From an uncultured Gammaproteobacteria bacterium (GTDB lineage Bacteria; Pseudomonadota; Gammaproteobacteria; HK1), in assembly GCA_958295465.1 (NCBI GenBank), contig OY282353.1, forward strand, positions 2,161,001 through 2,225,000: a stretch of 64,000 bases of DNA, read 5' to 3'. Below are positions 1 to 64,000 of this stretch, one piece after another (the stretch's first letter is position 1; the number at the start of each line of letters is the position of its first letter). A model generated the notes under the pieces. That model searched no databases and was not told where the DNA came from. It was given only the letters and a program-made list of their open reading frames with translations. Position numbers and translations under genes: made by a program.

Positions 1-19
1 CTGCCCCGGAGACACCGCC

Positions 20-292
20 ATGAACGCCACCACCTTCGACACCCTCAAGACCACCCGCGACCTCGAAGCGGCCGGAATCGAACGCCGGCACGCGGAAGCC
101 ATCGCCGAAGGGATGCGCGATGCCGCCATCGCCGACCGTGACGAATTCGCCACCAAAGCCGACCTCGCCGGCCTCGAAGCACGCATCGACGCCAGGCTCG
201 AAGCCCTCGAAGGGCGCATGTACCGCGCCTTGTGGATTCAGGGCGGGGCCATCGTCGCGATCCTCACCGCCCTTCGATTTCTGCCGATCTGA
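20..292 (+). CDS. DUF1640-like small coiled-coil membrane protein
   Basis: The 90-residue protein opens with a segment about a residue pattern LK-x-R-x-LE-x-AGI and continues with TKADLAGLEARI, which is the pattern of the bacterial DUF1640 family. A charged helix rich in A, E, R and D (residues 15-65) should form a coiled coil, and residues 70-88 (WIQGGAIVAILTALRFL) form one C-terminal membrane segment. The function of the family in bacteria is not established. GGAG lies 8 bases before the ATG. It stands about 90 bases ahead of the ABC permease pair and need not be part of that operon. Confidence 0.7.
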   Translation: MNATTFDTLKTTRDLEAAGIERRHAEAIAEGMRDAAIADRDEFATKADLAGLEARIDARLEALEGRMYRALWIQGGAIVAILTALRFLPI

Positions 293-380
293 CCCGTATC
301 CGGCCGGGACCACCGCACCCGCCCGCTGATTCGCATGGAATCCGGACGCTGAGGGACCAGGGAACCGACGAACCACCCCA

Positions 381-1673
381 ATGGCCGCCACCTCCATCGA
401 CATGTCCACCACCGCGACGGGCGAGCTGCTCACGGCCGACGGCCGGCCGCTGAAGGAGAGCCTCCAGCGCTCGTTGCGCCGCCGCAAGCTCACCGCCCTG
501 GCGCTGGTGGCCCCGGCCGTGGTGTTCCTGTTCGTGCTCTTCGGCATGCCGGTCATCTACCTGATGACCTGGAGCGTCGACGACACCCAGGTCAACAACG
601 CCCTGCCCCGGACCTTCGCCGCCTACCAGCAATGGGACGGCGAGGAGCTGCCCTCCGAGCCGCTCTACGAGGCGATGTTCAAGGACGTCGCCGAGGCCAG
701 CGGGATCCAGATCGGGCGCGCGAGCACGCGCATGAACTACGCGAAGTCCAAGTGGAAGAGCCTGATGAAGAAGACGAAGCGCCAGGTCAAGGCGCTTCTC
801 GGCACGGACCCGGACTTCGCCGGCCCCTACAAGGAGGCGCTCATCGGGATCGACAAGCGGTGGGAGGACATCTCGTTCTGGCATTCCCTCGGGATCATGA
901 AGGACCCGTACACCCTGGGGTACTACCTGAACTCCTTCGACTTGCAGTACGGCTTCGGGAAGGAAGTGGTCCAGCAACCCGAAAACCGCCGCATCTACAA
1001 GACCCTCTGGATGCGCACGCTGATGATCAGCGTGATCGTCACCCTGGCCTGCCTGGCCCTCGGCTACCCGGTCGCGCACCTGCTGGCGACCCTGCCGTTG
1101 CGCTACTCCAACCTCCTCATGATCTGCGTGCTGATGCCGTTCTGGACGTCGCTGCTGGTGCGCATCGTGGCGTGGATGATCATGTTGCAGCAGGAGGGGG
1201 TGATCAACGACACCCTGGTGTGGCTGCGCCTGGTCGGTGACGAGAGCCGGTGGCAAATGATGTACAACTTCACCGGCACCATCATCGTCATGACCCAGAT
1301 CCTGCTGCCCTTCATGATCCTCCCGGTCTACAGCGTGATGAAGGGCATCTCGCCCGCCTACATGAAGGCCGCCCAGAACCTGGGCGCGCCACCGGCGATC
1401 GCCTTCCTCCGCGTGTACGTGCCGCAGAGCCTGCCGGGGGTCGGGGCGGGCGTGATCCTCGTGTTCATCGTCGCCATCGGGTATTTCATCACCCCCGAGC
1501 TGGTCGGCGGCAAGGACGGGCAGATGATCGGCAACTACATCGCCTACCATCTGAAGTCGAGCCTCAACTGGGGGCTGGCCTCGGCGATGGGTGTGATCCT
1601 GCTCACCGCGATCCTGATCCTCTACTGGGTCTACGACCGGGTGGTGGGCATCGACAACATGAAGATGGGCTGA
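381..1673 (+). CDS. ABC transporter permease, PotB/PotH type
   Basis: Inner-membrane permease of a spermidine/putrescine-type ABC importer. The first membrane helix lies near residues 35-60. It is followed by an unusually long periplasmic stretch of about 150 residues, then a block of five helices that carries the permease cytoplasmic loop (AAQNLGAPPAIAFLRVYVP, an EAA---G type loop that contacts the ATPase). At 430 residues it is longer than E. coli PotB because of that insertion. It is followed after 2 bases by the second permease. The ATPase and the binding protein are not in the window and may lie upstream of position 1, so the substrate (polyamine, or another small cation) is inferred from family only. 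Confidence 0.85.
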   Translation: MAATSIDMSTTATGELLTADGRPLKESLQRSLRRRKLTALALVAPAVVFLFVLFGMPVIYLMTWSVDDTQVNNALPRTFAAYQQWDGEELPSEPLYEAMFKDVAEASGIQIGRASTRMNYAKSKWKSLMKKTKRQVKALLGTDPDFAGPYKEALIGIDKRWEDISFWHSLGIMKDPYTLGYYLNSFDLQYGFGKEVVQQPENRRIYKTLWMRTLMISVIVTLACLALGYPVAHLLATLPLRYSNLLMICVLMPFWTSLLVRIVAWMIMLQQEGVINDTLVWLRLVGDESRWQMMYNFTGTIIVMTQILLPFMILPVYSVMKGISPAYMKAAQNLGAPPAIAFLRVYVPQSLPGVGAGVILVFIVAIGYFITPELVGGKDGQMIGNYIAYHLKSSLNWGLASAMGVILLTAILILYWVYDRVVGIDNMKMG

Positions 1674-1675
1674 CG

Positions 1676-2563
1676 ATGGCGCTTCCCGCGTACTACACCA
1701 CCGGCCAGCGCGTCTGGCACCGGACCTACGTGGTCTACTGCGCGCTCGTGCTGTTCTTCCTGGTGATGCCGCTCATCGCGGTCATTCCCCTGTCGTTCAC
1801 CGCCGCCCCCTTCCTCGACTTCACCCCCGGCATGCTGCGGCTCGACCCGGAAGCCTTCTCGGTGCGGTGGTACAAGCTCATGGTGGGGGACTGCTCGGCC
1901 GCCGACGTCATTACGACGGTGTGCAGCGACAAGTGGAAGATCGGCGCCGTCAACAGCCTGATCATCGCGACCATCGCCACGGTGCTGGCCACCGCCATCG
2001 GCACCCTGGCCGCGCTGGGGCTCAGCCGCTCCCATCTGGCGGGCCGGCGCCTGATCATGGCGTTCCTGATCTCGCCGCTGATCGTGCCGCTGATCATCAC
2101 CGCGGCCGGCATGTTCCTGTTCTACGCCAAGCTCAAGCTCGTGGCGAGCTTCGCCGGCGTCATCCTGGCGCATACCGTGCTCGGGCTGCCGTTCGTGGTG
2201 ATCACGGTGACCGCGACGCTGATCGGGTTCGACTACTCGCTGACGCGCGCGGCGCAGAGCCTGGGCGGGAGTCCGGCGTACAACTTCTTCAAGGTCCAGC
2301 TCCCGCTGATTGCGCCGGGGGTCATCTCGGGCGCGCTCTTCGCCTTCATCACCTCCTTCGACGAGGTGGTCATCATCCTGTTCCTGGGCGGGGCGGAGCA
2401 GCTCACCCTGCCGAGGCAGATGTGGGCGGGCATTCGCCAGGAGATCAGTCCGACGATCCTCGCGGTGGCTACGGTGCTGGTGGTCCTCTCCATCCTGCTG
2501 CTGACCACCGTCGAGCTGCTGCGCCGGCGCTCCGAGCGGCTGCGCGGCCTGACCCCGGCGTAG
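1676..2563 (+). CDS. ABC transporter permease, PotC/PotI type
   Basis: Second permease subunit of the same importer, 295 residues. Start chosen at the ATG two bases after the upstream stop codon; the open frame continues further upstream but overlaps the first permease. Six hydrophobic helices are visible, and the loop RAAQSLGGSPAYNFFKVQLP is the EAA---G contact for the ATPase. A cysteine pair (CSAADVITTVC) sits in the periplasmic loop after the first helix. Together with the preceding gene it would form the heterodimeric channel. A strong inverted repeat follows the stop codon, so these two genes look like the end of the operon. Confidence 0.85.
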   Translation: MALPAYYTTGQRVWHRTYVVYCALVLFFLVMPLIAVIPLSFTAAPFLDFTPGMLRLDPEAFSVRWYKLMVGDCSAADVITTVCSDKWKIGAVNSLIIATIATVLATAIGTLAALGLSRSHLAGRRLIMAFLISPLIVPLIITAAGMFLFYAKLKLVASFAGVILAHTVLGLPFVVITVTATLIGFDYSLTRAAQSLGGSPAYNFFKVQLPLIAPGVISGALFAFITSFDEVVIILFLGGAEQLTLPRQMWAGIRQEISPTILAVATVLVVLSILLLTTVELLRRRSERLRGLTPA

Positions 2564-2577
2564 GGACGTCCGCCGGC

Positions 2578-2606
2578 GCATCGTCCGGATCGTGTCCGAA
2601 CGATGC
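2578..2606 (+). terminator. hairpin after the permease operon
   Basis: Arms GCATCGTCCGGA and TCCGAACGATGC are complementary at 11 of 12 positions around a 5-base loop, 14 bases after the stop codon of the second permease. There is no T tract, so this may be a Rho-assisted or RNA-protecting hairpin rather than a classic intrinsic terminator. Confidence 0.5.
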
Positions 2607-2754
2607 GGCGAGCCGCCTGGGCCTCGCGGGGCGGGCAGGCGGTCCGGAATCGACGCGAGAGCATCCGGCGCGGCGCTTCCGGGCGGCGCTGCTCCCGCGC
2701 CCGATCCGGCGCGGCGCTCCCGGATAGCATGATCCCCGCTCCGATCCGACGCCG

Positions 2755-3786
2755 TTGTGCTTCCGGCTTTCGAAAGGAGGCCCTGGCATCAAGAACGCGG
2801 CACTACAGATCGCGCTGATCATCCTCGGCGTGCCGTTGCTCGCCATCGCGCTGATCCAGGGCCATACCCTCTACGTGGAATTCACCCGGCCGCCTCCCCC
2901 CTGGCCGCCGCCCGAACGGGTCCAGTTCCCGGCGCATCACCGGTGGGCGAAGAAAGCGCTCGCGAAGTTCGCGGCGCTGCCGCCGCCCGGACGCGCGGCC
3001 CTGCGAGCCGGGATCGAACGCACGCTGCAGCCCGTTCCGCAATGGCTGGCGGCGCTCGACCGGCGGCCGGTGGCGGTGCTGTGCGTGGGGGAAAACCATG
3101 ACCCCTACCTGCGCCGCTTTCTTGCCGACCGGCTGTTCGCGACGCTCGAGGCGGACGTCCTGCTGATCGAGGCCACGGCCCGCGAGGCCGCGCGGATACG
3201 CCGCCGGGCCGAGTCGGGAGATGACCCGGTCATGCTGCTCGGGGCCGACATCGCAAGGCTCCTGCGCAGCGCGCTCGCGGCCAATCCCGCCCTCGAAATC
3301 GACGGCATCGAGGAACGGCCCGAACAGCGCTCCGCGCGCCGCGGGGGGGAACACGGCTCGCGCGAAGGCTCGATCGAGGCGAACTTCCGGGCGCGGTATC
3401 GGCCGGGGCGCCGTCACGTCGTGCTGTACGGCGCGTTCCATTGCTCCCACCGCGGCGGCTGGCTCTTCCAGCGCCTGCGCCGGCAGCCGCCCCCCGGTGC
3501 ACCGGCCGGAGCACTGGTCAACCTGCGGGTCGCCTGGGAGCATCTCGAACCTCCGTTCGAGGCGTTCACGTACTTCCTCGACGAGCTCGGCTTCCCGCCC
3601 GGGGATTTCGTGATCGCGGACCCCGGAGCGCTCCCGGCCGAGATCGCCGACTGGTTCCCCTTCCTGAGCGCGAACGAGCTCCGCGCCTTCGGCGCGATCG
3701 CGGTCTTCCGGTTTCATTCGCCCTCCACCGTTCTTCGTCGCCCGAGCCACCAGCCGGGGTATCGGGGAGCCGAGAGGTCGGAGTGA
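2755..3786 (+). CDS. membrane-anchored TraB/Tiki/ChaN-superfamily protein
   Basis: An N-terminal hydrophobic helix (LQIALIILGVPLLAIALIQG) precedes a globular domain. The domain has the marks of the TraB/PrgY/Tiki/ChaN superfamily: GENHD in the first strand, LIEAT a helix later, and YGAFHCSHRGGWLFQRLR as the second glycine-histidine motif. Members are predicted metal-dependent hydrolases or haem-binding proteins; the exact role here is unknown. The coordinates start at a TTG without a Shine-Dalgarno sequence. A perfect AAAGGAGG at 2773-2780 lies inside this reading frame, 7 bases before an in-frame ATC at 2788, which may be the real (rare) start. A fragment similar to the GGWLFQ segment recurs near 30860. 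Confidence 0.6.
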   Translation: MCFRLSKGGPGIKNAALQIALIILGVPLLAIALIQGHTLYVEFTRPPPPWPPPERVQFPAHHRWAKKALAKFAALPPPGRAALRAGIERTLQPVPQWLAALDRRPVAVLCVGENHDPYLRRFLADRLFATLEADVLLIEATAREAARIRRRAESGDDPVMLLGADIARLLRSALAANPALEIDGIEERPEQRSARRGGEHGSREGSIEANFRARYRPGRRHVVLYGAFHCSHRGGWLFQRLRRQPPPGAPAGALVNLRVAWEHLEPPFEAFTYFLDELGFPPGDFVIADPGALPAEIADWFPFLSANELRAFGAIAVFRFHSPSTVLRRPSHQPGYRGAERSE

Positions 3787-3820
3787 TACGGCGGATGAGG
3801 CCGCGGGCCGGTACGAGCGG

Positions 3821-4225
3821 CTACCCGGCGGCGAAGACCTCGATCGGGATCGGAAGTCCCGGGGCTCTCGCCAGCCGGCTGTCGGTGGTCAGAAGCGGGC
3901 CGCCCATGATCTCCGCCAACGTCACGTACGCGGCGTCGTATGCCGTGAGGTTGGCGCGCCACGCCCAGATCCGTTGCAGCAGCGGTTCATGGCGATGCCG
4001 CCGGAGATCGAGTCCGTTCAAGCTCTGCGCGGCCACCGCCACGCGCTCGGGAGCCACGATCCCGGCTCTCAGGTAGCGACGGAATACGTTGAGAACTTCG
4101 AGATCGACCAGCTCGGGGCTGTGCAGGAAAATCCGCGGGTCGGAAAGGCGTTGACGGATCCGCGACCCCGTTCGTGTGCCGAGAAGGAGCTCGATGACCG
4201 CGGAGGCGTCCAGGACGACAATCAC
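3821..4225 (-). CDS. PIN-domain toxin, VapC family
   Basis: A 134-residue PIN-domain ribonuclease. The first acidic residue is in VLDASAVIELLLG, the ELVDLEVLNVFR helix carries the conserved E, LTAYDAAYVTLAE carries the third acidic residue, and LLTTDSRLA the last. It starts 6 bases after the stop of the antitoxin gene, so the two are co-transcribed. VapC toxins cleave tRNA or rRNA and are held inactive by the antitoxin; the target here is unknown. Confidence 0.88.
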   Translation of the reverse strand: MIVVLDASAVIELLLGTRTGSRIRQRLSDPRIFLHSPELVDLEVLNVFRRYLRAGIVAPERVAVAAQSLNGLDLRRHRHEPLLQRIWAWRANLTAYDAAYVTLAEIMGGPLLTTDSRLARAPGLPIPIEVFAAG

Positions 4226-4231
4226 GCTGAT

Positions 4232-4462
4232 TCAGCTTCGGCGCCGTTCCTCCCGCAGGACCTCGGCGGGAGAAGGATCGAGCTCGATCGGCGGCAGCTC
4301 GGCAATGCGCGCGAACACCTCTTCCCGGGTGGGGCGTGACAGTGACCGTTCGATCTCGCGCAGCACGTAATCCGACATGGACATGCCGGTGATCGCCGCA
4401 CGGGACTTCAACCGGCGGTGAAGGTCATCGGGGACGTTGCGGATCTGGAGCATCTTCGACAT
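4232..4462 (-). CDS. FitA/VapB-type antitoxin (ribbon-helix-helix)
   Basis: A 76-residue antitoxin for the downstream PIN toxin. The N-terminus MLQIRNVPDDLHRRLKSRAA followed by GMSMSDYVLREIE is the RHH DNA-binding fold typical of FitA and plant-stability StbC antitoxins. The acidic, proline-containing C-terminus (residues 45-75) should wrap the toxin. ATG at 4462 is used; a second in-frame ATG at 4453 is possible. The protein should repress its own promoter just upstream. Confidence 0.85.
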   Translation of the reverse strand: MSKMLQIRNVPDDLHRRLKSRAAITGMSMSDYVLREIERSLSRPTREEVFARIAELPPIELDPSPAEVLREERRRS

Positions 4463-4468
4463 GGCGGG

Positions 4469-4497
4469 AGAATGAATTCATGTGGATAACATGTCAA
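4469..4497 (-). promoter_or_regulatory. predicted promoter of the vapBC-like pair
   Basis: On the minus strand a perfect TTGACA (4497-4492) is followed after 17 bases by CATTCT (4474-4469), a weak -10 match, just before the antitoxin start. An imperfect inverted repeat around ACATGT/CATGTG overlaps the spacer and could be the antitoxin operator. This is read from sequence only. Confidence 0.4.
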
Positions 4498-4689
4498 GAT
4501 GAGGATGACCCTCGCGCGATGGCATTTCGCCGGTGCACGGCTCGGCATCCACCAGGGGTTCGGGATCGGCGGAATGCACCAGCGGTCCGTCGGGTACGCC
4601 AGAGCGGCCTTTATGAAGTGGATACAGTGATGAAGTCGAGGTAATTCTCCCGGTGAACGGTCAGGAACGCGCTGTCGGGGCAGGCTTGA

Positions 4690-4839
4690 CGCCAGCGGCC
4701 CTCCTCCACGTGCACATGGCCCTCGGCCGATGTCGTCTCGACGAGCACATCCTCCGGCTCGAAGATGCGGGTCTCGCCGCCGGCGACTTTGCCGGACGAC
4801 CCTCCGCCGGTGGACGCGATATCGACCGCGAACGTCCGC
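4690..4839 (-). pseudogene. ileS fragment 1 (C-terminal region relic)
   Basis: On the minus strand this stretch matches the intact ileS (about 31560-31930): the bases for EPEDVLVETTSAEG are preserved, followed by a diverged EEGG segment. The low-complexity insertion found in the intact gene is absent, so the fragment jumps from the TVD strand straight to the EDVLVE segment. No open frame spans it. The remaining bases between 4470 and 4690 and between 4973 and 5048 contain no gene I can recognise. Confidence 0.7.
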
Positions 4840-4972
4840 GAGGCAATCTACCATGCACTCTTCCAGAAGCCGCTGAGCACACTTGGCAGCCGTCCAAAGA
4901 GGCAGGTGCGACGATGGTGGGCCAAGACCAGGCTTCGGCGTCTCCGTACCGAAGTCGAGAATGAACCGCCCC
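4840..4972 (+). pseudogene. relic of the 3' end of the HTH-NTPase gene
   Basis: Translated on the plus strand, this gives RPKRQVRRWWAKTRLRRL preceded by KPLSTL. That aligns with HPKWQVRRWAKAMLRHL preceded by EPLRTL at the C-terminus of the 1361-residue protein encoded at 7076-11161. Base-level similarity is also evident (PKxQVRRW region). It follows ileS fragment 1 directly, the same order and orientation as ileS fragment 2 and the intact gene, which points to a duplicated unit whose middle was deleted. Confidence 0.65.
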
Positions 4973-5048
4973 GGAAACCCCGGAGACCGTTTTCCAGTGC
5001 ACGATGCGAGGCCGTAGCGGTCCTGCCCGCCCCCGTCCGCCGCATCGG

Positions 5049-6590
5049 TCAGCCTCCCGCTCCCGGTCCCGGCCTCCCGTCCACCAGCCCGCCGAGGAGG
5101 TCGGCGAACGGGCCGATCTCCCGGCGCACGCTCGCAGCTTCGAGAGCCGCCATGTATTCGTCGCGCCGCTCGACCGGGATGATGGCCCACGGCCAGCCGG
5201 CCGCCGCCAGCATCACGTTCATCAGGAACCGGCCGATGCGCCCGTTGCCGTCCGGGTAAGGATGGACGTGGACGAACAGGAAGTGCCCGAGCACGACACG
5301 AACGGAAGGCTCCGGTTCATCGCGCAGAAGATCGAAGAACGCCGGCATCGCGTCACGGACCGCGGGCGGACTCGGCGGCACGTGCATCGAACGCTGGATG
5401 TAGACGGGGGTGTTGCGGTATCCGGCAAGGTCGGCCGGGCGCGCAAGACCCGTGGCCACGCTGGGGGCGAACATCTCCCGGTACCAGATCCGGTGGTCTT
5501 CTTCGGCGACCGTTCCGGGGTTCTCGCCTTCGGCCACTCGGCGGACGCTGCCGCGCACGGCCTGGTACGCCTGCCAGTAGCCACGGGCAGCGAGCGCGTC
5601 GCGATGCGCCCGATCTTCCTCGTTGCGGTCGGGGTTCCAGGCCCCACCGCGCACCCGCTCGATCAGGGCCGGGCTGACGCGATACCCCTCGATGGAGAGC
5701 GAGTGCCAGGCATCCGTGACGTAGACCTCCTCGATCCCTTCGAGAACCGCGTCGACGTCGCTCCGGCGCCCGGGCAGAGCGGGAAAGCGGTCGAGGACAG
5801 GGCCGCGCATGGCGTCCCACATCAGGCGTATGCGCTGCACCAGGGGGGATACGTCCCGGCGGAAGGACAGGGCGGGGGCCGGCGCTTCAAAGGGATCGCA
5901 TTCGCGCACGGTGAAGCCGGCGGTGCGCATCGTGTCCACGATCTCGTTCGCGATCCGCTCCCGGCCGATGCCGCGAAAGGCGGCGGCCAGCCGCCCGGCA
6001 ACCGTGCTGTGTCCGCCGTCGAGGAGTCGGCGCAGCAGGTCCGAGGCATCGGGCACGAGAGCGAGCGCCGTCCGTGCATCGACCGGATTCTGTTGGAAGT
6101 ACCGGGCCGGGCACGCGATCAGCGCGGCGGGCAGGCTGAATGCGCGCATCCCGTCCAGCGCCACGACGTCCTCGGCATCGGGCAGTGCGGCACGAACTTC
6201 GAGCAGGGACGTCCCGTGGAGCAAGGCGGTGACCCGGTTGCGTCCCTTGGGCGCGCGCACGAGAAGCTGACCTGGAACGGTGCGGTTGCCCGCGTGAAGC
6301 GTGAGGGACTGTTCCGGCGACAGGCACCATCGCGCACCGAAGCGGGTGCGCAGGTACGCGGCGCAGAAGCTCCGGAACGAGGCATACCACGCGGTGCTGT
6401 CGCCGGTGCTCCGATCCGGCGAGACGGCGACGTACCATCCCTTCATGACCGGTTGCAGGAAGCCGTGCCTGACGAGCCGCTCGCGGTGCGTGCGCGGGAG
6501 GTCGGCGGCGCGGATGGCGACGACGCCACGCTCCTGGAGCAAGTGCAGGGCGTTCAGGGAACGGGCCAGTTTCTCTGAAGGCGCCGTCAT
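5049..6590 (-). CDS. Fic-domain protein with AbiEi-like N-terminus
   Basis: A 513-residue protein. Residues 1-60 resemble the winged-helix N-terminus of AbiEi-type antitoxins (a WYVAVSP turn follows the helices). The C-terminal Fic domain has the full active-site motif HPYPDGNGRIGR at 443-454, with catalytic His443. An inhibitory motif of the S-x-x-x-E-G type is visible at 297-302 (SLSIEG), so this is a class II Fic enzyme with an internal inhibitory helix. Fic enzymes usually transfer AMP to target hydroxyls. The gene stands alone between two ileS fragments, in a region rich in toxin-antitoxin genes. The target is unknown. Confidence 0.88.
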   Translation of the reverse strand: MTAPSEKLARSLNALHLLQERGVVAIRAADLPRTHRERLVRHGFLQPVMKGWYVAVSPDRSTGDSTAWYASFRSFCAAYLRTRFGARWCLSPEQSLTLHAGNRTVPGQLLVRAPKGRNRVTALLHGTSLLEVRAALPDAEDVVALDGMRAFSLPAALIACPARYFQQNPVDARTALALVPDASDLLRRLLDGGHSTVAGRLAAAFRGIGRERIANEIVDTMRTAGFTVRECDPFEAPAPALSFRRDVSPLVQRIRLMWDAMRGPVLDRFPALPGRRSDVDAVLEGIEEVYVTDAWHSLSIEGYRVSPALIERVRGGAWNPDRNEEDRAHRDALAARGYWQAYQAVRGSVRRVAEGENPGTVAEEDHRIWYREMFAPSVATGLARPADLAGYRNTPVYIQRSMHVPPSPPAVRDAMPAFFDLLRDEPEPSVRVVLGHFLFVHVHPYPDGNGRIGRFLMNVMLAAAGWPWAIIPVERRDEYMAALEAASVRREIGPFADLLGGLVDGRPGPGAGG

Positions 6591-6740
6591 CCCGCGGCTC
6601 CCGTTAGCTTATCGTGACGTACCGATTTTAGCTTGTTCGGCAGGAAAACCGGGCGGGTCGGTGGGCAGGAAACTGACAGGTCAGGGCCAGCCGCCGGCCA
6701 CCGGGTGGGACAAACGCAGGGTACGACGTGAAGACGAAGC

Positions 6741-6945
6741 GCTATAGCGCCTCGGTCAGCGTCGTGTCCAGGCCCACCAGCCAGCCGCCCTCCTCCGCGC
6801 ACGCATAGCCCTCGGCAGAGGTCGTCTCCACAAGCACGTCCTCCAGCTCGAAGGTCAGGGTCTCGCCGCCGGCTTCGCCGGGCGACCCTCCGCCGGTGGA
6901 CGCGAACGTCCGCATGGCCGCCACCGCTCCTGCGCCGGTGTATTT
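6741..6945 (-). pseudogene. ileS fragment 2 (C-terminal region relic)
   Basis: The minus-strand frame gives FELEDVLVETTSAEGYACAE then EEGGWLVGLDTTLTEAL and a stop codon. The intact ileS has FEPEDVLVETTSAEG, EEGGWLVGLDTALTEAL at the same point. Upstream, GAGAVAAMRTFAS matches DAGAVAAA...GRTFTV of the intact protein, but the serine/glutamate-rich repeat between them is missing. The stop replaces the codon after TEAL. It has no start signal and I take it as a relic. The flanks 6591-6740 and 6946-7033 hold no recognisable gene. Confidence 0.75.
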
Positions 6946-7033
6946 CCGGAGCGAAGGCCGGTGCGTGCTTCTCAACCTGCGAATGGCTTGGGGACATCAT
7001 CGGATCGGTGATTGACAATTCCAAAATAAACAG

Positions 7034-7073
7034 ACCATAATGGTTCATCAATCATGTGAAACACCATAAAGGT
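7034..7073 (+). promoter_or_regulatory. pair of ACCAT-type palindromes before the HTH-NTPase gene
   Basis: ACCATAATGGT (7034-7044, perfect arms) and ACCATAAAGGT (7063-7073) are 29 bases apart, the second ending 2 bases before the ATG. MqsA-type regulators bind short palindromes of the form ACC..GGT upstream of their own genes. The adjacent gene begins with an MqsA-like HTH, so self-repression is a natural inference. Confidence 0.55.
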
Positions 7074-7075
7074 CC

Positions 7076-10000
7076 ATGATGAACCAAAGAAAATCTGGAA
7101 TCTCTCCCGAGGAAATCCGCGCCATTCGGACGGATCTCGGTCTCTCGCAGGTAGAGGCCGGTGAACTGTTGGGCGGCGGCCCGCGCGCCTTCACGAAGTA
7201 CGAGGCTGGAACCGTGAAACCCGCCGCCTCCGTCGTCGCATTGCTGCGGTTGCTGGAGGCGAACCCGAGTGCTATCACCACTCTTCATGGCGACCTGTCT
7301 CGTCTTCGGGGAGGCCGGTCCCGACCGATCACCCCCACTGCCGGAACCGGCCCGTTCGAGGTGACCGGTGAGCATATCAAGGTCCTGAACGAACGGATGT
7401 TTCCCCACCTCCTGCGGCGGCTGCTGAGCGCCGAGGCCCTGGCCAACGACCTCCCCGCCGACGGCATCCACGTGGCCGGCAACGTCACCGCTTCCGACGG
7501 GGGCGAGGATGGCCGCATCACGTGGACGGGCGGCCCGGACCGTACGGCGTTCCTGCCCTCTCGGCTCGTTCAGTTCCAGTTGAAAGCCGGGAAGATTCCG
7601 CCGGTCGCCGCCGGCCGCGATGTCCTGATCAGGGAAGGCGAAGTCAAGAACATGGTGCGTTCGGTCCTCGAGGCCGGCGGCCACTACGTCATGCTTTCCA
7701 CCCAACCTTATACGCAGAAGGATATCGAGGCTCGGAAAACCCGTATTCGGGCGGCTCTCCGCGGCGCCGGCATGACCATCGACGATGCTCAGGTCCATTT
7801 TCGCGACGCCGATCAGATCGCCGAATGGGTCAATCACCACCCCTCCGCCGCCATCTGGGTGAAGGAGCAGACCCAACCTGGAGCCATCGGTCCCTTTCGC
7901 TCCTGGTCCCACTGGGCCAACCGCGCCGAGCACCATCGCTCTCCCTGGGTCGAGGATGAACGCCTTTCGGACTTGCGTGCCCACCTGCACGAGCGGGTGA
8001 CGGAGCCGCGCGGCATTGCCCGCGTGGTCGGACTGTCGGGTGTCGGCAAATCCCGTCTGGCCCTTGAAGCCTTCGGTCCTGACACCGAAGAGGCGGGAAC
8101 TCCCCTTCTCAGTGATCTTGTCCTCTACGCCGACGAGTCCGAGGCAGGCCCTGCCGCCATCAACGGGATCGTCCAGAGCCTGGCGGACGTGGGAACGCGT
8201 GCCGTCGTGGTCGTCGACTCCTGCGGCCTCGGCACCCATCGGGTTCTGGCCGGCATGGTCTCGCGACCCGGCAGCCGGCTTTCGCTGGTCACCATCGATG
8301 ACGAGATCCCTTCCGGAACGCCGGACGAGACGACGTTCAAACTCGACGAGGCGCCGCCCTCCGTCATCGAGGCTGTCATCAACCAGGCCTCGCCGGGGCT
8401 GCCCTCCGAAGACCGACGCCGGCTCGTGCACTTCTCCAAGGGTTTTCCGGAGATCGCCATCCGTATCGGGCAGAAGTGGCCCACCGTACCCGTCGCCCAT
8501 GCCACTGCCGACGATTTGGCCGATGCCTTCGTCCTGGGACGCATGCCCCGTGAGTCCGAGCAACTGTTACGCAAATCGGCGGCCTTGCTGGCGACGTTCG
8601 GCTTGGTCGAGGTAAAGCCTCCGGCTGACGGCGGACCTGATGGTGAACTCTGCGAGATCGCCTCCCGAGGACGAAACCTCACGGCGGCCGATCTTCGTGC
8701 TGCTGTCCGGGAGCTTGGAGATCGGGGTGTCGTCCGACGGCGAGGAAGATTCGTCGTCCTTCAGCCCCGCCCAATCGCCATGAAACTGGCCGAGCGCCAG
8801 TGGCGGGAGTGGAACCAGGCCGAATGGGACGACGTGCTGGCGGGCGGCACCGCCAGCCCCCGCCTGAGAACTGTGGTTGTTCGGCAACTCGCCTTGCTCA
8901 ACACGACTCCCATTTCCAAGGAAGTGGTATCCCATGTCTGCCGTCCCGGCGGACCCTTCGACTGCATCGACGGAGGCGGCCCGAAGGCCATCCATGCAGA
9001 GGTGCTGTCGTCTTTTGCCGAAATCGATTCCGAAATCGTCGTGACCCGGATCGGACGCTGCCTGGACGGCGTCGGAGATTTGTCCGAGATCCAAGGTGAC
9101 GCGCGCCGGCACCTTGTGTGGGCATTGGAGAAGATCACCTTCCATCCCGATACCTTCGAGGACGGCGCCCGCCTCCTGCTGCGCCTTGCGGTTGCCGAGA
9201 ACGAGACATGCAGCAACAACGCTACCGGTCAGTTCAAGGCCCTCTTTCCCGTGATCCTTGGCGGCACCGCGGCCGATGGAGACGCCCGGCTCTCCATCCT
9301 GGACGAGGCAGCCGAGACCGACGATCCGATCCAACGTTCGATCGTTGTCGAATCCTTGATCGCCGGGTCAGCGACTGACTTTTTTTGGCGATCGGCCGGC
9401 GCGGAAACTCACGGGTCCCGTCCGGCTCTGGAATCCTGGTACCCGGCCACGAAGGAGGCAGCGGCTGGCTATATCGAGGGCTGTGTGGTCCGCCTCGCCC
9501 GGCTCGCCGAGCGAGACGACGAATTCGGGGTTGCCGCGCGCACAGGTCTTGGTGGTCATCTGCGCTCGCTGATCTCGGTTGGTTTCCTCGACACGGTGGA
9601 GAAAGTAATCCGTCAAGTAGTCGATAGGACCGGCCAATGGACGGAGGCACTGAAGGGCCTCGGTCATTTCCTTGAGTACGATGTCACCGACATGGATCGC
9701 AACGTGGTTGACCGAGTCAGGGCATTGATTGACGAGCTACGCCCAAAGAACCCGGAATCGCGCGTGCGCTTCCTCGTGACCGAAATGCCCTGGGGCTTTC
9801 CCTGCGGCGAAAAGCTGAATTTCGAGGCACGCGGCCGACGTCAAGAAAAGGCGGTACGCGCACTGGCGGCCGAGATTGTCGAACAACCGGAGGTCCTCAA
9901 GGGAGTGCTGCCACAACTCAGCCGAGGCGAACAGCGGATGGCGCACATCTTCGGAGAGGCCGTCGCCGGCTCCATCGGACCCGGCGGTTCGTCCGCGGAC

Positions 10001-11161
10001 TGGCTGGAGCAAATCGTTCTGGCCGTCACGGAAGCACCAGAGAAGGAGCGCAATTTCGACCTGCTGTCAGGGTACGTCGCCGGCCTCGCTGAACACCGCC
10101 CGGACGCCGCTGAGGCATTCAAGCAGAGAGCGGCACGGTCGCCCCAGCTTGCGCCGGCACTTCCCCTGATCTGCAGGCGGCTCGGCATCAGGCCATCCGA
10201 CATCGGACTGGTCATCGATGCTCTTCGGACAGGGCTGCTACCTGCTTGGCGTTTAAGACAGTGGGCCTTTGGCAGAGTATTCGCCGAAGTTCCGGCCTCC
10301 GAGGTCGCGGCCTTGTTCGATACGATGCTCGACCACAGTGCCGAAGCGTTCACGGTAGAAATGGAATTAATGTGGACGTACGTCCACGATGCGCCCGACA
10401 GGCTGGACGGCTTCCGGCCGCACATCCGCAAGGTAGCGGAAAACGTCGCCCAGTGGCAGCGCTTGCAGGGCAATGTGATGGCCGAGTTCCACTTCGAGAA
10501 TATCATGAAGTGGATATTGCGGAAGGGTCGGCAGGATCCCGACGCCCGGGCCACGGCCCTGGCTCTGGCGACTGCGCTGGTCAGTGTTGCTGATTGGAAC
10601 GAGGGGCGAATCATGAAACCCTTAGTTTCCACACTCCTGTCGGGTTTCCCCGAGATCGCATGGCCGCTCATTGGTCAGGCCATCGTCTCGGACAGAGGCC
10701 AAGCGTGGCGCCTCAAATATGTCTTCCTGGGAGATCAGTTTTCGTTCAAGCAGGAGAAGAATCCAGCGATTCTGAGTTTGCCCGAAGACACCCTGTTCGC
10801 TTGGTGCCATGCGCATCCGGACCGAGCGCCGGCTTTCGTGGCCGCGACCGTTCCGGTCCTCACAACCTACCGGATCGAGGCTCCGGAACAGTCACTTCAC
10901 CCCGTCGTAATCCGGCTGTTCGACGAGTTCGGCGACCGAGACGACGTGCTGCAAGCCGTCTCCCTGAACATGAAGAACTTCAGTTGGTCGGGGTCGGAGA
11001 CGAACTACTTCACACTCTATCTGGAACCGCTACGTACGCTGCACAATCATCCAAAGTGGCAGGTGCGCCGATGGGCCAAGGCCATGCTTCGTCACCTTGA
11101 CACTCGGATTGAACACGCCCGCAACGAGGATGAAGAATGGGAAGCACAATGGGAAATCTAA
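7076..11161 (+). CDS. MqsA-type HTH, nuclease-like and P-loop NTPase fusion protein
   Basis: A 1361-residue protein of unassigned family. Residues 9-62 are a helix-turn-helix like the C-terminal half of the antitoxin MqsA (GLSQVEAGELLGGGPRAFTK). Residues 95-240 hold SDGGEDGRI (140-148) followed by VQFQLK (165-170); the D-G...Q-x-K spacing recalls Mrr-type PD-(D/E)xK nucleases. A Walker A motif GLSGVGKS sits at 319-326 and a Walker B-like strand AVVVVD at 376-381. The remaining 900 residues look helical and repeat-like, as in STAND ATPases with a sensor domain. It lies 37 bases upstream of the type III mod gene, in the same direction. An anti-phage role is inferred, not shown. Confidence 0.75.
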   Translation: MMNQRKSGISPEEIRAIRTDLGLSQVEAGELLGGGPRAFTKYEAGTVKPAASVVALLRLLEANPSAITTLHGDLSRLRGGRSRPITPTAGTGPFEVTGEHIKVLNERMFPHLLRRLLSAEALANDLPADGIHVAGNVTASDGGEDGRITWTGGPDRTAFLPSRLVQFQLKAGKIPPVAAGRDVLIREGEVKNMVRSVLEAGGHYVMLSTQPYTQKDIEARKTRIRAALRGAGMTIDDAQVHFRDADQIAEWVNHHPSAAIWVKEQTQPGAIGPFRSWSHWANRAEHHRSPWVEDERLSDLRAHLHERVTEPRGIARVVGLSGVGKSRLALEAFGPDTEEAGTPLLSDLVLYADESEAGPAAINGIVQSLADVGTRAVVVVDSCGLGTHRVLAGMVSRPGSRLSLVTIDDEIPSGTPDETTFKLDEAPPSVIEAVINQASPGLPSEDRRRLVHFSKGFPEIAIRIGQKWPTVPVAHATADDLADAFVLGRMPRESEQLLRKSAALLATFGLVEVKPPADGGPDGELCEIASRGRNLTAADLRAAVRELGDRGVVRRRGRFVVLQPRPIAMKLAERQWREWNQAEWDDVLAGGTASPRLRTVVVRQLALLNTTPISKEVVSHVCRPGGPFDCIDGGGPKAIHAEVLSSFAEIDSEIVVTRIGRCLDGVGDLSEIQGDARRHLVWALEKITFHPDTFEDGARLLLRLAVAENETCSNNATGQFKALFPVILGGTAADGDARLSILDEAAETDDPIQRSIVVESLIAGSATDFFWRSAGAETHGSRPALESWYPATKEAAAGYIEGCVVRLARLAERDDEFGVAARTGLGGHLRSLISVGFLDTVEKVIRQVVDRTGQWTEALKGLGHFLEYDVTDMDRNVVDRVRALIDELRPKNPESRVRFLVTEMPWGFPCGEKLNFEARGRRQEKAVRALAAEIVEQPEVLKGVLPQLSRGEQRMAHIFGEAVAGSIGPGGSSADWLEQIVLAVTEAPEKERNFDLLSGYVAGLAEHRPDAAEAFKQRAARSPQLAPALPLICRRLGIRPSDIGLVIDALRTGLLPAWRLRQWAFGRVFAEVPASEVAALFDTMLDHSAEAFTVEMELMWTYVHDAPDRLDGFRPHIRKVAENVAQWQRLQGNVMAEFHFENIMKWILRKGRQDPDARATALALATALVSVADWNEGRIMKPLVSTLLSGFPEIAWPLIGQAIVSDRGQAWRLKYVFLGDQFSFKQEKNPAILSLPEDTLFAWCHAHPDRAPAFVAATVPVLTTYRIEAPEQSLHPVVIRLFDEFGDRDDVLQAVSLNMKNFSWSGSETNYFTLYLEPLRTLHNHPKWQVRRWAKAMLRHLDTRIEHARNEDEEWEAQWEI

Positions 11162-11198
11162 CATCGCCGCTCTACACGGATCTGCTACGATTCCGCAT

Positions 11199-13175
11199 AT
11201 GACTGATCATGAACCGAAGATAAACGTGAACAAGATCACTTCCCATGATCCGGAAACACACTCGGCCGACGTCATGGCCGGCAACCTCCGGCACCTGAAG
11301 GCCGTATTCCCCGAGGCGTTCACCGAGGGGAAGGTCGATTTCGACGTTCTCAAACAGCTTCTCGGCGGCGAGGTGGACGAACACGAGGAGAAGTACGGTC
11401 TCAATTGGCACGGCAAGCGCCGGGCACGCCAACTCGCACTGACACCATCGACCGGCACCCTGCGTCCTTGTCCAGAGGAAAGCGTAGATTGGGACACGAC
11501 CAGGAACTTGATGATCGAAGGTGACAACCTGGAAGTGCTCAAGCTCCTGCAGAAGAGCTATGCGGGAAAGGTAAAGCTCATCTACATCGACCCGCCGTAC
11601 AACACGGGGAAGGATTTCGTCTATCCCGACGATTTCCGCGACGGCATCCGGAACTACCTGGATCTGACCGGCCAGACCGACGGCGAGAACCACCAACTGT
11701 CATCGAACACGGAAACGTCGGGTCGATTTCATACCGACTGGCTGAACATGATGTATCCGCGGTTGAAGATCGCAAGGGATTTTCTCACTAACGACGGCAT
11801 CATCTTCATTTCCATAGGTGACGAGGAAGTACACCATCTCAGGTTGATGTGTGACGACATTTTCGGATATGAAAATTTCTGTGGCGCCTTCATATGGGAG
11901 AAAAAAAAGAAACCGTCGTTTCTCGATCGGAATATGGGCACCGTCACGGATTACATCGTATCGTACGCAAAAGATCGTTCACAATCTCCCGCGTTCACCG
12001 CCGGATCCGTGGAAGAAGGCAAGAAGTACCCGTTCAACAACGCCGGAAACAACATGGCGGTGCTGGAGTTTCCGGCGGGAAGCGTGACCTTCAATCTCAA
12101 CGATCGGGTCGTCGCGGCACAGGATATGTCCGAGGGGAACATCAGGACCGAACTACTCGACGACGTGTGTATTGCGGATGGAAAGAACAGAGACAAATTC
12201 AGGCTTCACGGGGAATGGCGATACTCACAGTCGAAACTCGATAGATTGATCGCCGATGGAGGGGACATCCTGATCAGCAAGATTCCGTTTCGCCCGAATT
12301 ATGTGAACCGATCTGGTGAACGAAAGAAGACGGCGAATCTCCTGTCATACAGAGTCAATGCCATCCAGACCAATGAAGACGCCACGCAGCAGGCGCGGGG
12401 AATTTTCGGTGGAGACGTCGTCTCCTATCCCAAGCCGGAGGGATTGCTCAAGTATCTGGTAAGGGCCGTGTCGCAGGACGACGACGTTGTTCTGGATTTC
12501 TTCACCGGCTCGGGCACCACGGCTTCAGGCGTCTGGCGACAGAACGTCGAGGATTCATGCTCCCGGAGATTCATTCTGGTGCAGTTGCCCCAGTCGCTCG
12601 ATATGGAGGGCAAGACCCAGGCGGTTGCCGCCGAGTTCTGCGATCGGATCGGAAGACCGCGCAATCTGGCGGAATTGACCAAGGAGCGGCTGCGCAGATC
12701 CGCCCGGCAGATCAAGCAAGAGACGCCGCTTTTCACCGGCGATCTCGGCTTCCGGGTCCTGAAGCTCGATACATCGAACATCCGGTCGTGGATACCGGAG
12801 TCGGGTGATCTCGATCAGTCCATATTCGACCATGTCGAGAACATCAGGGAAGATCGCACGAATCAGGACGTCCTTTTCGAGATCCTGTTGAAGATGGGCC
12901 TGGATCTCTGCATCCCCGTCGAATCTCGGACAATCGCAGACAGGGTCGTGCACTCGGTCGGTCACGGAATCCTTTTCGCCTGCCTCGAACGTGGCCTTGA
13001 GCAGGAGGAGGTCCGGCATCTTGGATTTGGCATTGCATCATGGAAAAAGGAATTGTCTTCATCCGGAGAGAGTACCGTTGTCTTTCGGGACAACGGCTTT
13101 GTTGACGACAGGGCAAAGCTGAATCTGACCGCCGTGCTGGAACAGCGCGGTCTGACGAATATCAGGAGCATCTGA
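11199..13175 (+). CDS. mod: type III restriction-modification DNA methyltransferase (Mod)
   Basis: A 658-residue adenine-N6 methyltransferase of the beta class: motif IV IYIDPPYNTG near residue 131 precedes the AdoMet-binding motif FFTGSGTT near residue 434. The target-recognition region lies between them. Mod also directs cleavage by Res. The ATG at 11199 is chosen because homology begins there; an upstream extension would run into the preceding gene. Res follows about 600 bases downstream rather than directly. Confidence 0.92.
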   Translation: MTDHEPKINVNKITSHDPETHSADVMAGNLRHLKAVFPEAFTEGKVDFDVLKQLLGGEVDEHEEKYGLNWHGKRRARQLALTPSTGTLRPCPEESVDWDTTRNLMIEGDNLEVLKLLQKSYAGKVKLIYIDPPYNTGKDFVYPDDFRDGIRNYLDLTGQTDGENHQLSSNTETSGRFHTDWLNMMYPRLKIARDFLTNDGIIFISIGDEEVHHLRLMCDDIFGYENFCGAFIWEKKKKPSFLDRNMGTVTDYIVSYAKDRSQSPAFTAGSVEEGKKYPFNNAGNNMAVLEFPAGSVTFNLNDRVVAAQDMSEGNIRTELLDDVCIADGKNRDKFRLHGEWRYSQSKLDRLIADGGDILISKIPFRPNYVNRSGERKKTANLLSYRVNAIQTNEDATQQARGIFGGDVVSYPKPEGLLKYLVRAVSQDDDVVLDFFTGSGTTASGVWRQNVEDSCSRRFILVQLPQSLDMEGKTQAVAAEFCDRIGRPRNLAELTKERLRRSARQIKQETPLFTGDLGFRVLKLDTSNIRSWIPESGDLDQSIFDHVENIREDRTNQDVLFEILLKMGLDLCIPVESRTIADRVVHSVGHGILFACLERGLEQEEVRHLGFGIASWKKELSSSGESTVVFRDNGFVDDRAKLNLTAVLEQRGLTNIRSI

Positions 13176-13179
13176 CTCG

Positions 13180-13395
13180 ATGAACAGCCACCTTCCTACC
13201 GGATCTTTTGCGCAATGGGACGTGACCGCGTTCAAAGATTCACTGAGTGACGGTATTGCCGTTCCGAGGCGATATAAAAATTGCTTGGTATTTGCGATCA
13301 ACGGACTCGCTTGGAGAGTAGACGCTGGGATATCGCCAAGAAGACATATATTGAGAAATGACTGGAAAACAAACATGACCGAAGAAGCAAGTTGA
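13180..13395 (+). CDS. hypothetical small protein
   Basis: A 71-residue open frame begins 4 bases after the mod stop codon. I recognise no domain. The base composition is clearly more AT-rich than the neighbours. It may be a real small gene or the remnant of something inserted between mod and res. No Shine-Dalgarno sequence of note precedes it. Confidence 0.3.
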   Translation: MNSHLPTGSFAQWDVTAFKDSLSDGIAVPRRYKNCLVFAINGLAWRVDAGISPRRHILRNDWKTNMTEEAS

Positions 13396-13470
13396 GACGT
13401 TCAGACAGTCGCACGAAATCCTGTTGGATAAGGCAGCTTTGCCGCATGATTTCAGGCATAAAGTGAAGGA

Positions 13471-13692
13471 ATGAAATTGACCTGCAAATACGAAGTCGTG
13501 CTTTATTGGAGCCCCGTGGACGATGCCTTCGTGGCCGAGGTGCCGGAGCTCCCCGGGTGCATGGCCCATGGCGATACACAGGAAGCCGCCCTCAAGCACG
13601 CCAATGAAGCGATGGCGCTCTGGATCGACACCGCCCGGGAATTCGGCGATCCAATCCCGGAGCCCAAGGGCGAGCGCCTGATGCTGACGTGA
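13471..13692 (+). CDS. HicB-family antitoxin-like protein, orphan
   Basis: The 73-residue protein shows the HicB_like fold signature: YEVVLYWSPVDDAFVAEVPE, then LPGCMAHGDTQEAALKHA, and a helix ending in a GDPIPEPKG tail. HicB normally neutralises the mRNA interferase HicA, but no hicA-like frame is seen on either side. The protein lacks an obvious C-terminal DNA-binding domain. It lies between mod and res of the type III system and may be co-transcribed with res. Confidence 0.8.
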   Translation: MKLTCKYEVVLYWSPVDDAFVAEVPELPGCMAHGDTQEAALKHANEAMALWIDTAREFGDPIPEPKGERLMLT

Positions 13693-13778
13693 CGCTCCAT
13701 CGTGCAGACAGGCAACCATCGGCATGGCGCATCCAACGTGACCGGACGCCATACCAGACGGCATAACGGATACGTTTG

Positions 13779-16769
13779 ATGAAGCTCCACTTCGAGCCCG
13801 ACCTCGACTTCCAGCTCCGGGCGGTCGACGCCGTCTGTGACCTGTTCCGGGGCCAGGAGATCTGCCGCACCGAATTCACCGTCACGCGAGGCCCCGCGGA
13901 GCTCCAGGGACAACTCGCCCTTTCCGGCAACGGCCTCGGCGTCGGCAACCGGCTTGCCCTGTCCGACGAGGAGATCCTCGACAACCTGCGCGCCGTCCAG
14001 CTCCGCAACGGCTTGGCGCCTTCCGAGACCCTGGCCTCCGGTGACTTCAGCGTGGAGATGGAGACGGGGACCGGCAAGACCTACGTCTACCTGCGCACGA
14101 TCTTCGAGCTGAACAAGCGCTACGGCTTCACCAAGTTCGTCATCGTCGTGCCGTCGGTCGCCATCAAGGAAGGTGTCTACAAATCGCTCCGGATCACGGA
14201 GGAACACTTCCGGGCGCTCTACTCGGGGGTGCCTTTCGAATACTTCCTCTACGACTCCACCAGGCTGGGCCGGATCCGGAATTTCGCCACCGGTCCGCAA
14301 GTCCGGATCATGGTGATGACGGTCGGGGCCATCAACAAGAAGGACGTCAACAACCTCTACAAGAACAGCGAAAGAACCGGCGGCGAGAAGCCGATCGACC
14401 TCATCCGGGCTACGCGGCCGGTCCTGATCGTGGACGAGCCGCAAAGCGTGGACGGCGGTTTGCAGGGGCGCGGCCGGGAAGCCCTGGCCGCCATGCACCC
14501 GCTCTGCACGCTGCGTTATTCGGCGACACATACGGACCGGCATCACATGGTCTACCGGCTCAACGCCGTCGACGCATACGAACGCAAGCTGGTGAAGCAG
14601 ATCGAGGTGGCGTCGGCCACCGTCCATGACGCCCACAACCGGCCCTACGTCCGCCTGGTGTCAACGAGCAATCGGCGGGGGACGGTCAGCGCCAGGGTCG
14701 AGCTCGACATCGAGACGACGGGCAAGGTCCGGCGTCGAACGAAGGTCGTCCAGGACGGCGAGGATCTCGAACAGGCGACGAGCCGCGGCGTCTACCGTGA
14801 TTGCCGCATCGGCGAAATCCGCGCCGAAAAAGGGAACGAATTCGTCGAACTCCGCGTACCCGGCGGGGAGCGCTACCTCCGGTTGGGAGAAGCCTGGGGC
14901 GACGTGGACGCCCTCGCCGTCCAGCGCCAGATGATCCGCCGGACCATCCGGGAGCATCTCGACAAGGAGAAGCGCCTGCGCCCCCAGGGGATCAAGGTGC
15001 TGAGCCTTTTCTTCATCGATGCGGTGGACCGGTACCGGAGGTACGACGACGAAGGTAGTCCCGTCAAGGGAGACTACGCCCGGATGTTCGAGGAGGAGTA
15101 TCGGCGCCTCGCCCGTCATCCGGACTATCAGACCCTGTGCGATGGTGCGGACCTCGACGATGACGAATCCATCGGGGCCCTCCATGACGGCTACTTCTCC
15201 ATCGACAGGAAAGGCGGCTGGACGGATACCGCGGAGAACAATCAGACCAACCGGGACAACGCCGAACGCGCCTACAACCTGATCATGAGGGAGAAGGAGA
15301 AGCTCCTGAGCCTAGAGACGCCGCTCAGGTTCATCTTCTCCCACTCGGCATTGCGCGAGGGCTGGGACAACCCCAACGTCTTCCAGATCTGCACCCTCCG
15401 CGACATCCGGACCGAGCGCGAGAGACGGCAGACGATCGGGCGGGGCCTGCGCCTGTGCGTCAACCAGGAAGGCGAACGCCTGCGGGGCTTCGACGTCAAC
15501 ACCCTCACCGTCGTCGCGACGGAAAGCTACGAGGAATTCGCGGACAACCTTCAGCAGGAGATCGAGAACGACACGGGGGTTCGCTTCGGCGTCGTGGAAG
15601 TGCATCAGTTCGCGGCCATTCCGGTCATCGGCGATGACGGAAGGATCACGACGCTCGGCATCGAGGCATCGAAGACTCTATGGGAGCATCTGAAGGCGGA
15701 AGGCCATATCGACGGGACGGGACGGATACGGGAGTTCCTCCGAAAGGCACTCGCGGATGAGACCTTCAGCGTGCCCGACGAGTTCTCGGCTCGTCGCGAG
15801 CATATCGTCAGGGAGCTGCGCCGGCTCGCCGGACGCCTGGAGATCAGGGACGCGGACGAGCGCCGTTCCGTCCGCCCTCGCCGGGCGATCCTGCACAGCC
15901 CCGAGTTCAAGGCCCTCTGGGACCGGATCAAGCACAAGACCACCTACCGCGTGGCGTTCGACAACGAAGACCTGCTCGCGCAATGCACCCGGGCGCTCCG
16001 GGAGGCTCCGGCGATATCGAGGCTCCGGCTCCAGTGGCGCAAGGCCGATCTCGCCATCGGCCGGTCCGGCGTGGAGGCGACCGAAACCGCCGGAGCGGCA
16101 ACCACGCTGCTGGACGAGGCCGCCGTCGAGCTGCCCGACGTGCTGACCGAGCTTCAGGATCGGACGCAGCTCACGCGGCGGAGCATTCAGCGCATCCTCT
16201 GCGAGAGCGAACGCCTCGACGACTTCAAGCGCAATCCGCAGCGGTTCATCGAGCTGGCCGCCGAGGCGATCAACCGTTGCAAGCGTTCCGCCCTGGTGGA
16301 CGGCATCAAGTACCAGCGCCTGGGAGACGACGACCATTACGCACAGGAGCTCTTCGAGAGCGAGGAGCTGACCGGCTACCTGAAGAACATGCTCTCGGAG
16401 ACGAAGAAGTCGGTCTACGAGCAGGTGGTCTTCGACTCCGGCATCGAGGCCGCCTTCGCGGAGCAGCTCGAGAAGAACCCCGCCGTCAGGGTGTACGCCA
16501 AGCTGCCCGGCTGGTTCACGGTGCCGACGCCCCTCGGCAGCTACAACCCGGACTGGGCCGTCCTGATCGACTCCGGGGAGGGCGAACGGCTGTACCTCGT
16601 GGTCGAGACGAAGGGCAGCCTGTTTGCCGGCGATCTTCGCGGCGCCGAAGGCGCCAGGATCAAGTGCGGGAAGGCGCATTTCGACGCCCTCGGAGTGGCG
16701 GAGCCGGCCGCCCGGTACGAGGTGGCAAGAAACCTCGACGATCTGTTCGCGGGCATCGGCTCCGGCTGA
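13779..16769 (+). CDS. res: type III restriction enzyme Res subunit
   Basis: A 996-residue helicase-nuclease. The Walker A motif is METGTGKTYVY (K near residue 100), the DExx-box strand is VLIVDEPQSV, and helicase motif VI-like TIGRGLRLCV follows. The C-terminal nuclease has PD at 924-925 and E-T-K at 943-945 (WAVLI and LVVETKG), the PD-(D/E)xK site of type III enzymes. It translocates and cuts with Mod at unmodified asymmetric sites. ATG at 13779 is preferred over the TTG just before it. A truncated, internally deleted copy lies at 29342-29540. Confidence 0.93.
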   Translation: MKLHFEPDLDFQLRAVDAVCDLFRGQEICRTEFTVTRGPAELQGQLALSGNGLGVGNRLALSDEEILDNLRAVQLRNGLAPSETLASGDFSVEMETGTGKTYVYLRTIFELNKRYGFTKFVIVVPSVAIKEGVYKSLRITEEHFRALYSGVPFEYFLYDSTRLGRIRNFATGPQVRIMVMTVGAINKKDVNNLYKNSERTGGEKPIDLIRATRPVLIVDEPQSVDGGLQGRGREALAAMHPLCTLRYSATHTDRHHMVYRLNAVDAYERKLVKQIEVASATVHDAHNRPYVRLVSTSNRRGTVSARVELDIETTGKVRRRTKVVQDGEDLEQATSRGVYRDCRIGEIRAEKGNEFVELRVPGGERYLRLGEAWGDVDALAVQRQMIRRTIREHLDKEKRLRPQGIKVLSLFFIDAVDRYRRYDDEGSPVKGDYARMFEEEYRRLARHPDYQTLCDGADLDDDESIGALHDGYFSIDRKGGWTDTAENNQTNRDNAERAYNLIMREKEKLLSLETPLRFIFSHSALREGWDNPNVFQICTLRDIRTERERRQTIGRGLRLCVNQEGERLRGFDVNTLTVVATESYEEFADNLQQEIENDTGVRFGVVEVHQFAAIPVIGDDGRITTLGIEASKTLWEHLKAEGHIDGTGRIREFLRKALADETFSVPDEFSARREHIVRELRRLAGRLEIRDADERRSVRPRRAILHSPEFKALWDRIKHKTTYRVAFDNEDLLAQCTRALREAPAISRLRLQWRKADLAIGRSGVEATETAGAATTLLDEAAVELPDVLTELQDRTQLTRRSIQRILCESERLDDFKRNPQRFIELAAEAINRCKRSALVDGIKYQRLGDDDHYAQELFESEELTGYLKNMLSETKKSVYEQVVFDSGIEAAFAEQLEKNPAVRVYAKLPGWFTVPTPLGSYNPDWAVLIDSGEGERLYLVVETKGSLFAGDLRGAEGARIKCGKAHFDALGVAEPAARYEVARNLDDLFAGIGSG

Positions 16770-16799
16770 TCCCGGGGGCCGTCCACCACCGCGACCTTC

Positions 16800-17192
16800 T
16801 CAAGCGAACGGATCGACGATGGTCAGGCCGGCAATGCGCCGACCGGTCTGGAGATCCTCCGTCAACAGGGTGTCGCACCCGGCTTCGAGCGCGGAGGAGA
16901 CGATCAGGGAGTCGTAGAAGCTGAAGCCGTGAGAGCGGGCGAGGGCGAGGGCCTCCGTGTGGATCGCCACATCGATCGGGCGAACTGGGTCGAGCGCAAT
17001 GCGCGCATCGGCGATGGCCTCAGCGATAACGTCCCACTCGAAGCGGAACTTCCGGCGAAGGACGGCGGCGAACTCATTCAGAACCTGCACGCTGATCACG
17101 CCGCCGGCCAGGATCGCTTGCCGCGCGACCTCGCTTTTCCGCCCACCCCCTTGAGCGTAGATCAGGACGTTGGTGTCAAGGAACGCGGTCAC
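16800..17192 (-). CDS. PIN-domain toxin, VapC-like
   Basis: A 130-residue PIN nuclease starting at a GTG that overlaps the antitoxin stop (GTGA). The acidic residues are in AFLDTNVLIYA, LNEFAAVLRR, SFYDSLIVSSA and LLTEDLQTG. Translational coupling to the AbrB-like gene upstream marks it as the toxin of that pair. The likely activity is RNA cleavage; the target is not known. Longer upstream frames are discarded because they overlap the antitoxin gene. Confidence 0.88.
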   Translation of the reverse strand: MTAFLDTNVLIYAQGGGRKSEVARQAILAGGVISVQVLNEFAAVLRRKFRFEWDVIAEAIADARIALDPVRPIDVAIHTEALALARSHGFSFYDSLIVSSALEAGCDTLLTEDLQTGRRIAGLTIVDPFA

Positions 17193-17419
17193 CGGCCGTT
17201 GGCTTCGTCGCGGTCGAACGCATAACCCTCCGGCAACGACCAGGCGCGAGCGCGCATCCGTTCGACCGCCAGCATCCGACGATCGTCCTGCGCGATGGCG
17301 ATGCGCTTCGGCGTGGCGGAGACGACCTCCACCTCGTCGCCGGGTTTCAAGCCAAGGTCCTCGACCAACGTCTTGGGCAATCGGACCGCCAAGCTGTTGC
17401 CCCACTTCGAGACCTGCAT
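17189..17419 (-). CDS. AbrB/MazE-type antitoxin
   Basis: The 76-residue protein begins MQVSKWGNSLAVRLPKTLVE and continues LKPGDEVEVV, the swapped-hairpin AbrB (SpoVT) DNA-binding domain. The C-terminal tail should bind the PIN toxin encoded directly downstream. A typical autoregulated antitoxin; the short inverted stretch around CCTGGATATC just upstream of the ATG is a plausible operator. Confidence 0.87.
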   Translation of the reverse strand: MQVSKWGNSLAVRLPKTLVEDLGLKPGDEVEVVSATPKRIAIAQDDRRMLAVERMRARAWSLPEGYAFDRDEANGR

Positions 17420-17587
17420 GATTCTCTCCTGGATATCCTGACAGCCCTGGATATCATAGGATCCGCCTCACATGCGGTTCAAGGAAACCTCCGTTGTTCG
17501 CGCCGGCGTGGTCTCCGTCCATCGAAAGAAATTGCCCCGCACACCCATGACCAATCTCTCTGCGAACCCCCGTCCGACAGCGTCTCC

Positions 17588-17830
17588 GTGCGCCGCTACC
17601 TGTGCGATGCCTTGCGGATCGACCTCGTCGGCCCGCGACCCGGGGATGCGGCGTTGCAGCACGAACGCCTGCCGCAGGCGCCGTCGCGCTGGTACCTGAT
17701 GGGTTTTCTGGCCCCCGGCGACGCCTCCAAAGAGCAACTGGCGCAGGACAGCGAGGAGGCGTTCGACGAGCCGGCCGAGCCGCGTGCGCAATGCATTCCG
17801 CAGCGTGAAATCATCCTGACCCTCAAGGCG
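17588..17830 (+). pseudogene. relic of a DISARM drmA-like helicase N-terminus
   Basis: The frame reads ALRIDLVGPRPGD, LPQAPSRWYLMGFLAP and an acidic stretch, which I recognise as the N-terminus of DrmA-type helicases of DISARM systems. It stops matching after about 70 residues and no helicase motifs follow. The region 17420-17960 otherwise contains no gene. The identification rests on memory of the family pattern. Confidence 0.5.
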
Positions 17831-17962
17831 AGTGGACCTGCCCGCCCCGTCCCCGCCCCGCCAGCCCGGTGATCCCGAGTCGGTAACGGTGCGCCTTGGC
17901 CGCCCGGCCGGCGCCACCCCCAACGACTTCCCGAGAGAGGGTTGACAGCACACCGATTTTCC

Positions 17963-17991
17963 CAACAATATCGTTTGCAACGAATTCGTTG
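17963..17991 (+). promoter_or_regulatory. CAAC-N6-GTTG operator-like repeats before cassette 1
   Basis: The perfect palindrome CAACGAATTCGTTG (17978-17991) is preceded, 15 bases upstream, by CAAC-AATATC-GTTT (17963-17976, one mismatch). The last copy ends 5 bases before the ATG of the ATPase. Four copies of the same CAAC-N6-GTTG element, again with a 15-base period, lie in front of the paralogous ATPase gene near 29040. Confidence 0.65.
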
Positions 17992-17996
17992 GGAAC

Positions 17997-19334
17997 ATGA
18001 CCATGACGCTCAGGAAAGCCGGAGGGAACTGGGTCGAGGGGGAGGATCGCTTCTTCGACCGAAAGACCGAGCTCGAAGCGCTCACCGAGCGCGTCCACGA
18101 TGGAACCCATACCCTGCTGACCGCGCAGCGGCGGATGGGGAAGACGAGCTTGGTGCGGGAGCTGCTGCGCCGGCTGAAGGTCGAGGGGCGCTTCGAGACG
18201 ATCTTCGTCGATCTGGAGGGCGCCTCCACTCCGGCGGACGCCATCGCCGAGATCGGGTTCCAGTCGAGGTCGGCGCAAGGCGCTTGGGGCCAGATCAAGT
18301 CTCTGTTCGCCAACGTCCTTCCGGCGGAGGTCGAGGTCAAGGTCGGCGGCCGGGTCCCTCAACTGGCCGACGCGGATCTGCGGGTGAAGCTTCGCGCCGG
18401 GGTCGACGCCGGCAACTGGCGGCACAAGGGCGATGAGGTCTTCGCGGCTCTGGCGGAGAACGGGCGGCCGGTGGTGCTCGCGATCGACGAGCTGCCGATC
18501 CTCGTCAACCGGCTGCTCAAGGGGGACGACTACGGCGAGGGGCGCGACTACGGGATTACGCCGGAGCGCAGGCGGACGGCGGACGAGTTCCTGAGCTGGC
18601 TTCGCAAGAACGGCCAGATGCATCGGGGCCGGGTCTGCATGATCCTCTCCGGCAGCGTGAGCCTCGAACCCATCCTGCAACAGGCCGGACTCAGCGCCCA
18701 CGCCAACATCTTCTCCCCCATCGATCTGAAGCCCTGGGACAGGGAGACCGCGATGGCCTGCCTCGGCGCCCTGGGGGAGACCTACCGCCTCGACCTCCCC
18801 GAAGCCGTCCGCCAGGACATGTGCCGGCGGCTGCGGTGCCAGATTCCCCACCACGTGCAACGCTTCTTCGACACCCTTCACGAAGACCTGCGCCGGGCCG
18901 GCCGGCACAGCGCCTCGCTCGAAGACGTGGAGCGCGTGTACGACAACGAGATGCTGGGGATCCGGGGACAGATGGACCTGGTGCACTACGAGGGCCGGCT
19001 GAGGATGGTCCTGGGGGACGAGGGGTATCGGGCCGCGCTTGAGATGTTGACCGAGGCCGCGGTCAACGATGGCCGGCTACGCGGCGATGCCATCGGCCGG
19101 CATCGCGAGTCTCTCGCTGCCGAGGCCGGAGCCGGGGCCGGGATCGATCCGCTCCCGATCGAGGACGTGCTCCACGTGCTGGAGCACGACGGGTATCTGG
19201 CGAGGCAGGGCGACGGCTACCGCTTCGTCTCCGGCCTGCTTGAAGACTGGTGGCGGGTCCGATACGGCCGGTCCGGCGCTTCGTCCGCATCGCTCGGCGC
19301 CGGACCCGACCGGAGCACCCGGCGATGGCCGTGA
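17997..19334 (+). CDS. cassette 1 protein A: archaeal-type AAA ATPase
   Basis: A 445-residue P-loop ATPase of the archaeal ATPase/AAA_16 kind. Walker A is AQRRMGKTS with the lysine at 49, Walker B VVLAIDELPIL near 160-170, and a sensor strand ICMILSGSVS-like segment follows. The C-terminal part is a winged-helix-like domain (VLHVLEHDGYL, then LLEDWWRVRYG). The 10-base overlap with the next gene implies coupled translation. Its paralogue at 27784-29040 has its P-loop lysine at exactly the same residue number. Molecular function is unknown; ATP-driven switching is inferred from the motifs. Confidence 0.8.
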   Translation: MTMTLRKAGGNWVEGEDRFFDRKTELEALTERVHDGTHTLLTAQRRMGKTSLVRELLRRLKVEGRFETIFVDLEGASTPADAIAEIGFQSRSAQGAWGQIKSLFANVLPAEVEVKVGGRVPQLADADLRVKLRAGVDAGNWRHKGDEVFAALAENGRPVVLAIDELPILVNRLLKGDDYGEGRDYGITPERRRTADEFLSWLRKNGQMHRGRVCMILSGSVSLEPILQQAGLSAHANIFSPIDLKPWDRETAMACLGALGETYRLDLPEAVRQDMCRRLRCQIPHHVQRFFDTLHEDLRRAGRHSASLEDVERVYDNEMLGIRGQMDLVHYEGRLRMVLGDEGYRAALEMLTEAAVNDGRLRGDAIGRHRESLAAEAGAGAGIDPLPIEDVLHVLEHDGYLARQGDGYRFVSGLLEDWWRVRYGRSGASSASLGAGPDRSTRRWP

Positions 19335-22276
19335 CCGCTCCTCCCCCTCGGAAGTACAACCCGGGGTTCCTCACCGACGACGAGCTGGTGGCGTCGTTCT
19401 GCGTGCGGACGAGCGAGTTCGAATCGATCGTCGAGATGCTGCGCGAGTGCACCGGAAGCTCGAACCCGCACCAGATCGTGATCGGCCCGCGCGGCAGCGG
19501 GAAGACGAGCCTGCTCCTGCGGGTCGCGGCCGAGGTGCGCCGGGATGCCGGGCTGTCGTTCGCCTTCTTCCCCGTCGTCTTCGCGGAGGAGAGCTACGAG
19601 GTCGCCACCGCCGGGGAGTTCTGGCTGGAATGCCTGTCCCGTCTCGCCGACCAGGCGCCGCAGCGGGAGGACGGCCCCGACATGCACCTGACCGTCGAGG
19701 ATCTGCGCGCCCTCCGCGACGACCGGACGCTTGGCGAGCGTTGCCTCGCCGCTCTGTTGGACTTCTCGGACCGGGAGGGCAGGCGGCTGGTGCTGATGGT
19801 CGAGAACCTGAACATGATGTTCAGGGACATGGCGGACTCCAGGGAAGCGGGATGGCGGCTGCGGAAGACCCTCCAGACCGAAGCGCGGATCGTCCTGCTC
19901 GCGAGCGCGACCAGCCGCTTCGACGCAATCGACCGCCCCGACCATGCCCTGTACGACCTGTTCCGGACGCTCACCCTGCGCCCTCTCGACACGAAGGAAT
20001 GCGCCGTTCTGTGGGAGGCGGTGTCCGGCCAGCGCCACCCTCCCGAGACGATCCGCTCACTGGAAATCCTCACCGGCGGCAGCCCGCGCCTGCTCGCGAT
20101 CGTGGCCCGATTCGGCGCGGGGCTGTCCTTTCGCGAACTCATGGCCGACCTGCTTGATCTGGTCGATGACCACACGGAGTACTTCAAGGGTCACCTCGAA
20201 TCGCTCCCGGCCCAGGAGCGGCGGGTCTATCTCGCGCTCGCCGACCTGTGGAAGCCGGCGTTCACGAAGGAGGTCGCGGACCGGGCGCGGCTCGAAACGA
20301 GCAAATGCAGCGCCCAGCTCACCCGCCTCGTCGAGCGCGGCGCCGTCCAGGTCGCGGGCGGCACGGTCCGGCGCAAGCAGTACTACCTGAGCGAGCGCCT
20401 GTACAACATCTACTACCTGCTGCGCCGCAACCGCGGACCGGATCGCCTGATCGAAGCCCTCATTCGATTCATGGCGTCGTACTACTCGCCGGATGAATTG
20501 AAGGACATCGGCACCCGGATCGCCCGCGAAGCGCAGGGGTTCGATCCAGAGATGCGATCGCTGCATCAGTCAGCATTCGCGCAACTGATGGAACTGCCGA
20601 CTCTGGCGGGGTATCGAGAAGAGTTGCGCGCGATGGCTCCCGCGAATTTCGCAAAAGTTCCCTATCGGATTTCGGCGCCCACAGATGAGGCGGGAACGGA
20701 GGCGATGGGGGTCGAACAGGATCATCGCTCGGCCGCTCGACTTCACGGTGCTACAGACGCTCCCCCGGAGGTGATAGCGGCAAGGGCACTTTTCGGTAAA
20801 GCGGTCGCGCTGGGGGACCAGAATCGGGTTGAGAATGCGTTAGCCACCTTCCACGAGCTGGTGCACCGATTCGGCGAGAGCGAGACTCCGGCCCTTCGTG
20901 AGCTTGTCGCGATGGCTCTCTTCAACAAGGGGGTGACACTCGGCGCGCTCGACCGGCCAGAGGATGAATTGACCGCCTGCGACGAAGTAGTGCGCCGCTT
21001 CGGTGAGAGCGAGACTCCGGCCCTTCGTGAGCTTGTCGCGATGGCCCTCGTCAACAAAGGAGCGACACTCGGCATGCTCGACCGGTCAGAGGATGCACTG
21101 ACCGCCTGTGACGAAGTATTGCGCCGATTCGGCGAGAGTGAGACGCCGACCCTTCTTGAGCCGGTCGCGAGGGCTCTCGTCAACAAGGGGATGGCTCTTG
21201 ACACACTCGATCGGCCAGAGGATGCACTGACCGCATACGACGAAGTATTGCGCCGCTTCGGTGAAAGCGAGACGCCAGCCCTTCTTGAGCCGGCGGCGAA
21301 GGCTCTCTTCAACAAGGGGGGGATACTTGACAGGCTGAACCGGCCAGAGGAAGCACTGACCGCCTACGACGAAGTATTGCACCGCTTCGGTGAGAGCGAG
21401 ACGCCGGCCCTTCTTGAAGCGGTCGCGAAGGCTCTCTTCAATAAGGGAGCGACACTTGGCGGGCTGAACCGGCCAGAGGAAGCACTGACCGCCTACGACG
21501 AAGTATTGCGCCGCTTCGGTGAGAGCGAGACGCCAGCCCTTCTTGAAGCGGTCGCGAAGGCTCTCTTCAATAAGGGAGCGACACTTGGCGGGCTGAACCG
21601 GCCAGAGGAAGCACTGACCGCCTGCGACGAAGTATTGCGCCGCTTTGGCGAGAGCGAGACGCCGGCCCTTCTTGAGGGGGTCGCGAAGGCTCTCGTCAAT
21701 AAGGGAGTGGCACTTGGCACGCTCGACCGGTCAGAGGAAGCACTGACCGCCTGCGATGATGTGGTGCGTCGCTTCGGGGAAAGCGAATACCCCATACTTC
21801 GCATGTGGACTGAAATCGCGCTCCTGAACAAGGCAGATCTGGAACTGGCGAGTCAGAGGTACGACTCAGCTATCGAGACGGTTGATCGAGCACTTGATCA
21901 GCATCTTGCAAGTCCGCCGCAGAACCGATGGTGGGGCCACCTGATCCGGGCGGAGGCTATTTTGGCAAGTGGCGATCCATCCGCCTGCGAGCAGGACATT
22001 ACGGCCATCCTCGCAGCCCTTCCGGGGCTCAGCGCTCTGTTCTTGGAGAGGATACTGGGCGCCCTGATGGCGTTCAGCATCGAGATCGGATCGGCGCGGA
22101 TGCGAGAGCTGATCCGGGCATCGTCGGCGGCGGATCTTCTGTTACCGCTCACGACGGCACTGGAACGGGAAATGGGACTTCAGCCCCGGGTGGCGCGGGA
22201 AGTAGAGGAAGTCGCCGAGGATATCCGGCGGGACTTGGCGAAGCTGAAGGAAGCTCGAACCAATGGCGCGACGTAG
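19325..22276 (+). CDS. cassette 1 protein B: AAA ATPase with TPR-like repeats
   Basis: A 983-residue protein. Walker A GPRGSGKT is at 54-61. The Walker B position reads MVENLN (158-163), with E-N where D-E is usual. GGSPRL near residue 250 is a sensor-2-like turn. A winged helix follows (about 290-360, containing LERGAVQV-like VERGAVQV). From about residue 510 to 820 there are seven to eight 43-residue TPR-like units of the type EEALTAYDEVLRRFGESET plus a helix ALFNKGATLG. ATG at 19325 overlaps the end of the ATPase A gene. It resembles the larger paralogue at 22540-27777, encoded convergently. Confidence 0.8.
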   Translation: MAVTAPPPRKYNPGFLTDDELVASFCVRTSEFESIVEMLRECTGSSNPHQIVIGPRGSGKTSLLLRVAAEVRRDAGLSFAFFPVVFAEESYEVATAGEFWLECLSRLADQAPQREDGPDMHLTVEDLRALRDDRTLGERCLAALLDFSDREGRRLVLMVENLNMMFRDMADSREAGWRLRKTLQTEARIVLLASATSRFDAIDRPDHALYDLFRTLTLRPLDTKECAVLWEAVSGQRHPPETIRSLEILTGGSPRLLAIVARFGAGLSFRELMADLLDLVDDHTEYFKGHLESLPAQERRVYLALADLWKPAFTKEVADRARLETSKCSAQLTRLVERGAVQVAGGTVRRKQYYLSERLYNIYYLLRRNRGPDRLIEALIRFMASYYSPDELKDIGTRIAREAQGFDPEMRSLHQSAFAQLMELPTLAGYREELRAMAPANFAKVPYRISAPTDEAGTEAMGVEQDHRSAARLHGATDAPPEVIAARALFGKAVALGDQNRVENALATFHELVHRFGESETPALRELVAMALFNKGVTLGALDRPEDELTACDEVVRRFGESETPALRELVAMALVNKGATLGMLDRSEDALTACDEVLRRFGESETPTLLEPVARALVNKGMALDTLDRPEDALTAYDEVLRRFGESETPALLEPAAKALFNKGGILDRLNRPEEALTAYDEVLHRFGESETPALLEAVAKALFNKGATLGGLNRPEEALTAYDEVLRRFGESETPALLEAVAKALFNKGATLGGLNRPEEALTACDEVLRRFGESETPALLEGVAKALVNKGVALGTLDRSEEALTACDDVVRRFGESEYPILRMWTEIALLNKADLELASQRYDSAIETVDRALDQHLASPPQNRWWGHLIRAEAILASGDPSACEQDITAILAALPGLSALFLERILGALMAFSIEIGSARMRELIRASSAADLLLPLTTALEREMGLQPRVAREVEEVAEDIRRDLAKLKEARTNGAT
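20857..21790 (+). repeat. 129-bp tandem repeats inside cassette 1 gene B
   Basis: Seven to eight in-frame units of 129 bases (43 codons). Two adjacent copies around 21360-21620 are almost identical over their full length, while the outer ones have drifted. The conserved core encodes RRFGESETPALLE. Confidence 0.85.
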
Positions 22277-22407
22277 AGATCAGACGGCGAGAAAGGGGGC
22301 GAGGCCCCGCAACCATGTGTCCATATCGGAAAAGAGTCATCCTGGCCCGGCTGACCGGACAAGGGTGAGTGGTGATGAATATGAGGGACTGCGTCCTATC
22401 CGGTGGC

Positions 22408-22470
22408 GGGCGTCCCGCTGCAAGCAGGCCGGAAGCCCGCCACCAGGCAAGACGGGCGAGACGTCGACGT
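22408..22470. repeat. GC-rich intergenic repeat, copy 1
   Basis: GCGTCCCGCTGCAAGCAGGC and the following 40 bases resemble the stretch 57439-57520, with the shared order C-GCAAGC-GGCCGGA-GCCCG-C-GGCAA-CGGGCG. It lies in the convergent gap 22277-22539, which contains no gene. It looks like a dispersed non-coding repeat able to form hairpins. Confidence 0.4.
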
Positions 22471-22539
22471 CCGCAGGACGCTCCGTAGCGCGGGACGAAC
22501 CGTCGAAGCGCATAACAGATATCCGGCTGAACATTGGCA

Positions 22540-25500
22540 TTACTTCGTCCTGCCGGTAGTTGTTGTGCCTCTGGATCTCTCCACCTCCTCGATTCGCTGG
22601 CGGATGTCCTGGGCGATCTCAAGCACTTCAATCGGCGCGCGAACCGTCTCGCCGATGCGCTGGCGCAGTGCGACGATTAATGGTTCCAGCGCATTGGATT
22701 TCTTCCTGTCACTCGACAGGATATCGATCAGATCACGTTCCAATGCGCCAACTGCAGTCAAGCCCAGCATCTGGCGCACCATGGCTTTGTTTCCAGGAAC
22801 GAATGCAGCGTAAATTGAGCGGAACGTTTCCCTGGAATCCGAATGTTTCCCTTGAGCAAGAAACACTTTCATCTTTATCCATTTCGCTCTCCATTCGAAC
22901 GTGATTGCATTGTCGTCGGTCAATGCACTGTATTTTCGTTCAAGTACTTCGCTTGTATTCAGCGCTTCTTCCATATAATGGAGATCGACTTGTACCTTGC
23001 CTTTGTTAGTCAGTGCTTTGGCCACCCACTCCTGAAGCTCCGGCGCGTCACTGTCTCCGAAGCGCTCGACTACCTCGTCGTAGACCGCAATCGCTGCATC
23101 GGCCTCCCCGAGTTGTCCCCGCGTCACACCCTTGATGACCAGTGCTTTGGCCACCCACTCCTGAAGCTCCGGCGCGTCACTGTCTCCGAAGCGCTCGACT
23201 ACCTCGTCGTAGACCGCAATCGCTGCATCGGCCTCCCCGAGTTGTCCCCGCGTCACACCTTTGTTGAACAGTGCTGTGGCCACCTGCTCCTGAAGCTCCG
23301 GCGCGTCACTGTCTCCGAAGCGCTCGACTACCTCGTCGTAGACCGCAATCGCTGCATCGGCCTCCCCAAGTTTCCCCCGCGTCACACCCTTGTTGAACAG
23401 TGCTGTGGCCACCTGCTCCTGAAGCTCCGGGGTGTCACTGTTTCCGAAACGCTCGATTACCTCGTCGAAGAGCACAATCGCGGCATCGGCCTCCCCGAGT
23501 TGTCCCCGCGTCACACCCTTGTTGACCAGTGCTGTGGCCACCCGCTCCTGAAGCTCCGGCGCGTCACTGTCTCCGAAGCGCTCGACTACCTCGTCGTAGA
23601 CCGCAATCGCTGCATCGGCCTCCCCAAGTTTCCCCCGCGTCACACCCTTGTTGACCAATGCCATGGCCACCCGCTCCTGAAGCTCCGGCACGTCGCTGTC
23701 TCCGAAGCGCTCGACTACCTCGTCGTAGACCGCGATCTCCGCTTCGGCCTCCCCGAGTTGTCCCCGCGTCACACCCTTGTTGACCAGTGCCTTGGCCACC
23801 TGCTCCTGAAGCTCCGGCGCGTCACTGTCTCCGAAGCGCTCGACTACCTCGTCGTAGACCGCAATCGCTGCATCGGCCTCCCCAAGTTGTTCCCGCGTCA
23901 AGCCCTTGATGACCAGTGCTGTGGCCACCCGCTCCTGAAGCTCCGGCGCGTCACTGTCTCCGAAGCGCTCGACTACCTCGTCGTAGACCGCAATCGCTGC
24001 ATCGGCCTCCCCGAGTTGTCCCCGCGTCAAGCCCTTGTTGACCAGTGCTTTGGCCACCTGCTCCTGAAGCTCCGGCGCGTCACTGTCTCCGAAGCGCTCG
24101 ACTACCTCGTCGTAGACCGCAATCGCTGCATCGGCCTCCCCGAGTTGTCCCCGCGTCAAGCCCTTGTTGACCAGTGCTTTGGCCACCTGCTCCTGAAGCT
24201 CCGGCGCGTCACTGTCTCCGAAGCGCTCGACTACCTCGTCGTAGACCGCGATCTCCGCTTCGGCCTCCCCGAGTTGCCCCCGCGTCACACCCTTGTTGAC
24301 CAATGCTATGGCCACCTGCTCCTGAAGCTCCGGCACGTCACTGTCTCCGAAGCGCTCGACTACCTCGTCGTAGACCGCGATCTCCGCTTCGGCCTCCCCG
24401 AGTTGTCCCCGCGTCACACCCTTGTTGAACAGTGCTGTGGCCACCTGCTCCTGAAGCTCCGGCACGTCACTGTCTCCGAAGCGCTCGACTACCTCGTCGT
24501 AGACCGCGATCTCCGCTTCGGTCTCTCCGAGTTGTCCCCGCATCACACCCTTGTTGAACAGTGCTTTGGCCACCCGCTCCTGAAGCTCCGGCGCGTCACT
24601 GTCTCCGAAGCGCTCGACTACCTCGTCGTAGACCGCGATCTCCGCTTCGGTCTCTCCGAGTTGCCCCCGCATCACACCCTTGTTGACCAGTGCCATGGCC
24701 ACCCGCTCCTGAAGCTCCGGCGCGTCACTGTCTCCGAAGCGCTCGACTACCTCGTCGTAGACCGCGATCTCCGCTTCGGCCTCCCCGAGTTGTCCCCGCG
24801 TCACACCCTTGTTGAACAGTGCTTTGGCCACCTGCTCCTGAAGCTCCAGCGCGTCACTGTCTCCGAAGCGCTCGACTACCTCGTCGTAGACCGCAATCGC
24901 TGCATCGGCCTCCCCAAGTTTCCCCCGCGTCAAGCCCTTGTTGACCAGTGCTTTGGCCACCCGCTCCTGAAGCTCCGGCGCGTCACTGTCTCCGAAGCGC
25001 TCGACTACCTCGTCGTAGAGCGCAATCGCTGCATCGATCTCCCCAAGTTTCCCCCGCGTCACACCCTTGTTGACCAGTGCTTTGGCCACCTGCTCCTGAA
25101 GCTCCGGCGCGTCACTGTCTCCGAAGCGCTCGACTACCTCGTCGTAGAGCGCGATCTCCGCTTCGGCCTCCCCGAGTTGTCCCCGCGTCACACCCTTGTT
25201 GACCAATGCTATGGCCACCCGCTCCTGAAGCTCCGGCGCGTCACTGTCTCCGAAGCGCTCGACTACCTCGTCGTAGACCGCGATCTCCGCTTCGGTCTCT
25301 CCGAGTTGCCCCCGCATCACACCCTTGTTGACCAGTGCCATAGCCACCCGCTCCTGAAGCTCCGGCACGTCACTGTCTCCGAAGCGCTCGACTACCTCGT
25401 CGTAGACCGCGATCTCCGCTTCGGCCTCCCCGAGTTGTCCCCACGTCACACCCTTGTTGAACAGTGCTTTGGCCACCCGCTCCTGAAGCTCCGGCACGTC

Positions 25501-27777
25501 ACTGTCTCCGAAGCGCTCGACTACCTCGTCGTAGACCGCGATCTCCGCTTCGGCGTCCCCAAGTTGCCCCCGCATCACACCCTTGTTGATCAGTGCTGTG
25601 GCCACCTGCTCCTGAAGCTCCGGGGTGTCACTGTCTCCGAAGCGCTCGACTACCTCGTCGTAGACCGCAATCGCTGCATCGGCCTCCCCGAGTTGTCCCC
25701 GCGTCAAGCCCTTGATGACCAGTGCTGTGGCCACCCGCTCCTGAAGCTCCGGCGCGTCACTGTCTCCGAAGCGCTCGACTACCTCGTCGTAGACCGCAAT
25801 CGCTGCATCGGCCTCCCCAAGTTTCCCCCGCGTCAAGCCCTTGTTGACCAGTGCTTTGGCCACCTGCTCCTGAAGCTCCGGCGCGTCACTGTCTCCGAAG
25901 CGCTCGACTACCTCGTCGTAGACCGCAATCGCTGCATCGATCTCCCCGAGTTTCCCCCGCGTCACACCCTTGTTGAACAGTGCTTTGGCCACCTGTTCCT
26001 GAAGCTCCGGCGCGTCACTGTCTCCGAAGCGCTCGACTACCTCGTCGTAGACCGCAATCGCTGCATCGGCCTCCCCAAGTTGTTCCCGCGTCAAGCCCTT
26101 GATGACCAGTGCTGTGGCCACCTGCTCCTGAAGCTCCGGCGCGTCACTGTCTCCGAAGCGCTCGACTACCTCGTCGTAGACCGCGATCTCCGCTTCGGCG
26201 TCCCCAAGTTGCCCCCGCATCACACCCTTGTTGATCAGTGCTGTGGCCACCTGCTCCTGAAGCTCCGGGGTGTCACTGTTTCCGAAACGCTCGATTACCT
26301 CGTCGAAGAGCACAATCGCGGCATCGGCCTCACCAAGCCGTCCTTTCGTGATCAGTTCTATTGCCAACTTCTCCCGAAGCTCCGGGGCGTCACTGTCTCC
26401 GAAACGCTTGGCTACCTCGTCGTGGATCGTGGTCTGCTTGGATCTCCCTGGATATGGCTGCACCATATTGGGGAAGAATTTGCCGATTTTTGGGATTTCG
26501 GTGACTGCTCGCTCGATTCCTTCGCGAATAGTTGATAATTGCATCGCTTCCGAATTCAGATTGACGAACATTTCTGTCATTTCATCATCGGTATAGAATA
26601 CGACCAGGAACAAGATCAGATTCCGCACGACAGCCGCTTCGTCACGTTCCCGCCGCAGTTTGTAGTAGATGCTGTAGAGGCGTTCCGCGGCAGCATACAG
26701 CCGCTTCTTGCCCCTTCCTTCCACGATGACCGCACCTCGATTGACCAACCTCCCGAGCAGGGTCGATACGGATCGGACGTCCATGCGAGCACGGGCCGCG
26801 ATCTCGCCGGTGCTCGACGGTTGCCAGAGGTCGATCACCGAGAGATAGACGCGGCGTTCAGTCTTTGCGAAGCCTGCCAGGTGCGAACGAAAATACTCGG
26901 TATGATCGTCGATCAGACTGACCAGATTTTCCATTAGCTGGCGCAGGGATCGGTGCTGTGCGAATCCTGCGACGATGACCAGGAGACGGGGGTTGCCGCC
27001 GGTCAGAATCTCCAACGGCCTGATCTCCCGTTCGCTTACGGTGTCGCCACTGGCCATCTGCCACAGACGTCGGCACCCTTCGGTATTCAGCGGCTCCAGG
27101 CGGACGATTCGGAACAGCTCGAAGAAAGGCTCTTTCGCGTCATCCAGTCCCTTGAAACGACTGGTGGCGGTAGCGAGCAGGATGATCCGGGGTTCCGACT
27201 GCAATGTCTTGCGGAGCTTCCATCCGAAATCGGCGTCCACGTCTCCGCACAGCGTTTGCAGGTTTTCGATCATCAGGACGATTTGCTTTCCCGTCCGATC
27301 GGTCGCTTCCAGGGCGGCAGCACGAGCGTGCCCCTCCAGTTCCTTCCCGCGCCACCGGGCCGCCAGATCGGCGTGTGTATCCCTGAGCTCTTGCGCACTT
27401 TCGGGATCGCTCTTGCCAATCTCCCTTGCGAGGTGGAACAGCGTTTCGAGCCAGAAATCGCCCATATTGAAGATTTCCTGGCTTTCTTCCATGAACCGGA
27501 CCGGCAGCAACCGTTCAGAGAACTCCCGGTTGGTGCGCAACTCCGCGGCAACGCGCGCCAGCAGCATGGTTTTTCCCCGCCCGCGAGGGGCCACGAGCAG
27601 GACGTGTTGGCACGACGGCGCACCGACGTTTCCGTGGAGCACTTCGAGCACGATGCCCAGTTCGCGCTCCCTGACCACGAATTGCCTGCTCAACTCTTCG
27701 TCGGATTGAAACGTCCCCGGATTGAACTTGCGGATTTGTCTCCGTGGCCCAAGCAATTCGTTCATTGGAAGCTCCAT
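22540..27777 (-). CDS. cassette 2 protein B: AAA ATPase with about 27 TPR-like repeats
   Basis: A 1745-residue protein. Walker A APRGRGKT is at 63-70, the Walker B position reads MIENLQ (E-N again), and GGNPRL is the sensor-2-like turn. A winged helix with LVNRGAVIV follows. Residues from about 460 to 1600 are 26 full plus one degenerate 43-residue unit of the type VERFGDSDAPELQE then ALVNKGVTRGQLGEAD then IAVYDEV. A non-repeated C-terminal helical tail closes it. The gene begins 6 bases after the ATPase A stop. The long open frame on the opposite strand is a by-product of repeat periodicity. Function unknown; the repeats suggest a ligand- or partner-binding scaffold controlled by the ATPase. 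Confidence 0.85.
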   Translation of the reverse strand: MELPMNELLGPRRQIRKFNPGTFQSDEELSRQFVVRERELGIVLEVLHGNVGAPSCQHVLLVAPRGRGKTMLLARVAAELRTNREFSERLLPVRFMEESQEIFNMGDFWLETLFHLAREIGKSDPESAQELRDTHADLAARWRGKELEGHARAAALEATDRTGKQIVLMIENLQTLCGDVDADFGWKLRKTLQSEPRIILLATATSRFKGLDDAKEPFFELFRIVRLEPLNTEGCRRLWQMASGDTVSEREIRPLEILTGGNPRLLVIVAGFAQHRSLRQLMENLVSLIDDHTEYFRSHLAGFAKTERRVYLSVIDLWQPSSTGEIAARARMDVRSVSTLLGRLVNRGAVIVEGRGKKRLYAAAERLYSIYYKLRRERDEAAVVRNLILFLVVFYTDDEMTEMFVNLNSEAMQLSTIREGIERAVTEIPKIGKFFPNMVQPYPGRSKQTTIHDEVAKRFGDSDAPELREKLAIELITKGRLGEADAAIVLFDEVIERFGNSDTPELQEQVATALINKGVMRGQLGDAEAEIAVYDEVVERFGDSDAPELQEQVATALVIKGLTREQLGEADAAIAVYDEVVERFGDSDAPELQEQVAKALFNKGVTRGKLGEIDAAIAVYDEVVERFGDSDAPELQEQVAKALVNKGLTRGKLGEADAAIAVYDEVVERFGDSDAPELQERVATALVIKGLTRGQLGEADAAIAVYDEVVERFGDSDTPELQEQVATALINKGVMRGQLGDAEAEIAVYDEVVERFGDSDVPELQERVAKALFNKGVTWGQLGEAEAEIAVYDEVVERFGDSDVPELQERVAMALVNKGVMRGQLGETEAEIAVYDEVVERFGDSDAPELQERVAIALVNKGVTRGQLGEAEAEIALYDEVVERFGDSDAPELQEQVAKALVNKGVTRGKLGEIDAAIALYDEVVERFGDSDAPELQERVAKALVNKGLTRGKLGEADAAIAVYDEVVERFGDSDALELQEQVAKALFNKGVTRGQLGEAEAEIAVYDEVVERFGDSDAPELQERVAMALVNKGVMRGQLGETEAEIAVYDEVVERFGDSDAPELQERVAKALFNKGVMRGQLGETEAEIAVYDEVVERFGDSDVPELQEQVATALFNKGVTRGQLGEAEAEIAVYDEVVERFGDSDVPELQEQVAIALVNKGVTRGQLGEAEAEIAVYDEVVERFGDSDAPELQEQVAKALVNKGLTRGQLGEADAAIAVYDEVVERFGDSDAPELQEQVAKALVNKGLTRGQLGEADAAIAVYDEVVERFGDSDAPELQERVATALVIKGLTREQLGEADAAIAVYDEVVERFGDSDAPELQEQVAKALVNKGVTRGQLGEAEAEIAVYDEVVERFGDSDVPELQERVAMALVNKGVTRGKLGEADAAIAVYDEVVERFGDSDAPELQERVATALVNKGVTRGQLGEADAAIVLFDEVIERFGNSDTPELQEQVATALFNKGVTRGKLGEADAAIAVYDEVVERFGDSDAPELQEQVATALFNKGVTRGQLGEADAAIAVYDEVVERFGDSDAPELQEWVAKALVIKGVTRGQLGEADAAIAVYDEVVERFGDSDAPELQEWVAKALTNKGKVQVDLHYMEEALNTSEVLERKYSALTDDNAITFEWRAKWIKMKVFLAQGKHSDSRETFRSIYAAFVPGNKAMVRQMLGLTAVGALERDLIDILSSDRKKSNALEPLIVALRQRIGETVRAPIEVLEIAQDIRQRIEEVERSRGTTTTGRTK
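23010..26420 (-). repeat. 129-bp tandem repeat array, about 26 units
   Basis: In-frame 129-base units that are nearly identical at the nucleotide level, differing at a few positions that recur in several units: ADAAIAVYDEV versus AEAEIAVYDEV, KALVNKG versus TALVIKG, and GDSDAP versus GDSDVP or GDSDTP. The mosaic sharing of variants between distant units indicates recombination or conversion among repeats. Confidence 0.92.
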
Positions 27778-27783
27778 CGGCCT

Positions 27784-29040
27784 TCAGTTTTCATCCGGAA
27801 GGTGACTATCAAGGGGGGTGTGGTGATCGCGGAAGCGTGCAGACCACCAGTCCTTCAACAACCGCGACGGAAAACGATGACCATCACGTCCGGCTTCGAG
27901 ATAGCCATCATGCACCAGGACGTCGAGGGCCTCCGTGATGCGGCGGGAAGAATCGTCGATCACGACGGTATACAGTCCTTCGAGGCAGCGGCGGGCGTTG
28001 GCCGTGAATACCCCTTGGGTAGCCGCCTCAGCCAGGATCTTCATGGCGATCGAGTAGCTTGTCTCATCGTCAAGCCCCTCCTCGAGACGTGTCGCGTAGT
28101 GCACCAAGTCGTTCTGCCCCGAGGGTCCCAGAAGTTCGGTGCGGTAGACTTCGGCGACATCGTCCATCGTCACGCGGTCGCGCTTCTTCATCATGGCGGA
28201 CTCCCGAAGACGTGCGAAGAAGGACTGTACGTGGTGAGGAATCCCGATACCGAGTGCTTCGTATACGGCGTTTGCCACGCCGTCGTCTATCGGTATTCCG
28301 TGACTCTCGGCGAGACGTTCGAAGCACTCGACGCTGGTTTCAAGGCTCCAGGGTCTCAGCGTGAAGGGATCGAGATGGTTGATGCGATCGGGTATGCCGA
28401 GCCGGTGCACCAGAGGGGTGAGCCCGATGCTGCCGGATACGATGAGCACCGGGGAGCCGCCTTCGAGCCTCTGGAACGTACCGCGGAGCCAGCTCAGGAA
28501 CTCTTCGACCCGCCGTTCGCCGCCGTCCTCGCGGAGCATTCGCTTGAGGAATATGGGCAGTTCGTCGATGACGAGGAGGACCGGCTTGTCGTGCGCGGAG
28601 CATTCGTGGATGAGTCGTTCACCGTGACGCCGCCAAGTTCCGGCGTTCAGCCCGGCGCGGATCTTCACGCGAAATTCCTGTGCGCTGATCCCCGCCCCGA
28701 CCTCCTCGACGTTCTCCTTGATCCAGCGCCCCATCGTGGTGACGAAGCGCGACGAGATCGAGCGAATCGGGTGTGCGGCCTCTGCGATGTCGGCGATCAC
28801 GTCCTCCGGGCAGGTCGCTCCCTCGACATCGGTGAAGAGGAAATCCCATCCCTGGTCTTCGAGCCGCCGGCCAAGCTCCCGGAGGACGCTGGTCTTGCCC
28901 ATGCGTCGCTGTCCGCTCAGTAGTACGTGGTTACCATCGCAGACTCGTGACTCCAGCACCTGTAACTCCGGCTCGCGATCGAAGAAGTCGTCGCCGCTCA
29001 CCCAGCGTCCGGTGGACGATTTCATGGTTGGCGCCTCCAT
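27784..29040 (-). CDS. cassette 2 protein A: archaeal-type AAA ATPase
   Basis: A 418-residue paralogue of the ATPase at 17997-19334. Shared marks are FFDR-x-x-EL at 19-25, GQRRMGKTS (lysine 49), LLVIDELPIFLKRML, an SGSIGL sensor strand, GIPHHVQSFF, and LLKDWWSARF at the C-terminus. The start at 29040 is chosen over a longer frame because it gives exactly the same spacing to the P-loop as the paralogue, and because operator repeats end 3 bases before it. It is followed closely by the repeat-bearing ATPase gene, as in cassette 1. Confidence 0.82.
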   Translation of the reverse strand: MEAPTMKSSTGRWVSGDDFFDREPELQVLESRVCDGNHVLLSGQRRMGKTSVLRELGRRLEDQGWDFLFTDVEGATCPEDVIADIAEAAHPIRSISSRFVTTMGRWIKENVEEVGAGISAQEFRVKIRAGLNAGTWRRHGERLIHECSAHDKPVLLVIDELPIFLKRMLREDGGERRVEEFLSWLRGTFQRLEGGSPVLIVSGSIGLTPLVHRLGIPDRINHLDPFTLRPWSLETSVECFERLAESHGIPIDDGVANAVYEALGIGIPHHVQSFFARLRESAMMKKRDRVTMDDVAEVYRTELLGPSGQNDLVHYATRLEEGLDDETSYSIAMKILAEAATQGVFTANARRCLEGLYTVVIDDSSRRITEALDVLVHDGYLEAGRDGHRFPSRLLKDWWSARFRDHHTPLDSHLPDEN

Positions 29041-29043
29041 GTT

Positions 29044-29114
29044 CAACAAATTCGTTGAACACAATAACGTCAACAAATCGGTTGTCAACCGTTTTGTTGA
29101 CAACGATTTCGTTG
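29044..29114 (-). promoter_or_regulatory. four CAAC-N6-GTTG repeats before cassette 2
   Basis: Copies at 29044-29057, 29071-29084, 29086-29099 and 29101-29114 share the form CAAC-6 bases-GTTG. The last three repeat every 15 bases. The copy nearest the gene has 7-base arms (GTTCAAC/GTTGAAC) and ends 3 bases from the ATG. The same element precedes cassette 1. A DNA-binding repressor or a recombination function are the two plausible uses. Confidence 0.65.
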
Positions 29115-29124
29115 AACAGATGCA

Positions 29125-29213
29125 CGGACTCCCAGGTCCGCCCGGCTCGGACGGCGACATCTTCGGCGGCTGGCTGCTCGCGCAGCGGACTCCCAGGTCC
29201 GCCCGGCTCGGAC
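29125..29213. repeat. 28-bp exact direct repeat
   Basis: The 28 bases at 29125-29152, beginning CGGACTCCCAGGTCCGC, recur exactly at 29186-29213. They contain GGACTCCCAGGTCC, itself nearly palindromic. They separate the operator array of cassette 2 from the res relic. The rest of 29115-29341 holds no gene. Confidence 0.8.
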
Positions 29214-29341
29214 CCTGGCGGCACGCGCACCGTCCGCGGGACAGGCATTGGCCGCTGGCGGAGTTGCCCCGATTCAGTGGACAGTGAAGGGCTTGGGTTT
29301 CATGCAGCTTCCTGGTAGTTCCTCTCGAAGGCCATCGGGAG

Positions 29342-29540
29342 AGGTTCGAGGAGGAGTATCGGCGCCTCGCCCGCCATCCGGACTACCGGACCCACTTTGA
29401 AGGTGCGGACCTCGACGAGTCCATCGAGGCCGTCCATGACGACTACTTCTCCATCGAAACGAAGGACAGCCTGTTTGCCGACGATCTTCGCGACACCGAA
29501 GGCGCCAGGATCAGGTACGGGAAGGTGCATTTCAGGGATG
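29342..29540 (+). pseudogene. internally deleted relic of a type III res gene
   Basis: Bases 29342-29456 match the intact res at about 15085-15206 (FEEEYRRLARHPDY, then VHDDYFSI), and 29457-29535 match 16605-16680 (ETKDSLFADDLRDTEGAR, KVHF). About 1.4 kb between them is missing. The join falls at a shared TCGA-A/ACGAA stretch. No start codon or complete domain remains. Confidence 0.82.
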
Positions 29541-29550
29541 GATCCCCGGA

Positions 29551-30714
29551 TCAAGGCAACCGCTCGATGTATTCCATCAGCCCGCCGAGGTCGCAGACGA
29601 CCTGCGGCCCGGACTCGATACGGTCGCTACGCTGGCAGATCAGGAAGCGGCGGTCGGCGCCGACCAGATCGGCGTTCGCGTTCAGCCGGGCGAGGTCGCC
29701 CCGGCGGGGTTGCGTGGTGAGCTGGATTTCGAGCGCCCATAGCTCCGTATCCACCTCCAGCAACAGGTCGATCTCGCGCTGGTCGGCGGCCCGCAGGTGC
29801 CAGGCGCGCCAACGGCGATCGGCGTGTTGCAGTGCGGTCAGGGTCTGATCGATGACGAAGCCCTCCCAGCTCGCACCGACCCAGGGCTGTTGCAACAGGG
29901 TGTTCTCGTCACCGGCGTTCAACAGTGCGTGCAACAGCCCGCTGTCGCGCCAGTAGACCTTCGGGCGCTTCACCAGACGCTTGCGGACGTTGGCGTGGTA
30001 GGCGTCCAGGCGGCGCACGAGGAAGGCGCCTTCCAGATAGTCCAGGTAGCCGTTCACGGTGTGGTAGGAGAGCGCAAGGCTCTTGCCGATCTGCGTGGCG
30101 TTCCACTCCTGGCCGTGGACGGCGGCGAGCATGTGCAGCAGGCGTTCGGTGGTGCGGTGCGGGGCCGGCAGCCCCCAGCTCGGCAGATCGCGTTGGGCCA
30201 GGAGGGTCAGGTAGTCGATTTGCCAGACGGGGAACCCACGCCCCCGGAGGACGCCGCCGTCCGGGTAGCCGCCGTGCAACCAGCGCCGCCGCCGCTGTGC
30301 ATCGGTGACGAGCTCCGAGACCGCCAGGGGCGTCAGCTCGATCAAGGACAGCCGCCCCGCCAGTGACTCGAACACCTGCCGCATCAGCGACGGAGACACC
30401 GAGCCCAGGAGCAGGAATCTGCCGTTGCGGGAGCGGTCCGTGTCCACGGCGCCGCGCAACCGGGGAAAGACCTCCGGCCAGGCCTGAGCTTCGTCGAGAA
30501 CGACCAGCTCCCCGCTCCGAACCACCGAATCCCATTCGAGGTCGAGGCGGAGCCGATCAGGCTCCTGCTCCAGATCGTAGTACCGCCCACCCAGCGAACG
30601 CGCCAGTGTGGTCTTGCCGCACTGGCGGGGGCCGATCAGGGCGATGGCCGGGTACTCGCCGAGTCGGCGGTGCAGGACCGGCGTGATGTTTCGTGGCAGC
30701 ACCCTGGAATCCAT
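29551..30714 (-). CDS. AAA_14/DUF4143 family ATPase
   Basis: A 387-residue P-loop protein with Walker A GPRQCGKTTLAR, Walker B LVVLDEAQAWPEVF, a LLGSVSPSLMR sensor, then a winged helix and the DUF4143 C-terminal nuclease-like domain (DQREIDLLLEV and LWALEIQLT). The family is common and scattered in bacterial accessory regions; its biochemical role is not settled, although links to toxin-antitoxin-like and defence functions have been proposed. A 36-base palindrome overlaps the start codon. Confidence 0.88.
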   Translation of the reverse strand: MDSRVLPRNITPVLHRRLGEYPAIALIGPRQCGKTTLARSLGGRYYDLEQEPDRLRLDLEWDSVVRSGELVVLDEAQAWPEVFPRLRGAVDTDRSRNGRFLLLGSVSPSLMRQVFESLAGRLSLIELTPLAVSELVTDAQRRRRWLHGGYPDGGVLRGRGFPVWQIDYLTLLAQRDLPSWGLPAPHRTTERLLHMLAAVHGQEWNATQIGKSLALSYHTVNGYLDYLEGAFLVRRLDAYHANVRKRLVKRPKVYWRDSGLLHALLNAGDENTLLQQPWVGASWEGFVIDQTLTALQHADRRWRAWHLRAADQREIDLLLEVDTELWALEIQLTTQPRRGDLARLNANADLVGADRRFLICQRSDRIESGPQVVCDLGGLMEYIERLP

Positions 30715-30746
30715 GCAAAACAGAAATCAATTTCTATTTTGCATGG
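30711..30746. promoter_or_regulatory. 36-bp near-perfect palindrome at the DUF4143 ATPase start
   Basis: Arms CCATGCAAAACAGAAAT and ATTTCTATTTTGCATGG pair with one mismatch around two bases. The left arm contains the start codon (complement) of the ATPase gene. A degenerate copy (GCGAAACAGAAACCGATTTC) appears at about 30917-30940, followed in both places by similar sequence. Likely an operator or an RNA hairpin controlling translation. Confidence 0.55.
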
Positions 30747-31256
30747 ATTGTTCAGCAGGAATCAATCGCTCCACGGTCACTCCGTCGCCGGGCACCGTCG
30801 ACGGGATCGGCGCCCGGGCCGGAACACCGCCGCCGCGCGCGCAAGAACTCCAGCAGCGGCGAGTGGCTCTTTCAGCACCTGCCCAGGCAACCGCCCCCTG
30901 GTACGCCGGTCCGTGCGAAACAGAAACCGATTTCCATTTCGTCAAAATCTCTCGGCGGGAATTCATTGCTCCACGGTCGCCACGTAGCCAGACGCCGGCG
31001 GCGGGATCGGTGCCCGCCCCTCTGCGCCGATCTCGAAGCCGTCGCGGACGAGGACGGCGCCTGCCGGCATCCCGCCCTCTCGGAACCCGGCAGTTCCCGC
31101 TAACGTCCCGATATGCGATGTCCCGATGCGACATCGAGCGATTTCCGATGACCGGAGTGCCTGATCATGACGGATCTTCGGACATTCTCGCGCTTGGCGG
31201 GAATTGCCGCTCGGACCCATCGGCGCCGGATTCGCCGCGCGGAGTCGTCACAGCAT
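30747..31256. pseudogene. relic region with a TraB/ChaN-like fragment
   Basis: Bases 30855-30910, plus strand, read GEWLFQHLPRQPPPGTP. This matches GGWLFQRLRRQPPPGAP of the gene at 2755-3786. Around it, two degenerate copies of a roughly 100-base segment (30714-30820 and 30917-31020) each include the palindrome and a minus-strand RAPIP...TVE(R/Q) stretch. No intact frame of interest exists. I read the region as decayed copies of neighbouring accessory genes. Confidence 0.5.
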
Positions 31257-34200
31257 TCACCGTCCGGCCACCCGCGCGAGCCCGATCGTCCACCGTTCGG
31301 CGCCGAGGGTGTGCTCGACCGAGTACCCGGGCGCCCAGTCCGCCCCGCCCCAGCCGGTGGCCAGCGTCTCCTCCATTATGTAGTCGCGATGCGCGTCGAG
31401 TGCCGCCGCGACCTCCGCCGACCCGTCGATGCGCAGCGTGATGCGGTCCGAGACCTCCAGCCCCGCCTGCTTGCGCGCCTCCTGCACGGTGCGCACCAGC
31501 TCCCGGGCCAGACCCTCGCGTTCGAGCGCTTCGGTCAGCGCCGTGTCCAGGCCCACGAGCCAGCCGCCCTCCTCCGCGCACGCATAGCCCTCGGCCGAAG
31601 TCGTCTCCACGAGCACGTCCTCCGGCTCGAAGGTGAGGGCCTCGCTGCCGGCGACTCCGGCGGACGATGATCCCGCGCCGGAGACGGCCTCGCTACCGGC
31701 GGCTTCGTCGGACGACTCCCCGCCGGAGACGGCCTCGCTACCGGCGGCTTCGTCGGACGACTCCCCGCCGGAGACGACCTCGCTTCCGGCGGCATCCCCG
31801 GACGGCCTTCCACCTCGGAAGATTTCCCCGCCGGCGGCCTCGGTGGACGATCCCGTACCGGAGACGACCTCGCCGGCGCCGCCGGACCGTCCCCCGCCGG
31901 GAAGCGCGACGTCGACCGTGAACGTCCGCCCGGCCGCCACCGCCGCCGCCACCGCGCCGGCATCCGCATTCGCGAGGGCGGCACGGATCGCGGGAATCCG
32001 CTTGCCGTAGCGCTTGCCGAGGCGGGGCAGGTTCGGCTTGATCCGGTAGCCCACCAGCTCGGCGTCGGGCGCGAGCATCTCCAGCGCCTTCACGTTCAGC
32101 TCTTCGAGGATCTGCGCATCAAAGCGCGCGAGCGCGGCGACCTCACCCTCGCCGGGCGTCCGCACCAGCAGGCGGGACAGCGGCTGGCGCACCCGCACCC
32201 CGCTCCGGTTGCGCGCCGCCCGGCCGAGCCCCACCACCCGCTGCACCGCGTCGATCTCGGCGAGCAGGGCGTCGTCGCGCGCCTCCGGGTCCGGCACCGG
32301 CCAGTCGCTCATGTGCACGCTCAGGCAGGCCGTCGCGTCCACCCCCCGCACGAGGTTCTGGTGCACCGCCTCGCTGATGAACGGCATGATCGGCGCCATC
32401 AGCCGGTTCGCGGTATGCAGGCATTCGTAGAGGGTGAGGTAGGCGGCCTGCTTGTCCCGCCCGGCCGCCGCCTTCCAGAACCGCCGGCGGTTGCGCCGCA
32501 CGTACCAGTTGCTGAGCTGGTCGACGAAGGATTCGATCGCCTTCCCCGCCGCGAGCACGTCGTACCCCTCCAGCGCCTCCGTCACTTCCACCACCGTGCG
32601 GTGCAGCAGGGCCAGCGCCCAGCGGTCGATCTCGGGGCGCTCGGCGAGGGGGACGTCGCGGCCGGGATCGACCGCGTCGTGATTCGCGCCCAACTCCCGT
32701 CTCAGGCGCTCCCGCGCGCGGCCGGGGCTGGCGGCGCGGATGGCGAGGCCGAGGTTGACCTTGTCGAGCTTCGCGTACATGACGAAGAAGGCGTAGGTGT
32801 TCCACCAGGTGTTGATGAACCCCGAGGCGACCTCGCGCACGAAATCGACGGAGATGCGCTTCTGCACCTCCGGCGCGATCCGGCACGCCAGGTACCAGCG
32901 CAGGGGGTCCGCGCCCACATGGTCGAAGACGTCGTAGGGGTCGACGATGTTGCCCTGCGACTTCGACATCTTCCGCCCGTCCTTGTCCACGATGTGGGCG
33001 AGGCAGACGCAGTTCCGGTACGCCGCGCTGTCCGACACCAGGGCGGCGATCGCGTGCAGCGAGTAGAACCAGCCGCGGGTCTGGTCGATGGCCTCGCAGA
33101 TGTAGTCGGCGGGGAACCGGCTCTCGAACCGCTCCCGGTTCTCGAAGGGGTAGTGGAACTGCGCGTAGGACATCGCCCCGGAGTCGAACCAGCAGTCGAT
33201 GACCTCCGGCACGCGCCGCCAGGTGCGCCCGGTGTCCGGATGGATGAAGGTGATCTCGTCCACGGCGGGACGGTGGAGATCGACGTCGCGCAGGCTCCGC
33301 CCGCACAGCGATTCGAGCTCCGCCACCGATCCGATGCACCTGAAGCCGCCCTCGCCGTCGGTCCATACCGGCAGCGGCGTGCCCCAGAAACGCTCCCGCG
33401 AGAGCGCCCAATCGACGTTGTTCGCGAGCCAGTTCCCGAAGCGCCCGTCCCGGATCGTCTCCGGCACCCAGTTGATGGTGCGGTTCAGCGCCACCATGCG
33501 GTCGCGGAACCGGCTCGTCTCGATGTACCAGGCATGTTTCGCGTAGTAGATGAGGGGGTCGCCGGTGCGCCATCCGTGCGGATAGTTGTGCCGGTAGCGC
33601 TCGGAGCGGTACATGAGCTCGCGCTCTTCGAGCAGGGCGATCAGGATGGGGTCCGCGTCCTTGAAGAACTTCCCCGCCACCGGCTCGACCTCGGGCACGA
33701 AGCAGCCGTCCAGTCCCACCCCATGCACCACCGGCAGGCCCTTCGCCCGGCAGAGCCGGATGTCGTCCTCGCCGTAGGCCGGCGCGCAGTGCACGATGCC
33801 GGTGCCGTCCTCCACGGTCACGAAGTCGGCCGCCCATACCCGGCAGATCGGCCCCTCGGCCGGAAGGTGGTCGAACAGGCGGACGTAGCGCATCCCCTCC
33901 AGGTCGGCGCCCTTCACCCGCTTCTCGACGGTGTATCCGTCTTCGCGCAGCGCGGAGCCGGCCAGGGCCTCGGCGAGGATCAGGGTCTCGCCCTCCTCTC
34001 CGTCACCCTTCACGCGCGCGTAGACGTAGTCGACCTCCGGATGCACCGCGAGTGCAAGGTTCGACGGCAGGGTCCACGGCGTGGTGGTCCACACCAGGAA
34101 CGACGTGCGCTCTTCGCCCTCGACCGGGAAGCGCACGTGGATCGACGGGTCCTCGACCTCCTTGTAGCCGAGCGCGACCTCGTGCGAGGAGAGCGTCGCG

Positions 34201-34775
34201 CCGATGCGCGGGTCGTAGGGCACGACCTTGTAGCCCTGGTAGATGAGGCCCTTGTCCCAGATCTGCCGGAGCAGCCACCACACCGACTCGATGTAGGCGT
34301 TGTCGAGGGTGTAGTAGGCGTCGCGCATGTTCACCCAGAAGCCCATGCGCTCGGTCATCTTCTCCCAGTCGCCGATGTAGCGCATGACCGATTCGCGGCA
34401 GCGGCGGGTGAACTCCGCCACCCCCACCCGGCGCTCGATCTCGGCCTTGTCGAAGATCCCCAGCTCCTTCTCGATCTCGTGCTCGACCGGCAGGCCGTGG
34501 GTGTCCCAGCCCGCCTTGCGGGGGCAGTGGTAGCCCTGCATGTGCTTGAAGCGGGGGAAGACGTCCTTGAAGGTGCGGGCGAGGACGTGGTGGATCCCCG
34601 GCCGCCCGTTCGCGGTGGGCGGCCCCTCGTTCCAGCAGTACAGGGGCCGGCCTTCGCTGCGGCGCTGCGCCTCGTTGAACACGTCGTGCTCGCGCCACAG
34701 GGCGAGCACCTGCTCCTCCAGCGCCACGCCGTCGTAGCGGCTGGGTACGTCTTCGAATCCCGTCGCTCGTCCCAT
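31257..34775 (-). CDS. ileS: isoleucine-tRNA ligase, long (eukaryote-like) type
   Basis: A 1172-residue class I synthetase that charges tRNA-Ile. The HIGH-type motif is GRPGIHHVLA, KMSKS is DGRKMSKSQGN, and the editing domain (WTTTPWTLPSNLAL) is present. The start at 34775 has AGGGAG 8 bases upstream; an ATG two codons earlier is possible. The C-terminal domain contains an odd low-complexity insertion of about 75 residues with repeats of SGGESSDEAAGSEAV, absent from two ileS fragments elsewhere in the window. The sequence is of the type common in actinobacteria and organelle-like lineages, not the E. coli form. A T-box leader precedes it. Confidence 0.95.
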   Translation of the reverse strand: MGRATGFEDVPSRYDGVALEEQVLALWREHDVFNEAQRRSEGRPLYCWNEGPPTANGRPGIHHVLARTFKDVFPRFKHMQGYHCPRKAGWDTHGLPVEHEIEKELGIFDKAEIERRVGVAEFTRRCRESVMRYIGDWEKMTERMGFWVNMRDAYYTLDNAYIESVWWLLRQIWDKGLIYQGYKVVPYDPRIGATLSSHEVALGYKEVEDPSIHVRFPVEGEERTSFLVWTTTPWTLPSNLALAVHPEVDYVYARVKGDGEEGETLILAEALAGSALREDGYTVEKRVKGADLEGMRYVRLFDHLPAEGPICRVWAADFVTVEDGTGIVHCAPAYGEDDIRLCRAKGLPVVHGVGLDGCFVPEVEPVAGKFFKDADPILIALLEERELMYRSERYRHNYPHGWRTGDPLIYYAKHAWYIETSRFRDRMVALNRTINWVPETIRDGRFGNWLANNVDWALSRERFWGTPLPVWTDGEGGFRCIGSVAELESLCGRSLRDVDLHRPAVDEITFIHPDTGRTWRRVPEVIDCWFDSGAMSYAQFHYPFENRERFESRFPADYICEAIDQTRGWFYSLHAIAALVSDSAAYRNCVCLAHIVDKDGRKMSKSQGNIVDPYDVFDHVGADPLRWYLACRIAPEVQKRISVDFVREVASGFINTWWNTYAFFVMYAKLDKVNLGLAIRAASPGRARERLRRELGANHDAVDPGRDVPLAERPEIDRWALALLHRTVVEVTEALEGYDVLAAGKAIESFVDQLSNWYVRRNRRRFWKAAAGRDKQAAYLTLYECLHTANRLMAPIMPFISEAVHQNLVRGVDATACLSVHMSDWPVPDPEARDDALLAEIDAVQRVVGLGRAARNRSGVRVRQPLSRLLVRTPGEGEVAALARFDAQILEELNVKALEMLAPDAELVGYRIKPNLPRLGKRYGKRIPAIRAALANADAGAVAAAVAAGRTFTVDVALPGGGRSGGAGEVVSGTGSSTEAAGGEIFRGGRPSGDAAGSEVVSGGESSDEAAGSEAVSGGESSDEAAGSEAVSGAGSSSAGVAGSEALTFEPEDVLVETTSAEGYACAEEGGWLVGLDTALTEALEREGLARELVRTVQEARKQAGLEVSDRITLRIDGSAEVAAALDAHRDYIMEETLATGWGGADWAPGYSVEHTLGAERWTIGLARVAGR

Positions 34776-34789
34776 CGTCATTGCTCCCT

Positions 34790-34840
34790 GAAAACGACAA
34801 CGCCCCGAGACCCAATGCAGGACGCGCCCTTGCTCGGGGC
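34790..34840 (-). terminator. possible attenuator hairpin in the ileS leader
   Basis: GCCCCGAG (34840-34833) pairs with CTCGGGGC (34809-34802) across a 23-base loop, followed by TTGTCGTTTT. It sits between the T-box and the ileS Shine-Dalgarno. It could be the transcriptional terminator of the riboswitch. I cannot show that its folding excludes the antiterminator. Confidence 0.4.
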
Positions 34841-34879
34841 CCGCTCTCCATTGACTCCCGGGGCGATGGTTCGACCGCT

Positions 34880-35242
34880 TCACAAGCGGGCGAGGTCGCG
34901 GTACCACCCGGTTTCGCCCGCGCCTCGCGGCACGGGTCTCGTGCGGTCACCGCACGCCTCCGCAAAAACATGTCCCCGCGGAAGCGGGGGCAGGGGCGCG
35001 ATGACCCGGCCCGGTGACGGGGGCCGGCCGGCCGAGCCTACTGGGAACGTCCGGAACGATCTTCGGGTCGAAGCGCGCCCCGCTGCCGCGGGGGCGGGCT
35101 GCGAGCGCACAGGCCAGCGAGCGCATCGGACCGGACACCCGTTCGGTCGGCGGCTCCGGGGCGATCTTCACCGGGGGCGCGGCGCGGAGCTTTCACCATC
35201 CTCCGCTCGCTCGAACCCGCGCCGATCCGGCTACTCCTCCCC
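34880..35242 (-). promoter_or_regulatory. T-box riboswitch controlling ileS
   Basis: Read on the minus strand, the leader has the T-box marks in order. GGAGGAGTAGC (35240-35230) begins Stem I. The distal loop segment AGCGGAGGATGGTGAAAGCT (35207-35188) follows. The specifier loop GGTGAAGATCGC has the isoleucine codon ATC at 35165-35163, and GGAGCCGCC comes just after it. The antiterminator box is GGGTGGTACCGCG (34909-34897), whose TGGT pairs with the ACCA end of uncharged tRNA. GCG-ACCT-CGC can form helix A2. Uncharged tRNA-Ile should therefore raise ileS expression. About 250 bases lie between Stem I and the T-box, room for Stems II and III. Confidence 0.88.
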
Positions 35243-35326
35243 TTCACAGCCTTTGTGGCCGCCGGAACCCGGTGGCCGGTCGCGATCATAGCGCCACCGG
35301 ACGGCCAGGCGCCATCGGGAGTCTTG

Positions 35327-35384
35327 TCCAACGAGAGATGAGCCTGAAGGGAGGGTGTGACTCCAACGAGAAGTGAGCCTGTAG
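35327..35384. repeat. two 23-bp direct repeats, likely transposon end
   Basis: TCCAACGAGAGATGAGCCTG (35327-35346) and TCCAACGAGAAGTGAGCCTG (35362-35381), each continuing AAG or TAG, differ at three positions. They sit directly upstream of a truncated transposase gene and are probably transposase-binding repeats at the left end of that element. Confidence 0.5.
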
Positions 35385-35408
35385 CGCGGGGTCCGGGATC
35401 ATCGGAGG

Positions 35409-35715
35409 ATGATCGTGACGCTACAGACCGAACGGGTCCGGACGCTGGACCAGGTGCGTGCCTTCGTCGAGGGCAGCGAGGCGGTGGACCCCCGTACCCG
35501 CTTTCGCGAGCACAAGCTTTCACGGGGGCGGGCTTTTGCGGGGGCGGACCGGGAGTCTGTCTACGAGTTCGTGCGCCGGGCGCTGATGCGGTTGGACTAC
35601 GAGCGGCTCGGCAAGTCGGACAAAGGGCTGGTCAGGCGCTACATGGCGAAGGTGACGGGGTTGTCGAGGACGCAACTGACACGGCTCATAGGCCAGTTGT
35701 CCCGGGTGAGCAGTG
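35409..35715 (+). pseudogene. truncated integrase-type transposase
   Basis: About 100 residues remain. The pattern TLQTERVRTLDQVRAFVEG, YEFVRRALMRLDYERLGKSD, KGLVRRYMAKVTGLSRTQLT is the N-terminal HTH region of a widespread DDE integrase/transposase family of proteobacteria. The match ends near 35710, before the catalytic domain. The frame continues over the MazF-like gene only by chance. A GGAGG is placed 6 bases ahead of an in-frame GTG at 35415. Confidence 0.7.
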
Positions 35716-35756
35716 CCGGGGGCACGTATCGATTCCGGTGTGCGGGCGGAGTACGG

Positions 35757-36131
35757 TCAGCGTTGCAGCGGTTCCAGCGTCGCCGGCACGCTGCCTGCGT
35801 CCATGGCCAGAAAGCGGACGAGGCTGCTCGCGACCGCCTCCGCGTCGCGTGCCGACAACGTGCCGGCCTTGCGGAGAATCAAGGCGTCATCCAGGGTGAA
35901 GAGCTTGAGACGGACCTTGCACGGGACGCCGAGGCCGGCTTCGCGCCACCCTCGGATCGTGACGTCGCTGGGCCATTCGCTCTCCGCCGACGTGATCATG
36001 GCCAGAATCGACTGATCGTGGGCCGCGTTGAAATCCGGCGACGAGATGACCAGGGCCGGACGCCGCCTCACGGCCTGCCGATCGGTGAACGGGAAGGGCA
36101 CGACGACGACGTCGAACGGCTCATAGGTCAC
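35757..36131 (-). CDS. PemK/MazF-family toxin
   Basis: A 124-residue mRNA interferase. The N-terminus FDVVVVPFPFTDRQAVRRRP-type strand-loop (PFPFTD, then RRRPALVIS) is diagnostic of the MazF/PemK fold. The ATG lies inside the end of the antitoxin frame (11-base overlap), which couples translation. MazF enzymes cut mRNA at short motifs; the recognition sequence cannot be predicted here. Confidence 0.9.
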   Translation of the reverse strand: MTYEPFDVVVVPFPFTDRQAVRRRPALVISSPDFNAAHDQSILAMITSAESEWPSDVTIRGWREAGLGVPCKVRLKLFTLDDALILRKAGTLSARDAEAVASSLVRFLAMDAGSVPATLEPLQR

Positions 36132-36345
36132 GCCAGGCTTCCTCGTCCTCCGGCGACGCCCATTCGCTCAGCGCCTCGGAGAGCTCCTGCAGGTGATCGT
36201 CCCGCCCCTCGGCCACCTTGCGGACAACCACGTGATCGCCTTCCGTTTCGAATGCGAGCACGTCGCCCGCGTAGAGACCCGCCGCTTCACGGATGCTCTT
36301 CGGGATCGTCGTCTGCCCGCGCGCCGTGATCTTGGAGAACTTCAT
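36121..36345 (-). CDS. AbrB/MazE-type antitoxin
   Basis: A 74-residue antitoxin beginning MKFSKITARGQTTIPKSIRE, the AbrB swapped-hairpin DNA-binding domain, followed by YAGDVLAFE. An acidic tail (WASPEDEEAW) should bind the MazF-like toxin. Start at 36345 chosen over an ATG 10 codons upstream because the domain starts there. The gap 36376-36697 upstream shows no gene. Confidence 0.88.
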   Translation of the reverse strand: MKFSKITARGQTTIPKSIREAAGLYAGDVLAFETEGDHVVVRKVAEGRDDHLQELSEALSEWASPEDEEAWRDL

Positions 36346-36697
36346 TGCCCCGGTATCCCGCGACTCGGCACACAATGCGGATCAGGAACGCCTGCAGCCC
36401 TTTCCTGCTCGAACCCGGCGGCCCGGATTTCATGCCATGGATGCATTCCCGCACCCAAACCGGAGTCGCCGGAACGACGCTTTCCGGACCCCCACGGCCC
36501 GCATTCGCGGACCCAAGGCCCGCCGGAACGACACGAACCGCGCGGGACGCCACGTCGTCCCGCCAATCCTGCCAAGAGGTCCGCCCCCGTGAAGCCCGTG
36601 CCCGCAAGAGAGGGACGCGGAAGCCGGCAAGAGGGCGGGAATCCACACGTCACGAACGATTCTCGGTCATCTTGCACAGGACGTCACGGAGCAGGCG

Positions 36698-37834
36698 CTA
36701 AACGCCGATACGCGCGCCGCCCGAAACGCGCCAATTCTCGTCCGCGACCGCCACCTCACGCTCCGATCCGTCCGGGAGCGTCACCCGAAGCGCGCCCGGC
36801 TCCCGCTTCGTCGCGACCATCGCGAGGGCGACGTTGCGTTCGAGCCGCGGCGAGTACGCCGCGCTCGTGACGTATCCGGCGGCACGGCCGGCGGCGTGCA
36901 GCGGCAGGAACGCCATGTTCGGCTCGATCCGCTCGCCGCCGATGACCACACGTTCCAGCCGTCGGGCCGGCGCTCTGCCCCGCCGTGCCGCGAGCGCGTC
37001 GCGCGCAAGGTACTCGGCCGGCTTGTCGAGATCGCAGAACGCATCGAGCCCGGCCTCGAAGGGGTCGTGTTCGAGGGTCACGTCGGTTCCATACGAGATC
37101 AGCCGGCTCTCGATGCGTTCGATGAGGTTCGGGGACCCGGGACGGATTCCGTACCGCGCGCCCGCGTCCCGGATCCGATCCCAGAGCGCACCCCCGAGAG
37201 AACCGTCCCGGAGGTAGATCTCGAACCCGCCCTGCTTGCTCCAGCCCGAACGCGCGACCACCACGGGGATGCCGTCGATCTCGGTCTCCCGGAACCGGAA
37301 GAAGCGCAGTGCCCGCGTCCAGGCGCCGAAGGCGGCCTCCGCCACGTCGCCCGCCAGCGGCCCCTGCAATGCGAGCGGCGAGACGTCCGGCTCGCTCACG
37401 GTGACGTCGAAGCCCCGCCCGGCCGCGAGGCCCTTCGCCCAGAGCAGCACGTCGGAGTCCGCGACGGAAACCCAGAAATGGTCTTCGGCCAATCGGAGGA
37501 TCAGCGGGTCGTTGACGATCCCCCCGTTCTCGTCGGCGAGGGGCGCGTACTTGCACTGGCCGACCGCGCACCGTCCGACGTCGCGCGGGGTCATCCACTC
37601 GACCAGCGCGAGCGCATCCCGCCCGCGGATCTCGACCTGCCGCTCCCCCGCGACGTCCCAGAGCTGGACCCGCTCGGTGAGATGCCGGTAGTCCGCCTCC
37701 AGCGACTCGTACACCGTCGGCAGCAGCATGTGGTTGTAGACGGTGAACGCCTGCACCCCCGCCGCGAGCACGCGGTCGTGGAACGGGGTCGAGCGCAGCC
37801 GGGGAGAGACGGAGAGGGTGAAGGGAGGGGGCAT
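36698..37834 (-). CDS. GcvT-fold aminomethyltransferase, DmdA-like
   Basis: A 378-residue folate-binding enzyme of the GcvT/DmdA superfamily. The segments VYNHMLLPTVYESLEADYRH, QLWDVAGERQVEI, CKYAPLADENGGIVNDP and SKQGGFEIYL match the group around dimethylsulfoniopropionate demethylase, which moves a methyl group from DMSP to tetrahydrofolate. Not all members use DMSP, so the substrate remains open. The first 17 codons are duplicated at 53629-53678, with the same upstream DNA. Confidence 0.72.
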   Translation of the reverse strand: MPPPFTLSVSPRLRSTPFHDRVLAAGVQAFTVYNHMLLPTVYESLEADYRHLTERVQLWDVAGERQVEIRGRDALALVEWMTPRDVGRCAVGQCKYAPLADENGGIVNDPLILRLAEDHFWVSVADSDVLLWAKGLAAGRGFDVTVSEPDVSPLALQGPLAGDVAEAAFGAWTRALRFFRFRETEIDGIPVVVARSGWSKQGGFEIYLRDGSLGGALWDRIRDAGARYGIRPGSPNLIERIESRLISYGTDVTLEHDPFEAGLDAFCDLDKPAEYLARDALAARRGRAPARRLERVVIGGERIEPNMAFLPLHAAGRAAGYVTSAAYSPRLERNVALAMVATKREPGALRVTLPDGSEREVAVADENWRVSGGARIGV

Positions 37835-38256
37835 TCGGAGTCCTCGTGATGGAACAAGACTGTTTCCCGCCCGTCAACGGCGTTGGCCGAAGGGCGACCG
37901 CCCCAGGAGTCGCCCTCCGCATGATTTCACGATTCGGTGTTCCGGTCGTTCCGGCGATTCGGGCATCCAGGGCAAAACCATCTGGAAATATACCGGCATC
38001 GGTCCGTCGCGTGGTCCTGTGGCGTTCGATTCGGTTGCGGCTCCAGCCGGGAGACGTGCTGGTGTTCTCGTCCCGGGTGATCCGGTGACGATCGATTCAG
38101 TGGCGACCCCTACCGCGCCGAATGGACACCCGGATGATGACGGCGCAGACTCGGGACGAGCGGCCGGCGGTGAACGGCCCTCGACCTCCCACTCCACCCC
38201 GAAGAGACGTATCCGCCATGAACGACCCCGCCGCCATGCACATCGGGCCGCTCGGG
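37785..38256. repeat. island-flanking direct repeat, left copy
   Basis: This 472-base segment covers the first codons of the DmdA-like gene, its upstream DNA and the first 13 codons of the Uma2-type gene. It recurs at 53629-54096 in the same orientation with roughly a dozen substitutions and a 2-base indel by eye. The 15.4 kb between them is the ATPase/TOPRIM and peptide-cluster island. Confidence 0.9.
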
Positions 38257-38466
38257 AGCGCGCCGCGCAAGCTCGACGCCTCGGAAGTGCTGGAAGGGCT
38301 GGAAGGGCTCACGCCGGACGACGTATGCGAGGCGGTGGACAGGGTGCGGTTCAGCCAGACCCACGATGAGCGGGCAAAGGCGGTGACCCGGATCGTTCGC
38401 CGGCGGCAGCACGCCAGCGCGCAGGTGCGCGAGGAGGAGGCGCCGTGCCGTTTGCGTCCTGCTTGA
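38218..38466 (+). CDS. Uma2-type gene with the middle deleted (82-residue remnant)
   Basis: The frame joins the first 13 residues of the Uma2 protein at 54059-54811 (MNDPAAMHIGPLG) directly to its last 65 or so ([14 protein letters not shown] onward). About 170 residues, including the whole nuclease core, are missing. The join falls at GGGAGC/GGCAGC microhomology and keeps the reading frame. It cannot be a nuclease. A stable product is possible but not indicated. The following 38467-38687 holds no gene. Confidence 0.7.
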   Translation: MNDPAAMHIGPLGSAPRKLDASEVLEGLEGLTPDDVCEAVDRVRFSQTHDERAKAVTRIVRRRQHASAQVREEEAPCRLRPA

Positions 38467-38687
38467 CCAGGGAATGGTCCGGCGCCCCAAGATGCCCATG
38501 ATCCTGATCACCCTCCGGCACAAAACACCGTCATGCTGACGGGATTCGGGTTGAACGGCGTACCGGAGCTCACCTAGCATCGCAGTCACGGACCAGGACC
38601 CGCCGGCTCCGGGCAGCGGTATGCGACGTCATCGGGTTCCGGAATCACACCCCACTACCGTGCAGTCCTGGAGTTGAAGGAAAGCCG

Positions 38688-39797
38688 ATGCTGCAAAGAC
38701 TATATGTCGACAACTACAAGTGCCTGGTCAATTTTGACCTGCGCCTTCAGGAGCTCTCGCTACTGCTCGGGCCGAACGGCGTGGGGAAGACCTCCGTGCT
38801 CGACGTCGTTTTCGCACTACACCGCCTTCTCAGGGGGAGAGCCAGGATTACCGATGCCGATACGTTCCCCACGCATACGTTGACTCGTTGGCAGAAACGG
38901 GATCTTCAAGTTTTCAAAATCGACGTTCTGCTGAAGGCCGGCCTTTTCAGCTATCGGCTCGACGTGGAACATGATCGATCGACTCGGCGCGCTCGTATCG
39001 TCACCGAGAAGCTGTCTCATGACGGACGGCCCCTGTTTCACTGCGCTATGGGAGAGGTACAACTCTATCGCGACGACTACTCTGAAGGCCCACATTACAC
39101 CGCCGATTGGTCGGAATCCGCGCTTGCCCGGGTCGCCCCCCCGGAGAGATACCGACGTCTTACGCAGTTTCTGGACTTCATCAGAAAAGTCATGGTGTGC
39201 AGCTTTTATCCCCCGAGCTTTCATACCGAGTCGAGGAACGAGGATCCACTCCTTCAGCGCGACACCCGGAATTTCGCTGACTGGTACCGGCACGTGGTCC
39301 AGGAGCGCCCGGATCTGCACTCGGAGTTTACGAATGCGTTGCAAGAGATCATTCACGGCTTTCGCGGAATCCGGCTGGAAAAGGTCGGCCAGGAAACGCG
39401 GGCCCTCATGGTCGTATTCGACGAGGACGGCGAACGGTACGAGTTGCGATTCGGTGAGCTCTCCGATGGACAACGGGCACTCATCGCGTTGTATGCCATG
39501 ATTCATCTGACCGCGGACCAGGGCTATACGCTCTTCCTCGACGAGCCCGACAACTATGTAGCGCTTCCGGAGATTCAGCCCTGGCTCCGGGAGCTCGAAG
39601 GCGCCTGTGGAGAGGTGGTGTCCCAAGCCGTGATCAGCTCCCACCATCCGGAATTGATCGACTATCTGGGTTGTGAGAACAGCTACACGCTTCAGCGGGA
39701 GAAGTCAGGGGTCGTGACGGTGCGCAAACCAGAGGCCAGTCCGTCCGAGCCCGGACTCAAGCGTTCCGAGTTGATCGCCAGGGGATGGGATACGTGA
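38688..39797 (+). CDS. AAA ATPase of the OLD/SMC-like type
   Basis: A 369-residue ABC-type ATPase. It has MLQRLYVDNYKCLVNFDLRL at the start, Walker A GPNGVGKTSVLD, the signature-like ELSDGQRALIALY, Walker B YTLFLDEPDNYVAL, and the H-loop ISSHHPELID. Such ATPases partner with nucleases in OLD, Gabija, PARIS and retron defence systems. Its stop codon overlaps the start region of a TOPRIM-like gene, so the two form a module. No coiled-coil insertion of SMC length is present. Confidence 0.85.
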   Translation: MLQRLYVDNYKCLVNFDLRLQELSLLLGPNGVGKTSVLDVVFALHRLLRGRARITDADTFPTHTLTRWQKRDLQVFKIDVLLKAGLFSYRLDVEHDRSTRRARIVTEKLSHDGRPLFHCAMGEVQLYRDDYSEGPHYTADWSESALARVAPPERYRRLTQFLDFIRKVMVCSFYPPSFHTESRNEDPLLQRDTRNFADWYRHVVQERPDLHSEFTNALQEIIHGFRGIRLEKVGQETRALMVVFDEDGERYELRFGELSDGQRALIALYAMIHLTADQGYTLFLDEPDNYVALPEIQPWLRELEGACGEVVSQAVISSHHPELIDYLGCENSYTLQREKSGVVTVRKPEASPSEPGLKRSELIARGWDT

Positions 39798-40354
39798 GCA
39801 GGGAAGTGCAGATTGTCCTGTTGTGCGAAGACGGGCAGCATCAAGCCTTCGTGGAACGATTCCTCGAGTCGACGGGACGGCTGACGCGCAAGGCGAAGCG
39901 CCGACTCAGGGTCGAAAAGGCATCGCAAGGGCGGGGCGCTGCCGAGCAGTTCGTTCGTGAGCGGTTTCCCAGGGAACTCGCGGCATACCGCAGCCAGAGA
40001 AACCGCGTATCCGTGGCGCTCGTCGTCATGCTGGACGGCGATGCCGCGGGGGTCGACGGACGCCTCGCCGAACTCGATGCCGCGTGTGAGAGGCAGGGAA
40101 TCCCCATCAGACGATCCGATGAAGACGTCTTCGTGTTCGTACCCACGTGGCGGATCGAGTCATGGTTGGCTTGGCTCGGCAGCGAAACCGAAACCATCGA
40201 CGAAGAAAGACGCGACTACCCTCGCCTGCCAAGAGAGCGGGACTGCCAGCCGCACGCAAGGGCGCTCGCTGCCATGTGCCAAAACCGGCAGCTCCGGGCT
40301 CCCGTCCCTCCCTCGCTGGACGCGGCCTGCATGGAGTACGGCCGCTGGAGTTGA
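39785..40354 (+). CDS. TOPRIM-like protein paired with the AAA ATPase
   Basis: The 189-residue protein begins EVQIVLLCEDGQHQAFVERF, where the E in CEDG is placed like the TOPRIM glutamate, and continues with ALVVMLDGDAAGVDG, a D-x-D motif in a TOPRIM-like strand. FVPTWRIESWLAWL is a further conserved-looking segment. The 13-base overlap with the ATPase gene supports a two-component system like ATPase-TOPRIM defence pairs. It is not clearly DUF4435 (AriB). ATG at 39785 is used; GTG at 39794 would give a GTGA overlap. The gap 40355-40582 holds no gene. Confidence 0.65.
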   Translation: MGYVSREVQIVLLCEDGQHQAFVERFLESTGRLTRKAKRRLRVEKASQGRGAAEQFVRERFPRELAAYRSQRNRVSVALVVMLDGDAAGVDGRLAELDAACERQGIPIRRSDEDVFVFVPTWRIESWLAWLGSETETIDEERRDYPRLPRERDCQPHARALAAMCQNRQLRAPVPPSLDAACMEYGRWS

Positions 40355-40582
40355 AGTGAACCCGATTGTTGCGTAAACGTGCGACAAATATAGTCAAGCG
40401 ACGGTGTTCAGTGTTGCGAGAGCATGCCGGAACTCTCTTTCGAGCCTTTCGTTGCTGTTCATGGAGGGGGCCAAACGGTTCAGTTTCCGGGCCGCTCCGG
40501 CGGTCAGGGCATCCAGGGCATGGTTGTCAAAAACCTGCCTCACGGTCCATGAACTCGTAGCCGAATGCCCGCTGGCCGCTCG

Positions 40583-41479
40583 TCATCCGCCCGCCGCAGG
40601 GGAAACGTGGCCGCTCAAGACGAAGCGCCCCGCCCCGAAATCTTCGGAATCGCACTCCACGGGCGTCACCTGGTGCCAGTTTTCGCTCATGAAGAAGACG
40701 ATGCCCCCGCGAAACGGCTCGATGCGCGAGAAAGCAGGGACCGGATGCCCTCCCCTTTGGTTGGAATCGTAGAGAAGAAGGTCCCCGCCGGAGAAACGCC
40801 TGGGTTCAGGATGGAAAAAACAGATGAAGCTCAGCGCTCGGTCACGAAAGGGACCACCTCTACTGTCGCGGTGGATGGTATAGAAACCGCCCGCTGGATA
40901 CACCCGCATATTCATTTCAATGTGATATCGACCGAGATCCTCCAGGCGCAGGCGCGCCACGATCTCCGGAATCACCTGTTCAATCCTCGGCAAAAACCCG
41001 AGCCTGACGTCCCGCCGTGCGCGTGGTTTCAGCTCCAGGGTGATTCGTGCCTTCGGCTTCACGCGGCCGACTTCCTCCGCATTGTCCCCCACTCTTGCGG
41101 CGCCGAAGTGCTCGCGCCGAGCCAGCGCCAGTGCGAACAGGCGGTCGCACTCCTGCGTGGTCAGGAAATCCTTCATCCGCACGAACGGGGCGGGATGGGT
41201 GCCGTGGGGCGGCGTCTCCGGCAACCCGCGGCCGTCCAGCAGCGCACTCAACCAGGACGCTTTCAGCCGATCGGGGCCGGACTCGCTCAGGCGCTGGTAC
41301 AGATCTCTCGCGGCGTCGAGGTTTCCCTGCATTCGATGGATGTCGCCAAGCCTCCACAGCGCCTGGCCGTTGCGGACACCCGCCGCCAGCGCCCTTTGCG
41401 CGGTGCACTCGGCCTTGTCGAGCACCCCGCCCGGGGCCAGCAGCCCGGGCGCCAACCGGCTGAATTTCGACTCCGGCAT
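40583..41479 (-). CDS. TPR plus 2OG-Fe(II) oxygenase
   Basis: A 298-residue protein. Residues 15-65 form TPR-like helices (ALAAGVRNGQALWRLGDIH and the next helix). The C-terminal double-stranded beta-helix carries the iron triad His203-x-Asp205 (HRDSRGG) and His269 (ENWHQVTP), with Arg285 for 2-oxoglutarate. It resembles prolyl-4-hydroxylase-type enzymes. It is the last gene of the peptide cluster, so it may hydroxylate the precursor peptides; that is inference. A truncated copy is fused to a PqqD fragment at 47325-47570. Confidence 0.82.
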   Translation of the reverse strand: MPESKFSRLAPGLLAPGGVLDKAECTAQRALAAGVRNGQALWRLGDIHRMQGNLDAARDLYQRLSESGPDRLKASWLSALLDGRGLPETPPHGTHPAPFVRMKDFLTTQECDRLFALALARREHFGAARVGDNAEEVGRVKPKARITLELKPRARRDVRLGFLPRIEQVIPEIVARLRLEDLGRYHIEMNMRVYPAGGFYTIHRDSRGGPFRDRALSFICFFHPEPRRFSGGDLLLYDSNQRGGHPVPAFSRIEPFRGGIVFFMSENWHQVTPVECDSEDFGAGRFVLSGHVSPAAGG

Positions 41480-41528
41480 CGCCGCCCCCAATCCGGCCCG
41501 GTCACGACCTTCCGCCGACCGCTACAGC

Positions 41529-41681
41529 TTACGAGGGCGGTTCATGATCTACGGTTTCCTGGGGGGCGGTGGGGTTCTTTGCCCCCTCGACATCCTGCAG
41601 GTCAATGCCCAACCGCATCAAGCGGGGCTCCGTCCAAGCCTTGCGCTCGTCGAGGGGATCCATTTGGTTCTCGTTGCTCAT
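41529..41681 (-). CDS. RiPP precursor peptide A1, lasso-like leader
   Basis: A 50-residue peptide: a polar N-terminus, then WTEPRLMRLG, which fits the lasso leader pattern (aromatic)-x-x-P-x-L-x-x-x-G bound by PqqD-type proteins, then DLQDVEGAKN and a variable tail PTAPQETVDHEPPS. Two further copies (A2, A3) keep the first 35 residues and diverge after them. An AGGAAG sequence precedes the ATG. If it were a lasso core beginning at the glycine of VEG, the first acidic residue would be at position 10, longer than usual rings. Confidence 0.65.
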   Translation of the reverse strand: MSNENQMDPLDERKAWTEPRLMRLGIDLQDVEGAKNPTAPQETVDHEPPS

Positions 41682-41880
41682 CGGCTTTTTCTTCCTGTTG
41701 CTTCCAGATCCCAAGCCCTCAACCGTCCGCTGAAACGGGGCAGCTCCATCTAGCCGGAAAGGATGCTACCACGCCTCCGCCAATTGCTGCCAATCCGGCC
41801 CGGTCACGGCCTTCCGCCGACCGCTGCAGCTTACGATTCCGCATGATCCAAGCCATCACTCCTGGGGTTAAAGTTCTTGG

Positions 41881-43497
41881 GGGTGTAGATCTCGAATTGA
41901 CATTAAGCAATTTTCATAAGTGATCGAAATGATTGGAATTGTATATTTTGAAGGGAGAGGCGCTAAGGGGCACCGGTGACAATTTGTCAGGAGCGTGCTC
42001 GACGGGGAGGGAAGACGGGGCAGTGGTCCTCTGGAACAATGTGCGGTGCGAACCCCAACATCGCCCCGGAGGGCTGCCCCAATGCCAGTATTTCACGCCC
42101 CCAGCCATTGCGCCAGCCATCGCGCGCGCGGAGAGAAAGCCCTCGCGCGGCTGGTCGAGCAGGTCAACGCCTTGCGAACGCGCCCGGTGACCGGTGAAGA
42201 CTTCGAAGAGATGGAGCGCGAGTTCCGTGCTCTGTTTGCCGAAGCCGAACGTGAAGTGGTCGGTGAGACGCTGGCGCGTCTTGATGTGGACCTGCCGTTC
42301 GTCGAGATAGAGGGGCGCCGGTACCGCCGGGTGCTGCGCAGCCACGCGACGTACACGAGTGCGGCGGGCGCGGTGGGAGTGCATCGCACGCTGTACCGGT
42401 GCGGTGGGGAACGTGCGGTGGTGCCGATGGAGCTGCGGGCAGGGATAGTCGCGGGGCACTGGACGACGCTGGCGGCGCGCCAGGCGAGCGTGGTGGTGGC
42501 GCACGTGACGCCGCAGGAGGGGGAGAGGGTGTTTCGGGAGTTGGGGCGGATGAGGCCCTCGAAGAGCTCGCTGGACCGGCTGCCGAAGGGGCTGGGCAGG
42601 CAGTGGGAGGGGCAGCGCGAGGCGTTCGAGGCGGCGTTGCGCGAAGGGGGTGAAGTCCCCGATGAGGCGGTGACGGTGGCGGTGTCGCTTGATGGTGTGA
42701 TGGTCCCGATGAAGGACGCGAAGCGGGCGGATGGGACGGTGGGCTACCAGGAGGCGGGGTGTGGGACGCTCACGTTCCACGATGCCGAGGGGGAGCGGCT
42801 CGATACGCTGTATTGGGGCCGGATGCCGCAGCCGCACAAAGAGGTGTTGAAGACGACGCTCGGCGCGGAGCTCGAAGCGGTGCTCGGCAAGCGCCCGGCC
42901 CTGCACGTGGTGACGATTGCCGACGGGGCGCGCGACAACTGGCGCTATCTCGATGCGCTGGCGCCGCAGGGGACGGCGGTGGTGGACTTCTACCACGCGG
43001 CTGAGCACCTGAAGTCGGGACTCGATGCCTGCTATGGAGAGGGCAATGCCAAGGGGCGGGCACAGTACGAGAAGCTGCGCCATCTGTTGCGCCATGACTG
43101 CGCCGGCGTGGAGAAGGTGATTCGCTCGCTGAACCATGAACGCAGGAAACAGCCGGGGAACAAGCGTATCGCCGAAGTGTTGGGATACTTGCGCAACAAC
43201 CGGCACCGCATGGGCTATGCCGAGGCGAAGGCCCGGCATCTGCCCATTGGCTCGGGGGTGGTGGAGGCGGCGTGCAAGACGCTGGTCACCCAACGGCTGA
43301 AGCGTTCGGGGATGCGTTGGCGTCACGCCGGGGGGCAGGCCATCCTGACCCTTCGTGCGCTCATTCAAAGCAAACGGTTCGATTCGGCATGGGAGTTGTT
43401 GTCAGGGACCTACCGGCGAGAAGTCAACATTCCCGACAACGTGGTGCCGTTTCCTTGCAAACGGGCCGCTTGATGGATCAGTTTCGGACCTACACCC
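41881..43497 (+). mobile_element. ISKra4-type insertion sequence
   Basis: The element is 1617 bases long. The left end GGGTGTAGATCTCGAATTGA and the inverted right end GGGTGTAGGTCCGAAACTGA agree at 15 of 20 positions. An 8-base target duplication GTTCTTGG flanks it exactly (41873-41880 and 43498-43505). It carries a single transposase gene. The intact duplication and frame suggest a recent insertion. Confidence 0.9.
42082..43473 (+). CDS. ISKra4-family transposase
   Basis: A 463-residue transposase. The C-terminal segment LPIGSGVVEAACKTLVTQRL, followed by KRSGMRWRHAGGQAILTLRA, is the family hallmark. The DDE residues are likely in VAVSLDGVMV, TAVVDFYHAAEHL and the GSGVVEA segment. The frame is complete, so the element may be active. 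ATG at 42082 chosen; the open frame extends upstream without a better start. Confidence 0.9.
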   Translation: MPVFHAPSHCASHRARGEKALARLVEQVNALRTRPVTGEDFEEMEREFRALFAEAEREVVGETLARLDVDLPFVEIEGRRYRRVLRSHATYTSAAGAVGVHRTLYRCGGERAVVPMELRAGIVAGHWTTLAARQASVVVAHVTPQEGERVFRELGRMRPSKSSLDRLPKGLGRQWEGQREAFEAALREGGEVPDEAVTVAVSLDGVMVPMKDAKRADGTVGYQEAGCGTLTFHDAEGERLDTLYWGRMPQPHKEVLKTTLGAELEAVLGKRPALHVVTIADGARDNWRYLDALAPQGTAVVDFYHAAEHLKSGLDACYGEGNAKGRAQYEKLRHLLRHDCAGVEKVIRSLNHERRKQPGNKRIAEVLGYLRNNRHRMGYAEAKARHLPIGSGVVEAACKTLVTQRLKRSGMRWRHAGGQAILTLRALIQSKRFDSAWELLSGTYRREVNIPDNVVPFPCKRAA

Positions 43498-43687
43498 GTT
43501 CTTGGCAACCTCGACATCCTCCAGGCCAATGTCCAACCGTACCAAGCGGGGCTCCGTCCAAGCCTTGCGCTCGTCGGGGGGATCCATTTGGTTCTCATTG
43601 CCCATCGGCTTTTTCCTCCTGTTGCTTCCAGAACCTGGACTGTCGATTGTCCACTGAAACGGGACAACTCCACCGGAAAGAACACTA

Positions 43688-45658
43688 TCACATCGCCGCC
43701 CAATTGCTGCCGCCCTCGACCCACTTGATGAAACGCCCGGCATTGAGCGCGCGGGGCAGGAAGCGCAGCAGCAGCCAGTCGGGATGGTCGCGAGCCGACA
43801 ACGGGGTGCGCTCCGGCCAGGTGTCCAAGGCGCTCAGCAGACGATCGAGGTCGAGCCGTCCGGCGACGGCGGGATCGTCGCGCCAGCGCTCCAGGGTCAT
43901 GCGGATTTCCGGCAGCCGGCGGGTGGTCCGCAAGTGCCAGTCCGCCGCCTGCACGCCCTTGGGTCCATCCAGAATCTCGGCCGGCAGCCGATCCTGCATG
44001 AGCCTTCGGACCAGCATGTGGCTCCGGCCCTCGCGCAGAAACTGATCGTACGGCAGCCCGCTGCCCCACTCCATCAGCCGGCGCTCGAGGAGCGGATCCC
44101 GGAGCGCAACGCCGTGGAGGACCCCCAGGGCCCGGAACGACGCTCTGGCGTTGCGCACAATCGGCCCCGACAGCGCGCGCAGCATCGCCTCCCGGCCGGA
44201 CGGATGCCTCTTGAAAAAGGGATCGAAGCCCTGTTCCCGGGCGCGCTCGTCCACTCTCGCGGAGCGGGCATAGTCGGGATGGACGGCGCTGTACCCGCGC
44301 CAGCCGCGGTCGCCGAACGCAACCTTGCGCATGACGCGGTGCATCCCCTCGGGCAGGTTGGGAAGGACTGCGTGGCGCAGCAGAGGCGAGAGCCGGCCGA
44401 GCCGCCCGCGCGGCAGACCGGCGGTCATCCGCCACAGGGCCCCCCAACGCAGAGTGCGAAACGCCTCGCTCAAGCACCCGTAGCCGCTGCGGCTGAGCAT
44501 GTGGCCGCCGCCGGTGCCGTGCAAGACGACGCGCCGCCCCGCGGCCGCGGCCTGGCGCAGGCATTCATGGATCCAGTACGCGTTGCCGGGGTTGCGCATG
44601 GGGAACTCCGCCAGCTCGAACATCGGTATCCGCGAGTCGGCGCCGCTGCGGCCCGCGGCCTCGACGAACCGGGCGTCGAGGCGCGGATGCATCCGCGTCA
44701 GAGCCCGCACCGCATCGCCCTCGTCTCCCGTTGTGCCCGCCGGGACGCGTCCGTCCCACCCCGGCTCGGGGACCGCCGTGAAGGAGATGAGCGGCGCCGC
44801 GCCGGGACACCCTTCCAGAACCTCCAGGGCCGTGACCGCAACCGACGTCGAGTCGAATCCGCCGCTCATCAGCACGGCCGGCGTCTCCGGCGCCCGCAAC
44901 ACGCTGCGAACCGCGCCGCGCAGCAAGTCGCCGACCGCCTCCACGTAGTCCGCATCCTTGGACAGCCGAACCGGACGAGCCCGCTCGGCCAGATCGTAGT
45001 AGCGCCTCACTTCGTCCTTATGCGGTCCGACCGTCAGCATCTCGCCGGGAGAGAGGGAAGACACGCCCTGATAGAACGTGGCGCGGGCGTCGCCGTAGTC
45101 GAGAATGAGGCTGCTGGCGAAATACGCATCGTCGAGACGGCGCGGGACGTCGCCCCACGCGAAGATGCCGCGGGGAACGGTGGCAACGATCACCCGGCGG
45201 GAATCGACGGAGAAGTGCAGCGGCGGCGCCGTGATCGGTGAGCAGACGGCTTGCAGGACGCGGGTATGCGGGTCCCAGAGCACGGCGGTGAACCAGCCTT
45301 CCGCCCGCTCGGCGGCCGCGTCCCCCCAACGCGCCACGGCGCGGGCGAACAGGGCGCCGTCAGCAATCCGCTGCGCTTCGCCCTGGGTCAGGCCCAGCGC
45401 GGAGACCAGATCCTCGCGGTGGTTGAGGAAGCCGTCGAACAACAGGACACGTCCGCCGTTCAATTCGATCGGCTGGCTGTCGAACTCGTCCTGCGGCGTG
45501 GCAACGACGGAGACCGTCTTCACCAACCCCGCGGGGCCGCCGCGCCACACCGTCGGAGCTCCGGCGCCGAAGGGCCGCAGGGAATCGGCCACGGCGGTCA
45601 GGCGCTTCCTGTCCACCGGCCGCCCGTCGCGGAGAAAGATTCCGGCCAAGGCCGTCAT
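43688..45658 (-). CDS. asparagine-synthase-like protein (lasso cyclase type), copy 2
   Basis: The 656-residue protein has an N-terminal glutaminase-like domain without the catalytic Cys2 (MTALAGIF) and a C-terminal synthase domain with the ATP-binding loop SGGFDSTSVA at 265-274. Such proteins adenylate a side-chain carboxylate to close a lactam in lasso peptides. In this copy the usual GxGGD(E/Q) motif reads GTGGGH (381-386), where copy 1 keeps GNGGDQ, so activity may be altered. The start overlaps the stop of the HPr-kinase-like gene (ATGA). Confidence 0.82.
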   Translation of the reverse strand: MTALAGIFLRDGRPVDRKRLTAVADSLRPFGAGAPTVWRGGPAGLVKTVSVVATPQDEFDSQPIELNGGRVLLFDGFLNHREDLVSALGLTQGEAQRIADGALFARAVARWGDAAAERAEGWFTAVLWDPHTRVLQAVCSPITAPPLHFSVDSRRVIVATVPRGIFAWGDVPRRLDDAYFASSLILDYGDARATFYQGVSSLSPGEMLTVGPHKDEVRRYYDLAERARPVRLSKDADYVEAVGDLLRGAVRSVLRAPETPAVLMSGGFDSTSVAVTALEVLEGCPGAAPLISFTAVPEPGWDGRVPAGTTGDEGDAVRALTRMHPRLDARFVEAAGRSGADSRIPMFELAEFPMRNPGNAYWIHECLRQAAAAGRRVVLHGTGGGHMLSRSGYGCLSEAFRTLRWGALWRMTAGLPRGRLGRLSPLLRHAVLPNLPEGMHRVMRKVAFGDRGWRGYSAVHPDYARSARVDERAREQGFDPFFKRHPSGREAMLRALSGPIVRNARASFRALGVLHGVALRDPLLERRLMEWGSGLPYDQFLREGRSHMLVRRLMQDRLPAEILDGPKGVQAADWHLRTTRRLPEIRMTLERWRDDPAVAGRLDLDRLLSALDTWPERTPLSARDHPDWLLLRFLPRALNAGRFIKWVEGGSNWAAM

Positions 45659-46593
45659 GCGCAACCCACCGCAGGAAGTGGGCGGGCCGGAAGCGCTTCG
45701 GCAATGCAGGCCACCCCTCGGTCGAACCACTCGTGGGTGAAGGGACGGTGGAACCGGAATACGCCGACTTGGGATTGCAGCACGGCAAGCTGTTGGAAGA
45801 GCTGGCCGCGGCCCAGGATCGCCACGGCGAACTTGGGGCGAAAGACAGCGCGAAACAATGCGTTCAGCGCCTGGACCCCTGAAAGGCGCTCCACCGTGCA
45901 AAGGCCCTGTTCAAGGGCTCGGCGCTGTTCCCGTTTCAGAACGTAGAGCGCCTTGAGGCTGGCGGAGACATGCGGCCAGCGCTGACGCGGGAGGGCATGG
46001 ACCTTGCCGTCCCCCGCCTTCCTGTCCACGGGTCGCTGGATGCGCGCCCCGAGCAACGCCATGGCGTCCGGGTGCAGCTTCATGTCCTGGTGCGAACAGC
46101 ACCGCACCTCCTCGCCGAGGCGGAGCGGCGCGAGCGTCAGGACGTCGTCCGAGAAGAACGGATATCCGCGCGTGGAGAGCGCACCCGCCAAGGTTGACTT
46201 CCCATCCCTGGACGCACCGGTGAACGCATGAACGCCGTCGGCGCAGGCCACCGCGCTGGCGTGCAGGCACAGCAGGCCGCGCTGGCAGGCCAGCGCCGCC
46301 CAGGCGGAACCCAGCAGGAACGGCCGGACCTCGTCCGCCGCCAGGCCGGGCGCCTCGTAGCGGATGCGCGCCCCGCCTTCGACCAGGATGCGCAAGCCGT
46401 GGGGCGCGTTCACGAGGAAACGGCCTTGGGCGGCGCTCCAGAACCGCCCCCCGTGCTCCACCTCCGGCAACGATTCCGGCACCGCGCCGCGCCTGATGAC
46501 GACGTCCGCACACCCTGACCGCAGCCAAGGCGCCGCCGCTTCGTCCAGGTCGAGGTCGGCATCGACGGTGAAGGGAACTTCCGGCACAGTCAT
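45655..46593 (-). CDS. HPr-kinase-like protein, full-length copy
   Basis: A 312-residue protein with a P-loop GASRDGKSTLAGAL and the following GYPFFSDDVLTL strand, as in the HPr kinase C-terminal domain. Kinases of this type occur in lasso-peptide clusters, where some phosphorylate the precursor. It overlaps both neighbours by ATGA-type junctions, so the set is one operon. Two relatives are in the cluster: a P-loop-less copy (49794-50408) and a diverged first gene (52329-53294). Confidence 0.75.
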   Translation of the reverse strand: MTVPEVPFTVDADLDLDEAAAPWLRSGCADVVIRRGAVPESLPEVEHGGRFWSAAQGRFLVNAPHGLRILVEGGARIRYEAPGLAADEVRPFLLGSAWAALACQRGLLCLHASAVACADGVHAFTGASRDGKSTLAGALSTRGYPFFSDDVLTLAPLRLGEEVRCCSHQDMKLHPDAMALLGARIQRPVDRKAGDGKVHALPRQRWPHVSASLKALYVLKREQRRALEQGLCTVERLSGVQALNALFRAVFRPKFAVAILGRGQLFQQLAVLQSQVGVFRFHRPFTHEWFDRGVACIAEALPARPLPAVGCA

Positions 46594-47288
46594 GCCGGGT
46601 CCTCTCTTCGAACCGCCGGGTCTCGCCCAGGTGGAAACAATGCGTTTCGCAACAACATCTCACTCAAGCTTCCCTGCGCACGGAACCACCCCGCGTAGCG
46701 ACACCTGGGCGCGGTTCCCCGTAGCGGAAGAATCTTGTGCTCCAGGGAGTTGTCAATGCGGAACAGGCAGGCGTCCCCAAACCGATTCGCCCCGACCGTT
46801 TGGAAAACCTCCCTGGTTCTCCTGCTTCGAATCTGGAAGCTGCCGCCCTCGAAGGGCTCCCTGGACAAGTTGATGCTCAGGGCATACAACCGTTCGTCCC
46901 TGACGTCCCCGTGCCAGGAATCGAATTGACCGCCACCCGGAAGGTGCTTGAAGCAGCGGCCGACGAAGGTTCGAATGGTCTTTTCACAACCCGTGAGCTC
47001 GGCAATCGCTTCGCGCAGCCGGGGTTGATTGAGGAAATAGAAGAGCATCTGCGGCAGCGTTTCAGACTTCCGCATCGTCAGCTCCCTGGCGAATGCCTGG
47101 CCTTCGTAATCGAAGTCGTCGCGCAAGTCGAACTCGCCGTGCTCCAGCATCCGGGGGATATGGCGCAAGATCGACTCGTCGAGAAAGCCTTCCAGCACAA
47201 CGCAGTGGCGTTGCGCAAACTCCTGCTGCTGCGCCGCCCACTCGTCGTCCCTGGCAATGCGCACACCGCTGGTCGTGAGCTGAATCAT
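46590..47288 (-). CDS. 2OG-Fe(II) oxygenase, copy 2
   Basis: A 232-residue prolyl-hydroxylase-like enzyme. The iron ligands are His126 and Asp128 in DSWHGDV and the distal His in SLEHKILPLRG; the arginine of CRYAGWF-type strand may bind 2-oxoglutarate. It is nearly the same as copy 1 at 50405-51106, with scattered changes and one codon less. It presumably hydroxylates the peptide or a carrier-bound residue; the substrate is unknown. Confidence 0.82.
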   Translation of the reverse strand: MIQLTTSGVRIARDDEWAAQQQEFAQRHCVVLEGFLDESILRHIPRMLEHGEFDLRDDFDYEGQAFARELTMRKSETLPQMLFYFLNQPRLREAIAELTGCEKTIRTFVGRCFKHLPGGGQFDSWHGDVRDERLYALSINLSREPFEGGSFQIRSRRTREVFQTVGANRFGDACLFRIDNSLEHKILPLRGTAPRCRYAGWFRAQGSLSEMLLRNALFPPGRDPAVRREDPA

Positions 47289-47324
47289 GCCTTCCTGCGA
47301 CCGCTCGACCTACGACCGCTCGAC

Positions 47325-47570
47325 CTACGACCGCTCGACCAGGCCGACCGCCTGCAATTCATCCAGAAGCACCGCCAGGTCGCGCCGGTACAGATCTCTC
47401 GCGGCGTCGAGGTTTCCCTGCATTCGATGGATGTCGCCAAGCCTCCACAGCGCCTGGCCGTTGCGGACACCCGCCGCCAGCGCCCTTTGCGCGGCGCACT
47501 CGGCCTTGTCGAGCACCCCGCCCGGGGCCAGCAGCCCGGGCGCCAACCGGCTGAATCTGGACTCCGGCAT
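47325..47570 (-). CDS. chimeric frame: TPR-oxygenase head fused to PqqD tail
   Basis: The first 60 or so residues (MPESRFSRLAPGLLAPGG to AARDLY) equal the N-terminus of the 2OG oxygenase at 40583-41479. The rest (RDLAVLLDELQAVGLVERS) equals the C-terminus of PqqD at 51128-51421. The fusion is in frame and marks the junction of a tandem duplication. A 15-base unit (CTACGACCGCTCGAC) is triplicated near its 3' end (47302-47342). It is unlikely to be functional. Confidence 0.75.
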   Translation of the reverse strand: MPESRFSRLAPGLLAPGGVLDKAECAAQRALAAGVRNGQALWRLGDIHRMQGNLDAARDLYRRDLAVLLDELQAVGLVERS

Positions 47571-47619
47571 CACCGCCCCCAGTTCGGCCCGGTCACGACC
47601 TTCCGCCGACCGCTACAGC

Positions 47620-47769
47620 TCACGATGGCGGCACATGATCGTCGTGGTCCTGGGGGCGGCCGGGGATCTTGGTCCCCTCGACATTCTGCAGGTCAGTGCC
47701 CAACCGCATCAAGCGGGGCTCCGTCCAAGCCTTGCGCTCGTCAGGGGGCATTTGTTTCTCGTTGCTCAT
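47620..47769 (-). CDS. RiPP precursor peptide A3, lasso-like leader
   Basis: A 49-residue peptide with the leader WTEPRLMRLG, then TDLQNVEGTK and the tail IPGRPQDHDDHVPPS. It follows asparagine-synthase copy 1 as A2 follows copy 2. Compared with A1 and A2, the first 30 residues are almost unchanged and the tail differs, the pattern expected for leader and core. Confidence 0.65.
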   Translation of the reverse strand: MSNEKQMPPDERKAWTEPRLMRLGTDLQNVEGTKIPGRPQDHDDHVPPS

Positions 47770-47829
47770 CGGTTTTTTCCTCCTGTTGCTTCCAGCTCCC
47801 GGGCAGTCGGGCAACCGGAAAGAACGGTA

Positions 47830-49797
47830 TCACATCGCCGCCCAATTGCTGCCGCCCTCGACCCACTTGATGAAACGCCCGGCATTGAGCGCGCGGGGCA
47901 GGAAGTGCAGCAGCAGCCAGTCGGGATGATCGCGAGCCGACAACGGGGTGCGCTCCGGCCAGGTGTCCAAGGCGCTCAGCAGACGATCGAGATCGAGCCG
48001 TCCGGCGACGGCGGGATCGTCGCGCCAGCGCTCCAGGGTCATGCGGATTTCCGGCAACCGGCGGGTGGTCCGCAAGTGCCAGTCCGCCGCCTGCACGCCC
48101 TTGGGTCCATCCAGAATCTCGGCCGGCAGCCGATCCTTCATGAGCCTGCGGACCAGCATGTGGCTCCGGCCCTCGCGCAGAAATTGATCGTACGGCAGCC
48201 CGCAGCCCCACTCCATCAGCCGGCGCTCGAAGAGCGGATCCCGGATCGCGACGCCGTGGAGGACCTCCTGGGCCCGCTTCGCCGCTCTGCCGTTGCGCAA
48301 GAGAGGCCCCGACAGCATGCGCAACGCCGCCCGGCCGGCCGGATGCCTCTTGAAAAAGGGGTCGAAGCCCTGTTCCCGGGCGCGCTCGTCCACTCTCGCG
48401 GAGCGGGCATAGTCGGGATGGACGGCGCTGTACCCGCGCCAGCCGCGGTCGCCGAACGCAACCTTGCGCAAGACGCGGTGCATCCCCTCGGGCAGGTTGG
48501 GAAGGACTGCGTAGCGCAGCAGAGGCGAGAGCCGGCCGAGCCGTCCGCGCGGCAGACCGGCGGTCATCCGCCACAGGGCCCCCCAACGCAGAGTGCGAAA
48601 CGCCTCGCTCAAGCGCCCGTAGCCGCTGCGACTGAGCATTTGGTCGCCGCCGTTGCCGCGCAGGACGACGCGCCGCCCCGCGGCCGCGGCTTGGCGCACG
48701 CATTCATTGGTCCAGTGCCCGTTGCCGGGGTTGCGCGAGGGAAATTCCGCCAGCTCGAACATCGGTATCCGCGAGTCGGCGCCGCTGCGGCCCGCGGCCT
48801 CGACGAACCGGGCGTCGAGGCGCGGATGCATCCGCGTCAGAGCCCGCACCGCATCGCCCTCGTCTCCCGTCTTGCCCGCCGGGACGCGTCCGTCCCACCC
48901 CGGCTCGGGGACCGCCGTGAAGGAGATGAGCGGCGCCGCGCCGGGACACCCTTCCAGAATCTCCAGGGCCGTGACCGCAACCGACGTCGAGTCGAATCCG
49001 CCGCTCATCATGACGGCCGGCGTCTCCGGCGCCCGCAACACGCTGCGAACCGCGCCGCGCAGCAAGTCGCCGACCGCCTCCACGTAGTCCGCATCCTTGG
49101 ACAGCCGAACCGGGCGAGCCCGCTCGGCCAGATCGTAGTAGCGCCTCACTTCGTCCTTATGCGGCCCGACCGTCAGCATCTCGCCGGGAGAGAGGGAAGA
49201 CACGCCCTGATAGAACGTGGCGCGGGCGTCGCCGTAGTCGAGAATGAGGCTGCTGGCGAAATACGCATCGTCGAGGCGGCGCGGGACGTCGCCCCACGCG
49301 AAGATGCCGCGGGGAACGGTGGCAACGATCACCCGGCGGGAATCGACGGAGAAGTGCAGCGGCGGCGCCATGATCGGTGAGCAGACGGCTTGCAGGACGC
49401 GGGTATGCGGGTCCCAGAGCACGGCGGTGAACCAGCCTTCCGCCCGCTCGGCGGCCGCGTCCCCCCAACGCGCCACGGCGCGGGCGAACAGGGCGCCGTC
49501 AGCAATCCGCTGCGCTTCGCCCTGGGTCAGGCCCAGCGCGGAGACCAGATCCTCGCGGTGGTTGAGGAAGCCGTCGAACAACAGGACACGTCCGCCGTTC
49601 AATTCGATCGGCTGGCTGTCGAACTCGTCCTGCGGCGTGGCAACGACGGAGACCGTCTTCACCAACCCCGCGGGGCCGCCGCGCCACACCGTCGGAGCTC
49701 CGGCGCCGAAGGGCCGCAGGGAATCGGCCACGGCGGTCAGGCGCTCCCTGTCCACCGGCCGCCCGTCGCGGAGAAAGATTCCGGCCAAGGCCGTCAT
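47830..49797 (-). CDS. asparagine-synthase-like protein (lasso cyclase type), copy 1
   Basis: A 655-residue near-copy of the protein at 43688-45658. It has the SGGFDSTSVA ATP loop and the standard RGNGGDQMLSR motif, so this copy looks catalytically complete. The Cys2 of glutamine amidotransferases is absent here too. Differences from copy 2 cluster in the segment after the KRHP motif (AGRAALRMLSGPLLRNGRAA) and around the GGD motif. ATGA overlap with the upstream gene. Confidence 0.84.
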   Translation of the reverse strand: MTALAGIFLRDGRPVDRERLTAVADSLRPFGAGAPTVWRGGPAGLVKTVSVVATPQDEFDSQPIELNGGRVLLFDGFLNHREDLVSALGLTQGEAQRIADGALFARAVARWGDAAAERAEGWFTAVLWDPHTRVLQAVCSPIMAPPLHFSVDSRRVIVATVPRGIFAWGDVPRRLDDAYFASSLILDYGDARATFYQGVSSLSPGEMLTVGPHKDEVRRYYDLAERARPVRLSKDADYVEAVGDLLRGAVRSVLRAPETPAVMMSGGFDSTSVAVTALEILEGCPGAAPLISFTAVPEPGWDGRVPAGKTGDEGDAVRALTRMHPRLDARFVEAAGRSGADSRIPMFELAEFPSRNPGNGHWTNECVRQAAAAGRRVVLRGNGGDQMLSRSGYGRLSEAFRTLRWGALWRMTAGLPRGRLGRLSPLLRYAVLPNLPEGMHRVLRKVAFGDRGWRGYSAVHPDYARSARVDERAREQGFDPFFKRHPAGRAALRMLSGPLLRNGRAAKRAQEVLHGVAIRDPLFERRLMEWGCGLPYDQFLREGRSHMLVRRLMKDRLPAEILDGPKGVQAADWHLRTTRRLPEIRMTLERWRDDPAVAGRLDLDRLLSALDTWPERTPLSARDHPDWLLLHFLPRALNAGRFIKWVEGGSNWAAM

Positions 49798-50408
49798 GCG
49801 CAACCCACCGCAGGAAGTGGGCGGGCCGGAAGCGCTTCGGCAATGCAGGCCACCCCTCGGTCGAACCACTCGTGGGTGAAGGGACGGTGGAGCCGGAATA
49901 CGCCGACTTGGGGTTGCAGCACGGCAAGCTGTTGGAAGAGCTGGCCGCGGCCCAGGATCGCCGCGGTGAACTTGGGGCGAAAGACAGCGCGAAGCAATGC
50001 GTTCAGCGCCTGGACCCCTGAGAGGCGCTCCACCGTGCAAAGACCCTGTTCAAAGGCTCGGCGCTGTTCCCGTTTCAGAACGTAGAGCGCCTTGAGGCTG
50101 GCGGAGACATGCGGCCAGCGCCGGCGCGGGAGGGCATGGACCTTGCCGTCCTCCGCCTTCCTGTCCACGGGTCGCTGGATGCGCGCCCCGCCTTCAACCA
50201 GGATGCGCAAGCCGTGGGGGGCGTTCACGAGGAAACGGCCTTGGGCGGCGCTCCAGAACCGCCCCCCGTGCTCCACCTCCGACAGCGACTCCGGCACCGC
50301 GCCGCGCCTGATGACGACATCCGCACACCCTGGCCGCAGCCAAGGCGCCGCCGCTTCGTCCAGGTCGAGGTCGGCATCGACGGTGAAGGGAACTTCCGGC
50401 ACAGTCAT
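49794..50408 (-). CDS. HPr-kinase-like protein with internal deletion (no P-loop)
   Basis: A 204-residue version of the protein at 45655-46593. An in-frame 324-base deletion between two copies of GGATGCGCGCCCCG removes residues from just after GGARI through the ATP-binding loop and DD motif. The ends remain almost identical to the full copy. It cannot bind ATP in the normal way and is probably inactive, though the full-length copy could act for both units. Confidence 0.75.
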   Translation of the reverse strand: MTVPEVPFTVDADLDLDEAAAPWLRPGCADVVIRRGAVPESLSEVEHGGRFWSAAQGRFLVNAPHGLRILVEGGARIQRPVDRKAEDGKVHALPRRRWPHVSASLKALYVLKREQRRAFEQGLCTVERLSGVQALNALLRAVFRPKFTAAILGRGQLFQQLAVLQPQVGVFRLHRPFTHEWFDRGVACIAEALPARPLPAVGCA

Positions 50409-51106
50409 GCCGGGTCCTCTCTTCGAACCGCCGGGTCTCGCCCAGGTAGAAACGATGCGTTTCGTAACAAGATCTCACTCAAGCTTCCCTGGGCGCGGAA
50501 CCACCCCGCGTAGCGACACCTGGGCGCGGTTCCCCGTAGCGGAAGAGTCCTGTGCTCCAGGGATTTGTCAATACGGAACAGGCAGGCGTCCCCAAACCGA
50601 TCCACCCCGACCGTTCGGAAAACCTCCCTGGTGCTCCTGCTTCGAATCTGCAAGTTGCCGCCCTCGAAGGGCTCCCTGGACAAGTTGATGCTCAGGGCAT
50701 ACAGCCGTTCATCCTTGACGACGTCCCCATGCCAGGAATTGAAATGACCGCCGCCCGGAAGGTGCTTGAAGCAGCGGCCGACGAAGGTTCGAATGGTCTT
50801 TTCACAACCCGTGAGCTCGGCAATCGCTTCGCGCAGCCGGGGTTGATTGAGCAAATAGAAGAGCATCTGCGGCAGCGTTTCAGACTTCCGCATCGTCAGC
50901 TCCCTGGCGAATTCCCGGCCTGCGCGATTGAAGTCGCCGCGCAGGTCGAACTCGCCCTGCTCCAGCATCCGGGGGATATGGCACAAAATCGACTCGCCGA
51001 TAAAGCCTTCCAGCATAACGCTGTGGCGTTGCGCAAACTCCTGCTGCTGCGCCGCCCACTCGTCGTCCTTGGCAATGCGCACACCGCTGGTCGTGAGCTG
51101 AATCAT
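50405..51106 (-). CDS. 2OG-Fe(II) oxygenase, copy 1
   Basis: A 233-residue oxygenase with His126-x-Asp128 (NSWHGDV) and the distal histidine at 185 (SLEHRTLPLRG). It begins 21 bases after the PqqD stop and overlaps the next gene by ATGA. It is the first gene of the duplicated unit that is complete in both copies. Confidence 0.83.
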   Translation of the reverse strand: MIQLTTSGVRIAKDDEWAAQQQEFAQRHSVMLEGFIGESILCHIPRMLEQGEFDLRGDFNRAGREFARELTMRKSETLPQMLFYLLNQPRLREAIAELTGCEKTIRTFVGRCFKHLPGGGHFNSWHGDVVKDERLYALSINLSREPFEGGNLQIRSRSTREVFRTVGVDRFGDACLFRIDKSLEHRTLPLRGTAPRCRYAGWFRAQGSLSEILLRNASFLPGRDPAVRREDPA

Positions 51107-51127
51107 GCCTTCCTGCGACCGCTCGAC

Positions 51128-51421
51128 CTACGACAGCTCGACCAGGCCGACCACCTGCAATTCATCCAGAAGCACCGCCAGGTCGCGCAGGCACTTCTCC
51201 TCTTCGACCCTGAATTCGGCGCACAGAGCCGCCGTCAACTCCTGAACCTGCGTCCAGGTCCCGCTGCCCTCCTCGATGAGTTGCCAGACGCGCAGGCCCG
51301 CTTCCCGGAGACCGTAGAACTGGCCTTCGGCAACGTCCATGAACACCAGATCGTCGTCCAACATGGCGTTGACGAAGTTGTCGGGAGTACGTCTTACGCG
51401 GCTTTCCGGTGTGATCTTCAT
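51128..51421 (-). CDS. PqqD-family peptide-binding protein (RRE, B1-like)
   Basis: A 97-residue PqqD-like winged-helix protein: MKITPESRVRRTPDNF, LVFMDVAEGQFYGLREAGLR, VWQLIEE and the C-terminal helix LRDLAVLLDELQVVGLVEL. PqqD proteins bind leader peptides and present them to tailoring enzymes; in lasso systems this is B1. No B2 transglutaminase-like protease follows it. The start has GGAG just upstream and lies 5 bases after the sulfotransferase stop. Confidence 0.87.
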   Translation of the reverse strand: MKITPESRVRRTPDNFVNAMLDDDLVFMDVAEGQFYGLREAGLRVWQLIEEGSGTWTQVQELTAALCAEFRVEEEKCLRDLAVLLDELQVVGLVELS

Positions 51422-51426
51422 ACTCC

Positions 51427-52332
51427 TCATCCTGTAGCTCGACATGAATAGCCGAAGCGCGCCATCGTCGCCCCATGGGCGGCCAGGACGTCGCGCACCT
51501 GTGCCGCCGAGAGATGCCGCCGCCAATCTCCGGCGACGCCCGAGCGGAAGAAGGGGGTCCGGCTGTATAGACCGCGCTTACGGAAGCCTTCGCGGTCTTC
51601 GTTCTCCTGCAGCCGCGCAAAGGCCGAGTGGGCAACGGCCTGCTCCAGTCGCCGGTGGTCCGACGCGCCGTCGAGGCGCAGGAACGAAGCGATCCTGCCC
51701 AGCCAGCCGACCGTGTCCGCAAGCAGGTCTTCGTAACGGACCGTCAGCACGGGAAACGGCGCGCCCGTCCAGCTCTCGACGTGGCCCGACCAATCGAACA
51801 ACCACTGGCGAAGCTCATGGCTTCCGGCGCCTCCTATGGAGCTTGTCTGCGCATTCAGATAGGCGACGCTGTCCGCGAAGCCCTCATTGCCATTGTAAAA
51901 CGCCCAGGACACGGCGACGTCGAGCGGGTTGCGGATCAGGTACACCGCGCCGACCGTCACGTCGTCCGGAAACAAAGGTTCGCCGGCCGGAGTAGTGCGG
52001 CAGGCTTCATGCGACTTGCAGAACAGCGGCGTTTCCTCGCGCCCCTCGCGCTTCGCCTCTTGGGCCCAGAATCGGACAACGGCCGGACGCAGGGATTCGG
52101 CCTCCTCCTCCGTGCAGTCCGACGACGAGATGCCCGCCACGCTGTCGAACCACGGCAGGCCGTAGGTAAGGGCGCTCGACATCGCATTCCCGATGTCGTT
52201 GATGCCAACCGGTTCGGCCGCCGCCGACAGGAAGTTCGCCAGCAGCAGGCGCGTCCAGGTGTTGCCCGACCTCGGGTAGCTCGCCAACCAGACGATGCGC
52301 CGTTGGCCGGACACCGGATGCGCCCTCGTCAT
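51427..52332 (-). CDS. PAPS-dependent sulfotransferase
   Basis: A 301-residue sulfotransferase. The 5'-phosphosulfate loop is SYPRSGNTWTRLLL near the N-terminus, and IRNPLDVAVSWAFYNG is the 3'-phosphate-binding segment. It should transfer sulfate from PAPS to a hydroxyl. Within this operon the peptide, or a group added to it, is a natural acceptor, but nothing in the sequence fixes that. The ATG overlaps the stop of the first HPr-kinase-like gene. Confidence 0.88.
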   Translation of the reverse strand: MTRAHPVSGQRRIVWLASYPRSGNTWTRLLLANFLSAAAEPVGINDIGNAMSSALTYGLPWFDSVAGISSSDCTEEEAESLRPAVVRFWAQEAKREGREETPLFCKSHEACRTTPAGEPLFPDDVTVGAVYLIRNPLDVAVSWAFYNGNEGFADSVAYLNAQTSSIGGAGSHELRQWLFDWSGHVESWTGAPFPVLTVRYEDLLADTVGWLGRIASFLRLDGASDHRRLEQAVAHSAFARLQENEDREGFRKRGLYSRTPFFRSGVAGDWRRHLSAAQVRDVLAAHGATMARFGYSCRATG

Positions 52333-53294
52333 GGCGCCGCGCCCTTGCACGTCTGCACGGCGCCTGATTCGGTTGCCGACAGCAGCGCGGCGATGCGGTT
52401 GACACCGGCCCCGAACACCGTCGGGATTTCGGAGCGGGTGAACCTCAGCATCTCCATGCGGCGGCTCAAAGCCATGACCCATTGAAAGAGCGGCAGGCGC
52501 CCAACGACGGCAATCGTGATCGGCCGGGAGTGTATGGCGGCTCTCACCACTGCTTCCACTTTTTCGCTCCCCGACAACCGCTCCAAGTGCGTGGAGTGGC
52601 GATCACCGGAAGTATCGCCCCTCTTGAAGCTGGCCAGGTAAACAACGGTTCGCAGGCGCCCCGACACTCGGGCCGCCCTCTGGCGCGGCATGGCGTACAG
52701 CTTGCGGTACTTCGAGGTTCCGCGCACGGGACCTCGTTCCTCGCAGTCGGCAAGCGCCAGCGCCTTCGGCCACACCTTCAGGTCGTCGCAGCGATAGCAT
52801 CGCGCCTCCGTGTCCAAGCCCTCGGGATCGAGGATCAACAGGTCGTCGGCGAAGAAGGGATAGCCGCGTGCGGCCAACGCCGCCGCCGAGGCCGACTTGC
52901 CCCTCGCCGGCATGCCGATGAGGGCATGCACGTCCTCGCCGTCGGCAACGGCGCTTGCCTTCAGGGGCAGCAGGCCGCGCTGCGCAGTCAACACACTTAG
53001 CGCCGTGCCGAGGAAGAACAACCGCAGGTCCGCCGGCGAGGCGCCGCCATCGAGCGCGTAGCGCATGGTCGAGCCGCCCTCGACGAGGAAGCGCACACCG
53101 CAGGGCGTCAGGATCAACGTGCGGCCCGCGGCGTGTTGCCAGGCAACTCCCCGCGATTCCGGACGCGGCAGCGACGACGGCACCGTACCGCGGCGAACGA
53201 CCACGTCGGCGCCGTGCGCCCGGGACCAGGGAGCGGCGGCTTCGCCCAGGTCGAAGTCCGCGTCGATGGTGAAGGGGACCTGCTGCGCAGCCAT
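52329..53294 (-). CDS. HPr-kinase-like protein, first gene of the cluster
   Basis: A 321-residue relative of the proteins at 45655 and 49794, more diverged. The P-loop is IGMPARGKSASAAALAARGY, followed by PFFADDLLIL. The N-terminus VPFTIDADFDLGEAAAPW is shared with the others, which supports the start at 53294. It is the promoter-proximal gene of the minus-strand operon. A 20-base G/C homopolymer lies about 200 bases upstream. Confidence 0.78.
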   Translation of the reverse strand: MAAQQVPFTIDADFDLGEAAAPWSRAHGADVVVRRGTVPSSLPRPESRGVAWQHAAGRTLILTPCGVRFLVEGGSTMRYALDGGASPADLRLFFLGTALSVLTAQRGLLPLKASAVADGEDVHALIGMPARGKSASAAALAARGYPFFADDLLILDPEGLDTEARCYRCDDLKVWPKALALADCEERGPVRGTSKYRKLYAMPRQRAARVSGRLRTVVYLASFKRGDTSGDRHSTHLERLSGSEKVEAVVRAAIHSRPITIAVVGRLPLFQWVMALSRRMEMLRFTRSEIPTVFGAGVNRIAALLSATESGAVQTCKGAAP

Positions 53295-53496
53295 CGCCCG
53301 GACCTCAGCCCTTGCCCCTTCGGCCAGCGAAAATCGGCGGTTGACGCTCGAGCCGCTTGAGCCGATGACTTGACACCCACATTGCGCAACGGTCCTCACG
53401 GGGCTGCTGGATCGGTTTTTGTTCTGGTTCGGAGCGCATAAGGGAGGGCCGGCAACGGCTCAGCCCGCCACCACGCACGATAGACAGGGCTATTGC

Positions 53497-53516
53497 GGGG
53501 GGGGGGGGGGGGGGGG
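53497..53516. repeat. 20-base poly-G tract
   Basis: Twenty consecutive G on the plus strand (C on the operon's strand), 200 bases ahead of the first cluster gene. Tracts of this length slip readily in replication and can drive phase variation. It could also hide a sequencing or assembly error. Confidence 0.85.
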
Positions 53517-53628
53517 CCAAGGAAATGTGTAAATCCATGCGAAAAACGTACTCCACACAGGCATGGCAGTCAAATTGCCGTGCAGCAGCAAGCGCTCCCA
53601 TGAAAGTCCGGATCCGGCGGGCGGCAGA

Positions 53629-54096
53629 GGGGTCGAGCGCAGCCGGGGAGAGACGGAGAGAATGAAGGGAGGGGGCATTCGGAGTCCTCGTGATGGAACA
53701 AGACTGTTTCCCGCCCGTCAACGACGTTGGCCGGAGGGCGACCGCCCCAGGAGTCGCCCTCCGCACGATTTCACGATTCGGTGTTCCGGTCGTTCCGGCG
53801 GTTCGGGCATCCAGGGCAAAACCATCTGGAAATATACCGGCATCGGTCCGTTGCGTGGTCCGGTGGCGTTCGATTCGGTTGCGGCTCCAGCCGGGAGACG
53901 TGCTGGTGTTCTCGTCCCGGGTGATCCGGTGACGATCGATTCAGTGGCGACCCAACCGCACCGAATGGACACCCGGATGATGACGGCGCAGACTCGGGAC
54001 GAGCGGCCGGCGGTGAACGGCCCTCGACCTCCCACTCCACCCCGAAGACGTATCCGCCATGAACGACCCCGCCACCATGCACACCGGGCCGCTCGG
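53629..54096. repeat. island-flanking direct repeat, right copy
   Basis: The partner of 37785-38256. Its left end (53629-53678, minus strand) is the first 17 codons of the DmdA-like gene (MPPPFILSVSPRLRSTP), after which homology stops. The rest is the same intergenic DNA and the start of the Uma2-type gene. There is no intact gene between 53295 and 54058. Confidence 0.9.
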
Positions 54097-54811
54097 CTCC
54101 ACCATCCACGTCCTGCGCGCCGATGCCGGGACCATCGCCGAGCTCGCGGCCATCGATTGGACTTGCCGCTTCCGCCGGGTCTGCCTCGACCCGGTGCGCG
54201 GAGTCATCACCTTGATGGCGCCCTCGCGTCATCACGAGGATCTGACATCGATCTTCGACGACATCGTGGACGTCGCGGGGGGCGCCCTCGCCGGCATCGC
54301 GAAGAAGCTCCGCAGCCCCCGGATCCGCCGGCGGAGCGAGCCGCCCGGCACCGGGATGGAGCCCGACTGCGCGTTCTATGTCGGCGAGCGCGCCAAAGGT
54401 TATTACGCGGCCCTTGTCAACGGGGAAGAGGCGGCCGACGCCTACGTCGAGCGTACCGCGCCGGACCTGGTGGTGGAGGTTGAAATTACGCACGCCGACA
54501 AAGGAAAGGCCGAACGCTATGGGGAGATGGGGGTACGGGAGCTATGGCGGCTGTACGGCCGCAAGGGCACGAGGGAGTTGCGTGCGGAGTTCCTCGCCCT
54601 GCGCCCCGGCAGCGCGCCGCGCAAGCTCGACGCCTCGGAAGTGCTGGAAGGGTTCACGCCCGCGGACGTATGCGAGGCGGTAGACGGGGTGCGGCTCAGT
54701 CCGACCCGCGACGGGCGCACGGAGGCGGTGGCCCGGATCGTGCGCCGACGGCGGGCGAACGTGCGGGTGCGCGAGGAGGAGGCGCCGTACCACGCGAGCG
54801 ATGCCGGTTAG
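54059..54811 (+). CDS. Uma2-family (DUF820) putative endonuclease
   Basis: A 250-residue protein with the Uma2 pattern: [12 protein letters not shown], then [20 protein letters not shown] and a tyrosine-rich turn leading to VRELWRLYG. This is a PD-(D/E)xK fold with D in EPDC and E-x-E in VEVEI. The family is abundant in cyanobacteria and some proteobacteria, with unknown cellular role. The C-terminal 65 residues are also present in the shortened copy at 38218-38466. thrS starts 113 bases downstream. Confidence 0.82.
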
Positions 54812-54924
54812 AATTCTCGCCTTGGTTCACCGTACGACCCGCTTCGATCCACCGCGCGGAAGTAACGGCAGGCGCCCTTGCACGTCAGGCGATGGACGCG
54901 CACCGCAGACAGGACGGAGACGAC

Positions 54925-56907
54925 ATGCCTCGAATCACGCTGCCCGACGGCTCGGTCCGGCAGTTCGACAGCCCGGTGAGCGGGGCCGACGTCGCCGCGA
55001 GCATCGGCAAGGGACTCGCCAGGGCGGCGCTGGCGATCAAGGTCGACGGCGTCCTGCGCGACCTCGCCGCCACCATCGAGACGGACGCCTCCGTCGCCGT
55101 CGTCACCCGCGACTCGGAAGAGGCGCTGGAGCTGCTGCGCCACGACGCGGCGCACGTTCTCGCCGAAGCGGTGAAGGAGCTCTACCCGGAGACGCAGATC
55201 ACCATCGGGCCGGCGATCGAGAACGGTTTCTACTACGACTTCGCGCGCGAGCAGCCCTTCACCCCGGAGGATCTCGAGCGGATCGAGGCCCGGATGCGCG
55301 AGATCGTCGACCGCGACGAGCCGATCTCGCGCGAGGAGTGGGATCGCGACGAGGCGATCCGGTTCTTCCGCGACTGGGGCGAGGCGTACAAGGCGGAGAT
55401 CATCGCGGGCATCCCGAGCGACGAACCCGTCTCCCTGTACCGCCAGGGCGAGTGGATCGATCTGTGCCGCGGCCCGCACCTCCCCTCGACCGGCAAGCTC
55501 GGCAAGGCGTTCAAGCTGATGCGCATCTCGGGCGCGTACTGGCGCGGCGACTCCCGCAACGAAATGCTCCAGCGGGTCTACGGAACCGCCTGGGCGAACG
55601 AGAAACAGCTCGAGTCCTACCTCCACATGCTGGAGGAGGCCGAGCGGCGCGACCATCGCAAGCTCGGCCGCGAGATGGACCTCTACCATTTCCAGGAGGA
55701 ATCGCCGGGCTCGGTGTTCTGGCATCCGAAGGGCCAGCGGCTCTTCCGGGCGCTCATCCGCTATGTCCGCGAGCGCCAGAGCGCGGCCGGCTACGTCGAG
55801 GTGGACACCCCGGAGCTCATGGACCGCGGCCTGTGGGAAGCGTCCGGCCACTGGGAGGCGTTCCGCGAGAACATGTTCACCTCGCAGACCGAGGACGGTC
55901 GGGTCTTCGCCCTGAAGCCGATGAACTGCCCGGGACACGTGCAGATCTTCAGGAACGGCCCGGTGAAGAGCCACCGCAGCCTGCCGATGCGCATCGCCGA
56001 GTTCGGGAAGGTGCACCGCTACGAGCCCTCCGGGGCGTTGCACGGGCTGATGCGGGTGCGCGCGTTCACCCAGGACGACGCGCACGTCTTCTGCACCGGC
56101 GGACAGATCACGCAGGAAGCGACGGCGATGTGTGATCTCATCCTCTCGATCTACCGCGACTTCGGGTTCGAGGACGTGCGCATCAAGTTCGCGGACCGCC
56201 CCGGGACCCGGGTGGGCTCGGACGCCATCTGGGACCAGGCGGAGGCCGCGCTCCGGGTGGCCATCGACTCGACCGGCCTCGAATACAGCCACAACCCCGG
56301 CGAGGGCGCGTTCTACGGGCCGAAGCTGGAGTTCGTGCTGCGCGACGCCATCGGCCGCGACTGGCAGTGCGGCACCGTGCAGGTGGACTTCAACCTGCCG
56401 GGCCGGCTCGGGGCGTCCTACGTCGGCGAGGACGGCGAGCGCCACGTGCCGGTGATGATCCACCGCGCCATGCTCGGCTCGATCGAGCGCTTCGCCGGGA
56501 TCCTCATCGAGCACTACGCGGGGCATCTGCCGCTGTGGCTCGCGCCCCGGCACGCCGTCGTGTGCACGATCACTTCCGACGCGGACGCCTACGCGGGCGA
56601 GGTCGTCGAGGCGTTGCGCGCGCGGGGGCTGCACGCGGAAGCCGATCTCCGCAACGAGACGATCTCGTACAAAGTACGTGAGCATTCACACACGAAGGCG
56701 CCGGTCATCCTCGCCCTCGGGAAGCGGGAGGTCGAGCGCCGCGAGGTCTCGATGCGCCGGCTCGGCCGCCGGGGGCAGCTAGTCGTCAGCCTCGAAGAAG
56801 CAGCCGAAGCGCTCGCCCGCGAAGTGGCGATGCGCGGCGCGGCCGGCGGAGAGGAATTCGCCGCTTCAGGGGGTGGACCAGTGTCGGGGGGTGGTGTGCG
56901 ACGGTAG
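54925..56907 (+). CDS. thrS: threonine-tRNA ligase
   Basis: The 660-residue enzyme has the TGS domain at the N-terminus ([20 protein letters not shown]), the editing domain with [11 protein letters not shown], the class II core with zinc ligand PMNCPGH, motif 2 [14 protein letters not shown] and motif 3 [11 protein letters not shown], and an anticodon-binding domain. It charges tRNA-Thr and edits Ser-tRNA-Thr. The ATG at 54925 has GGAG 6 bases upstream. A glycine-rich C-terminal tail of about 20 residues is extra. infC, the usual downstream partner, is absent. Confidence 0.96.
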
Positions 56908-57262
56908 CCGCGGGGCGACCGCGAGGCGGGACCGGTACGTCGCCAGGGCGAAGGAACACATCCTGCCGCGGGTCGAGCGCCATGCCCGAAGCTTCGGGGT
57001 GCGCTACGGCAGGGCGCGTATCGTCGACAGCCGCTACCGCTGGGGCTCGTGCACCGCGCGCGGCAACGTCAACATCAACCGGCGGCTGGTCAAGGCGCCG
57101 GCGTTCGTCATCGACTACGTCATCGTGCACGAGCTCGCGCACCTGATCGAGCCGAACCACACGGACCGCTTCCGGGGCATCGTGCGCGCCCACGCGCCGG
57201 GGATGGAAGGGGCGCGTTCATGGCTGCGGGAACACGGCCAGCTTCTGGAGGAATCGATATAG
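56873..57262 (+). CDS. YgjP-like (DUF45) metallopeptidase, short
   Basis: The 129-residue frame has [20 protein letters not shown] and the zinc motif [15 protein letters not shown], characteristic of the YgjP/DUF45 peptidase family. The usual N-terminal 90-100 residues are missing. It starts with GTG codons inside the end of thrS, so it may be a truncated gene kept by overlap. Activity cannot be judged. Confidence 0.65.
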
Positions 57263-57438
57263 CGGCCGTCGGCCGAAACGCCGTCGTTCCGCGGACAGCC
57301 CGTGCGCGGGATCGCCGGCGCCGGTGCGCCGGGCACGACCATGAGCCGCGGACGAGCCGATCCGCCGCCATTCCGCATTCGTCTCTTCCCAACCCGACAT
57401 GGCCGGAACCAGACGCCGGTTGTGAACCTGGGACGGTG

Positions 57439-57520
57439 TGTTCCGCCCGCAAGCGGGCCGGAGGCCCGCTACACGGCAAAGCGGGCGGGACGCCCACGCT
57501 CCCAGAGGTCCGGCGTCACG
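57439..57520. repeat. GC-rich intergenic repeat, copy 2
   Basis: GTTCCGCCCGCAAGCGGGCC, then GGAGGCCCGCTACACGGCAA, can fold on itself and resembles 22408-22470. The intergenic space 57263-57583 contains no gene that I can support. Confidence 0.45.
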
Positions 57521-57583
57521 GAATCAAAGGCCGGCCGGCGAACAATGCTTCGTCGTTTCGACGAAGATTCCACGAGCAAGGAA

Positions 57584-58354
57584 CTACCCGTCCCCGTCCC
57601 GCCGGCCCTCGTCGGCGCCCACCCGGCGCTCCATCCAGCGCACCCCGGCCGAGACCAGCAGCACCAGCACCAGGTATTCGAGGACGAGGAAAGTATAGAT
57701 TTCGAGGGGCCGGTACTCGGTCACCGACAGCTCGTTCGCCCGGCGCACCACCTCGGCGAGGCCGATGACCGAGACCAGGGAGGACATCTTCAGCAGGATG
57801 ACGAACTGGTTGCCCATGGCCGGCAGGCAGCGGCGCAGGGCCTGGGGGAAGATCACGAACATCAGCTTGTCGAACGTGGACAGCCCGATGCTGTCCGCCG
57901 CCTCGAACTGGCCGCGTCCGATGGACTGCACGCCGCCCCGGTAGATCTCCGCCATGAAGGCCGCGCCGTAGAGCGACAGCGCCACCATGCCCGAGACGAA
58001 GGGGTTGAGATCGACGCCGGTGAGCACCGGCAGCCCGTAGTAGACCCAGAGGATGGAGACGAGCGGCGGGATGGACCGGAACAGCTCCACGAGGCCCCGG
58101 TTCAGGGCATCGAGGTAACGGTTCTCCGCCACCCGCGGCAGGTAGAGGAGAAATCCGAGCACGACGGACAGCGCCACGCAGGCCAGCGTCAGCGCCACCG
58201 TCCACTGGACTCCGGAGAGCAGAAATTCGGTGTTGATCCGCCCCTGCTTCGTCATGGGGTTGATCACGTACCACCCCCACTTCTCCGAGCTCGCGCACCC
58301 GGTCAGGAGCAAGGTGAGACAGGCCGCCGGGCCAATACGGCGTAACGCTTTCAT
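57584..58354 (-). CDS. polar amino-acid ABC transporter permease
   Basis: A 256-residue HisM/GltK-type permease. Residues 10-20 form a lipobox-like signal (LTLLLTGCASS), as seen in part of this family. Several membrane helices follow. The EAA loop AADSIGLSTFDKLMFVIFPQ is clear. GLPVLTGVDLNP is in the middle. The gene is read away from the Rieske oxygenase. The binding protein at 60288-61073 may be its partner; no ATPase gene is in the window. The gap 58355-58755 has divergent-promoter character but no gene; a GC-rich imperfect palindrome lies near 58510-58530. Confidence 0.87.
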   Translation of the reverse strand: MKALRRIGPAACLTLLLTGCASSEKWGWYVINPMTKQGRINTEFLLSGVQWTVALTLACVALSVVLGFLLYLPRVAENRYLDALNRGLVELFRSIPPLVSILWVYYGLPVLTGVDLNPFVSGMVALSLYGAAFMAEIYRGGVQSIGRGQFEAADSIGLSTFDKLMFVIFPQALRRCLPAMGNQFVILLKMSSLVSVIGLAEVVRRANELSVTEYRPLEIYTFLVLEYLVLVLLVSAGVRWMERRVGADEGRRDGDG

Positions 58355-58755
58355 CGGGCATTCCTCCTCTCGGAGCCGTTGAAGATCGTCTGTACGGAAG
58401 CCTGCGCCATCGGGCGAGGAGGCCCGTCACCGGGACAGTGTCGGTCAGCGAGACGGCATCCGGCGCCGAAAAGAGCCGGGTGTAATCGTTGTGCCGTCAC
58501 TTCCGAAGGATCCCGCCCCCCGGGCGGGGGGTGCACCGTGATACGTTCCCCCCGCCCATGAACGCCGGGCGGATCATGGTAGCCTCCACGGAGCCGGGGC
58601 GATCCGCGGGACGAACCGGCGCGGCTCCGCCTCAGTCCGCGAACATGCAGTCAAGCAAACCCGGAAAGATACCGAAGGCACCGAAGGGCAGTGCTTCCTT
58701 CTCCGCCGAATGCCGGGATCCATCGTCATTCACCGGTCATTTCACAGGAGAAGTC

Positions 58756-60093
58756 ATGAGCGAGCAGCCGCGGCCCGCCGGCTTCCAGGGCTATCACCAA
58801 GTCAAGAGCGCTCGGGAAGACGCGGAGCTCACCCACGTCGGCCCCGGAACCCCTTGCGGAGAGTATCTCCGCCGCTACTGGCAGCCGGTGGCGATGTCGG
58901 ACGAGCTCGGCGCGCTGCCACGAGTCGTGCGGATCCTCGGCGAAGACCTGGTGCTGTTCCGCGACGGCTCCGGGCGGCCGGGGCTCCTGCACCGCCACTG
59001 CGCGCACCGGGGGGCGTCGCTCGAATACGGGATCGTGGCCGAACGGGGCATCATCTGCTGTTACCACGGCTGGCACTACGACATCGACGGCACCATCCTC
59101 CGGGCGGGGTCGGAGCCCCCCGACAGCCCCGTCTGCCGCCACGTGGTGCAGGGCGCCTATCCGGTGCACGAGCACCAGGGCCTGCTGTTCGCCTGGCTCG
59201 GGCCGCCGGAGGAACGTCCGCCGTTTCCGATTTTCGACACCGAACGGATGCCGGACGCCACCCGCAAGCCGTTCTCCCTCACCACCCCCTGCAACTGGCT
59301 TCAGATCTACGAGAACACCCAGGACCCCATCCACGTGCTGCACCTGCACGCCCGTTCGAGCGGCGTGCAGTTCGGCGCGGCGTCCGGCATCGACCAGGTG
59401 ATCGAGTACCGGGACACCCCGCTCGGCATGATGAACGTCCAGACCCGGCAGGTGGACGGGCGCGTCTGGGTCCGGACCGTGGACTCGATCCTGCCGAATG
59501 CCAACCAGACCGGCGCGATCCGGGAGGAGGCGGAGGCGCCGAAGGCGTTCCAGCGCTGCGCCATGCTGCGCTGGATGGTGCCGGTGGACGACACCGCCAC
59601 CCGCACCATCGGCTGGCGGTTCTTCAGTCCCCGGCTGGACCCGAGGGGGCAGGACGATCCGGATCGGGTCGGCAAGGAGTCGATCGACTTCATCGGTCAG
59701 ACCGAGGACGAGCGCAGCTACGAGGAACGGCAGCGCCGGCCGGGTGACTACGAAGCCCAGGTCTCGCAACGGCCCATCGCCATCCATGCTCTCGAGCATC
59801 GCGCTTCTTCCGACGCGGGCGTCGCGAGGTTGCGCAGACTCCTGCGCCAGCGTATCCGCGATTTGGCGGCCGGCAAGCCGGTGTGCCGGCCGGACGCCTT
59901 CGGCCTCGATGCCGTGCCCACCTACTGCCAGGACACGGTGTTCCGATGGCAGGGACCGGATACGCCCAGCGAGGAGGATCTGCGCGCGGCCGGGCGGCGG
60001 ATAGCGGGCGCCGTGCTCGGCTCCGGCCGGCTGCCTCCGCGGGAGCGGGAGACGCAGGTGCGGGAGGCAGCGGAGCCGGCTTTCCCCGAATAG
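58756..60093 (+). CDS. Rieske non-haem iron ring-hydroxylating oxygenase, alpha subunit
   Basis: A 445-residue oxygenase. The Rieske centre is HRHCAHRGASLEYG and CCYHGWHYD (C-x-H and C-x2-H ligands). The catalytic iron motif is QDPIHVLHLHAR (D-x2-H-x4-H). It is of the phthalate-dioxygenase type, which hydroxylate or demethylate aromatic or other substrates; no reductase gene is nearby. AGGAG 5 bases before the ATG fixes the start at 58756. The amino-acid transporter genes on both sides suggest a nitrogen-containing substrate; this is only a guess from context. Confidence 0.88.
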   Translation: MSEQPRPAGFQGYHQVKSAREDAELTHVGPGTPCGEYLRRYWQPVAMSDELGALPRVVRILGEDLVLFRDGSGRPGLLHRHCAHRGASLEYGIVAERGIICCYHGWHYDIDGTILRAGSEPPDSPVCRHVVQGAYPVHEHQGLLFAWLGPPEERPPFPIFDTERMPDATRKPFSLTTPCNWLQIYENTQDPIHVLHLHARSSGVQFGAASGIDQVIEYRDTPLGMMNVQTRQVDGRVWVRTVDSILPNANQTGAIREEAEAPKAFQRCAMLRWMVPVDDTATRTIGWRFFSPRLDPRGQDDPDRVGKESIDFIGQTEDERSYEERQRRPGDYEAQVSQRPIAIHALEHRASSDAGVARLRRLLRQRIRDLAAGKPVCRPDAFGLDAVPTYCQDTVFRWQGPDTPSEEDLRAAGRRIAGAVLGSGRLPPRERETQVREAAEPAFPE

Positions 60094-60287
60094 CGATCGG
60101 TCGGGACCGGATGCGCTCGGCGAGGATGAGTCGTGCGCAGCCGGGCGGCGCGTTCCGGCGGGTACGTGTCCGTCAGGAGCGCATGTCCGGGTATCGGCTC
60201 GCGCGTGCGCCCTTTAAGATGCAGGCGACCGGAGCGTCTCCGGGTGGGAAGCTCCGTACTTTGCACTTCGCACAAGGAGCGGAAACG

Positions 60288-61073
60288 ATGAAAAAGTGGC
60301 TGAGCACGCTCGCCGTCGCGGCATCGGTGGTCTGTGGAAGCGCCGGCGCCCAGGACCGGTCCATCCTGCACAAGGTACTCGACAGCGGGACCCTCAAGGT
60401 CGGCACCACCGGCGACTTCAACCCGATGTCGTTCAAGGACCCGGCAACCAAGGAATACCGCGGCCATCAGATCGACGCGGCCAGACAGCTCGCCGCCGAC
60501 ATGGGGGTGGAGGTGGAGTTCGTGCCGACCGATTGGAAGACCCTGATCAACGGTGTGGTCGCCGGCAAGTACGATATCGCGATGACCGGCACTTCCATGA
60601 CCGTGACCCGGGCGAAGGCGGCGGGGTACACCATCCCCTGGGGCCGCACCGGCTACCTGCCCCTGACCCGGAAGGAGCTGGCGGGGAAGTTCGAGACCTG
60701 GGAGGACCTGAACCACCCGGACGTCACCGTCGGCTACAACCTGGGCACCTCCTTTGCCGATTTCGTCAAGCTGCGCCTGCCGAAGGCCAGTGTGAAGGAG
60801 GTGGAGTCGCCGGCCCGGGACTGGCAGGACCTGCTGGCTGGAAGGGTGGACGTCACCATTTCGAGCATCCTGGAGGCGGGCAAGCTCTCCAGCACCCACG
60901 AGACGCTGGTGATCCCCTTCCAGAAGGTGGCCAACAGCCTGCCCTTGTCGTTCATCGTGCCTCAGAACGACCAAGTGTGGCTCAATTTTCTCAACAACTG
61001 GATGCGTATCAAGCACGAGATCGGATTCTTCAAGTCGCTCAACGAGCAATGGGGCATCCAGGGCCAGGATTGA
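60288..61073 (+). CDS. periplasmic amino-acid-binding protein (ABC type, SBP family 3)
   Basis: A 261-residue protein with a signal peptide (MKKWLSTLAVAASVVCGSAG, cleavage after AGA) and the family 3 pattern LKVGTTGDFNPMSFKD, YDIAMTGTSMT and GYNLGTSFADFV. It binds a polar amino acid or related compound in the periplasm. AAGGAG 8 bases before the ATG. It may serve the permease at 57584-58354. A GC hairpin (CCGCCGCC/GGCGGCGG, near 61090-61118) follows the gene. Confidence 0.9.
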   Translation: MKKWLSTLAVAASVVCGSAGAQDRSILHKVLDSGTLKVGTTGDFNPMSFKDPATKEYRGHQIDAARQLAADMGVEVEFVPTDWKTLINGVVAGKYDIAMTGTSMTVTRAKAAGYTIPWGRTGYLPLTRKELAGKFETWEDLNHPDVTVGYNLGTSFADFVKLRLPKASVKEVESPARDWQDLLAGRVDVTISSILEAGKLSSTHETLVIPFQKVANSLPLSFIVPQNDQVWLNFLNNWMRIKHEIGFFKSLNEQWGIQGQD

Positions 61074-61149
61074 CACTTGCGCCGACGCCGCCCGCCGCCG
61101 TGGTGGAGAGCGGCGGCGGACGCCGGTGGGTGGACCGGGAAGATCCGAG

Positions 61150-61640
61150 GTGCGGCTTGAGCTTTCGACCTGGCCCGAGGTGGAAGCCTGCCTCCAGCGC
61201 TCCACGGCGGTCCTGATCCCCTGGGCTCCACGGAGCAGCATGGCCCCGGCGGGTTGATCGGCGCCGACGCGCTGGTGACCGAGGGCATCGCATTCCGGTT
61301 CCGGCTGAAGAGATGGCTGGTGGGAATTCCCCGAAACCGACGCCCTGCGGCACAGGCTCTACGGAGAGGGCGAGGGGATACACGCCACCCCGAGCGAGAC
61401 CTCCATCACCCGGGCCCTCTCGTCGGCCGTGCTGCCGGAGGGGAAACGGCGCTCTGGTCACCGCTACGGGCCAGGTATCTTCACGACCGTGCCGGAGACG
61501 CCCACGAAGATATCCGGGTGCATCGTGCGGCCTTCCCGGACGGCCGGGTCGGCTCCAATCCGGCCCTGTCCAGCGCCGAAGACGGCCATGCGCTGCTCGC
61601 GACAGCTGCGGCCCGCCATACGCAACGACGAACCGCGTTA
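61150..61640 (+). pseudogene. creatininase-family amidohydrolase pseudogene
   Basis: Successive frames read LELSTWPEVEACLQRSTAVL, GSTEQHGPGGLIGADALV, then YGEGEGIHATPSETSITRAL, and NPALSSAEDGHALLATAA. These are the creatininase signatures in order. A one-base loss just before GSTEQHG and later shifts and deletions break the frame. Only about half of the usual length remains. Confidence 0.75.
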
Positions 61641-61738
61641 GCGGGAATTGCTGTTGGACAAGATTGTTGCTTGACCCTTCGGCCCGCGGTCGATTTAATA
61701 TGCGGCCCTCCGGTGTTCCCGCCCGGCTCCCGCAGTCC

Positions 61739-61814
<76 letters not shown>

Positions 61815-62316
61815 TCCAAATCAAGCACTTCCGCCCGCTTTCCCCCGGCAACACAAGCGGTTCGGCGCGGAACCCGATTCCGATAGAGGGTTGTACCGTC
61901 CAATAGAGTGCAGTAGAGCCCGGTTCTGGTGGGGTGATAATCGGAGGGAGGGACGGATGGGGTGGCAGGACGCTATCCATGGGCGGGAGGGGAAGTATAG
62001 TGCCCACCGTCGCCCCCCGGCCGGTGCGTGCAGGCCCTCTTGTCGACGTAGCAACAGCCCTCTTCGCAGCTCTCGCGGAAGGTCCGCAGACCGATGGGGA
62101 AGCCCGCGTTTCATCGCCGAAGCACCATAGCCCGCGCCTTGCAGACGGTCGCCGCCCGGCGATTCCCGCAGGGAGTACGCTCGGCCTGCCGGTGGAACGC
62201 CGTGCCGGAATTCGCGCAGACCCCACAGGCGGGGAGTGTGCTTCCCGGCGGGGCCGATGGTGTCCGCGGTGGCGGTCTGGTACAACGGCGCCATCGCGGG
62301 AGAGGGAGCACGAGCG
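61815..62316. other. intergenic region without a recognised gene
   Basis: About 500 bases between tRNA-Phe and pyrB. I see no convincing coding pattern, tRNA or integrase remnant. AGAGGGAG at the right end is the pyrB ribosome binding site. Confidence 0.6.
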
Positions 62317-63306
62317 TTGAGTCAGGGCAGCGATCGCCTCTTCCATGTCCTCGATCCACGGCAGTTCGATCGTCCCCTCCTCGACGATCTCTGCGCCCTC
62401 ACCACGCGGCTGCGGCAGCACGCGAAGTCCAGGCTCGGAGCCCGCTCGCTGCAGACGCTGCTCCCCCACAAACGGGCGATGCTCTATTTCACCCAGCCCT
62501 CGACGCGGACGTTCCTCTCGTTCGACAACGCCTGCCATCTGCTCGGGGTGCGCACGAGCGAGATCCGGGACCCCTCGACCTCGTCGGAGGTCAAGGGGGA
62601 GAGCTTCGAGGACAGCATCCGGACGTTCAGCTCCTACGTCGACGTCATCATCATGCGGACCCGGGAAGCGGGCATGGCGGCCCAGTCGGCGGCGCTGATG
62701 GACCGCATCGAGCGGTCGGTCCCGATCATCAACGCCGGCAGCGGGAAGGATCAGCACCCGACCCAGGCCCTGCTCGACATCTACACGCTGGAGCGCAGCT
62801 TCGAGGCCCGGGGCGGGCTCGACGGCAAGACGATCGGGCTGATGGGCGATCTGCGCCGCGGGCGCACCGCGCGCTCCCTCGCCTACCTGATGAAGAACTA
62901 CCGCGGGGTCAGGATGGTGTTCATCGCACCCGACGATTTCGCGATGGAGGGCGACATCAAGGAACACCTGCGCGAGCACGGGATCCCCTTCGAGGAGGTG
63001 GCCGATCCCGCATCCGTGATCGGCGAGCTGGACGCGGTCTACGTCACCCGCCTCCAGACCGAGCATGACGTGGGCGAGGAATCGAAGGGCTTCGAGCACG
63101 CGCGGTTCCGGATCGGCTCGGAGCAGCTTCCGGCGCTGAAGCCGGACGCGGTGATCATGCATCCCCTCCCCCGCGGTCCCGAGCTCGAACCCGCCGTCGA
63201 CGGTGATCCGCGGGCGATGTACTGGCGCCAGGAGCGCAACGGCATGTGGATGCGCGTCGCACTCCTGGTGAAGATCTTCGGGGTGGAGGGCGAGCTGCCG
63301 GACTGA
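62317..63306 (+). CDS. pyrB: aspartate carbamoyltransferase, catalytic chain
   Basis: The 329-residue enzyme makes carbamoyl-aspartate in pyrimidine synthesis. The carbamoyl-phosphate site is QPSTRTFLSF, the flexible loop is EVKGESFEDSIRTFSSY, and HPTQALLDI and HPLPRG are present. A TTG start at 62317 is favoured by AGGGAG 8 bases upstream and by family length; a 27-codon extension is possible. pyrI or pyrC is not adjacent. Confidence 0.93.
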   Translation: MSQGSDRLFHVLDPRQFDRPLLDDLCALTTRLRQHAKSRLGARSLQTLLPHKRAMLYFTQPSTRTFLSFDNACHLLGVRTSEIRDPSTSSEVKGESFEDSIRTFSSYVDVIIMRTREAGMAAQSAALMDRIERSVPIINAGSGKDQHPTQALLDIYTLERSFEARGGLDGKTIGLMGDLRRGRTARSLAYLMKNYRGVRMVFIAPDDFAMEGDIKEHLREHGIPFEEVADPASVIGELDAVYVTRLQTEHDVGEESKGFEHARFRIGSEQLPALKPDAVIMHPLPRGPELEPAVDGDPRAMYWRQERNGMWMRVALLVKIFGVEGELPD

Positions 63307-63729
63307 GGGCGGCGATGCCCGCCAACGTCCCTGACACACGGTCGTGTCATTGGAATTTCGCGGCTTTCCATAGCCGTCCAGGCGTCCGGTCTCAATCATT
63401 CAACGGGCGTTTTCAGGCTCGGCGGGAATTGCCGGGCCGAGGCGAAGGCGCTTGACTCGATTGCGTTTCCGCATTCCACTACGCCATCGGGCGGTCCCGG
63501 CCCTCCTGTCGATCGGGAACGTCTTCGGGGAAGAGTCGGCCAGGTCGGGATACGGGGCGTGGAACATCCCGGCGAGGTCGTTCCGGGCCGGGCATTTCGT
63601 TTTCGGGTCCACGTCCGCGATCACGCCGGGATGCGGTGGTCCGTGACGTTCCGGTCGCGCCGGACGGGGAGCCGGAAGAGCAGCGTGAGCCCGGAAGAAC
63701 AACAAGCTGCCCAGCGTCGGAGTATCGCC
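63307..63729. other. intergenic region upstream of hfq
   Basis: About 420 bases with no gene I can support. TTGACT near 63452 could be part of a promoter but lacks a clear -10. No miaA gene, the usual hfq neighbour in gammaproteobacteria, is present. Confidence 0.5.
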
Positions 63730-63981
63730 ATGAGCAAGGGACATTCGTTGCAGGACCCATTCCTCAACATGCTCAGAAAGGAGCGGGTGCCTGTCTCCAT
63801 CTTCCTGGTCAACGGCATCAAGCTTCAGGGCCAGATCGAGTCGTTCGACCAGTTCGTCGTGGTGCTTCGTAACTCCGTCAGCCAGATGGTCTACAAGCAT
63901 GCGATTTCGACCGTGGTGCCGTCGCGCAACATGAGGCTTCCGCGACCGGATGCGGCCGAGAAAGAGGACGGAAATCACTGA
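63730..63981 (+). CDS. hfq: RNA chaperone Hfq
   Basis: An 83-residue Sm-like protein that forms hexamers and pairs small RNAs with mRNAs. [20 protein letters not shown] is the first half, with the Sm1 strand, and [20 protein letters not shown] is the Sm2 motif with the YKH signature. The sequence is of gammaproteobacterial type, with a short C-terminal tail. The ATG at 63730 is fixed by the family N-terminus. Confidence 0.96.
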
Positions 63982-64000
63982 CCGCATCCTTTCGCGCCAC

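Follow-up and report, generated by a model that had tools for sequence, protein, structure and literature searches.

Pairs of Orc/CDC6 ATPases in which one member has a disrupted Walker B motif have been mentioned briefly in the literature, where they stand beside a KAP NTPase (PMC10853773). Fungal NLR proteins, in turn, carry 42-aa TPR units that show repeat-number polymorphism and positive selection on the concave face (PMC4986451). Here we describe a bacterial gene pair, A and B, that shares traits with both and occurs twice in a window of 64,000 nucleotides from an uncultured Gammaproteobacteria bacterium (lineage HK1; assembly GCA_958295465.1, contig OY282353.1, positions 2,161,001 to 2,225,000). 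Like the published Orc/CDC6 pair, A and B are two Orc/Cdc6-class ATPases of one operon, one of them with Walker A intact and Walker B broken, and they lie in mobile neighbourhoods. Judged by its description, the published pair may nonetheless be distinct, as A-B has no recurring KAP or other third gene (at most 6 of 88 loci), B bears TPR arrays and the A-B cassette has an operator system.

B also resembles the STAND and NLR proteins (Apaf-1, CED-4, NB-ARC resistosomes, Avs and bNACHT) in its core of nucleotide-binding, helical and winged-helix domains and in its C-terminal superstructure-forming repeats, with TPR as the presumed sensor. It differs from them in lacking an N-terminal effector, with a second ATPase gene present instead, in having E-N for the acidic Walker B pair, in its MarR/ArsR-like winged helix and in its own operator. 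The near-identical TPR units of about 42–43 aa, their changing number and their concave-face variability are features that B has in common with the fungal NLRs (PMC4986451), whereas A-B is bacterial, is encoded by two genes and has no effector domain. The closest solved structures to A, both by fold and by sequence profile, are the archaeal ATPase_2 proteins PAB2304 and SSO1545, but A was found only as a pair with B. Similarity to the MADS system is limited to the P-loop: the PADLOC mad8 profile matches approximately 100 residues of A2 (E = 2e-7), but there is no full-length Mad8, and no mad genes recur beside the A-B pair.

An earlier note made from the sequence of this window had proposed A-B as an unnamed two-gene system. 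No full-length match above a curated cut-off was obtained for A or B in PADLOC 2023, NCBIfam 2026 or Pfam, where the matches were to generic AAA and TPR models or fell below threshold; B1 barely attains the cut-off of PF24389 (ORC-CDC6-like), in a match spanning 60 residues. A search of mostly open-access journal literature yielded general precedents and no paper naming the pair. The proposal thus stands as far as the libraries are concerned, and has to be qualified by the paired Orc/Cdc6 precedent (PMC10853773).

Cassette 1 lies on the plus strand and comprises A1 (17997–19334; 445 aa), an ATPase_2/SSO1545-like AAA+ ATPase, and B1 (19325–22276; 983 aa), a STAND/Orc-Cdc6-like ATPase with a MarR/ArsR-like winged helix and a TPR tail; the two genes overlap by 10 nt. 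Cassette 2, on the minus strand, comprises the A1 paralogue A2 (27784 to 29040 or 29025) and the B1 paralogue B2 (22540–27777; 1745 aa), which has a far longer TPR tail of 27–28 units and begins seven bases past the end of A2. We favour 29025 over 29040 as the start of A2 because its homologues start at MKSSTGR or MRSSTGR. The cassettes are convergent and separated by 263 bp. The coordinates, gene order, orientation and common plan given in the earlier note all proved correct, and its description of the cassettes as paralogous agrees with identities of 38% between A1 and A2 and 42% between the cores of B1 and B2. That observation was right, yet understated, as the genome (5.68 Mb, a single contig) holds four A-B cassettes, two of them outside the window. 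The third (L008) is flanked by an HmaB-like methylase on one side and an HmaC/DUF499-like ATPase on the other, and the fourth (L009) adjoins a DrmD-like helicase.

A1 has canonical Walker A (RRMGKTS) and Walker B (IDELP) motifs and a C-terminal winged helix. Its P-loop lysine is at residue 49, as had been noted, and the same number holds for A2 if counted from 29040. Among the 81 A sequences compared, the Walker A lysine and the Walker B D-E are invariant (81/81; D-E 100%). The AlphaFold2 model of A (pLDDT 89) gave its best fold matches to PAB2304 and SSO1545, followed by Orc1/Cdc6; the matches of the A and B models include Orc1/Cdc6 on origin DNA and TnsC. By hhalign, A is distantly homologous to B (probability 98%). 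No nuclease, TIR, protease or membrane effector domain was recognised in either protein.

The E-N pair, GG-x-PRL turn and winged helix pointed out for B are present and are retained across 84 B homologues, in which the Walker A lysine is found in 100%, the Walker B E in 96% and the N in 99%, with the conserved GG-x-PRL following. The B core model (pLDDT 86) matches the folds of Orc1/Cdc6, Apaf-1, CED-4 and NB-ARC. It contains the nucleotide-binding, helical and winged-helix domains of the Apaf/NB-ARC fold as well as the AAA+ plus winged-helix arrangement of Orc1/Cdc6, and the winged helix matches MarR/ArsR regulators by sequence. C-terminal superstructure-forming repeats expected of a STAND protein are present as TPR in B1, B2 and most homologues. 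In place of the acidic Walker B pair of STAND proteins, B has E-N in more than 95% of sequences, while A has D-E. B1 lacks the N-terminal effector that is fused to the STAND core in Avs proteins: its P-loop is at residues 54–61 with no domain N-terminal to it, and no Avs family match was found. In AAA+ enzymes the second acidic residue of Walker B is the usual catalytic base. Because of its E-N, B would be expected to bind ATP but hydrolyse it poorly, and this motif asymmetry suggests that A is probably the competent half of the pair.

Profile searches of 398 genomes of the phylum recovered A at full length in six genomes and B at full length in exactly those six, with nine copies of each and the two genes side by side every time; the remaining A matches were short or weak P-loop matches. 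The pair thus occurs in about 1.5% of this sample, and the 6/6 coincidence would have a probability near 2e-13 if the genes were independent, a figure that ignores phylogeny. In GTDB genomes spanning about ten phyla, 80 loci were compared, and B lies directly downstream of every A with room for it; the only three A genes without B (L033, L059 and L089) are in records that end 2–277 bases past A. Searching from B in 44 genomes, we found A upstream of 69 of 75 B matches, a test in which only the extra B copies are informative, as these genomes had been picked for containing A. Of the other B matches, two were solo B genes, one was the second B in an A-B-B tandem, and the remainder were fragments or lay at contig ends. 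Up to six cassettes occur per genome. The carriers include the cultured purple sulfur bacteria Thiorhodococcus mannitoliphagus (locus L055) and Thiococcus pfennigii (L046). An all-against-all comparison of neighbours revealed no third conserved gene, with no neighbour family in more than 6 of 88 loci. A and B are therefore a strict two-gene module. These co-occurrence tests, run from A and from B, rule out chance adjacency and bear out the earlier note, which had named rare adjacency of the homologues as the finding that would count against a genuine two-gene system; rare adjacency was not what the tests showed.

Several variants of the cassette were also seen. Two Latescibacterota genomes carry A-B-B tandems (L042, 11224–17144; L069, 11191–16368), in which the second B has a different repeat tail and its own operator. 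In decayed or solo cassettes (L152, 5207–6919; L153, 3823–6366; L154, 5652–8275), B stands without A, in one case lacking repeats and having altered Walker motifs, or A is truncated. A Segatella copri plasmid (L158, 5974–8021) carries, downstream of a WYL-domain gene, an A whose next gene encodes a short ATPase similar to B. This protein has the acidic Walker B residues intact but lacks a TPR tail, and the two genes are possibly a minimal relative of A-B.

Both cassettes are preceded by the same palindromic element. The cassette 1 operator (17963–17991, plus strand), just upstream of A1, consists of two tandem sites 15 bp apart, an imperfect one at 17963–17976 and the perfect palindrome CAACGAATTCGTTG at 17978–17991; the cassette 2 array (29044–29114, minus strand) has sites at 29044–29057, 29071–29084 and 29101–29114. 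The claim that one operator precedes both starts was upheld, as exact matches to CAACGAAWTYGTTG occur in the 5.68-Mb genome only at these two promoters, with 11 near-matches in the window versus 0.8 expected. Across 81 loci, the 130 bp upstream of A (10.5 kb in total) contain 118 CAAC-N6-GTTG sites, versus 29 in the remaining 1.44 Mb of locus DNA, making the operator largely promoter-restricted. At least one site is present in 60 of the 81 loci, where shuffled promoters give about 0.1. Of 59 spacings between consecutive sites, 42 measure exactly 15 bp, so that the palindromes abut with one base between them, and their junction, GTTGACAAC, includes the −35 box TTGACA. GTTGACA is found in 43 promoters versus 0.7 expected from shuffling, and 31 promoters (0.3 expected) combine TTGACA with a correctly spaced −10-like TAnnnT. 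The tandem palindromes thus overlap the −35 box of most cassettes. Transposon ends were ruled out as an identity for these elements, as the sites are at the 5′ promoter only.

A different operator, TTTTGCCAA, marks a monophyletic A clade of eight that includes the third cassette of this genome, although a few loci of the CAAC clade carry the TTTTGCCAA label through loose matching. Upstream of more divergent cassettes, the palindromes differ again. Operator and cassette thus evolve together, and the protein that reads the operator is expected to be a product of the cassette. B genes without an A of their own keep the operator directly upstream (the second B in L042 and L069, and the solo B in L152), and the solo B in L153 has upstream TCGTACG repeats like those upstream of cassette L022. 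As the operator type follows the cassette clade and A-less B genes retain an operator, B probably autoregulates. The simplest reading of these sequences is that the winged helix of B binds the operator and represses its own promoter.

The 43-residue repeats reported in the earlier note are real: TRF detected 7.2 copies of a 129-bp (43-aa) unit at 20862–21786 on the plus strand in B1, which has 8 repeats, and 25.7 copies at 23011–26331 on the minus strand in B2. Units are near-identical inside one protein, with a mean DNA identity of 92% in B2. The core of B2 shares 97% identity with that of its orthologue in the genome OY282378.1 (G398), yet B2 has 28 repeats and the orthologue 11; counts in other close B pairs are 8/11, 7/10 and 4/1. 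When 12 B proteins were pooled, amino-acid differences between units clustered at helix-A positions 10, 13, 14, 17, 20 and 21, which we take, by standard TPR numbering, to line the concave ligand face. Mean variability is 0.53 at these six positions versus 0.14 at other helix-A positions (permutation p = 0.0007), with no corresponding rise in silent differences. Not all B proteins have the array: 12 of 84 homologues, some of them truncated, score no 43-aa repeat. Repeat turnover and surface-biased variability, as read from these sequences, resemble the pattern of fungal NLRs. Recombination among units, concerted evolution and selection presumably act on the arrays and, by analogy with the fungal proteins, the TPR array probably behaves like a fast-changing receptor.

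The two cassettes form a block (17958–29268) common to OY282378.1, with approximately 94–96% DNA identity outside the repeat array. There the block has the same convergent order and spans the circular junction of the record. Its flanks differ from those in the window, being, by sequence reading, an ABC-transporter permease on one side and a DUF499-type ATPase on the other. The flanks of the window itself (a PIN toxin on one side, a DUF4143 ATPase on the other) are found at 5.31–5.32 Mb in OY282378.1, rearranged and with the block absent; alignment with that region gave no clean empty site and no target duplication. At the right edge of the block is an 80-bp remnant (29260–29339) matching the 3′ end of an IS3-type orfB, of which about 16 copies are present in other parts of the genome. 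In the A tree, sequences of different phyla stand close to one another, for example an A from Chloroflexota (L049) next to a gammaproteobacterial one (L084), and binning errors could account for some of these cross-phylum neighbours. Together with the different sites of the block in two related genomes, the tree indicates that A-B cassettes spread horizontally. No A-B pair was found in phage records or viral contigs; there is thus no direct phage link, and phage or viral carriage of the pair was discarded on the basis of this search.

Just beyond the orfB remnant, a fragment at 29341–29418 is 88% identical to part (15083–15160) of an intact type III res gene, and by its sequence would be the remnant of a second res gene outside the block. 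The intact genes, mod (11097–13175) and res (13776–16769), lie beside cassette 1, confirming the restriction genes that the earlier note had placed there. A full-length PD-Lambda-4_A homologue (7076–11161; PADLOC E = 8.5e-89) is directly upstream of mod, and a PIN-domain (VapC-like) toxin gene (16800–17405) lies between the restriction genes and cassette 1.

Defence genes adjoin the cassettes at all three loci of this genome, and on Moraxella plasmid pNP7-2 a divergent A-B pair is found a few genes beyond qatD of a Qat system. At E ≤ 1e-15, PADLOC returned 112 matching families in 106 neighbours and 157 in 119 neighbours, against 28 in 102 genes from random regions of ten of these genomes, counts that refer to models rather than genes and were obtained with a simple gene caller and a single control set, so that the roughly fourfold per-gene excess is only indicative. 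The neighbourhoods are in this sense defence-rich. The defence or recognition role suggested earlier thereby gains circumstantial backing from the defence neighbours, the patchy spread and the receptor-like repeats, while the function itself is still inferred.

A-B is probably a system for defence or self/non-self recognition. We give an even chance to its being, more specifically, an autoregulated, horizontally moving two-protein conflict system of NLR-like type (STAND/Orc-Cdc6 class). In the mechanism that we infer, B would be both sensor and switch, with an ATP-binding core, a DNA-binding winged helix and a TPR superhelix serving as a rapidly re-copied receptor, and A would be its partner with an intact ATPase site. 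In the resting state, B would occupy the tandem palindromes over the −35 box, either by itself or together with A, and keep expression low. On binding of a ligand to the TPR array, most likely a phage or mobile-element protein, B would change nucleotide state and form an Orc/Apaf-like oligomer with A. A would then provide catalysis, and the A-B assembly would halt the invader or the cell. Somewhat more tentatively, we propose two-protein NLR-type recognition, in which a paired-ATPase switch bears a receptor array that diversifies by copying and recombining near-identical TPR units, under the control of its own DNA-binding sensor subunit; with similar reserve, such a system might be the bacterial counterpart of the repeat evolution of fungal heterokaryon-incompatibility NLRs.

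Other readings draw on much of the same evidence. The STAND core, MarR/ArsR-type winged helix, TPR sensor and palindromic sites would suit a two-gene transcription regulator of the MalT/GutR type, in which the STAND-TPR protein would respond to a metabolite or protein by switching a set of target genes. Control of a wider gene set is disfavoured, however, because the exact palindrome is nowhere else in the genome than at the two cassette promoters; across loci the sites are almost only upstream of A or B, and with no regulon visible and no conserved neighbour to serve as target we consider such a regulator unlikely. An autorepressed addiction module of toxin-antitoxin type, or a selfish module, would spread for its own sake and defend only by exclusion. 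The genes overlap or abut, the operator array is of the autoregulatory type, spread is patchy, genomes may hold several copies, the block occupies different sites in relatives, and there are remnants and solo B genes, all of which would be in keeping with this; addiction remains a live rival to the conflict-system reading. We nevertheless consider it unlikely: both proteins are large ATPases, with neither a small toxin nor a labile antidote, and receptor-like diversification of repeats is unexpected of a plain addiction module. Compared with toxin-antitoxin systems, the cassettes have the autoregulatory kind of operator but no small toxin.

Alternatively, an integrated replicon or mobile element could have A-B at its core, with Orc/Cdc6-like initiators and iteron-like repeats acting in replication, partition or transposition; the similarity in fold to TnsC and to Orc1/Cdc6 bound to origin DNA, and the palindrome arrays beside the genes, would suit this. 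Yet the sites overlap −35/−10 promoters and are at the 5′ end only, the pair is not accompanied by an integrase, transposase, Rep or helicase, and a genome may hold up to six cassettes, so that this reading seems very unlikely. We judge it equally doubtful that A and B are a cellular AAA+ housekeeping pair, such as a chaperone-like or repair scaffold, that is near defence genes because accessory genes cluster. Unrelated accessory genes do gather in genomic islands, and no effector was recognised, but a housekeeping pair would hardly be confined to about 1.5% of the phylum sample, mix phyla in the A tree or change its repeats so rapidly.

If the conflict-system reading is true, A-B would represent defence or self/non-self recognition in bacteria with a receptor diversifying by repeat turnover, a mode best described in fungal NLRs. 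The pair is a small testable system, with two genes, a defined operator and a natural allelic series of arrays. It would allow one to ask what is recognised by the TPR arrays, and by what route two paired ATPases, of which one lacks a catalytic glutamate, can signal when no effector is obvious.

About 30 of the 80 locus record titles bear bin names such as RHO, COS, IRC, CAR, APA and SB06xx, which we take to come from a sponge study and related studies. These names fit the sponge species of PMC8163846, and enriched defence genes, eukaryote-like repeat proteins and lateral transfer have been reported for sponge symbionts (PMC8163846). Many carriers of the A-B pair are thus apparently sponge symbionts, and this apparent abundance suggests an ecological role in dense communities.

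Two further repeats were noted in the window. An apparent isoleucyl-tRNA synthetase gene (31257–34907) contains 3.6 copies of a 45-bp repeat (31638–31804) that encode a Gly/Ser/Glu-rich insert, and the HmaC-like gene beside the third cassette has a similar low-complexity insert. Further downstream, the sizes and order of open reading frames recur between approximately 43688–46900 and 47830–51100 (737/736 aa and neighbours), which suggests a roughly 4-kb tandem duplication.
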